This document shows positions 1-34,833 of a stretch of 34,833 nucleotides of DNA, piece after piece; position 1 is the first letter of the stretch; the number at the start of each line of letters is the position of its first letter. The stretch spans positions 1 to 34,833 of the forward strand of contig JAEUWD010000011.1 in assembly GCA_016786485.1 (NCBI GenBank), given 5' to 3'. The notes under the pieces were generated by a model. It was not told the DNA's origin, made no database searches, and saw nothing but the letters and a program-made list of their open reading frames with translations. The DNA is from Bacteriovoracaceae bacterium (lineage in GTDB: Bacteria; Bdellovibrionota; Bacteriovoracia; Bacteriovoracales; Bacteriovoracaceae). A program made the translations under genes and the position numbers.

Positions 1-1
1 T

Positions 2-1525
2 AAAAAGAAAAAAATTGATAAGACTCAAGAAACATTTTTTGATTCAAGTTCACTCATTGAAACGATCACTGTTCAATCAAAAGAAAATAAAATTCATCAT
101 CCAGATAAAGAATATTTTGAACATATTATTCATTCGATCGAAGATAAACTTACTGAATTTAAAATTGTGGGAAGAATTATCAATGTTTTAAAAGGTCCAG
201 TCGTTGATACGTTTGAACTTGAGCTAGGCTCAGGAGTTAAAGTATCGAAAGTTACTTCACTCACAAAAGATCTTGGTTTAGCTCTAAGCGGAGCTCCGAT
301 TCGTATGGTTTACCCAATGAAAGGTAAAACGACGATGGGTATTGAAGTACCTCGAAATCCTCGTGAAATTATTTATCTCGATGAAGTTTTAAAGAGTCAG
401 GATTTTGCGAGTTCACATTTACGTTTGCCAATAGCCATGGGCAAGAATGCCTTTGGTGAACCATTTGTCGTCGACTTGGCAGGCATGCCACACATGCTAG
501 TTGCCGGAGCAACCGGTGCTGGTAAATCAGTTTTTATTAATACTTTGTTAGTTTCATTATTAATTAAGTTATCACCGCAAAAAATGAAATTGATTCTGAT
601 CGATCCAAAGCAACTTGAGTTGGCGCTTTATTCAACGCTGCCACATTTGATACTACCAGTTATTACGGAAGGTAAATCAGCGGCGATGGCCTTGTTATGG
701 GCCTGCCAAGAGATGGAGCGACGATATTCAATTTTAAAAGAATTAGGCGTGAGAAATATCGAAGGCTTCAATAAAAAATTAGAAACGATGGATGAAGCTG
801 GTATTACTCGCATTAATCAATTCTACACTGACACAGAAAAAGGCTACGAACTACCGTATATCGTTATCATCGTGGATGAGTTTGCAGACTTAATTCTTAC
901 CAAAATGGGTAAAGATATCGAAATCAACATCTGTCGTTTGGCGGCTAAGGCCCGAGCAGCAGGTATTCACTTAGTACTTGCGACTCAGCGACCGTCAGTA
1001 GATGTCATTACGGGTTTAATTAAATCCAATTTCCCGACCCGCGTTTCATTCCGGGTAAGTTCAAATATCGACTCTCGCACTATTCTCAATGCTCAAGGTG
1101 CTGAGATGTTATTAGGTATGGGGGATATGTTGTACAAGCATGGGGTTGAGATGATGCGCTTGCACTCGGCTTATGTTGATGAAGAAGAGATAGAAAACCT
1201 CGTAGGAAAACTAGCAGAAATACCGAATGAATATGACCAAGCCGCCCTGGATTTCGTTCAAAATGATGGGGAATTAGACCCGATGTCCCTGCCAGAGGGT
1301 GTGAGTTATACTCCAAGTGCAGATAGTGACGAACTTTTTGGCCAAGCTGTTCAGGTGGTTATGGAGCACCGTCAGGCCAGCGCCAGTATGCTTCAGCGAC
1401 GCCTAAGAATTGGTTATAACCGTGCTGCGAACTTGATTGAACAAATGGAAGAAAAAGGCATTGTGGGACCTCAACAAGGCTCAAAGCCACGTGAGATTCT
1501 CTCAGGCGGAAACCACAACCTGTAA
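2..1525 (+). CDS. ftsK: DNA translocase FtsK/SpoIIIE, C-terminal part (5' end outside window)
   Basis: Motor and DNA-recognition part of the septal DNA translocase that pumps chromosome termini through the closing division site. The frame is open from base 2 with no convincing start, so the gene begins before the window; the GTG at 167 is internal. Walker A GATGAGKS is encoded at 506-529 and Walker B IIVDEFADL around base 875, followed by the family's LATQRPS segment. The last about 65 residues (QAVQVVMEHRQAS... and RRLRIGYNRAANLIEQME) form the winged-helix gamma domain that reads polar KOPS sites. The upstream linker is lysine-rich, and the membrane domain is not visible. The stop is followed by 164 bp before rpsB with a separate promoter, so ftsK is probably the end of its own unit. 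Confidence 0.95.
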   Translation, partial: KKKKIDKTQETFFDSSSLIETITVQSKENKIHHPDKEYFEHIIHSIEDKLTEFKIVGRIINVLKGPVVDTFELELGSGVKVSKVTSLTKDLGLALSGAPIRMVYPMKGKTTMGIEVPRNPREIIYLDEVLKSQDFASSHLRLPIAMGKNAFGEPFVVDLAGMPHMLVAGATGAGKSVFINTLLVSLLIKLSPQKMKLILIDPKQLELALYSTLPHLILPVITEGKSAAMALLWACQEMERRYSILKELGVRNIEGFNKKLETMDEAGITRINQFYTDTEKGYELPYIVIIVDEFADLILTKMGKDIEINICRLAAKARAAGIHLVLATQRPSVDVITGLIKSNFPTRVSFRVSSNIDSRTILNAQGAEMLLGMGDMLYKHGVEMMRLHSAYVDEEEIENLVGKLAEIPNEYDQAALDFVQNDGELDPMSLPEGVSYTPSADSDELFGQAVQVVMEHRQASASMLQRRLRIGYNRAANLIEQMEEKGIVGPQQGSKPREILSGGNHNL

Positions 1526-1573
1526 CGCAAAGCAAATTCACTCTTTTTCCAGCAGATTAAACCCCTCAAACCC

Positions 1574-1603
1574 TTGTCTTATTCCCTCTGATCATGCTAT
1601 GTT
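1574..1603 (+). promoter_or_regulatory. Probable sigma-70-type promoter of rpsB-tsf
   Basis: TTGTCT (1574-1579), an 18-base spacer and TATGTT (1598-1603) preceded by TGC give a -35/extended -10 arrangement 87 bp upstream of the rpsB start. The string TGCTATGTTCC recurs in the tig promoter at 10794-10804, which supports the assignment. The resulting leader of about 80 nt could hold S2 autoregulation, but no clear structure was identified. Confidence 0.5.
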
Positions 1604-1689
1604 CCACCCATTATAAACGTCATTCACCCAATATTGGTTGGTCCGGTAAAACGGCATGGGTGATTTGCCAAACCACCAAGGAGAAAATT

Positions 1690-2493
1690 ATGTCTAAGTT
1701 AGCGTTAAAAGATCTGCTTCAAGCTGGAGCACACTTCGGTCACCAAACTGCAAAATGGAATCCAAAAATGAAGAAATACGTTTTTGGCGAAAGAAACGGT
1801 ATCTACATTATCGATCTTCAACAAACAGTTCCACTAGCTGAAAAAGCTTACAACTTCATCAAGACAACTGCTGAGCAAGGTAAGTCAGTTCTTTTCGTAG
1901 CTACGAAAAGACAAGCTTCTGCTGTCGTTAAAAAAGCGGCTGAAGATTGTGGCGCTTTCCATGTTACTAGCCGCTGGTTAGGTGGGATGTTAACGAACTA
2001 TAAAACGATTGCTCTTTCAATTGATAAACTACGTAAAGTAGAAAAAATGAAAGAAAATGGTGACTACAAATTGTTAACTAAAAAAGAACAATCAAAAATT
2101 GAAAAAGAAGTTACTAAGTTAGAAAAGAACTTAGGCGGGATTAAGAATATGAGAAAACTTCCAGGTGCAGTTTTCATCATCGATCCAAATAATGAAAAAA
2201 TTGCCATTCAAGAAGCAAAAAACTTAGGGATTCCAGTTGTCGCAATCACAGATACAAATTGTGATCCAACTGATGTTGATTATGTTGTTCCAGGTAACGA
2301 CGATGCGATTAAATCAATCATGACTTTCACAGATTATTTCGCTCAAGCGGTAAACGAAGGTTCAAGAAAAGTGAAGCGTGAAGCTGGTTCAGCTGATATG
2401 GAACGTGACATTTCTTTAGAGCGTGAAATTCTTGAGAAATATGAAAACGACATCGAACTTACAAGTGTCGATGAAGAAGAAGAGCTAGAATAA
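1690..2493 (+). CDS. rpsB: 30S ribosomal protein S2
   Basis: Structural protein of the small ribosomal subunit, needed for S1 binding. The start is the ATG at 1690, preceded by AAGGAG at 1678-1683; an in-frame ATG at 1594 would add 32 residues unlike the family and lies inside the promoter. From 1690 the protein is 267 residues and begins with the family signature AGAHFGHQTAKWNPKM. Further S2 hallmarks are RWLGGMLTNYKT and LPGAVFIIDPNNEKIAIQEA. The C-terminus is acidic. tsf follows 24 bp downstream, the usual rpsB-tsf pair, probably transcribed together to the terminator at 3457-3482. Confidence 0.97.
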   Translation: MSKLALKDLLQAGAHFGHQTAKWNPKMKKYVFGERNGIYIIDLQQTVPLAEKAYNFIKTTAEQGKSVLFVATKRQASAVVKKAAEDCGAFHVTSRWLGGMLTNYKTIALSIDKLRKVEKMKENGDYKLLTKKEQSKIEKEVTKLEKNLGGIKNMRKLPGAVFIIDPNNEKIAIQEAKNLGIPVVAITDTNCDPTDVDYVVPGNDDAIKSIMTFTDYFAQAVNEGSRKVKREAGSADMERDISLEREILEKYENDIELTSVDEEEELE

Positions 2494-2517
2494 TTTTTTT
2501 AAACTAAGGATATAGAG

Positions 2518-3444
2518 ATGACTCAAGTTTCAGCTACAGATGTAAAAAACTTAAGAGAAACGACTGGTGCCGGGATGATGGCTTGTAAAAAAGCGCTTGA
2601 AGAATGTTCAGGTGATTTTGAAAAAGCAATCGATTATCTACGTGCTAAAGGTCTAGCGGCTGCTGCAAAAAAACAAGGCAGAATCGCGGCTGAAGGTATC
2701 GTTGGTGCATTAGTTCAAGGAACTATTGGGACAATTGTTGAAGTTAATTGTGAAACTGACTTCGTTGCGAAGAACTCTGACTTCCAGAAGTTCGTTCAAG
2801 ACGTTTCAGCTCATATTGTAAAAAACAATCCAGCTGATTTAGATGTTTTGAAATCACAAACTCTTCTTGGCGCGAAAGTAACTGTTAACGATGCAATCAA
2901 TGAAGCTACACTTAAAATCGGTGAGAAGATTGATATCCGTCGTTTCACAACTTTCAAACTTAACGGAAGCGGTAAAATTGGTTCATACATTCATAACGGT
3001 AAAATCGGTGTTCTAGTTGAAATGAATACAGATAAAGATGTGAATTCAAATGCTCAGTTCAACGAATTAGTTGGCGATCTTTGTTTACACGTAGCCGCAG
3101 CGGATCCACGTTTTTTATCTGCAAGTGATATTGATGAATCTTACAAAAATCGTGAAGCTGAAATCTATGCCACTCAGTTAAGAGAGCAAGGTAAAGACGA
3201 AAAAATGATTCCAAATATCGTTAAAGGTAAATTAAACAAACTTGCATCTGAAGTTTGTTTACTTGAACAAAAATTCGTTAAAGATCCAGACCAATCAATT
3301 AAGCAATTAGTTGAAAACGTGTCTAAGGCGATTGGAGCGAAGATTACAGTTGCGCGTTTTGCTAAACTGAACTTAGGTGAAGGTTTAGAGAAGAAGCAAG
3401 ACAATCTTGCTGACGAAGTCGCAAAAATGACTAATAATTTATAA
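2518..3444 (+). CDS. tsf: Elongation factor Ts
   Basis: Guanine nucleotide exchange factor that regenerates EF-Tu-GTP. The 308-residue length is in the family range. The N-terminal UBA-like domain carries LRETTGAGMMACKKAL, and the core holds the signature CETDFVAKNSDF (about residues 78-89), the EF-Tu-contacting motif. The two subdomains follow, with LCLHVAAADPRFL in the middle. Start ATG at 2518 is preceded by AAGGA at 2506-2510. Only 24 bp separate it from rpsB and a strong intrinsic terminator follows, so rpsB-tsf is a defined transcription unit. Confidence 0.97.
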   Translation: MTQVSATDVKNLRETTGAGMMACKKALEECSGDFEKAIDYLRAKGLAAAAKKQGRIAAEGIVGALVQGTIGTIVEVNCETDFVAKNSDFQKFVQDVSAHIVKNNPADLDVLKSQTLLGAKVTVNDAINEATLKIGEKIDIRRFTTFKLNGSGKIGSYIHNGKIGVLVEMNTDKDVNSNAQFNELVGDLCLHVAAADPRFLSASDIDESYKNREAEIYATQLREQGKDEKMIPNIVKGKLNKLASEVCLLEQKFVKDPDQSIKQLVENVSKAIGAKITVARFAKLNLGEGLEKKQDNLADEVAKMTNNL

Positions 3445-3456
3445 TCAAAACAACAC

Positions 3457-3482
3457 GGGGCCTGTTAAGGCCCCTTTTTTTT
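3457..3482 (+). terminator. Rho-independent terminator after tsf
   Basis: A perfect 7-bp GC-rich stem GGGGCCT / AGGCCCC (3457-3463, 3468-3474) with loop GTTA is followed by eight T residues (3475-3482). This is the best intrinsic terminator in the window. Its T-run touches the Shine-Dalgarno segment of pyrH at 3483. Confidence 0.93.
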
Positions 3483-3492
3483 GGAGTTCTTC

Positions 3493-4203
3493 GTGAAGTA
3501 CAAGAGAATCCTCTTAAAACTTTCAGGTGAAGCGTTAGCGGGTAATCAAGGTTACGGTGTTGATGGTGAAGTTTTAAAAAAAATTAGCTCTGAAATTGTC
3601 GATGTTCATAAAACAGGTGTTGAGATAGCGATTGTTGTTGGTGGTGGAAACATTCACCGCGGGATTGCAGGTGCTACCGCTGGTATGGACCGAGCTACTT
3701 CTGATTATATGGGTATGATGGCGACAGTCATGAATGCGCTGGCCCTACAGGATGCTATTGAACAGCACGGGGTTTATTCTCGAGTGCTTTCGGCCATTGA
3801 AATGAAAGAAGTGGCAGAACCTTATATTCGTCGACGTGCTATGAGACACTTAGAGAAAAAGCGTGTGGTTATTTTCGCCGCGGGTACTGGTAATCCATAT
3901 TTTACAACTGACACAACGGCAGCTCTTCGTGCCAATGAAATTCATGCGAACGTTATTATGAAAGCGACTAAAGTCGATGGTATTTACGATAAAGATCCGC
4001 ATAAGCATAAAAATGCGACGAAGTTTGATCAACTTTCATACATTGATGTTTTAAACAAAGGCATCAAAGTCATGGATTCAACCGCGATTACACTTTGTAT
4101 GGATAACGATATGGATATTATTGTTTTTGATATGTTTAAACACGGCAACATTCAAAAAATTGTTTCTGGCGAGATGGTAGGAACATTAGTAACTAAACTT
4201 TAA
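3493..4203 (+). CDS. pyrH: UMP kinase
   Basis: Phosphorylates UMP to UDP with ATP, in the cytoplasm, as part of pyrimidine nucleotide synthesis. This is the bacterial hexameric amino-acid-kinase-fold enzyme, not the eukaryotic type. From a GTG at 3493 it is 236 residues starting [19 protein letters not shown] at 3483-3486 lies 6 bases upstream. An in-frame TTG at 3481 would overlap the terminator T-run and is rejected. Family motifs include [44 protein letters not shown] and [14 protein letters not shown]. frr follows 17 bp downstream, the standard pyrH-frr pair. Confidence 0.96.
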
Positions 4204-4220
4204 AAATCACAGGAGTATAT

Positions 4221-4778
4221 ATGATTGATCAAATCAAAAGAGAAATGAATGACCTTATGTCGAAAGCGATTAAGTCATTTCAAACTAATTTATCTAAAGT
4301 AAGAACTGGTAGAGCAAATGCCAACGTTCTGGATGGGATTATCGTGGATTACTACGGCACTCCAACTCCGATTAAACAAGTTGGCCAAGTTTCAACTCCA
4401 GAAGCTCGTTTATTACAAATTCAGCCATTTGATAAAAGTATTATGGGCGCCATTGAAAAAGCGATCCTTGGAGCGAACATTGGTTTAACCCCATCGAACG
4501 ACGGTAACCTTATTCGTATTCAATTTCCGGCCTTAACTGAAGATAAACGTAAGGACCTCGTTAAAGACGTAAAGAAGCTAGCGGAAGAAGCGCGTGTTCT
4601 TATTCGTAATGCTCGCCGTGATATGAATGAAAAAATTAAAGCTGGCGAAAAAAATAAAACAGTTAGTGAAGACGAATCAAAAAAATATCAGAAAGAAGTC
4701 CAAGATATTACAGACAAGAACACCAAACAAATTGATGATCTCGTTGTAGCTAAAGAAAAAGAACTTCTAACAATCTGA
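4221..4778 (+). CDS. frr: Ribosome recycling factor
   Basis: With EF-G, splits post-termination ribosomes. It has 185 residues, the family norm, and matches throughout: SKVRTGRANANVLDG near the N-terminus, DYYGTPTPIKQV, the STPEARLLQIQPFDKS stretch, then TPSNDGNLIRIQFPALTEDKRKDLVK and the long C-terminal helix. The start ATG has a clear upstream AGGAG (4211-4215). Its TGA shares one base with the ATG of uppS (TGATG), implying translational coupling. Confidence 0.97.
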   Translation: MIDQIKREMNDLMSKAIKSFQTNLSKVRTGRANANVLDGIIVDYYGTPTPIKQVGQVSTPEARLLQIQPFDKSIMGAIEKAILGANIGLTPSNDGNLIRIQFPALTEDKRKDLVKDVKKLAEEARVLIRNARRDMNEKIKAGEKNKTVSEDESKKYQKEVQDITDKNTKQIDDLVVAKEKELLTI

Positions 4779-5560
4779 TGGCAAATTTACCGAAAAATGT
4801 CGCAATCATTATGGATGGCAATGGCCGTTGGGCACAGAAACGTTTGCATCCAAGAGTATGGGGACATGTTCGCGGTTCATTTGTCGTTAGTGATATTGTT
4901 GAAGAAGCTCAAGATCTTGGTCTAAATTCCTTAACTTTGTTTGCTTTCTCGACGGAAAACTGGAGTCGTCCCGTTAGTGAAATAAAAGTTTTGATAAAAC
5001 TATTGGATAAATTTTTAGCACGAGAGACAGGCCGAATTCTTGAAAATAAAATTCAATTTAAAGTGATTGGTAATCTCGAGTCACTTCCGGCAGTACTACG
5101 TTCGCGTATAGCAGGCTTAGAAACACAAACAGCTGCTCACACTGGCCTAAAGTTAATTTTTGCTTTTAATTACGGTGGTCGGAGTGAAATTGTTAACGCG
5201 GCGAATTTAGCAATTGCAAGTGGCAAACAAGTACTAACAGAGAACGATATTTCTCAATTTTTATACCAACCAGCAGTCCCAGAGATTGATCTTTTAATTC
5301 GAACCAGTGGTGAACAGCGAATTTCGAACTTTTTATTGTGGCAATTGGCCTATTCGGAATTAGCTTTTACTAATTCTTTATGGCCCGACTTTTCTAAAAT
5401 GGAATTTCGATCTATCATTGAAAATGTATCCACTAGACAGAGACGTTTCGGTAGTTATGAGAAAGCCAGTAGTTATACGGATATAGCGAATAGGGCCCAG
5501 GAACACCAGCTCCAATTTAAGGAAGAATTAGATCAATCCAATGACAAACACCAATCTTAG
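4778..5560 (+). CDS. uppS: Isoprenyl transferase (undecaprenyl diphosphate synthase)
   Basis: Cis-prenyltransferase that condenses isopentenyl diphosphate onto farnesyl diphosphate to make the undecaprenyl carrier used for peptidoglycan and surface polysaccharides. It has 260 residues. The catalytic segment VAIIMDGNGRWAQKR holds the Mg-binding aspartate (about residue 13). Other family motifs are LFAFSTENWSRP, AFNYGGRSEI and the substrate-binding RTSGEQRISNFLLWQLAYSEL near residue 195. It overlaps frr by one base upstream and cdsA by 20 bp downstream, consistent with a coupled lipid-synthesis operon. Confidence 0.96.
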   Translation: MANLPKNVAIIMDGNGRWAQKRLHPRVWGHVRGSFVVSDIVEEAQDLGLNSLTLFAFSTENWSRPVSEIKVLIKLLDKFLARETGRILENKIQFKVIGNLESLPAVLRSRIAGLETQTAAHTGLKLIFAFNYGGRSEIVNAANLAIASGKQVLTENDISQFLYQPAVPEIDLLIRTSGEQRISNFLLWQLAYSELAFTNSLWPDFSKMEFRSIIENVSTRQRRFGSYEKASSYTDIANRAQEHQLQFKEELDQSNDKHQS

Positions 5561-6374
5561 ATTAATTTCAGCGGCAGTTTTACTCACAATCATTATTGGA
5601 GGCATGTTAATCGGCGCTCAAGCGTTGTTGGTTGTGGCCTTATTTTTCGGTGTTATTCTCGTCGATGAATTAGTGACAAAATTTGTGGTTGAGAGTCGCA
5701 AGTCATGGCAGTACATTTTCTCACAACTGCTTTTAATTGTGCCGTTTGTGACCATTCATTTTTTAGTCGATAAATTTCCATACTATGCTGAGCTTCGTTA
5801 TGCTGCTCACATTTTAAATTTTATCCTTTTACTTTATCTAGTTAGTCGCCAAAAAATGGCAGCGCAATTTAAAAAACTTTTGGAGACGGCCCCATTTATT
5901 TTAGGTCTTTATATTTTAATTCCAGTCATAAGTTTAACTTCATTGATGAATGCGGCCAATTGGCGTGAGATTTTTTTGGGGTTGATTATCCTGAATTTCA
6001 GCGTCGACATTTTTGCTTGGTTTTTTGGTAAAAATTTCGGAAAACATAAATTATGGCCTGCAATAAGCCCGAACAAAACAGTCGAAGGTGCGGTCGGTGG
6101 AGTTGTCTGCTCGGTTATTTTAACTTCGATTTATAGTTACTACATGCTTCATATATTTGATCTTACTTCGATTTTGGCTTTTTTATTCATGGCGTGCTGT
6201 GCGCAAGCAGGTGATTTGATCGAATCAAAACTTAAGCGGCAATTTGATTTAAAAGATAGTTCTTCTTTGATTCCAGGTCATGGTGGGATGTATGATAGAG
6301 TAGACAGTCTGCTATTTGTTGGACCGTTTTACGCTCTTTTTATAGCAGCGCATTTCCCATCGATTTGGAGTTAG
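5541..6374 (+). CDS. cdsA: Phosphatidate cytidylyltransferase (CDP-diglyceride synthase)
   Basis: Integral inner-membrane enzyme converting phosphatidic acid and CTP to CDP-diacylglycerol, the precursor used by PssA encoded downstream. It has 277 residues and about seven or eight hydrophobic segments. The C-terminal family signature is clear: ESKLKRQFDLKDSS, then PGHGGMYDRVDSL, with the conserved K-D and D-R-D residues. Start ATG at 5541 lies inside the end of uppS. The stop is one base before rseP. In many bacteria dxr sits between cdsA and rseP; here it is absent. Confidence 0.95.
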   Translation: MTNTNLRLISAAVLLTIIIGGMLIGAQALLVVALFFGVILVDELVTKFVVESRKSWQYIFSQLLLIVPFVTIHFLVDKFPYYAELRYAAHILNFILLLYLVSRQKMAAQFKKLLETAPFILGLYILIPVISLTSLMNAANWREIFLGLIILNFSVDIFAWFFGKNFGKHKLWPAISPNKTVEGAVGGVVCSVILTSIYSYYMLHIFDLTSILAFLFMACCAQAGDLIESKLKRQFDLKDSSSLIPGHGGMYDRVDSLLFVGPFYALFIAAHFPSIWS

Positions 6375-6375
6375 T

Positions 6376-7935
6376 ATGTATTCAGTTTTAATTTTTTTAG
6401 TTTTCCTTGGACCTCTAGTCTTCTTTCACGAGTTAGGACATTTCTTATTTGCCAGATTATTTGGTGTAAGGGTGGAAACTTTCTCGATTGGTTTCGGTCC
6501 CAAATTATTTAGATTTAAAAAAGGTGATACGGAATATGTTATCTCGCTTATTCCTTTGGGCGGGTATGTAAAAATGTTCGGTGATGACCCTTTGAAAAAA
6601 GATGAAGTCAGTGAAGAACTTAGAAGTGTGGCTTTTACACATAAAACAAAGTGGCAAAGATTTTGGATTGTTTTCGGCGGTCCCTTGGCCAATTTTCTCT
6701 TAGCTTTTACCATTTATTTTTTTCTGACTATTGGTGGCGAAAAAGTTCCAGAGCCAAAAATTGGCTTAGTTCCAAAAGACAGTAAGTATTTTGCGTTAGG
6801 TTTGAGAACGGGAGATGTTCTATCGAAAATTAATTCAAAAGAAATTTTAAGTTTTGATGATCTCAATTTAGTTGATCATAAGATCACTTCATTTGAAGTG
6901 AAAAGAAAAGGTCAGTCATTAACTTTCCCAATTACCGATAGTGCGACTAATTTCATTACCGATTTGATGACTTTTCGCCAGCAGTTGCGTTTACCAATTG
7001 TGGTTAATCAAAAAGGTGAAACTTTTATTATTTCAAGAACTCAGGGGCAGGTGAATTGGAATGATTCTTTTGAACTCATTCAAGAAGAAGTTAATATTTC
7101 GTTGTACTTATATCCAGTGACGGGGAATTTAGAAGAAAAAGGTTTCAAGGAAAGTGCCGATTTTAAAAATGAGCGAGCGATAAAAGTTAAAACTGACCCA
7201 ACGGATACTTTGAGAAAACAAGGTTACTTTGCTCTGGATTTAAAAGTTTTAAATATTGTTCCTGATTCACCTGCAAGTAAAGCAGGCTTGGCTTCAGGAG
7301 ATATTCTATTAACCATCAGCAATAAAGTGATTAATAGTTTTGAGCAACTACGTGACGAATTACAAAAACAACAAGTAGGTCAGGAAATTAAAATTAATTT
7401 CCTACGTGAAGGCAAAGAGCAAGAAATTGCTTTGATTCCTGAAGTTCGAACAGAAAAAGAAACAACCATTAAAACCATTGGTGTTTACAGTGGTGCTAAG
7501 TTTGTTGAGTTTGAAATGGTGGAGAGTCCTCCCCGCGGTATTTTCGAATCAATTCATCTTTCTTTTTTAAGAACGCTAGATGGTATTGCAAAAACTTTTA
7601 ACGGTCTTATGAGCTTAGTGCTAGGCCAGGTTTCAGTTAAAAATATTGGCGGTCCATTACTCATTGGTAAAGCTGCTACCGATTCACTCGATATCAGCCT
7701 TTCGTACTTCTTTAGACTGATGGCGATTATTTCGATTAACCTTGGTTTAATTAACTTATTTCCTATTCCGGTTTTAGACGGTGGTCATATCTTATTCTTA
7801 TTATTTGAAGCGGTAAAACGTGGACCGATGTCGAAGAAGACTTTAGAGCTAGCACATCAATTCGGTTTTTCTATTTTGATGTTCCTGGTTGGTTATGCGC
7901 TTTATAATGATATCGTAAGGATTATTCAAAATTGA
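6376..7935 (+). CDS. rseP: RIP metalloprotease RseP (site-2 protease)
   Basis: Inner-membrane zinc protease that cuts substrates within the membrane, classically anti-sigma factors in the envelope stress response, and remnant signal peptides. The zinc motif HELGH lies at residues 18-22 in the first transmembrane helix, and the second metal-ligand motif LDGGH (D468) in the C-terminal membrane part. Two PDZ-type regions lie between; the second is clear (VLNIVPDSPASKAGLASGDILLTI). At 519 residues it is longer than the roughly 450 of E. coli RseP, with the extra length between the PDZ regions. Which anti-sigma factor it cuts cannot be told here. The end overlaps tsaB by 4 bp. Confidence 0.95.
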   Translation: MYSVLIFLVFLGPLVFFHELGHFLFARLFGVRVETFSIGFGPKLFRFKKGDTEYVISLIPLGGYVKMFGDDPLKKDEVSEELRSVAFTHKTKWQRFWIVFGGPLANFLLAFTIYFFLTIGGEKVPEPKIGLVPKDSKYFALGLRTGDVLSKINSKEILSFDDLNLVDHKITSFEVKRKGQSLTFPITDSATNFITDLMTFRQQLRLPIVVNQKGETFIISRTQGQVNWNDSFELIQEEVNISLYLYPVTGNLEEKGFKESADFKNERAIKVKTDPTDTLRKQGYFALDLKVLNIVPDSPASKAGLASGDILLTISNKVINSFEQLRDELQKQQVGQEIKINFLREGKEQEIALIPEVRTEKETTIKTIGVYSGAKFVEFEMVESPPRGIFESIHLSFLRTLDGIAKTFNGLMSLVLGQVSVKNIGGPLLIGKAATDSLDISLSYFFRLMAIISINLGLINLFPIPVLDGGHILFLLFEAVKRGPMSKKTLELAHQFGFSILMFLVGYALYNDIVRIIQN

Positions 7936-8552
7936 AAAAGCCTTCGCTCTATCTTTTTCTAGATACAACTTGTCACCTCACAATAGGGCTTTTGGATAAC
8001 AAGTTTTCTTGGGTGAGTTACCAGCATCTTCAACACGAGAAAAGCTCGCAAGTTATTCATGAGTTAATTTATGAATTAGTGAAAAAAGCCAATGGCTCAA
8101 TCAATGACTTGGCCGGTGTCTTTCAAGTTTCTGGACCTGGTTCTTATACAGGAATGCGAGTTGGTGAAGGTATTGCTCAAATACTTAGTTGGCAAGGCAT
8201 TGAAAGCTTCTCTTTTTACCATTTTGAAGTTCCAGGACTTTTAGAAATACCAACAGGAATTTGGATATCGCGCGCTTTTAAAGGTGAATATTTTGGCCAC
8301 CAATGGATGAAGAACAAGAACTCCTCGTCGCTCTACTCAGTTGATGCCTTGATGGCCAAGTTACGAGACAAAGATATGTATACACATTATTTAGATGATC
8401 TGAAGCTTGAGCTAAAGACGCCGGTTACATTGACCTCCAAAATGATTTATGAGCAGCCTCAAAAATTATTTTCCAGCATCGAAAAAAATAAGTTAAAAAG
8501 AGAATTGTATTATTATCGGGCCTTAGAGCAAGAATTTACCAAGAAGATCTAA
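7932..8552 (+). CDS. tsaB: tRNA threonylcarbamoyladenosine biosynthesis protein TsaB
   Basis: Non-catalytic partner of TsaD in the complex that makes N6-threonylcarbamoyladenosine at position 37 of ANN-decoding tRNAs. It has 206 residues. The N-terminal ASKHA-fold strand LYLFLDTTCHLTIGLLD and the signature VSGPGSYTGMRVGEG (about residues 66-80) identify it; the C-terminal half is weakly conserved, as usual for TsaB. Start TTG at 7932 overlaps the rseP stop by 4 bp, with AAGGA about 10 bases upstream. Its stop shares one base with the next start (TAATG), so translation is probably coupled. Confidence 0.88.
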   Translation: MKKPSLYLFLDTTCHLTIGLLDNKFSWVSYQHLQHEKSSQVIHELIYELVKKANGSINDLAGVFQVSGPGSYTGMRVGEGIAQILSWQGIESFSFYHFEVPGLLEIPTGIWISRAFKGEYFGHQWMKNKNSSSLYSVDALMAKLRDKDMYTHYLDDLKLELKTPVTLTSKMIYEQPQKLFSSIEKNKLKRELYYYRALEQEFTKKI

Positions 8553-9199
8553 TGCATACGTTTATACCGAAAAAGATTTTATATTATATCGCTTTTTTTC
8601 TGATTTTTATTTTTCTCTTTTTTTCATTTTCATTTTTTCTTTTCTTGTCGATGGCCACAATCGCTATTCTCTATCTCTTTAGAAAAAAAGATTTACGCAA
8701 TAATGACATTATCAAAAGAACGGATTCAACGATCTTAGCACCTGTGAATGGTGTGATTATTAAGATCAAAAAAGATAAGGAAATTAATGGTAGGCTTTAT
8801 ACTCAATTCACCATTATGATTGCGACGTTAAATGAGTGGGGCTTTTATCTTCCTGCTAGTTCGGAAGTGGAATCTTTGGAAAAAGTTGAAGGAAATAAGC
8901 TTTTCCGATTCGGCATGCTTCCGAGTAAGCACGAGTGGGACCTTAAGCGGCAGTATATTTTAAAACTTCAAACCAAACAGAAAAAAGATATTATTCTTAA
9001 AGTTTTTCCGTGTCGCGCAGGTTTTGAGCCGGACATTTGGATTAATCCAGGTGACCGGGGCATTGCAGGAGCTTGTTTCGGCTTAATGCCATTTGGTGGA
9101 ATAGTTAGACTATGTCTTCCAAATCCGATAAACCTATTCGTGGAAGAAGGTGATTTGTTAGTAACGAGTGAAACCGTTATGGCCAATCTCCAAGAATAA
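8552..9199 (+). CDS. Phosphatidylserine decarboxylase-like protein, predicted inactive
   Basis: 215-residue protein with one or two hydrophobic segments (about residues 10-45), then a domain aligning with short-type phosphatidylserine decarboxylases: LAPVNGVIIKI matches the family's SPADG region, and the tail CFGLMPFGGIVRLCLP matches the FG(S)RVD-LP motif. In active enzymes the Ser of that motif self-cleaves to give the pyruvoyl cofactor; here it is Gly183. The conserved His of the VHVNR-type segment is also absent (LNEWGFYLP). It lies between tsaB and pssA, so membrane-lipid context is clear. Family membership rests on motif order and neighbourhood. It could be a catalytically dead relative, or a divergent enzyme with another mechanism. 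Confidence 0.7.
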   Translation: MHTFIPKKILYYIAFFLIFIFLFFSFSFFLFLSMATIAILYLFRKKDLRNNDIIKRTDSTILAPVNGVIIKIKKDKEINGRLYTQFTIMIATLNEWGFYLPASSEVESLEKVEGNKLFRFGMLPSKHEWDLKRQYILKLQTKQKKDIILKVFPCRAGFEPDIWINPGDRGIAGACFGLMPFGGIVRLCLPNPINLFVEEGDLLVTSETVMANLQE

Positions 9200-9214
9200 A
9201 TTATTAGGAGTTTT

Positions 9215-10012
9215 ATGGAACATCGAAGAATAGCTTATTTTTTACCTAACCTTTTCACCGCACTAAACATGGCTTGTGGATTCGCGGCCATCATGTTGGC
9301 GATGAATGCTCAATTTTATAACGCCGTTATGTTTCTGATGCTGGGAGCCTTCTTTGATCTAGTCGATGGACGAGTGGCAAGATTAACGGGAACTCAGTCG
9401 AGTTTCGGGGAACAATTTGATTCCTTAAGCGATTTGATTTCATTTGGTTTAGCTCCATCTTTGATTTTTTACTTAAGATTCTTAACTCAAACGGGTCGAG
9501 TGGGAATGGTTGTCGCTTTTTTATTCGTTCTTTGCGGGGCACTGAGATTAGCTCGTTTCAATGCTAATATTGATAAAATTTCATCAAACTATTTTCAAGG
9601 ATTACCAATTCCAGGAGCTTCAACCGCCCTGGTGGGATTTATTCTGTTATCGCTCGAGTTTGAACGTCTCTTTCCGTTTGAATACTTAGATTATGTAGCA
9701 ATTATTTATCTGAGTTTTTATTCGCTACTTATGATTTCAAGCATCCCATTCCCATCGTTCAAAAATTCTCCATGGGTGAAAAAACATAAGAAGAAAGCAC
9801 TCCTTATGACTTTTGGAGTCGTGGGTTTATTAGTTATTTACGAAGAGTTAATGATCCCAGTTCTTATCACATCGTATGTGATTCTTTCGGTTGGTTACTA
9901 TGCTTTAAATCATAAAAAATTCGTTGGAATTTTTAGTCCAAGTACAACTCAAGAAAATGAAGACATCGAGTTGCCTTATGAGGATGAAACGGCCAATGAA
10001 CACGCCCACTAA
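9215..10012 (+). CDS. pssA: CDP-diacylglycerol-serine O-phosphatidyltransferase
   Basis: Membrane enzyme that makes phosphatidylserine from CDP-diacylglycerol (made by CdsA) and serine. It has 265 residues and several transmembrane helices. The CDP-alcohol phosphatidyltransferase motif DGRVARLTG followed by GEQFDSLSD (about residues 51-73) has all the metal-binding aspartates, and LPNLFTALNMACGF near the N-terminus is typical of the PssA branch. GGAG at 9207-9210 precedes the start. The acidic tail overlaps the truA start by 17 bp. Its product would normally go to Psd, whose neighbour-encoded relative looks inactive. Confidence 0.92.
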   Translation: MEHRRIAYFLPNLFTALNMACGFAAIMLAMNAQFYNAVMFLMLGAFFDLVDGRVARLTGTQSSFGEQFDSLSDLISFGLAPSLIFYLRFLTQTGRVGMVVAFLFVLCGALRLARFNANIDKISSNYFQGLPIPGASTALVGFILLSLEFERLFPFEYLDYVAIIYLSFYSLLMISSIPFPSFKNSPWVKKHKKKALLMTFGVVGLLVIYEELMIPVLITSYVILSVGYYALNHKKFVGIFSPSTTQENEDIELPYEDETANEHAH

Positions 10013-10769
10013 GCACTATTATTTTGTTACGCTTTCCTATAACGGTAGCGCTTATCTGGGTTGGCAAATTCAGAACGAAGGTCGCACGGTTCAGGGAACA
10101 ATTAATAAAGTTTTAAAAGAAATTTCTAAGTCCGAAGACGTGAGAACCATTGGCGGTGGTCGAACCGATACCGGTGTTCATGCTCTGAACCAGACCTGTA
10201 AAATTGCAATGTATTTAGAAATTAAGCCAGAGAAATTAATTCTGGCGATGAACTCGCTTTTGCCACCAGACATTCGTATTTTAACCGCCAAAAAAAGTAC
10301 TGAAGAATTCATGCCGACCTCAGATGCCAAGTCGAAAGAATATGGTTATTTTTTTACCAATCAAGAACAACCAACACCTTTTCAAAATACCCTTATGTCC
10401 AATTACACTTATAAATTGGATTTTAAAGCGATCGAAAAAGCCTGCAAGTTGCTCGAAGGAGAGCATGATTTTGTGAATTTTTTCACAAAAGGAACCGAGG
10501 TCAAAACTACAGTTCGAACCATTTTTAGCTGTCAGCTTAAAAAGCATGAAGGACATCATCTCTTTATCCCGGCTTATTACGAGCTCAATATTGTAGGAAG
10601 TGGCTTCTTGAAACAGATGGTCCGCCTCATTGTGGGCGCTCTTTGGGAGCTTGGTCGCGGCAAAATCACCCTCGATGACTTTAAAGAGGCTTTAGAGGGC
10701 CGCAAGTTGCGAAAAATAGGTCCTACTGCACCTTCCGACGGCCTATATTTAAAGCACATTACCTATTGA
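9996..10769 (+). CDS. truA: tRNA pseudouridine(38-40) synthase TruA
   Basis: Converts uridines 38-40 in the anticodon arm of many tRNAs to pseudouridine. The ATG at 9996 gives 257 residues, close to the family norm; an open frame extends back to 9924 but those residues are unlike TruA and lie in the end of pssA. Motifs: YNGSAYLGWQIQ near the N-terminus, the catalytic loop GGGRTDTGVHAL with its essential Asp, and the C-terminal VGSGFLKQMVRLIVGAL. The start lies within pssA, suggesting coupling. It is the last gene of the pyrH-to-truA run; tig has its own promoter right after. Confidence 0.94.
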   Translation: MNTPTKHYYFVTLSYNGSAYLGWQIQNEGRTVQGTINKVLKEISKSEDVRTIGGGRTDTGVHALNQTCKIAMYLEIKPEKLILAMNSLLPPDIRILTAKKSTEEFMPTSDAKSKEYGYFFTNQEQPTPFQNTLMSNYTYKLDFKAIEKACKLLEGEHDFVNFFTKGTEVKTTVRTIFSCQLKKHEGHHLFIPAYYELNIVGSGFLKQMVRLIVGALWELGRGKITLDDFKEALEGRKLRKIGPTAPSDGLYLKHITY

Positions 10770-10774
10770 AATAT

Positions 10775-10802
10775 TTGCCTTTAAGGGCATTTATGCTATG
10801 TT
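10775..10802 (+). promoter_or_regulatory. Probable sigma-70-type promoter of tig
   Basis: TTGCCT (10775-10780), a 16-base spacer and TATGTT (10797-10802) preceded by TGC; the core TGCTATGTTCC is identical to that upstream of rpsB. It lies 6 bp after the truA stop and about 40 bp before the tig ATG. A small TGCC/GGCA inverted repeat (10777-10790) overlaps the spacer. Confidence 0.5.
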
Positions 10803-10842
10803 CCTAAAAAATTTACTATCACTTTAATTAACGAGGAATTCT

Positions 10843-12129
10843 ATGAGTTATCAAGTCGAAACGATCAACAGCTGTACTAAGAAACTAATTTTTAATTTCG
10901 ATTCAGTAGATCTATCAAAGCAAATCGATAAGGCCCTTCAAAATAAGCAAAAATCAGTGAACCTTAAAGGCTATAGAAAAGGTAAAGCGCCATTAGATAT
11001 GGTTAAAAAACTTTACGGACCGCAAGTTGAAAACGAAGCACTTTATTCATTCGTTTCAGAAAAGTTTTTTGATGCGCTTGAAAGCGAAGGGATTAAAGCT
11101 GTTGGTTATCCAAACTTTGGAAACACAGAGTATAAACAAGAAAACAAAAGCGTAAAATTCGAAGCAACGGTAGAAACATTTCCAGAATTCGAAATTAAAA
11201 ATTATAGTAAATTAGAATTCACGAAAGAAGCGGTTGAAGTTACTGAAAAAGAAATTGAAGATATGAAGAAAAATTATCTTTCAAGCAAAGCTGTCTTAAC
11301 AGAAGTTAACGGCGCAAAACTTGAAAATGGTCATTCAGCTGTTATGAATTTCGAAGGTGAAAAAGAAGACGGTTCAAAACCTGCGAATATGGCCGGGAAA
11401 GAATTCGTGCTTGAAATTGGTTCAGGCCAATTTATTCCAGGATTTGAAGAGCAAATGGTTGGTATGACAGTAGGTGAGAAACGTACAATTTCTGTTGTTT
11501 TCCCAACTGATTATCAAGAAGAATCACTTCGTGGCAAACCAGTAAAATTCCATATTGATTTACTTGAAATCAAAGAAAAGAAAATGCCAGAGTTAACCGA
11601 TGAATTAGCGGTTGAATTTGGTTTTAAATCAGCAACTGATATGAATGAAAAAATGACAAAAAATCTTGAGTACCAAAAAACAAGAAAAGTAGAAGAAAAA
11701 CTACACCAAGAAATTCTTGAAAAACTAGTTAGCGAAAATTCATTCGAAGTTCCACGTGCTTTAATTGAACAACAAAAAGAAGCTATCAAAAAAGATTTAA
11801 GCAAAAACCTTCAAGCACAAGGCTTCAACGATGATATGTTAAATACATATTTCTCGAAGTGGACGGCGGATCTTGAAGATAAAGCAAACTTTCAAGTTCG
11901 TTCAGGTTTAATCTTAGATAAAATTGCTCGTAAGTATGGAATTGAATCAAATGAAGCAGACTTGGATCAGAAGCTAAAAGAAGTTTCTGAGCAGTCAGGC
12001 ATGGAATTTGATAAGCTAAAAGGTTATTACAATTCAAACAAGACGTTAACTCAGAACATGCTTTACGTTATTCGCGAGGAAAAAACCTTCCAACGTTTGA
12101 CTAAAGAAATGAAAGTTAAAACTAAGTAA
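10843..12129 (+). CDS. tig: Trigger factor
   Basis: Ribosome-associated chaperone with peptidyl-prolyl isomerase activity that meets nascent chains at the tunnel exit. It has 428 residues with the three expected parts. The N-terminal ribosome-binding domain contains the signature GYRKGKAPLDMVKKLYG (about residues 43-59). The FKBP-type domain (about 150-245) contains VLEIGSGQFIPGFEEQMVGM and the VGEKRTISVVFP segment. The helical C-terminal chaperone domain is lysine/glutamate rich. The start ATG follows GAGGA at 10832-10836. tig often precedes clpP-clpX; here a guanine deaminase gene follows instead, 1 bp downstream. Confidence 0.96.
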   Translation: MSYQVETINSCTKKLIFNFDSVDLSKQIDKALQNKQKSVNLKGYRKGKAPLDMVKKLYGPQVENEALYSFVSEKFFDALESEGIKAVGYPNFGNTEYKQENKSVKFEATVETFPEFEIKNYSKLEFTKEAVEVTEKEIEDMKKNYLSSKAVLTEVNGAKLENGHSAVMNFEGEKEDGSKPANMAGKEFVLEIGSGQFIPGFEEQMVGMTVGEKRTISVVFPTDYQEESLRGKPVKFHIDLLEIKEKKMPELTDELAVEFGFKSATDMNEKMTKNLEYQKTRKVEEKLHQEILEKLVSENSFEVPRALIEQQKEAIKKDLSKNLQAQGFNDDMLNTYFSKWTADLEDKANFQVRSGLILDKIARKYGIESNEADLDQKLKEVSEQSGMEFDKLKGYYNSNKTLTQNMLYVIREEKTFQRLTKEMKVKTK

Positions 12130-12130
12130 T

Positions 12131-13426
12131 TTGAAAATTAAATTAGTTCGCGCGACCATTCTCAACCCGCTGTCCGATAAAAAATGCCAATTTTTTAAAG
12201 ACGGGCTATTGGTGATTAAGTATCCCAAGAAAGATATGGGTGTAGTGGCCGATATTGGTCATTACAAAACACTCGCAAAAAAATATAAAAAGCATGCAAG
12301 TTTAATTGAAGATTACTCAGGACAACTGATTATTCCTTCGTTCTTTGATATGCACTTCCATTGGGTACAAGAACGCGTCCGTGAAATGCCAAAAGATAAT
12401 CTGCTAGAGTGGTTACGCCTATATACTTTTCCCACTGAAGCGCGATTTGCGGATGAAAAATTTTCTAAGACAGAAGCTCAAAACTTTTTTGCTAATTTAA
12501 TTAAAACGGGAACTTTAGGCGGAGCTTGTTATAGCTCTATTCATGAGCATACATTGCATCACGCTTTTGAATCCGCCGTGGGTGATTTTGTGATTGGAAA
12601 CGTGTTGATGAACATGAATTCACCTGTAGAATTAACAGTTTCAAATCGTGATACGAATGCTTTAGTTAAAAAATTATCAAAAAAATATAAAGAAAAGTAT
12701 GCGCTTACTCCACGTTTTGCACCTACTACTCATCCAGATGTGATGAAGTTTGGAGCAGCAGAAGCGAAGAAAAATAAATCATTTATTCAAACCCATCTTT
12801 CAGAAACAAAAAATGAAATTGATTGGGTGCTTGGTATGTACCAGGAAATGAAAGGCTTCGAAAAAGTCACAAGTTATACAGAGATTTATGAGAAATCTAA
12901 AGTTCTCGGAAAAAAGACTTTTATGGGTCACGGGATACACCTGAGTCCTAAGGAATTAAAAACTCTTTCAAAAACGAAAACGGCGATTGTCCATTGCCCG
13001 ACTTCAAACGCACCGATTGAAGAAGGTGGTTTAGGCTCGGGTCTTTTTGATTTTGCAAAGACTGAAAAGCATGGCGTACGTTGGGCATTAGGTTCTGATA
13101 TAGGGGCCGGTCCTTTCGTGAGTATGTTCGATGTTATGCGATCATTTGTCGCACAAAACGCAGGTAATAAAGCTGCGACATATACAAAAGCACTTTATCG
13201 TTCAACGCTTGCAGGTGCTGGGTTGTTAGGGTTAGGGAAAAAGAAAGGTAATCTCGTTAAAGGTAAAGAAGCTAATTATATGGTGTTACCTGCTCAGCTA
13301 ATTGATAAGACCAGCGCAGAGGAAGTGCTTAAGATTCTTATTACCAATGTTCCAAGCCGTAAAAATTTTGATTCACTTCCTGAGTCTGTGGTTTACCAAG
13401 GCACTACGCTTTTTTCTCGCACCTAA
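12131..13426 (+). CDS. guaD: Guanine deaminase (amidohydrolase family)
   Basis: Predicted to hydrolyse guanine to xanthine and ammonia in purine salvage. It has 431 residues. Amidohydrolase metal ligands are visible: the HFH pair in IPSFFDMHFHWVQ (about residues 74-76), the His of QTHLSET, the His of FMGHGIHLS, and the Asp of LGSDIGAG. The combination AIVHCPTSNAPI plus GLGSGLFDF is typical of guanine deaminases rather than of chlorohydrolase-type relatives. Start is a TTG 1 bp after the tig stop, with no strong Shine-Dalgarno, so coupling to tig is likely. The last 54 bp overlap the convergent ComEC-like gene. Confidence 0.85.
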   Translation: MKIKLVRATILNPLSDKKCQFFKDGLLVIKYPKKDMGVVADIGHYKTLAKKYKKHASLIEDYSGQLIIPSFFDMHFHWVQERVREMPKDNLLEWLRLYTFPTEARFADEKFSKTEAQNFFANLIKTGTLGGACYSSIHEHTLHHAFESAVGDFVIGNVLMNMNSPVELTVSNRDTNALVKKLSKKYKEKYALTPRFAPTTHPDVMKFGAAEAKKNKSFIQTHLSETKNEIDWVLGMYQEMKGFEKVTSYTEIYEKSKVLGKKTFMGHGIHLSPKELKTLSKTKTAIVHCPTSNAPIEEGGLGSGLFDFAKTEKHGVRWALGSDIGAGPFVSMFDVMRSFVAQNAGNKAATYTKALYRSTLAGAGLLGLGKKKGNLVKGKEANYMVLPAQLIDKTSAEEVLKILITNVPSRKNFDSLPESVVYQGTTLFSRT

Positions 13427-14416
13427 GCATTTAACTTCCCAAAAACTTTCCTGAAATTCTGCCCGACACTGGTCCGATTCAGCGGAGAGTGAATGGAAAT
13501 ATTTTTTATTCGAAAGATGATATTGGTACTTATTTTGATTGGTAGAAGTCGAATAAAAAATCAAATTTAAAAACAGTAACGTTTTAAAAAGCTCTTTTTT
13601 CATCAGAAAAATAAATAATGAAAGAATAACCAGATTATCTGGCCCAATTTGAGGGAAATAATGACTAAGCTTGAAAAGATAATTGAGAATAGTTTGAAAG
13701 CAACTCATAAAAAAATGACAAGCACCATCCAGGTAATCAAAGTATGGAAAAAAATAATTTAGTGCAAGAATGGGAAAGGCCAGGCTGACGATAAGGCTGA
13801 TAGGAAAATTCACGAAAAGAGTAAGGAGATTGGTATTTTGCTGGAGAAAGAAATTGACCAAGATATTGCCGAGAAATAGGTAGATGAAAAGTTGTTTGCG
13901 ACTAAAAATAATAATACCTAAAAACAAAAAACTAAAAATAAAACTGAGAGAGTTTTGATAAAAGTTACCAAGCCCCATGTCGATAATAAAAGTGAGTAGA
14001 AAACTGAACCCTGTATCATGCGAAATGTAATTGATATTCCTAAACCAGATCATTCGCTTAAGCGCCTCAAAACCGGGCACCCACAGCAAGGTAAATAAGC
14101 TCAGTAGAAAAAGATGCTTAAGTCCTGCCATCTGAAACATTTTAACCAGGACTGAAAGATGTAATCCTGATGGAGTTGAAAGGTGGAGCAAGGAGAGCTT
14201 TTCTAATTGAGGTTTGGTTTCTTTAAGATATCGAGTGCCATATCCCGTAATAAAAGATGAATAGAGTAGGCTCAGTTCATTTTTGCCCCATTTTTCGACA
14301 ATTTTTTGATGAGAGCTTTTGATAAGGGCCGGAGTTTTTTTTGCTCGGAAAGTACCGGAAGTGATGTCATGAAAGAAGAGAAGAAAACTAAGACTAAAAA
14401 TAAAAAAGACCTGCAT
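13373..14416 (-). CDS. ComEC/Rec2-like integral membrane protein, stand-alone competence domain
   Basis: 347-residue, strongly hydrophobic protein with about eight predicted membrane helices. The segment HLSTPSGLHLSVLVKMF (about residues 77-93) resembles the ComEC/Rec2 signature (S-G-L-H), and WVPGFEALKRMIWF resembles the following PS-x-x-R-A region. In full ComEC proteins this domain forms the inner-membrane channel for single-stranded DNA uptake and is accompanied by an OB-fold and usually a metallo-beta-lactamase-like domain; neither is visible. The C-terminal 100 residues are polar and unrecognised. The end runs 54 bp antisense into guaD. It lies 57 bp after the S41 peptidase gene on the same strand and may be co-transcribed. 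Other helical membrane proteins cannot be excluded. Confidence 0.55.
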   Translation of the reverse strand: MQVFFIFSLSFLLFFHDITSGTFRAKKTPALIKSSHQKIVEKWGKNELSLLYSSFITGYGTRYLKETKPQLEKLSLLHLSTPSGLHLSVLVKMFQMAGLKHLFLLSLFTLLWVPGFEALKRMIWFRNINYISHDTGFSFLLTFIIDMGLGNFYQNSLSFIFSFLFLGIIIFSRKQLFIYLFLGNILVNFFLQQNTNLLTLFVNFPISLIVSLAFPILALNYFFPYFDYLDGACHFFMSCFQTILNYLFKLSHYFPQIGPDNLVILSLFIFLMKKELFKTLLFLNLIFYSTSTNQNKYQYHLSNKKYFHSLSAESDQCRAEFQESFWEVKCLGARKKRSALVNHRLRK

Positions 14417-14473
14417 CCGTGAGGGGCATGCAAGTCTTTATGTTTTAACGCTTATAATAAGCTAATGAAATTA

Positions 14474-16363
14474 TTACGGCTTAACTTTGACCAGGAAAAG
14501 ATCGCAATGTTTCTCAAGCAATTTCGCCGCTTCTGGCTTAGCTTTTGCAATTTTTTGCAATTCTACGAAAGTGGCATTGTTTGAAACGATTTCAAAAGCA
14601 CGGCGGATAAAATCACGATACTGATTGTATTTAAATTTTTGCAAATCAACGTACATATCTGGCTTAACACCGTTGTTTTCTAAAAACTGCCCATCTTCCA
14701 TAACCAGCGCTGATTCAGTTAAGCGTGCTTCAAAATGTGAATGTGGCGCTTGTAAGTGCTTAACCACGTTACCACCAGCACCCATCGTGTTTTGACCTGC
14801 AAGAACCGCCAAACCGTTACGCTTTAATAAATAAGCGATAATGTCACCAGATGAAGCGTTCCCTTCACTTACCAGGGCCAGGATATTAAACTTGGTTTGA
14901 AGTTCATAATTTACGTTGATTCCGAATGGCATAAAACTTTCCACTGGGTACGACTTTGACGAAATCTTCGCGCCTTTCTCATAATCAATCGTAAGTTCTT
15001 TTAAAACATCATCAGCGATGACAGCTTCAGAACCACGGCCAATAGAAGTCGACATTGAGTGAAAGTTGTTTAACCAATTTTCATTAAGACCAAACTTCAT
15101 ATCGATGGTTTTAATTTTCTTATTTGAAAAAGCCTGGGCGACATTAGTTACTAAACTCAGTGAACCACCTGGGTTATCAAGTAAATCGAGGACGATATCT
15201 TTTACGCCATGTTTTTCGAATTTACGTAATGTTATCCACAATTGCTCAAGCACTTCTTCTTGACCTGCATCTGGACTAAAAGTCCCAATACGGATGTAAC
15301 CAATATTTTTAGTTTTTCCAGTGCTGGTTTTTACTGATTCAATATAGGCAGGATAAGTTTGCGCTTCTTCGATAAATAATACGTCTTCTGGGATTTTTCT
15401 TTCAAGTGCTAATGACTCACGGCCTTGAGCAGTGACGAAAGATAAGTGCTTCTTAATATGAGCACTGGTCCATCCGTCGACAGCGTCAAATTCAAAACGT
15501 GAGATTCTATCGGCAATGCTTTCAATTGAAGAATTGGCAGCAAAAGCCTTCTGCAAATTGATTGGTCGTTGGTTGGCTTGATAAAAAGTCATGGGAAATT
15601 TTGTGCCAGTGACTTTATCTGTTACGTGTAATACGAATGGGTTTTCCTTGAGCTTCGCAATTTCAAATTGAAAGTCCGCATAGTCACGTACAATCCATGG
15701 TAGTTCAACGGTTAAAATTTTGCCGTTTTCAGCTGAACTATAAGTAAGGCTCACATATTTTTCTTTTGGTAAGTTGCCTGAAAGTGAAGAGCGTTGAAAA
15801 AGGCTTTTCGCAAGAAAAGTATGGTTTGATTCTTCACGACCAAGGTTACGGTAAGGAACAAGTTCTTTGTTGATGTAATCTTTAACGGAAATTTTATTGA
15901 TACGAATAATTTGATCACCTGGTTGAAGTGGGAAATTTTCAATACCTTGAACTAAAGGGTGCAGTTCAGTTACCAAAATATTGTCCCCGTGCTTGATTCC
16001 AAGCATACCAAGAACTGCAATTTCAGATGCACCCTTTAGTGAAGAAGGTCTAAAATTAATCGAAAAGTGTGCGTCTCCGAAAGTCGCGACAAATTCATTT
16101 AATGCGGCGTAAAATTCGGAGTTATTTTTCGTTAACATGATTTTTTGAATAAATTTTTGTTCGAGGTCGGCGAGCTTGAAGCCAAATCTTTGTTCTTTGT
16201 ACTCAGTTAGAGCGTAATTTTCTCTAATTTGTGAGACTAAAACTTTAAAATCTGTCAGCTTCTGCTCCATCGTCAGTGGGCGATTTGGTACAGCTTCCTG
16301 ACATCCTGTAATTAGTATAGATAGAAACAATACGATACTTAAAACACTAAGAAATTTTTTCAC
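14474..16363 (-). CDS. S41-family peptidase-like lipoprotein
   Basis: 629 residues starting at a GTG with GAGGG 6-7 bases upstream. The N-terminus is a lipoprotein signal: basic MKKF, a hydrophobic core, lipobox ITGC with Cys21, so it is anchored on the periplasmic side or in the outer membrane. An N-terminal helical part is followed by a PDZ-like stretch (LQPGDQIIRINKISV, about residues 147-161). The C-terminal S41 core contains DIVLDLLDNPGGS, LVSEGNASSGDIIAYLL with the likely nucleophile Ser, and GQNTMGAGGN. The last motif has Ala where carboxy-terminal-processing proteases have the catalytic Lys, so it fits the tricorn/other S41 branch better than CtpA. Divergent from the exported Clp-like gene. 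Substrate unknown. Confidence 0.8.
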   Translation of the reverse strand: MKKFLSVLSIVLFLSILITGCQEAVPNRPLTMEQKLTDFKVLVSQIRENYALTEYKEQRFGFKLADLEQKFIQKIMLTKNNSEFYAALNEFVATFGDAHFSINFRPSSLKGASEIAVLGMLGIKHGDNILVTELHPLVQGIENFPLQPGDQIIRINKISVKDYINKELVPYRNLGREESNHTFLAKSLFQRSSLSGNLPKEKYVSLTYSSAENGKILTVELPWIVRDYADFQFEIAKLKENPFVLHVTDKVTGTKFPMTFYQANQRPINLQKAFAANSSIESIADRISRFEFDAVDGWTSAHIKKHLSFVTAQGRESLALERKIPEDVLFIEEAQTYPAYIESVKTSTGKTKNIGYIRIGTFSPDAGQEEVLEQLWITLRKFEKHGVKDIVLDLLDNPGGSLSLVTNVAQAFSNKKIKTIDMKFGLNENWLNNFHSMSTSIGRGSEAVIADDVLKELTIDYEKGAKISSKSYPVESFMPFGINVNYELQTKFNILALVSEGNASSGDIIAYLLKRNGLAVLAGQNTMGAGGNVVKHLQAPHSHFEARLTESALVMEDGQFLENNGVKPDMYVDLQKFKYNQYRDFIRRAFEIVSNNATFVELQKIAKAKPEAAKLLEKHCDLFLVKVKP

Positions 16364-16594
16364 TACAACCCTCTCATTTTTAAAAACTCTTTGAGTATCA
16401 TGAAAAATTTAGTGGCCTGTGAAAATAATTTAGGAAATTTTTACATACATGCACTTCGAAATGCTGCGAGAAATTAAAAATATCTTACATCTGAAGACAC
16501 ATGTTGTCAGATGCACGCTTGCAGTTTAAAAAACTATCGTCTTGCCTGAGAGACAAGATGAGTAGGAAGAGGGAGAACAAAAGCGGGGTTGCGT
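16364..16594. promoter_or_regulatory. Divergent intergenic region between S41 peptidase and Clp-like genes
   Basis: 231 bp that must hold the promoters of both divergent genes. It contains an imperfect palindrome (16488-16513), the boxes CGCTTGCAG (16516-16524) and GTCTTGC (16539-16545) that recur upstream of the PrkA-like gene, and a purine-rich leader (16547-16576). No convincing -35/-10 pair was found on either strand; a weak candidate for the peptidase gene lies on the - strand (TTCACA, 18 bases, GATACT). Confidence 0.4.
16488..16513. repeat. Imperfect palindrome, possible operator
   Basis: Arms CATCTGA (16488-16494) and TCAGATG (16507-16513) are perfect 7-bp inverted repeats around a 12-base centre that itself contains GACA/TGTC. 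It sits about 80 bp before the Clp-like start, with no T-run, so it looks more like a protein-binding site than a terminator. Confidence 0.4.
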
Positions 16595-19198
16595 GTGGCA
16601 AAATTGTATCTTTTTTTTACTCTGACAGTCTTTCTTTCTTTTGCTCACGCGCAAGATAGAAATTCCAATAACAAGAATCAAGTTAAGCAACCAGCGGGAT
16701 ATTCCTTTCAACTGATTGATGGTACGCGAGTTAAAGTTCGGATCGATCAAGATGAAATATATACGGTTTATTTAAATGATGATGAGTTATTGATTGGTGA
16801 TATTATTCGTGTTTCTCGTGGAAATGTTAAGGGTTCAGGAGAATTGGGAAGTGTCTTTTTTATAGAAACACGCTTTGATTACTATATAGTAAATAAAGAT
16901 GGGCGATTTACGATTTTAGAAAAGAAAGAGTTTTCAACCAAAACAAAACTCCCTCTTTATGACTATAAAATAGATCTTGATCAAATTAAAAAATACAATG
17001 TGCAAATCGGGGAAACGGTACATGAGCTTTGGCTCTACTCTCAATGGGATGTGGAGAGTAATGTAAATGAAATGTATTTGTACAATGCTGCGAATGAGGA
17101 AAGGCGTATGATATCAAACGAGAAAAAGCTTTATCCCAAAGAAATAAGCTTCATCGTTAAAGAAGGTATCAATGATGGTAAGAGAGAAAAAATTTACTAT
17201 CTTAAATTTGACAATCAAGATCTACCAATAAAAATGGATTTTTCTTCTTTTTTTAATGCGAAAACCACAACGACCAAAGTGGTTGATGGTGAAGGTGTAG
17301 TGATTAAAGATCTTAAAGATTATATTCAAAAAGAATTTGGCTTTATTCAAAATAAGTTCAAAATTTCAGATCAAGAGAAAAAGAAAATTCTAAGTTCACC
17401 AGAAGTGCAAGAGATGCGTGAGGCACTAGTGCTTTCGAGTGGAGTTATTTTGGGAGATGAGGGAATGGGCAAAACTTATCAGCTCAATCTCTTTATTAAA
17501 GGTGTTGTTGGTGGGTTGTTTCCTGAACTAAAAGACTATGAAGTTATCAATTTAAATCCAGCCAAACTTGAAAGTGGCGGTAAATATAAGGGCGTGATTG
17601 AGGCGAAAGTAAACGCGCTTATTGAGTACGCCAAGCAGAATAAATGTATTATCAAGCTAGATGAAATGCACCGCTTGCGTGGAACCGGAACACACTCAGG
17701 TAATAATAATGATACTTTTGAAAGTCTAAAAGATGTTATGGATGAAGATGGTCGCATCAAAATTGCTGGCGCCACTACATATTATAATTTTCAAAATAGT
17801 TTTGGTGGAGACCCAGCTTTGTCACGACGTTTTAATAAAATTAGAACCCGTGAGCTTGATCTCGAAAACGTAAAAAAAGCAGTGGAGAATTTTTTTCAAA
17901 AAGAAAATGCTAAAATTCCATCTGAGGAGATTTTATTAAAGGGTATTTATTTTTCCAATGAATACGATACAGTTGGAAATCAACCAGCCAAAGCCATCGA
18001 GTTATTCAAGAAAGCCTACGCTAAAACAATCGTTGCAGGTCTTGATTCCTCAAAGTTAAATTTAGATCTGTTACAGTCAACGGCGATCGAGATGTATGGT
18101 GTTGATGCCGCAGTCTTTGACTCGGCTTTGAGTCAAAAACGGCTAGAGATGTTACCAGACTATTTGGATAAACATGTTATTGGTATGGAGCCTCAAAAAG
18201 AGTTGATTGTTTCCCAGATTCGAAATGAATATGCTGGTCTAACCGATCCCAATAAACCATCTGTTGTTAATTTGTTCACTGGTGCTAGAGGTTCTGGTAA
18301 ATCAGAATTAGGTAAAGTTGTTTCTCGAGTTATGGGTTATAATTTTGAAGTCATTGATATGACTTCTTATGCCCATAGGCCAGCTCATGAATTTCAGAGA
18401 GAGCTTGGGGCAATTTTAAGAAAAAATCCATTTTCCTATGTTGTTTTGGAAGAGTTTGAAAAAGCCAGTGTGGAAGTTAAAAATACACTTTTACTTATTC
18501 TACAAGATGGTTCATTTACGGTTTTAGAAAAAGTAAATTCTTCTGGAAATGCCATTGAGTACCCTCGAAAAATTATGGCCAAGCATATGAAGATTCAGAT
18601 GAATTCAAACGCTGGCTCAAAAGAAATTATAGAAACTTTTCAACAGGTTTATTTAGAAAAACTTAAAGAAAAATTTGGAAATTTAAATCATACTGAGGCA
18701 TCTGAGCTTCAAGCTGGAAAAGATTTTTCAGATTTAATTAAAGAAGAAACATACCGACGGCTTGATCGCAATATGCTTGAAAATATGTTGGTTGAAAAGG
18801 GTTATACCTCTGAGCTACTTGATCGCTTAAGAATAAAGCCGGCATTACCACCGACTCGATTTGAATTTTTTCAGGCATTAAAGCTACATTCTGAGAACTT
18901 TATAAAAGAGCAAAAAGTCCTGTTAAGAGAAATTGTTTATAGTAATTTAGCTGATTTTTTAGAAAAGGCTGTTTTGGATCTTTACGTTCCTGGTGTGACA
19001 ACAAATCGATTTGCTTATTCTCTTAAGGATCAGTACTTAAAAGACGCACTTGCGGTATATACAGCTAAGCATGGTAAACAGGAGTCTATAACTATTGAAT
19101 TAGACTTGAGCAAAATTGAAAAATTAGATGCTCAAAAGTGCGATAGCCACTTAATTCCCAAAGCGGAACCCATCGGTTTTAAGTATGGTAATAATTAA
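16595..19198 (+). CDS. Exported Clp/Hsp100-like AAA+ ATPase with two AAA domains
   Basis: 867 residues from a GTG at 16595 (GGGG at 16585-16588); a TTG at 16589 is the alternative. The N-terminus MAKLYLFFTLTVFLSFAHA, ending AHA before Q, is a Sec signal peptide. Residues 20-280 are unrecognised and replace the usual Clp N-domain. Domain 1 has Walker A GDEGMGKT (287-294), a KYKG pore loop (Tyr331), Walker B KLDE (D356, E357), then AGATT and an LSRRF arginine-finger segment, all ClpA/ClpB-like. Domain 2 starts HVIGMEPQKELIV and has Walker A GARGSGKS (563-570) and Walker B VVLEEFEKA with Glu in place of Asp; the GYVG pore loop is missing. Two cysteines only, fitting export. A cytoplasmic ClpB is not a good description. 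Predicted role: ATP-driven unfolding outside the inner membrane. Confidence 0.82.
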   Translation: MAKLYLFFTLTVFLSFAHAQDRNSNNKNQVKQPAGYSFQLIDGTRVKVRIDQDEIYTVYLNDDELLIGDIIRVSRGNVKGSGELGSVFFIETRFDYYIVNKDGRFTILEKKEFSTKTKLPLYDYKIDLDQIKKYNVQIGETVHELWLYSQWDVESNVNEMYLYNAANEERRMISNEKKLYPKEISFIVKEGINDGKREKIYYLKFDNQDLPIKMDFSSFFNAKTTTTKVVDGEGVVIKDLKDYIQKEFGFIQNKFKISDQEKKKILSSPEVQEMREALVLSSGVILGDEGMGKTYQLNLFIKGVVGGLFPELKDYEVINLNPAKLESGGKYKGVIEAKVNALIEYAKQNKCIIKLDEMHRLRGTGTHSGNNNDTFESLKDVMDEDGRIKIAGATTYYNFQNSFGGDPALSRRFNKIRTRELDLENVKKAVENFFQKENAKIPSEEILLKGIYFSNEYDTVGNQPAKAIELFKKAYAKTIVAGLDSSKLNLDLLQSTAIEMYGVDAAVFDSALSQKRLEMLPDYLDKHVIGMEPQKELIVSQIRNEYAGLTDPNKPSVVNLFTGARGSGKSELGKVVSRVMGYNFEVIDMTSYAHRPAHEFQRELGAILRKNPFSYVVLEEFEKASVEVKNTLLLILQDGSFTVLEKVNSSGNAIEYPRKIMAKHMKIQMNSNAGSKEIIETFQQVYLEKLKEKFGNLNHTEASELQAGKDFSDLIKEETYRRLDRNMLENMLVEKGYTSELLDRLRIKPALPPTRFEFFQALKLHSENFIKEQKVLLREIVYSNLADFLEKAVLDLYVPGVTTNRFAYSLKDQYLKDALAVYTAKHGKQESITIELDLSKIEKLDAQKCDSHLIPKAEPIGFKYGNN

Positions 19199-19208
19199 TA
19201 TCTAAACC

Positions 19209-19225
19209 CCTGTATTTATTACAGG
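19209..19225. repeat. Short hairpin after the Clp-like gene
   Basis: CCTGTA / TACAGG, a perfect 6-bp inverted repeat with a 5-base loop, 10 bp after the stop. No T-run follows, so it is at best a weak terminator or 3' stabiliser. Confidence 0.35.
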
Positions 19226-19241
19226 AGTAAGCAGAATTAAA

Positions 19242-19270
19242 TAAACACGCGGCGTCATTGGCTTTATAAT
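19242..19270 (+). promoter_or_regulatory. Promoter of rimO, placed for a leaderless mRNA
   Basis: A perfect TATAAT (19265-19270) lies only 7 bases before the rimO ATG at 19278, with TAAACA (19242-19247, 4 of 6 consensus bases) 17 bases further upstream. Transcription would start at about the A of the ATG. No Shine-Dalgarno precedes the ATG. Confidence 0.6.
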
Positions 19271-19277
19271 AAAGTAT

Positions 19278-20675
19278 ATGCAAACACAAAATTCAGTTAC
19301 AAAATTCGACCAAAAATCTCTCTATTTTACCTCACTCGGTTGTTCAAAAAACCTGGTGGATTCACAGGTCATGCTGGGATATTTAGGTCTCGATGGTTTC
19401 CGTGTAACTGAAGAACCTTCGGATGCGGAAGTTATCATCGTTAATACCTGTTCATTCGTTGAAGCCGCCAAAATGGAATCGATTGAAACGGTTCTCGATA
19501 TGAGCGGATATAAAGATCCAAGCGTAGGTAAGTGTAAAGCACTGGTTATGTCAGGCTGTATGGCCCAAAGATATTCAGATGAACTTGAAAAAGAAATGCC
19601 TGAAGTTGATATGTTCATCGGTACTGGTGAATACAACAAAATCGTTCCGCTTCTGAAAGCTTTTGAAGATGGTGGTCTTGATAAAAAATCTTTCGTTGAG
19701 ATTCCAAAATTTATTCATACTGAATTTGATCCACGTATCAATACTTCACCTGCACACATGGCGTGGTTGAAGATTTCAGAAGGTTGTAATCGTAATTGTA
19801 CTTTCTGTATTATCCCTACTATTCGTGGCCGTTTACGTTCACGTACGATTGAATCACTCGTCGCTGAAGCCAATAAACTGGCAGCGAGCGGAGTAAAAGA
19901 ATTAAATCTTATTTCTCAGGATTTTTCTGATTACGGTGTGGATATTTACGATGCGAATAAAAAGAAAAATGGGGAAAACCAAGTTATTTATAATCTCTTA
20001 AGTGAAATGGATAAAGTCGAAGGTATCGAATGGGTACGAATTTTTTATTTTTATCCAGATGATTTAACTGACGATGTTATGGACCTTATTTCTTCATCTA
20101 AAAAAATTCGTAAGTATTTAGATATGCCAGTTCAACATTTTGCGGATGGTGTATTAAAGCGCATGAATCGTCGTGTAACTGGTGAAGCCATCCACATGAA
20201 GATTCGACGTTTACGCGAAAAAGTTCCAGGTATTGTCCTTAGAACTTCAGTTATTGTTGGTTTCCCTGGTGAGACGGAAGAAGATTTTCAAGCCTTACTT
20301 GAAGGTGTAAAACAAGCTCGCTTTAATCACTTAGGTGTTTTCAAATATTCTGATGAAGACAAAACACCAGCAGAAAAATTACAACCAAAAGTTCCACAAG
20401 AAATTATTGATGAACGTTTTCAAATTCTTTATGAATTACAAAAAGAAATTGTTCGTGAACTAAACCAAGAATATATCGGAAAAGTTCTTGAGGTTATTGT
20501 TGAAGGTCCTCACGAAGAAACAGATCTATTGCTGCAAGGCCGCCATGCAGGTCAGGCACCAGATATTGATGGTCATGTCATCATCAACGACGGTACTGCA
20601 AATGCAGGTGATATCGTAAAAGTGATGATTACTGACGCACTTGATTACGACCTTGTGGGTCATATTATTTCCTAA
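19278..20675 (+). CDS. rimO: Ribosomal protein S12 methylthiotransferase RimO
   Basis: Radical SAM enzyme with two iron-sulfur clusters that methylthiolates the conserved aspartate of ribosomal protein S12. It has 465 residues. The N-terminal MTTase domain carries its three cluster cysteines in SLGCSKNLVDSQ, NTCSFVEAAK and SGCMAQRY. The radical SAM motif is CNRNCTFC with IPTIRGRLRSR after it, characteristic of RimO rather than MiaB. A TRAM domain ends the protein. The gene separates the exported Clp-like gene from the PrkA/SpoVR operon, and its promoter and missing Shine-Dalgarno suggest a leaderless transcript. Nothing in the sequence suggests functional linkage to its neighbours. Confidence 0.95.
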   Translation: MQTQNSVTKFDQKSLYFTSLGCSKNLVDSQVMLGYLGLDGFRVTEEPSDAEVIIVNTCSFVEAAKMESIETVLDMSGYKDPSVGKCKALVMSGCMAQRYSDELEKEMPEVDMFIGTGEYNKIVPLLKAFEDGGLDKKSFVEIPKFIHTEFDPRINTSPAHMAWLKISEGCNRNCTFCIIPTIRGRLRSRTIESLVAEANKLAASGVKELNLISQDFSDYGVDIYDANKKKNGENQVIYNLLSEMDKVEGIEWVRIFYFYPDDLTDDVMDLISSSKKIRKYLDMPVQHFADGVLKRMNRRVTGEAIHMKIRRLREKVPGIVLRTSVIVGFPGETEEDFQALLEGVKQARFNHLGVFKYSDEDKTPAEKLQPKVPQEIIDERFQILYELQKEIVRELNQEYIGKVLEVIVEGPHEETDLLLQGRHAGQAPDIDGHVIINDGTANAGDIVKVMITDALDYDLVGHIIS

Positions 20676-20998
20676 GAATTTCAGTGATATTCAACATTGC
20701 GTCGAGCATTCTTACAACTGGATGTAAGAAAGTTTCCACCCACCTGTGAAAAAATTTCTACTACGGTAATGCAAAATTGTTACACCCCACCTGATTACCT
20801 ATAACCCAATCTAAGTTTTTGTTTTTGTAGTTTTTGTATTTCGTATTCAGAGAGAGAAGAGAAAGATGTTTTTGTGGGAAAGTGATTGCTTCGCTTGCAG
20901 AGCGTTTTTGTCTTGCGACTAAATTCGTCTTCATTCGTAAGTAATTAATAAAAAATTTATTAAATGTTCGTATATTGTTTTCTGTGGGGGATAACATA
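20676..20998. promoter_or_regulatory. 323-bp gene-free region upstream of the PrkA-like operon
   Basis: No supported gene on either strand. It contains a perfect hairpin (20709-20730), a T-rich tract with three copies of GTTTTTGT-like units (about 20814-20840), a purine run (20849-20866), CGCTTGCAG (20892-20900) followed by GTCTTGC (20910-20916), and a very AT-rich stretch before the start. Promoter elements for the operon are expected here; TATATT at 20971-20976 is the only -10-like string noted and has no good -35. Confidence 0.45.
20709..20730. repeat. Perfect 8-bp inverted repeat downstream of rimO
   Basis: TTCTTACA and TGTAAGAA flank the 6-base loop ACTGGA, 33 bp after the rimO stop. 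The following AGTTT is a poor U-tract, so it is a weak rimO terminator or an operator for the downstream operon. The TCTTACA arm string also occurs at 16483-16489 upstream of the Clp-like gene. Confidence 0.5.
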
Positions 20999-23422
20999 AT
21001 GGAAAAATTTGTAAAATTGTTTTTGGTTCTCGTACTGTCGCTGAATTTCGCGATGGCAACGGAGTGTGATAATCACATGAAATTGCCGGTTGATGGAAGT
21101 ATGGCATTAAAATCAGTCACTGCTCTTACAACTGAGCACACTGTTTATGACATTCCTAAGTTGATGATGGATCATCCGATGAACGTCATGAATGCTTATC
21201 AAAGAGCTTGGGCTTGGATTAATTACAAAGCGAAATATGAAGTGAAGGATCCTTACTACGGATTAGGTAAAGTTGAAATTTATCCAGTTCTAAGTGAAGG
21301 TCTCGTTGAGACAGGCAATAAGTTAATCGTTGGCCACTACGAAACGCTAGCTGATATGGCAGGTTTCTTTAAGCGTGGTGCGATGGGCGACTACGGTGCA
21401 ACTAATAAGGCCCTTTCAGTTGTTGGTCCAGCTGGTACCGGTAAATCAGAATGGCCAAAAATTTTCACCAGACTTTCAAATTACTTAACTAATAACAATC
21501 CAACTTATTTTCTCTACACATATGAATTTGTGAATATTCATAATATCCCAAACATTCGTCCAAGAATTCGTCAGTTAATTAACGGCGATGAAATGGTTCC
21601 ATTTGAATCACCAATGAAAAATTCTCCATTGGTTCTATTATTTAAAGCGCCAGAGCTTCAGGCAAAAATTATTGCTGATGCATCGGCAGGTGCACAAAAG
21701 TTAACTGATGGTGCGAAACCAACCCCACGTTTATCACCAGATCCGCAATCAGAATTTATTATTAACGAACTTATTAAGTATTACGCAAAAACAGATCCGG
21801 CAAAATATGGAAAATTAACGATTGAAAGTTATATGGATATTCTCAACAAGCACGTGGTTATAAGACAGCGTGTTCGTGGCGAGTCAGACAAGTGGCCAAC
21901 GATTGGTGCACAAGGTGATGACCCGAACTATAACGATTTATACTTCCAATCAAACCCAATGATTGAATCTCTTTGGGGCGCTAAAGACCCATTTTCAAAA
22001 CACTACAATGGTCAAGTCCTAAGTTCCGAAGGCGGCGTCCTTTTCATGGACGAGTTTTTCAGAAATATTCCACCTCTACGCGATACATTCCTAGAACTTA
22101 TGGAAGGTAAAGTTGTTCAGCATGGTTCTTCACTAGATGTTAAAGTTGATAACGTTATCCTTGTTGCAAGTAACGATGAATCAATCAATGCTTCTTCTGC
22201 TGAATTAAGCACGCTCGCTCAACAAGATCGTCTCTTACAAAAAAATATGCGTCTAACTGATAGACCGCAAGAAGTTTCAAAAATTCTCGTTCTTTTAAAA
22301 GGTGCAGAAAACTTTGAAATGAAAAGCTTAAATCCTGCGAGTGGCACAAAAGCTTCATACGAAAAAGGTGATATTCATAAATTATATCCTCTACCAACAG
22401 AAGGTAGATTAATGACTCACGAAGGTCGTTATGCACTAAGAATTAAAAATGGTGAAGGACAGGAACCAATCTTTATCGCTCCACACGTTTTTGAATTTGT
22501 TTCGATGACAATTGCGGCTTCTCGTATGATTGTAGACCCTCAAGTTCTTGTTGACGCGAACTTCCCGTCACGAGTTATGAATGAAAGAGTTTTTAATGAT
22601 CCAATCACTCGTTTAAAGTTCTATAACTATGAAATCGAAGTTCAAGATGCTTATAGAGCTGAACTTAAGGCACTCCATAGTCGTTTGAAAGAAGGTTCAA
22701 CTGGTATTTCAAACCGTTCAGCTGATAAGCTTTTAACAACATTAATTGAAAAAGCTGAGTCATCTGGAAAGAACACCATTACTTACGGTCTCGTTAAAGA
22801 TGTTTTCAAAAAACTTCTAGACGAGCATGTCCTTGGTGCTAAAACAAATGAAGAAAGCTTAAAGTGGTTAAGTCTTCTTGAGAACGTAGCTTTCAAAATG
22901 ATTATTCCACGTTTACAAGCTGACGTTATGACTGCACTTAATGGTGGTAACTCTGATGTAAGAGCTATCTATGATGAAATCGTTGAAGAACTTTTAAACT
23001 TAAGCAGAAATCCTGATGCTATCGAGTATATTTCGCAGACAAGTGGTACACCAAAAACAGTTGACCACATTCGCCTAGAAGAAGTGAAGCGTATGTACTT
23101 AATTGAAAATAGTCGTCAGTTAGAATCAAATGATTTAACGACCTTCATGTCGATGAATAAAGCAAGATCAGATGAAGTTTATCGTCCTCTATTTAATGCA
23201 GTAAGTTTGTATTTATCTAAAGACTTAATGAACAGCGCTCGTTTAGCAAGCATTTATCAATACATTACAAATGGTAAAGGCGATTCTGAAACAGCTGCGA
23301 TTGCATCACGTTTCCAAAAAATTATGGAAGAACAGTTAGGCTATAATGCGACTTCATTAGTTGAAGCATTGAGTTTTGTAAGACAGTACGAAGCTAAAAC
23401 TAACAATATTGGAAGAAGATAA
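20999..23422 (+). CDS. Exported PrkA/YeaG-like AAA+ protein
   Basis: 807 residues from ATG 20999, with a GGGGG tract at 20986-20990; an upstream in-frame TTG at 20975 would spoil the signal peptide. MEKFVKLFLVLVLSLNFAMA is a Sec signal, cut before TECDNH. Walker A GPAGTGKS is at 143-150 and Walker B VLFMDE (D351, E352) follows GGV. PrkA-type features are the PMKNSPLVLL segment, then after Walker B an LMEGKVV stretch and VILVASNDES (the family has ILAHSNES), and a C-terminal block with IPRLQADV, RAIYDEIVEELL and a late SQTSGTPK segment resembling the PrkA C-terminal domain. E. coli YeaG has 644 residues. The only cysteine lies just after the signal peptide. PrkA members are described as Ser/Thr kinases or AAA proteases acting with YeaH and YcgB; here the partner is two genes downstream. 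Kinase activity is not shown by the sequence. Confidence 0.78.
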   Translation: MEKFVKLFLVLVLSLNFAMATECDNHMKLPVDGSMALKSVTALTTEHTVYDIPKLMMDHPMNVMNAYQRAWAWINYKAKYEVKDPYYGLGKVEIYPVLSEGLVETGNKLIVGHYETLADMAGFFKRGAMGDYGATNKALSVVGPAGTGKSEWPKIFTRLSNYLTNNNPTYFLYTYEFVNIHNIPNIRPRIRQLINGDEMVPFESPMKNSPLVLLFKAPELQAKIIADASAGAQKLTDGAKPTPRLSPDPQSEFIINELIKYYAKTDPAKYGKLTIESYMDILNKHVVIRQRVRGESDKWPTIGAQGDDPNYNDLYFQSNPMIESLWGAKDPFSKHYNGQVLSSEGGVLFMDEFFRNIPPLRDTFLELMEGKVVQHGSSLDVKVDNVILVASNDESINASSAELSTLAQQDRLLQKNMRLTDRPQEVSKILVLLKGAENFEMKSLNPASGTKASYEKGDIHKLYPLPTEGRLMTHEGRYALRIKNGEGQEPIFIAPHVFEFVSMTIAASRMIVDPQVLVDANFPSRVMNERVFNDPITRLKFYNYEIEVQDAYRAELKALHSRLKEGSTGISNRSADKLLTTLIEKAESSGKNTITYGLVKDVFKKLLDEHVLGAKTNEESLKWLSLLENVAFKMIIPRLQADVMTALNGGNSDVRAIYDEIVEELLNLSRNPDAIEYISQTSGTPKTVDHIRLEEVKRMYLIENSRQLESNDLTTFMSMNKARSDEVYRPLFNAVSLYLSKDLMNSARLASIYQYITNGKGDSETAAIASRFQKIMEEQLGYNATSLVEALSFVRQYEAKTNNIGRR

Positions 23423-23441
23423 AAAAAGCCTTAGTACGCCA

Positions 23442-23465
23442 GTCTTTTCTTGAGAGAGAGGGAGA
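23442..23465 (+). repeat. Leader motif shared with the Clp-like gene
   Basis: GTCTTTTCTTGAGAGA (23442-23457) and GAGGGAGA (23458-23465) lie in the gap before the 2113-residue gene. Closely similar strings, GTCTTGCCTGAGAGA (16539-16553) and GAGGGAGA (16569-16576), precede the Clp-like start. They are in the mRNA leader of one and possibly of both, so a shared RNA- or DNA-level signal is conceivable. Low-complexity purine similarity is the alternative. Confidence 0.35.
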
Positions 23466-23486
23466 GAATGACGTTTGAGGTGAACT

Positions 23487-26400
23487 TTGAAAGTTTTATT
23501 TGTTCTGATTCTGACATTATTCTCGTTAGGTACGGCCGTTGCTAATACCGAACTCGTTGTTAACTATCAAGGTGTTAATCCATACTTGTTAGTTTTCAAA
23601 GATGATGAAGGTGCAAGTAAGCGTGCTCCGGGAATTTATGCATCAATTGATAAAGACTGGAAACTTATTTTCCCGGGAGAGTTGTTCCGGGATCGCGAGT
23701 TTCATGGAATCTTTACTCAATTAACTGATATTTCAAATCAAACTCAAAATTATGAATCATTGGCCATTATCAATGGCAAAATTATTCTTTTTAACATTAA
23801 TTCAAATTTCGAAGACGAAAATTCATTTATCGATCTTTCAGGTAAAAATGGTCAGCTTTCGGATCTGGCTTCAGGTCAGCAAATCGAAGTTTTACCCATT
23901 ACCAATAGTCGCGATGTAACGTTACATAAAATTAATAATTCGACGAAGAATCAATACACATTACTTTTCTCGGTTAAGCAAAATTTGCCAGGCCTAGGAA
24001 CAGGTCTCACATTCTTTTTAAATTTAAGTATAACGAGTAAAGGACCGTTAGCGACTTGGCCCACGGTTCCACCCATGGTTATTGATTACAAATATAAACC
24101 ATTGTCTGAAATTACGAGTGCTGTAATGCCATCAAATGCAGGTGTTCGCCTTTACTCAGAAAATTTGCTCCGCCGAATTGTAAATCCGGTTTCAGGTTTA
24201 AAAACAAATAATCCACACATCACTGAGTGGGTAGGGAAAGTAAAAAGCGCGCTTCAGCATGAAGTAAAATCTTTTTATGCGAATATTCTACCTGTTTTTG
24301 ATGTAACCGAAGGAAAGTTAATTTTTCCAGAGTTAAAAGAACCGATCGAAGGTCAAATTGCGGTTCAATACTATGACCCTCAAGGCATCGATCATAAATT
24401 TGTTCGTCGTACGAATGTTGAGATGAGTTTGCCTGGTGTTGTGAATAAATCAACCAATGCCAAGTTTCTTTATGAGCCACAAGTCGATGGTTCAGCCATT
24501 TTAGTTATTAATAATGATCTGGTTGTTATCAAAGAAAATATGATGGTTTTAGAAAAAGCAGTTCCCCAGCTAACTGATTTTTCAGCACATGCAATCGCGA
24601 TCGACAAAGAAAAATTTTATTATTTAATTTCTAAAAAAGGTTTGCCGGGAAATGAAAAAAATCAAACATGGATATTCGAAGTTCAACTTAATAAAAATGG
24701 TGAACCTGCACATTTAATTGGTAAAACACTTCTCAATAACGAGTATTACAGCAAAAATGAACTTCAAAAAAGATTGATGCCGATAACTCTTGTGCAGCCT
24801 GATGGTGCAGAAAAGCCAACCATCTTATTTGATGATAATTCTAAATTGAGTAAAGATGGAAATTCACTCGTAAGAAATCAACAAATTCTACCGTTGTTAA
24901 ACGTTTCAGAAATCACACCAGGATCAAAGTTAAAAAGAACTTATATTGAAGCTCTCGATATTATCAATTTAAATCCTAAACTTGAATATCGTAAGTATGC
25001 AGAATTTGATTCGAAAAATCCAAGTGGTTTGTATTTGTTAGCGAAGGAGTATGATCAAAGTGTACCGCTCATTAAACGCTCATCATTATCATCTGCTTCA
25101 GGGGAATTGCTTCAAGTTATTACAGGTGAAGGGACAGAGGAGAGTTTACTAGCAACTAACGATAAAATTGCTTATATTCAAACCAAAAAAGATCGTTTCG
25201 TTTTTAAAATGGAAGCTTACGCTGTAGATCCAGATTTTAGTAATGGTGAAAATGGATTCAAATTAGTTATTTTCAGTAAAAACATAGCTTCTCCAATTAT
25301 GGATTTTTCACCTAATGGCTTAGGTACAGCTAACTACTCGCCTGAGTTGACGGAAGTAAAGATTCCTGTGGCTTTTGATCGTGTCAAAGGTGTTAAAATT
25401 ATTAACGGTCAAGGCGATAAATCAAATCATGTCAGTGTGTTACTTCAGATTGAAGCAGATCCAAATGCTGAAACTTACAAAGAATCAAGTGCTATGGTTC
25501 GTAACTTTGTTTTAGGTTATAAAGCAGAAACGTCACGCCTAACGGTTGTCCCTGAAAAAGATGTAAACATTATCAGTGAAGACGCTTTGTCAGTCGATCT
25601 AAGAGCTCGATTGGTTTACGACACTGTTTCTGGTGATATTTATTGGGTTGAAAAACCACATCTTGATCGTAAAGATAAAGCCTTCTCAGTTGCTTCATTA
25701 ACAACAAGTAGTCGTGCCTATCCGAACAAAGTCAGTTCAAAAACAATCAATTTAGACTTCGAAAATTCATATGAAACACTAGCGAGACTTTCTGACTCTG
25801 ATTGGAGTTGGGATAAAGTTGATTCGTCTTGGAAAGCCGCTATGTCGACCATGGACACAAACCTTGATCAATTAGTTGGTCAGAGAATGGATGAAGCTTT
25901 TTTAAAGCGTCATGACAATGAGTTTAAAGGTTTGATGAATGAACTTAACGCTATTGCTGACACACATAAGTCCCCAAAGCGTACGATTTTTGTGGTTAGT
26001 AGTAATGATGATAAAACAAAATTAAAAAACTATATTCGTACAAAATATAACCAAGAAAGAAAAGGTAAAGACATTCCTTGGTCATACTATGAGCACAATC
26101 TGCATGTATATGTCCCTCAATCAGGCCTCGCTCAGTGGGATGATATCGAAGAAAATTTCTTGGCCATTAATAACAATACTCGTAAAGCTGTTATTTACGG
26201 TGATATCGGCGAAATTTTAAAATGTGGAAAGGATGGTCGATTAACTGATTTAACCGTCGATAACAAGACGCCATTTCGCCTCGAGAAAAATGGACAAGAA
26301 ATCCCACCACACATGTTTTACCTCTTATCAACAGAAGGTGAAGAATTAAGTTTTAATGAATTTGCGCAAAAAAAGAATTTGTATAAGAAAAGTGCTGTTT

Positions 26401-29400
26401 ATGTTGCGACTTACGATGAAATGGAAAAACTTAAGAAAAGTATGAAGCCTGAGGAAGAGCTTGGACTTTTCCAGACATACGATGTTAACTATCAATATTT
26501 TCAATCGAATTGGATGGTGAAAAAACCAGGTCCCATCGCAAAACAAATCCAAAATAAAGAAGGTAAGTTAGAAACGGTTATTGAGCAACCTAAGCCAGTG
26601 GCAGCTCGACCTCTTGAAAAAGAGATCTTTGCCTCGCTCGCAAACTTGTTAACCGATGTGAGTAATCCAAAACTTGCGCCATCAACAAAAGTTATTATTG
26701 TTGATCATAACCTGAAAGGTATTATTTCTAACACCATATTAACATGGTGGCTAACCGGTTCTAAAGATCCTGAGTTTGCCCAGTTCGCTTGGAATCACAG
26801 AAATGAAAATTTAAATATCTACCGATTAATGGATATAGAATCAGCAACGACAGGTCTCAACACCATTGAGCAAAATTTTATGGCGATGAGAAATGCCATG
26901 AATGAAGGAAAGCTTCCGGTTTTAATTGCAGATGTTGCGGTTATTAAAGAGCTTGGTCGAGTCGAGCACAATATTTTAGGTGATGGTAGATCTCATCAAA
27001 AAGTGAACGAAAAATCATCTTTCATGCTGCAAGATTTTGTTCAGCAAGATGAAGATGCTGGAGATTCAATTTTAAAAGAGATTGCTGAAGAAGAGGAAGA
27101 TGCTCTTGATTATCGTGAAACTGCCAAGGAAAAGAAAGGTAAGCGTCCCCATGCTTTATGGTGGTTATTATCTGAAGGTCAGCAAGTAAAAACTCAGGAC
27201 ATGAAGTCTTTTAAAGCGACAATGCCTAAAGTATTAATTGCGACAGCAGAAGAATGGAAATCGCTTGAATCAGATGTGAATTTCGAAGCCCGATTCGGTG
27301 CTTTAGAAAAACTTGAGTTTATGGAGCTCGAAGCTCCAAGCAAAGAGTCGATCAAGAAAGTAGTTTTGGAATATTTTAATTCATTAGAATTTAATTCTTT
27401 AAATTACCGCTTTGAGTATGATTCGAATATTACTCAAGCCGAAGCAAAAGAAGTCATGGCAGGTTATCTGGCCAATAAAATTATTTCTTTATCAACTCAA
27501 CACAATAAAAATCTGGTCCTTCAATTTTCACGAGCATTAGATGTGCTTTCGAAAATGGTTATTGAGGATATTGCTGTTCGAAATGCGGGTGTTATCGACC
27601 AAGTTGTTATTAATAAATTATTTACACGAGTTTTTAATATTCCATTAGATTTAAAAACACTTCCAGAAAATGATCCGCTAAAAGTTATCAAGGCAAACAA
27701 CGGTGAAGATTTCATTGTAAAACTTCAAGAACCTGGAAAAATGAAGAAAGGTTATAACGGTCCGGTTGAATTAAAAGAAATGTTTGCTCAAGGTTTAACT
27801 AAGCAACTTTCTTCTGGTGTTGACGGTGTGAATCTTCCAAACGCATTTATTATTATCGGTGAAAGCGGTACTGGTAAAACGTTTCTCGTTGATAAAACAG
27901 TTACCGATGTTTTAGATCTTAAGGAATATAACTATGCCAAACCTAAAGAAAAAGGTGCTCAGTTCTTTAGATTGGCCATGAATAATGTCATCCCTGATCC
28001 AGACGATTTAAAAGTGGAAGACATCAGAATCGATCCATACACTAATACTAAGATTCCAGTTTCCATTGCACTAAAGCACTTGGATTATGCACTTACGACA
28101 CCGGAAGGCTTCAGAATGCATGTCTTAATCGATGACATACATAAAGCAGACCCAAAAGTTATTCCGAAAATTTTAAGTTTTATTAAGTCACTCCAAGAAG
28201 CACCAGAAGGTATTTATCAAACGGAAGTCGATGGAAATTTAGCTGAAACACCAGTAAGAAATCTTACCCTCTATGTAACCCTGAACCCACCGGATGACAA
28301 AGCCATTATTCAAAAATATGCAGCGGATGGAGACACCATTGGTTTAATTGTGGGGGCGATTGCTCAGTCAGGCGCTACGATCGATAGATCTGTTATTAAG
28401 CGTTTCCCTACTATTATCAATTTACAAAAATTTCCTTCTGAAGCAAAAGCCCCTGCACTTATGACAAACTTGAGAAAAGTGACACAGGAACAATTTAATA
28501 ATCAAGGGATGCTAATCTTAGCTCAGCAATCAACTCCTGCTAGTATCGTTGAAGAATTCCCAGATGCCGATGCTCGTGAATTTATTCCACAAGCTACATC
28601 TGCTTTAATTGAAGTGGCACAGGAAGCGGAGTTTGCTGATGATTCGGCGATAAGAATCCTAATTTCAAAAAATAAATTAAAGAAAGCTGGCAATGAAGCA
28701 AGTTCACTTTTTGCACGATATGCTTTAGCTTTAAATGCTAAATGGGGAGCTTCAGGAACTGAACGCAATAATATTTTGAATTTTGTAGGTAGTAATGTTC
28801 TTTCACTTCCTGTTAGTAAGGAACAGTCACTTTCAAAAATGCTTTTCTTGTCAATGATTGTCGATAACTTCAGAATGAATATTTTTGAAGGGATTGTTGA
28901 TTCATTACCGAAGAGTCCAATTTTTGTTGATAATAAAAGAGCTCGTGAATTTATCCTTGCTCCATTCTTGCTTGCAACAGTTGATCATGCAAATGACTTT
29001 AGCGAATTTCCGTTAACCGCACTTCATCTTGAATTATCTAAGCTGGGTGCTGATACAATGGTTCAGCGTCAAAACTTAGAAAAAGTCATTACGTCGTTAT
29101 CAGCAAAAGGTGCAGAGAAAAAATTATTCCCAATGATTTTCGCGGATGAAGTCATTTCTGACGATATGTCAGCGCTTGAAAACTTTATTGGCACTTCAAC
29201 GGCAGAGAACGTTGAACGTACTCGTGCCAATGTAATGACAGATTCAGTTGATAGAATTTATAAAATTTTAAAACAATTATTTCAGTCTTATTTAAGAGTT
29301 TCTGATGTGAATGAATTGCCAAACAGTGTTGATTGGTTGAGAGCGGTTCCACTTGTTGATCCAACAAAAGCGTTATCAGATTTAAGTGCGAAATTGATCG

Positions 29401-29828
29401 AAGAATACACCACCTTTTCAATGGAATTATTTGTGGATGAACTTTATGAAGTTAAAAACTTCCAAGAGTTTAAAACAATCAACCAATACGATAAGGCCCG
29501 TCTATTTTTATCAGTCATTGAAAAAGCGATGACGCGATTACCATGGGAAGAAACACTTCCATTCGTGATTGATGGAATTCAGGCTGCAGCTAAAGATATC
29601 GATTTGGGTCAAGCGGTTGGCGTACAGCAATTCTTGTTTAATAGTCAATTTAGTCCATTCCGCTCACCGGGTAATGCGACTCTAATGCAAATGATTGCGA
29701 GTTCACATTTATTTAAGAATTACAAAAAAGAAGTGCCTGCGATTAAGAGCACATTTGAAAGTAATTGTGACAAGTTTTTCTATAATAAATATACAAAAGT
29801 TTCTAAATCTGCTGAAGGAAAAGAATAA
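23487..29828 (+). CDS. Giant exported AAA+ protein (2113 residues) with degenerate duplicated units
   Basis: Starts at a TTG with GAGGTGA 5 bases upstream. MKVLFVLILTLFSLGTAVA is a Sec signal peptide cut before NTE. Residues about 20-800 are beta-rich and unrecognised. Residues about 831-1010 and 1066-1282 look like two copies of one unit: strand, NF(L/M)A-type helix, then H-hydrophobic LL(S)-EG and a (V/I)ATYDE / IATAEE strand, with a Clp-like FEARF segment in the second; neither has a Walker A. One intact AAA+ module follows: Walker A GESGTGKT (1458-1465), Walker B VLIDD (D1549, D1550), sensor-like YVTLNPP and IKRFPTI. The last 430 residues are helical. Cysteines: only C913 and C2094. It overlaps the next start by one base, so the two are coupled. 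Overall family unknown. Confidence 0.75.
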   Translation: MKVLFVLILTLFSLGTAVANTELVVNYQGVNPYLLVFKDDEGASKRAPGIYASIDKDWKLIFPGELFRDREFHGIFTQLTDISNQTQNYESLAIINGKIILFNINSNFEDENSFIDLSGKNGQLSDLASGQQIEVLPITNSRDVTLHKINNSTKNQYTLLFSVKQNLPGLGTGLTFFLNLSITSKGPLATWPTVPPMVIDYKYKPLSEITSAVMPSNAGVRLYSENLLRRIVNPVSGLKTNNPHITEWVGKVKSALQHEVKSFYANILPVFDVTEGKLIFPELKEPIEGQIAVQYYDPQGIDHKFVRRTNVEMSLPGVVNKSTNAKFLYEPQVDGSAILVINNDLVVIKENMMVLEKAVPQLTDFSAHAIAIDKEKFYYLISKKGLPGNEKNQTWIFEVQLNKNGEPAHLIGKTLLNNEYYSKNELQKRLMPITLVQPDGAEKPTILFDDNSKLSKDGNSLVRNQQILPLLNVSEITPGSKLKRTYIEALDIINLNPKLEYRKYAEFDSKNPSGLYLLAKEYDQSVPLIKRSSLSSASGELLQVITGEGTEESLLATNDKIAYIQTKKDRFVFKMEAYAVDPDFSNGENGFKLVIFSKNIASPIMDFSPNGLGTANYSPELTEVKIPVAFDRVKGVKIINGQGDKSNHVSVLLQIEADPNAETYKESSAMVRNFVLGYKAETSRLTVVPEKDVNIISEDALSVDLRARLVYDTVSGDIYWVEKPHLDRKDKAFSVASLTTSSRAYPNKVSSKTINLDFENSYETLARLSDSDWSWDKVDSSWKAAMSTMDTNLDQLVGQRMDEAFLKRHDNEFKGLMNELNAIADTHKSPKRTIFVVSSNDDKTKLKNYIRTKYNQERKGKDIPWSYYEHNLHVYVPQSGLAQWDDIEENFLAINNNTRKAVIYGDIGEILKCGKDGRLTDLTVDNKTPFRLEKNGQEIPPHMFYLLSTEGEELSFNEFAQKKNLYKKSAVYVATYDEMEKLKKSMKPEEELGLFQTYDVNYQYFQSNWMVKKPGPIAKQIQNKEGKLETVIEQPKPVAARPLEKEIFASLANLLTDVSNPKLAPSTKVIIVDHNLKGIISNTILTWWLTGSKDPEFAQFAWNHRNENLNIYRLMDIESATTGLNTIEQNFMAMRNAMNEGKLPVLIADVAVIKELGRVEHNILGDGRSHQKVNEKSSFMLQDFVQQDEDAGDSILKEIAEEEEDALDYRETAKEKKGKRPHALWWLLSEGQQVKTQDMKSFKATMPKVLIATAEEWKSLESDVNFEARFGALEKLEFMELEAPSKESIKKVVLEYFNSLEFNSLNYRFEYDSNITQAEAKEVMAGYLANKIISLSTQHNKNLVLQFSRALDVLSKMVIEDIAVRNAGVIDQVVINKLFTRVFNIPLDLKTLPENDPLKVIKANNGEDFIVKLQEPGKMKKGYNGPVELKEMFAQGLTKQLSSGVDGVNLPNAFIIIGESGTGKTFLVDKTVTDVLDLKEYNYAKPKEKGAQFFRLAMNNVIPDPDDLKVEDIRIDPYTNTKIPVSIALKHLDYALTTPEGFRMHVLIDDIHKADPKVIPKILSFIKSLQEAPEGIYQTEVDGNLAETPVRNLTLYVTLNPPDDKAIIQKYAADGDTIGLIVGAIAQSGATIDRSVIKRFPTIINLQKFPSEAKAPALMTNLRKVTQEQFNNQGMLILAQQSTPASIVEEFPDADAREFIPQATSALIEVAQEAEFADDSAIRILISKNKLKKAGNEASSLFARYALALNAKWGASGTERNNILNFVGSNVLSLPVSKEQSLSKMLFLSMIVDNFRMNIFEGIVDSLPKSPIFVDNKRAREFILAPFLLATVDHANDFSEFPLTALHLELSKLGADTMVQRQNLEKVITSLSAKGAEKKLFPMIFADEVISDDMSALENFIGTSTAENVERTRANVMTDSVDRIYKILKQLFQSYLRVSDVNELPNSVDWLRAVPLVDPTKALSDLSAKLIEEYTTFSMELFVDELYEVKNFQEFKTINQYDKARLFLSVIEKAMTRLPWEETLPFVIDGIQAAAKDIDLGQAVGVQQFLFNSQFSPFRSPGNATLMQMIASSHLFKNYKKEVPAIKSTFESNCDKFFYNKYTKVSKSAEGKE

Positions 29829-32800
29829 TGAAAAAAAGTATCTTAACACTCGTATTATTTTCTAACTTTGCCTCAGTCATGGGTTTTGCTTGTGATAATT
29901 ATTTGCACGCCAACGATCCTGACCATCCGAAAATTAATTTTAATTCAAGTGGTAGAATTGAAGACGTCAAAGATAAGTATTTAGAACTTATTCGTCGTTA
30001 TACTGACGAAGGTGGTATTTTAGATAAGTTAGGAATTGCCAATCCGTACCATGAATATTCATTCGTTTCATCACGCGACATTGCAACGCTAGCTTCTTTA
30101 GGTCGTCACCCGATTCCTCACGCACATGATGGAAATATTGTTTTAACTCAATTATTTGCTTCTCTTGGGGTTATGGAATTCGTTACGCCAGCTTCTTTTG
30201 GTGGTGCTTGTCCGGGAAGTCGTTCCTTTTACAATGATACAACTTCATGGGCAGAGCAGTTTTCAATTCTTTTTCACGTTTTTGGTCATACTGATTTTTC
30301 TGAAAACTCATTATTTTCAAAAATTCGCGCGCTTGATGGCGAAGCTGATTCGATTACGAAATCGCTAGAACTCGCTCAGAAAATGAACGAATGGATGAAA
30401 GAGTATGGTTCAGATGAAGTATCACTTTTTTATCAATATTTATTAAGTATCAATTTTGATCAAGATGTTTTGAAAGGTTCATTTCAACATCCAACAGAAT
30501 TTAAGTTTGATAAGAATAATCGCAAGCCTACTCATCCTGTAGCTCCGACTAATAACTCGCTTCAGTTCTTAGTTGAAAATATGCCAGCAGAAACACCTGA
30601 TTGGAAAATTGAAATGATTCGACTTTTCGAACAAGTGAATCGTCAGACTGTTTATGTTATCCAAACAAAAATCATGAATGAAGGTTGGGCGACTCTGATG
30701 ATGGAGATTTTAGCTTATCATGGTGGTGAAAATAGTCATCATGAGATCTTCAGTTATTCAAAATTACTTTCTGGTGTTGCTGTTCCAGATCTAAGCAATC
30801 CTTATTTCTTGGGTCGCGAAGCTTGGCGTTCAGTCCGAAGAAGATTCAATAATCGTCCAGATATCAAAACGCTAGATGTTTTTGAACAAGATAAAAGATT
30901 TATCGCACATGCTCACCAAGTTATGCGTGAGTATATGGACGATTTCAATTTCTTAAAATTCGCCCTTGATGAACAATGGGTTTATCAAAATAAACTCTAC
31001 CTCAAGCGCCCAGCACAACACCATGAGTGGAATCATAATTTACCACCATCAAAAAAGCAGGAAGATGACTATCAGTGGGTTGTAACATCTGTTGATCCAA
31101 AAGAAGTTGTTAAAAAAGTGGTGGAAACTTCAGGCGCGGACAAGAGATTCTCATTTCCTGACGTAAGATTGAAAGATGTTTACGCTCTTGGAAATAATTC
31201 TGTTCTTTATGAACACATGCCTTATGAAGGTATTCCGCTAGTTTTAGAACAAGCGGTTATGAAAACTTTTGTTTTAACTAAAATTCATAATAAACAAGTT
31301 AGTCTTCTTACCATTATGAAAGATGAGAGATTGCCGGGTCATGATGGGCCAGAAGATGATGATATGTTTTTCATGCCAAAAATCCCAATGCCTCCAGTGA
31401 AATTGGCTCCGGTAAAAATTCGTATTGATGTTACGCCAGATGGTAAAGTGAAGGTTTACCGTTTAGCTGACGTCGAAATTGTCGAAGATACAAGACAAGT
31501 TCATTTGTTTGATGAATTAGCAACAGAGCAACAGAAAAAGCACTATTTCGATATGAAAGATGATGAAGAGTTGGAAGCTGATGAAGTGGTTGATGTTTTA
31601 GATGAAAATTTATCGAAACACTTACAAGATGTAGTTGAGTTTTATAAAGAAGATCAGCGCATGAGTATGTCTCCTGCACTTTTCGAAAAAGAATTCCCTG
31701 AAATCAGACAAGTTATTCAAGGCATTGTTGATACCGCGATTAAAGGTCCTATTTCAAGTATCTCTGGCGCTCCGACTGCTCCAGATGCAGTTCTTGAATA
31801 CACGCGCTTAGTAACTAAGCGTATGGCAAAAACCCTTGAAGGTTTAAAAAACGGGACAGTGAAGGGTAAGGTTACTGGCCAGGGTATTCAAGTTCGTATC
31901 ATGCCTATTATTCCAGAGTGGAGACATGATGGAAAAGCAATTGAAGAAATGGTGAATGGTGCTGTGCCGTCTCCAATTGATTCGCTCACATCTACTTTTG
32001 CGCTAAGTTCAAACGACCCACGTTTAGCGGCGGTACCATTTCGCTTTGCTTATAACGGTGGGATGCCAGAGTACTTTGATCGTTTTGTGGATGCTGATGG
32101 TAAGATTGAAGAAGTTATCAATCAAAAAAGATCAAAAGAAATTTTAAAAGTGGTAAGTGATTTCAAATACAGTAAAGAGTTGAGTCCACGTTTCAATGAA
32201 ATTGAAAAATATCTACTTGATGTTGAAGCATATTCGAATAATGTGATCGCACTTTCTGAAAAAGAAACTGCCATTACTGGCACAGAAGCCACGACCTTGA
32301 TGGGGAGAGATACTTCCATTGGATCAGGTTCCGGTAAACCTGGAGACAGGAACTGGGGACCTAATCCAAATGGTGGTCAAGGTGAGGGAGAAGGCGATGA
32401 ACCAGGTGGTAAAAAGCCAGGTAAGAATCCAGTACCCCCAGGTTACGTTAACATTCCACTTGATCAATGGGGTCAATACCTAAATGTTAAGTTACCAAAT
32501 CTTCGAAATAAAAAAGGTCCAAGCAAAATGACCAAGACCAAACTTCGTGGTGTGGTCAATAAGCCAAATGGACAGCAAGTTCTGAATCCAATGATGAAGG
32601 ACGCGATGGTTGTTGGAAAACTTAAGCTTGAAGAAATGGGTCGACCAGATTTGGCCGATGATCCAGTTGAGTGTATCTATGAAGGCTTAAAGCATATGAC
32701 GAACGATAATATTTACGTTCGTGCACGTAAAATCGATAAAAAGCCTGATATGCGTGCAGTTGTTTTCCTTCCAATGGATATGTCGGGATCAATGTGGGGC

Positions 32801-33301
32801 TGGAAGCAAGATGCAGCCAAAGAATTTATGTTTAATTTAAGAGCAGCATTGAAAGCTAAATATAAAGACATCGAGTTTGTTTATGTGGCTTTCGATACTC
32901 AAGCTCACATCTTTAAAGAAAAAGATGTAGATAAATTCTTTAAAGTTCGCTTAGGCGGTGGAACGGATTACAGCATGGGGTATGAAACTTGTGCGAAAGA
33001 ACTTAAAGCGAATTATCCAGAATCTCAATACGATCGTTATATTTTTGGTATTGGTGACTCGGAAGATTCGGCATCTCAAATTGATAAAATTAAACGTATT
33101 GTAAAAGATACTGAATATTCTGGTTACGTTCACCTTGGAGTAAGGGGTGGGTTTGGCGAAGATTTCCGTGCCGCCTTTGAAGGTTTATCCAAGAGCGATG
33201 AATTTTTTGGATATGCTGAGATCTCAACTGAATTTGGTAAGAACAGAAGTTTAGCGATTAAAGCGATCTACGATTTATTAAAGCAAAGCGAGAAGAAATA
33301 A
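29828..33301 (+). CDS. Exported SpoVR-DUF444 (YcgB-YeaH) fusion with VWA/MIDAS domain
   Basis: 1157 residues; ATG overlaps the previous stop (TAATG), with AAGGA just upstream. MKKSILTLVLFSNFASVMGFA is a Sec signal peptide before CDNY. The SpoVR part (about 30-480) has FHVFGHTDF (H150, H154), matching the family's AHA-x-FGHN, then MNEGWAT (283-289) and NPYFLGREAW, both hallmarks. Residues about 490-830 are unassigned. A Gly/Pro-rich linker (about 834-872) leads into DUF444: VKLPNLRNK, RAVVFLPMDMSGSM with the MIDAS residues D984, S986, S988, then VYVAFDTQAHIF and GGGTDY with T1046. In E. coli these are separate cytoplasmic proteins, YcgB and YeaH, linked with YeaG; here they are one secreted chain beside a YeaG-like AAA+. 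The VWA domain would be the expected partner of the AAA+ ATPases. Confidence 0.88.
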   Translation: MKKSILTLVLFSNFASVMGFACDNYLHANDPDHPKINFNSSGRIEDVKDKYLELIRRYTDEGGILDKLGIANPYHEYSFVSSRDIATLASLGRHPIPHAHDGNIVLTQLFASLGVMEFVTPASFGGACPGSRSFYNDTTSWAEQFSILFHVFGHTDFSENSLFSKIRALDGEADSITKSLELAQKMNEWMKEYGSDEVSLFYQYLLSINFDQDVLKGSFQHPTEFKFDKNNRKPTHPVAPTNNSLQFLVENMPAETPDWKIEMIRLFEQVNRQTVYVIQTKIMNEGWATLMMEILAYHGGENSHHEIFSYSKLLSGVAVPDLSNPYFLGREAWRSVRRRFNNRPDIKTLDVFEQDKRFIAHAHQVMREYMDDFNFLKFALDEQWVYQNKLYLKRPAQHHEWNHNLPPSKKQEDDYQWVVTSVDPKEVVKKVVETSGADKRFSFPDVRLKDVYALGNNSVLYEHMPYEGIPLVLEQAVMKTFVLTKIHNKQVSLLTIMKDERLPGHDGPEDDDMFFMPKIPMPPVKLAPVKIRIDVTPDGKVKVYRLADVEIVEDTRQVHLFDELATEQQKKHYFDMKDDEELEADEVVDVLDENLSKHLQDVVEFYKEDQRMSMSPALFEKEFPEIRQVIQGIVDTAIKGPISSISGAPTAPDAVLEYTRLVTKRMAKTLEGLKNGTVKGKVTGQGIQVRIMPIIPEWRHDGKAIEEMVNGAVPSPIDSLTSTFALSSNDPRLAAVPFRFAYNGGMPEYFDRFVDADGKIEEVINQKRSKEILKVVSDFKYSKELSPRFNEIEKYLLDVEAYSNNVIALSEKETAITGTEATTLMGRDTSIGSGSGKPGDRNWGPNPNGGQGEGEGDEPGGKKPGKNPVPPGYVNIPLDQWGQYLNVKLPNLRNKKGPSKMTKTKLRGVVNKPNGQQVLNPMMKDAMVVGKLKLEEMGRPDLADDPVECIYEGLKHMTNDNIYVRARKIDKKPDMRAVVFLPMDMSGSMWGWKQDAAKEFMFNLRAALKAKYKDIEFVYVAFDTQAHIFKEKDVDKFFKVRLGGGTDYSMGYETCAKELKANYPESQYDRYIFGIGDSEDSASQIDKIKRIVKDTEYSGYVHLGVRGGFGEDFRAAFEGLSKSDEFFGYAEISTEFGKNRSLAIKAIYDLLKQSEKK

Positions 33302-33553
33302 TTAGTCTTTTTTGTCAGCACTACGGACTTCGTGAATTTTATAATGAAGTTGTCCGTAGAGCTGGCGATCTTTAAGATCTTTTGAAAGAAGTTTTCTTTC
33401 GAGGTCCTGGATACACAAGCGATTTTCATCAATCAAACTTTTTAATTCATTAAATTTCAAGTTCAGTTCCAGGTTAAACTCTTTCAGTAATTGTTGAGTC
33501 TTTTGGTAAACTTCTTCTGCGATAACAGTTGATTGAGGTTTTCTGCCAAACAT
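33302..33553 (-). CDS. Small coiled-coil protein of unknown function
   Basis: 83 residues from the ATG at 33553, chosen because AGGAG lies 6 bases upstream on the - strand (33560-33564); the frame stays open to 33658 but has no such site. It begins MFGRKPQSTVIAEEVY and is then almost entirely charged helix (about residues 10-75) with hydrophobic heptad spacing, suggesting a dimerising coiled coil. No signal peptide or known motif. Its stop codon directly abuts the stop of the SpoVR-DUF444 gene, with no intergenic base. Not recognised; function unknown. Confidence 0.65.
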   Translation of the reverse strand: MFGRKPQSTVIAEEVYQKTQQLLKEFNLELNLKFNELKSLIDENRLCIQDLERKLLSKDLKDRQLYGQLHYKIHEVRSADKKD

Positions 33554-33649
33554 AAAATCTCCTATCTCAATCTTCACATAGATAAAGTTATTTATATATG
33601 CGGAAATTAAATTCAGCGGTAAAATGAATTCTTTAAAAAAGGATTTTGT

Positions 33650-34375
33650 TTGAAACATAAGTACTTATTTTTATTAATTTTATTTGTGGGATGTTTAAAG
33701 CCGAGTGAAAACAACTCACCAATAAAGGCTTCGATAAAAATGCCATTGGTAATAAAAAGACTCGAAGAATTTAAAAAAAATGAAACGCAACCGATTGTGA
33801 AAGCTTCAGCTTACGACAAATTAAGTAGTGATGATAAATACAATTATGAAATTCTCTTTGTACAAGAAATCGCGTTAGTTACGAGAAGAATTGAACCAAG
33901 TAATGAAGAAATTCATAATTGGCTGAATGCTCTTTTACAAGGAGCGACTCGAGAAGGTGTTTATCGAGGTCTCGTTCACGATCAGTATTACTATCGTATC
34001 GAAGGCGAACCAAGTGCGATTACTAATGAATCACTTCAATTTACAAAAAATTTTATGAGTCAATTTTTGTTTCAGCAATTTAATGATGAGTTACTGAAAG
34101 ATGTTAATATTTTTACGCTTAAACGAATTGTCTGCGAAAAAACATTGGATGTGATTGATGCTTTGCGGGCCAATCCCGAAGAGCTTTATGCATGGTACGC
34201 CCTTTTTTCTGAGCATGTGGCCAAAGAAAATGCAGCAGCTTTAAATAATAAAATTCGTAAAATTGCCGACGCTAATGTTCACCTGGAATGGGCACGCTCA
34301 GTGCCAGAGCAACACTTAAAAACAGAAGTTCTGACCAAACTTCATATGATTTTTAATAATTTAAATAAAATCTAA
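33650..34375 (+). CDS. Putative lipoprotein of unknown function
   Basis: 241 residues from a TTG at 33650; AAAGGA at 33637-33643 supports this start. The N-terminus MKHKYLFLLILFVGC is a lipoprotein-type signal with Cys15; the -3 residue is Phe, slightly off the usual lipobox. The mature part is mostly helical and polar, with YNYEILFVQEIALVTRR and LHMIFNNLNKI, and no domain is recognised. It is divergent from the small coiled-coil gene (97 bp between starts) and overlaps the epmA stop by 4 bp. Nothing ties it to the exported AAA+ operon except proximity. Confidence 0.7.
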   Translation: MKHKYLFLLILFVGCLKPSENNSPIKASIKMPLVIKRLEEFKKNETQPIVKASAYDKLSSDDKYNYEILFVQEIALVTRRIEPSNEEIHNWLNALLQGATREGVYRGLVHDQYYYRIEGEPSAITNESLQFTKNFMSQFLFQQFNDELLKDVNIFTLKRIVCEKTLDVIDALRANPEELYAWYALFSEHVAKENAAALNNKIRKIADANVHLEWARSVPEQHLKTEVLTKLHMIFNNLNKI

Positions 34376-34833
34376 TCAAAAAATGGATTTGGAGTTTTTA
34401 TCAACGCGGCCAAGAGTCGTTCCACGCCCAATGCAATTCCACTGCATTTAGGTAGCCCACGCTCAAGGGTTTGATAAAACTCAGTCGGTTCAGGAAGATT
34501 ATATTGATAAGCCTGTTTTTTCTCATGTGCTTGTTGCTTAAAACGGGCCTTTTGCTCTTGTGTCTCAGTTAATTCATTGAAGGCATTGGCGATTTCCACA
34601 CCATCGAGATAAATTTCAAACCGTTCGCAAACTCGTTTATCGCTGGACTTAAGAGTTGAGAGCGCAGCTAGAGGTGCCGGATATTCATAGAGAATTAATG
34701 CTGGATAATTTTTTAATTCCGGTTCAATCTTATTTAAAAAAAGCAGAAAAAAATAATCATCCCAATTGAGTTCAACTGCAGGCAAGGGAACATCAGTGAA
34801 TCGAGTTGAAATTAATTTTCTTAGATCGTTTGG
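34372..34833 (-). CDS. epmA: Elongation factor P lysine ligase EpmA, C-terminal part (5' end outside window)
   Basis: Truncated paralog of class II lysyl-tRNA synthetase (also PoxA/GenX) that attaches (R)-beta-lysine to EF-P, relieving ribosome stalling at polyproline. About 154 codons are visible; the frame is open to the window edge, and the TTG at 34785 is internal. Motifs: YPAPLAALS, then ERFEIYLDGVEIANAFNELT, which is motif-2-like and typical of EpmA, a Q-x-x-RF segment, and class II motif 3 GIALGVERLLAAL. The absence of the anticodon domain cannot be checked here. Its stop overlaps the convergent lipoprotein gene by 4 bp. Confidence 0.9.
   Translation of the reverse strand, partial: PNDLRKLISTRFTDVPLPAVELNWDDYFFLLFLNKIEPELKNYPALILYEYPAPLAALSTLKSSDKRVCERFEIYLDGVEIANAFNELTETQEQKARFKQQAHEKKQAYQYNLPEPTEFYQTLERGLPKCSGIALGVERLLAALIKTPNPFFD

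Follow-up and report, generated by a model that had tools for sequence, protein, structure and literature searches.

Three adjoining genes of a Bacteriovoracaceae bacterium (Bdellovibrionota) encode a PrkA-like AAA+ protein (P0001), a giant AAA+ protein (P0002) and a SpoVR-DUF444 fusion (P0003), each of which begins with a predicted Sec-type signal. Judging from these sequences and their conservation, we consider it probable that the three products form one Sec-secreted AAA+ machine for protein remodelling, which would assemble and work outside the inner membrane. The PrkA/DUF444/SpoVR system is widespread, and its biochemical job is not known. To our knowledge, no bacterial AAA+ protein has been described whose ATPase domain lies in the periplasm, where AAA+ function has been thought impossible for want of ATP, and no description of an exported bacterial PrkA, SpoVR or Hsp100 was found in the open-licence literature.

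Organization and distribution of the module

The genes are located in the window, that is, the whole stretch of 34,833 nucleotides (contig JAEUWD010000011.1) that was analysed. The features considered below are the following.

16589..19198, + strand: P0004, second predicted exported Hsp100, divergent ClpA-like, 869 aa, with signal and two Walker A motifs
20999..23422, + strand: P0001, predicted exported PrkA-like AAA+ protein, 807 aa, with signal, Walker motifs and PrkA C-terminal domain (aa 537-792)
20999-21058, + strand: P0001 signal
21065-21067, + strand: C23, sole Cys of P0001
21425-21448, + strand: P0001 Walker A, GPAGTGKS
22037-22054, + strand: P0001 Walker B, VLFMDE
23487..29828, + strand: P0002, predicted exported giant, 2113 aa, TTG start, with signal (aa 1-19), beta-propeller-like half (about aa 20-740) and probable degenerate Hsp100 D1 (about aa 1050-1290)
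27858-27881, + strand: Walker A of the intact Hsp100 D2 of P0002, GESGTGKT
28119-28136, + strand: P0002 D2 Walker B, HVLIDD
29766-29768, + strand: conserved C2094, in the C-terminal helical part of P0002
29828..33301, + strand: P0003, predicted exported SpoVR-DUF444 (vWA) fusion, 1157 aa
29828-29890, + strand: P0003 signal
29891-29893, + strand: P0003 conserved C22
30275-30289, + strand: P0003 SpoVR motif HVFGH
30677-30691, + strand: P0003 SpoVR motif NEGWA
32777-32794, + strand: P0003 MIDAS, DMSGSM
33650..34375, + strand: predicted lipoprotein, LFVGC lipobox, 241 aa

The PrkA-like and giant ORFs start with an ATG preceded by GGGGG and a TTG preceded by GAGGTG, respectively, and the ATG of the fusion overlaps the giant ORF by one base (TAATG at 29828). 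Both the three adjoining genes and this overlap had been noticed in a sequence-only reading of the same DNA. That reading had further proposed that the PrkA/DUF444/SpoVR set exists here in an exported form, which is supported; this form is distinct from an ordinary prkA–yhbH–spoVR operon, devoid of signals, which is located elsewhere in the same genome.

Synteny across Bdellovibrionota, which had been suggested as a check, was recovered, though in 27-31 of the 369 sampled genomes of the phylum: the order prk-giant-fusion is retained in carriers wherever contigs permit. The exported set occurs in 2/129 genomes of its own family and in none of at least 20 sampled genomes of genus g71 (family f6, probably Bdellovibrio). 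Since order and signals recur across the phylum and canonical homologues lack signals in the same test, the module is beyond chance. Outside the phylum, the giant profile was not found in sampled genomes of Myxococcota (0/195), Pseudomonadota (0/299), Planctomycetota (0/246) or a mixed set (0/8), nor the PrkA-like profile, at 1e-60, in sampled Acidobacteriota (0/237); these counts refer to samples with few candidates scored per genome, assigned to phyla by the records at their centres. Among the matches listed in a scan of GTDB r220 contigs, there was one true relative, JAUIIL010000007.1, from a Bacteriovoracia bacterium.

No conserved neighbours or fourth gene were detected around the module in carriers. 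The genes downstream of the giant in G304 and G307 are variant neighbours without informative family match. The lipoprotein gene adjoins the module only in this genome and in G021, and is probably shared context rather than a core part. The P0004 gene, located 1.8 kb upstream of the module, encodes a protein with a signal (MRVAKLYLFFTLTVFLSFAHA^QDRN), two intact Walker A motifs and a C-terminal Cys that is conserved in relatives from G281 and G242, which likewise have signals and one C-terminal Cys. By its kind and nearness, P0004 is associated with the module as a candidate partner. An S41 peptidase gene (14474-16363) was considered as a partner of P0004 and set aside, as it does not adjoin the P0004 relatives in G242 and G281.

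Family assignment of P0001 and P0003

The families named in the sequence-only reading were all matched. P0001 can be assigned to the PrkA family from its AAA_PrkA and PrkA C-terminal domains: the latter (PF06798) was detected with an E-value of 1.3e-7 (32 bits, Pfam cut-off 25), and the AAA_PrkA model, which gave no match to P0001 taken alone, was found in 13/19 of its homologues, PrkA in 11/19. The top match of the PrkA-like profile in the PDB was 9xip, annotated as "serine protein kinase" (E 9e-35). Exported PrkA sequences match at 1e-80 or better and canonical PrkA at 6e-43 or weaker, which sets the exported proteins apart as a family of their own rather than a copy of recent date. The Walker A Lys (K116 of YeaG), the Walker B Glu and the sensor-1 Asn are each present in 22/22 aligned sequences. 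Walker B has the classical hhhhDE form in the exported proteins, in contrast to EF[IV]E in canonical PrkA. YeaG R232 of the AAA+ domain appears not to be kept in the exported proteins, where the column tentatively matched to it is hydrophobic in most chains. The kinase residue K426 of YeaG is present in just 1/42 canonical PrkA, and the kinase activity of B. anthracis PrkA is negligible (PMC13001217). By Pfam, bpMoxR, a MoxR-clade AAA+ domain, did not match P0001; weak matches (18-20 bits, cut-off 27) were seen only in the PrkA-like proteins of G278 and G281.

P0003 is assigned by the same type of family criteria as an N-terminal SpoVR domain (PF04293, E 1.9e-18) followed by a C-terminal DUF444 vWA domain (PF04285, E 5.5e-24), both present in 17/17 homologues. 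The MIDAS/DUF444 residues D984, S988, G1044 and D1077 and the SpoVR residues H150, G153, H154, E285 and G286 are invariant among homologues. The Walker, MIDAS and SpoVR motifs read from the single sequence all proved invariant or nearly so.

The domains of both proteins are homologous to those of the canonical PrkA/YeaG - YhbH/YeaH - SpoVR/YcgB operon of E. coli, Bacillus and Bdellovibrio (bd0228-bd0231), where the genes adjoin as in the exported set (PMC5430801, PMC2375023, PMC4664914). The exported set differs by its signals on all chains, its few cysteines, the fusion of SpoVR with DUF444 and the additional Hsp100-like giant.

The giant protein

P0002 gave only weak AAA matches in Pfam. However, its profile aligned with E. 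coli ClpA (E 1.5e-9) and ClpB (E 2.9e-10) in hhalign, versus 0.009 or above for the negative controls YeaG, an ABC ATPase and SecA, and matched ClpC in the PDB (E 7e-8). The best 50 Foldseek matches of the giant model were all ClpC, ClpA, ClpB or Hsp104, over ~700 columns across both AAA modules; the models are of modest confidence (pLDDT 78.5 and 74.5) and the Clp match has a high rmsd. The C-terminal half of the giant is thus predicted to be Hsp100/Clp-like with a D2-type AAA module: its Walker A K, Walker B DD and sensor N are kept in at least 90% of aligned sequences, and D2 bears the Clp-like motifs HKA and RN..L..TLNP. D1 is a probable degenerate Hsp100 module, a reading supported by structure comparison and hardly by sequence (ClpA, 0.0066 for D1 alone; no Walker A seen). 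With the N-terminal half, Foldseek mostly retrieved beta-propeller proteins (DDB1, LRP2, Utp, DPP8/9), but at low TM-scores; a label beyond "propeller-like" is therefore not warranted. The giant shares the D2 motifs and, probably, two AAA modules by fold with ClpA, ClpB, ClpC and Hsp104, but departs from them by its probably degenerate D1, large N-terminal half, export signal and C-terminal helical extension with a conserved Cys. It does not correspond to PrkA, YeaH or YcgB, which corrects the sequence-only reading; it is an extra partner, absent from one genus that retains the PrkA-like protein and the fusion.

Export signals and cysteine content

The N-termini read MEKFVKLFLVLVLSLNFAMA^TECDN for P0001, MKVLFVLILTLFSLGTAVA^NTELV for P0002 and MKKSILTLVLFSNFASVMGFA^CDNYL for P0003. 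Signals were called by a simple rule for hydrophobic segments, to which canonical homologues were also subjected for control. A signal-like N-terminal segment was present in 64/70 exported chains (PrkA-like 18/20, giant 23/24, fusion 23/26) versus 3/248 canonical ones (PrkA 2/64, YhbH 1/103, SpoVR 0/81), which bears out the Sec signal first noticed on each chain. By eye, most of the signal-less exported chains have a proline-broken signal, masked bases or a long N-terminus. The K/R to D/E ratio in the exported families is 42:12, 38:7 and 45:8 ahead of the hydrophobic core and 33:35, 31:42 and 37:71 past it. These families have hardly any membrane segments beyond the N-terminal one, and in P0001, P0002 and P0003 no second hydrophobic 19-mer matches it in strength. 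Anchoring as a lipoprotein was considered for the N-terminal Cys: the fusion Cys directly follows the signal only in this genome and G021 and is located further along in others, so a lipobox is not a general explanation.

Exported families contain 2.15, 1.74 and 3.34 Cys per 1,000 aa, compared with 7.66, 7.43 and 8.07 in canonical proteins. This two- to four-fold loss, together with the conservation of signals across carriers, backs export of the set. Each family has a single dominant conserved Cys (19/22, 17/19 and 18/20 in alignments), which lies towards the C-terminus in the giant and towards the N-terminus in the other two; sequences without it are mainly truncated or split chains.

Possible mode of action

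In the machine proposed here, the PrkA-like AAA+ protein and the DUF444 vWA domain would pair as MoxR AAA+ proteins do with vWA proteins, a working principle described for NorQ/NorD (PMC9976466; see also PMC7159879). A substrate or client would dock on the vWA/MIDAS and SpoVR part, with the PrkA ring powering a conformational change, and the giant would grip clients by its propeller-like half and use its D2 ring to thread or unfold them. Inter-chain disulfides between the single conserved cysteines would keep the machine assembled in an oxidising compartment; these disulfides are proposed from conservation, and the three cysteines pair unevenly. ATP would have to come from beyond the normal periplasmic economy, for instance from the contents of other cells or through some further supply.

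MoxR-vWA ternary systems (VMAP, iSTAND, FtsH and beta-propeller types; PMC7159879) likewise combine an AAA+ protein, a vWA protein and a third large component. Their FtsH type has a tandem-AAA protein with an inactive first AAA, as is probable for the giant, and beta-propellers also occur. In contrast to these systems, the AAA+ protein is here PrkA-like, the vWA is DUF444 with SpoVR, the third part is Hsp100-like, all are predicted to be exported, and the bpMoxR match lies below cut-off. A defence system was considered: PADLOC gave no match for P0001, P0002 or P0003, and the module contains no Pfam effector domain.

The Gram-negative periplasm is held to be without ATP, so a working AAA+ machine there would have no known fuel. 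ATP/ADP carriers of the TLC family, considered as an import companion, do not accompany the module: one was found in 1/31 module genomes and in 1/31 comparison genomes. The difficulty over ATP would vanish if the proteins crossed the outer membrane after Sec export, for example by type II secretion or in vesicles, and acted where ATP is plentiful, such as prey or host cytoplasm or lysate. The chains are soluble, without membrane segments, and predators exist in the phylum; however, no secretion-system genes or conserved neighbours accompany the module, and its presence in just 2 of 129 own-family genomes and absence from the sampled genomes of genus g71 show that it does not rank among the core factors of predation. 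We regard such delivery as rather unlikely. Action on peptidoglycan or inside prey, which the sequence-only reading had suggested, found no backing: none of the findings points to what the machine acts on, and the distribution of the module is patchy in both family and phylum.

Export without nucleotide use, the AAA+ folds serving as ring-forming scaffolds or binding another ligand without hydrolysis, would suit both the want of a known ATP source and the degenerate first AAA module of the giant. Yet this D1 is what lost constraint looks like, whereas all or at least 90% of sequences retain the Walker A Lys, the Walker B acids and the sensor Asn at a mean column identity of 28-31%, which makes the scaffold reading improbable. 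ATP and the described relatives are found inside the cell, which would suit cytoplasmic proteins with misread signals, or anchored proteins with their bulk inside; against the frequency of signals over controls, the N-in/C-out charge pattern and the cysteine loss, a cytoplasmic location seems very improbable. Divergence from the canonical set is large and distribution patchy, but long ORFs intact in many genera, with conserved catalytic residues and Cys, leave hardly any credence for a functionless, decaying duplicate of the canonical operon.

For a secreted machine working outside the inner membrane, parallels exist in eukaryotes, in torsins of the ER lumen (PMC4320221) and in CLPB/Skd3 of the mitochondrial intermembrane space, an Hsp100 relative (PMC9934407), AAA+ proteins which work outside the cytosol in compartments that contain ATP, unlike the bacterial envelope as commonly viewed. 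We put the chances at about even that Bdellovibrionota run ATP-hydrolysing AAA+ machines outside the inner membrane, disulfide-tied and fuelled by unexpected ATP, in the form of a PrkA-like ring joined by a vWA/SpoVR adaptor, and of unfoldases of the Hsp100 type. Export of a conserved PrkA-SpoVR-DUF444 set that is poor in cysteine and retains its active sites, and of two Hsp100-like proteins besides, would imply either ATP outside the cytoplasm in these bacteria or delivery to a place that contains it. The set also gives fresh access to the PrkA/DUF444/SpoVR system, as the fusion and the operon arrangement point to SpoVR and DUF444 being a single unit that works with PrkA.

Three genes and their families

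The sequence-only reading had described three adjacent ORFs in the window. They were confirmed in the same positions; all have good ribosome sites, and the second and third overlap by one base:

20999-23422, PrkA-like AAA+ protein (P0001)
23487-29828, giant protein (P0002)
29828-33301, SpoVR-DUF444 fusion (P0003)

The PrkA, DUF444 and SpoVR assignments made in that reading were borne out for the first and third ORFs by Pfam and homologue scans. In Pfam, the first ORF scores 32 bits for the PrkA model PF06798 (cut-off 25), the third matches both SpoVR and DUF444, and the second gives weak AAA matches only. Pfam scans of homologues recovered DUF444 and SpoVR in 17/17 each, AAA_PrkA in 13/19 and PrkA in 11/19, and in a PDB profile search the PrkA-like profile matched the solved PrkA structure 9xip (9e-35). 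Whereas canonical PrkA shows EF[IV]E at the Walker B position, the exported family displays the usual hhhhDE form (D in 19/22 and E in 22/22; window site 22037-22054). A CxxC pair precedes the SpoVR HVxGH motif in the majority of fusions, with the first Cys in 12/20 and the second in 11/20; at this place (P0003 aa 128-131) the window's fusion has the first Cys only.

Profile comparison of the C-terminal half of the giant gave E. coli ClpB at 2.9e-10 and ClpA at 1.5e-9, against 0.009 or worse for the controls YeaG, an ABC ATPase and SecA. ClpC was the giant's top match in a PDB profile search. The best 50 Foldseek matches of its AlphaFold2 model (pLDDT 78.5) are exclusively Clp/Hsp104 proteins, aligned over about 700 columns spanning both AAA modules, with a high rmsd. 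The first module lacks Walker A and by itself yields little sequence signal; at least 90% of sequences have Walker A, Walker B (DD) and the sensor Asn in the second. The N-terminal half is rich in beta structure and weakly matches beta-propellers.

Export signals and cysteines

A chain was scored as exported if it had a hydrophobic 9-mer close to a start; canonical homologues served as controls. The rule was passed by 18/20 PrkA-like proteins, 23/24 giants and 23/26 fusions, against 2/64 canonical PrkA, 1/103 YhbH and 0/81 SpoVR. By eye, most of the six exported chains that failed still show a signal, with a proline in its core, masked bases or a long leader. In the exported chains charge is positive before the hydrophobic core and balanced to negative after it, an orientation that would place the bulk outside.

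Cysteines per 1,000 residues number 2.15 (PrkA-like), 1.74 (giant) and 3.34 (fusion), against 7.66, 7.43 and 8.07 in canonical PrkA, YhbH and SpoVR. For the most part, each protein retains a single conserved Cys. In the PrkA-like protein (19/22 aligned) and the fusion (18/20) it lies near the mature N-terminus, in the giant (17/19) near the C-terminal end; many PrkA-like chains have no other. G281, a genome without the giant, keeps an N-terminal Cys in both remaining proteins. The low cysteine content is an independent sign of export, and the obvious guess is that the conserved cysteines would form inter-chain disulfides.

Distribution and separateness from the canonical operon

An ordinary prkA-yhbH-spoVR operon, without signals, lies on contig C23 of the same genome, and canonical YhbH is also found elsewhere in three other genomes (G021, G044, G058). 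Searched against the Bdellovibrionota, the exported PrkA profile retrieves its own family with E values of at most 1e-80 and canonical PrkA with values of at least 6e-43, leaving a clean gap. On these comparisons the exported set is separate from the canonical one.

The giant profile found 27/369 genomes and 24/182 genera of the phylum, and 2/129 genomes of the window's own family. The PrkA profile adds G278, G281, G283 and G348, therefore giving 31 carriers, mostly draft genomes in which contig ends interrupt many loci. A synteny check across the phylum upheld the three-gene arrangement: wherever contigs permit, the order PrkA-like, giant, fusion recurs on one strand, except in G021, where the PrkA-like gene is inverted. 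G278 and G281, which belong to one genus, lack the giant; in them SpoVR-DUF444 directly follows the PrkA-like gene, and in G278 it is split over two ORFs. No conserved neighbours were found among the loci compared, and the module had no match in samples of Myxococcota, Pseudomonadota, Planctomycetota and Acidobacteriota.

Some genomes hold two module copies or two tandem fusions (L156 in G307; L158/L159 in G347). Downstream of the giant, loci L155 (G307) and L154 (G304) share three genes that have no annotation (about 264-296, 1041-1095 and 454-507 aa) and no informative Pfam match.

The fusion tree is discordant with families: family f11 is spread over distinct, well-supported groups, and the carriers of genus g118 are divided between two of these. 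This pattern fits gene transfer inside the phylum or ancient duplicates.

A second Hsp100 with an export signal

Two further genes, divergently oriented, lie in the window:

14474-16363, minus strand, S41 peptidase similar to CPAF (NF033424 at E 1.5e-41, below cut-off), its signal of the lipoprotein type
16589-19198, plus strand, divergent ClpA-like protein (P0004), a second exported AAA+ with a signal and two intact Walker A motifs

P0004 matches TIGR02639 at 8e-45, far below the equivalog cut-off, and its signal reads MRVAKLYLFFTLTVFLSFAHA^QDRN. Between it and the module lies a gene that we take, from its translation, to be rimO-like. Among 25 genomes searched, relatives with signals occur in G281 (L221:9468-12266) and G242 (L222:1211-3763), both of which carry the module; they have a single Cys, conserved with P0004 at the same C-terminal place. 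The remaining closest matches that were read have no signal and are of the ordinary ClpA/ClpB type.

Proposed working

In AAA+/vWA pairs such as NorQ/NorD (PMC9976466) and MoxR-vWA systems (PMC7159879), the vWA/MIDAS protein is taken to be the adaptor that links the AAA+ ring to its clients. By analogy, the vWA/MIDAS protein of the exported set may serve the PrkA-like ring as client adaptor, and the giant would be a third component, an Hsp100-like unfoldase. The three would form a disulfide-linked complex, using ATP and acting outside the inner membrane. The module's patchy distribution argues against a core role in predation, and the second exported Hsp100 supports a putative AAA+ economy outside the inner membrane.
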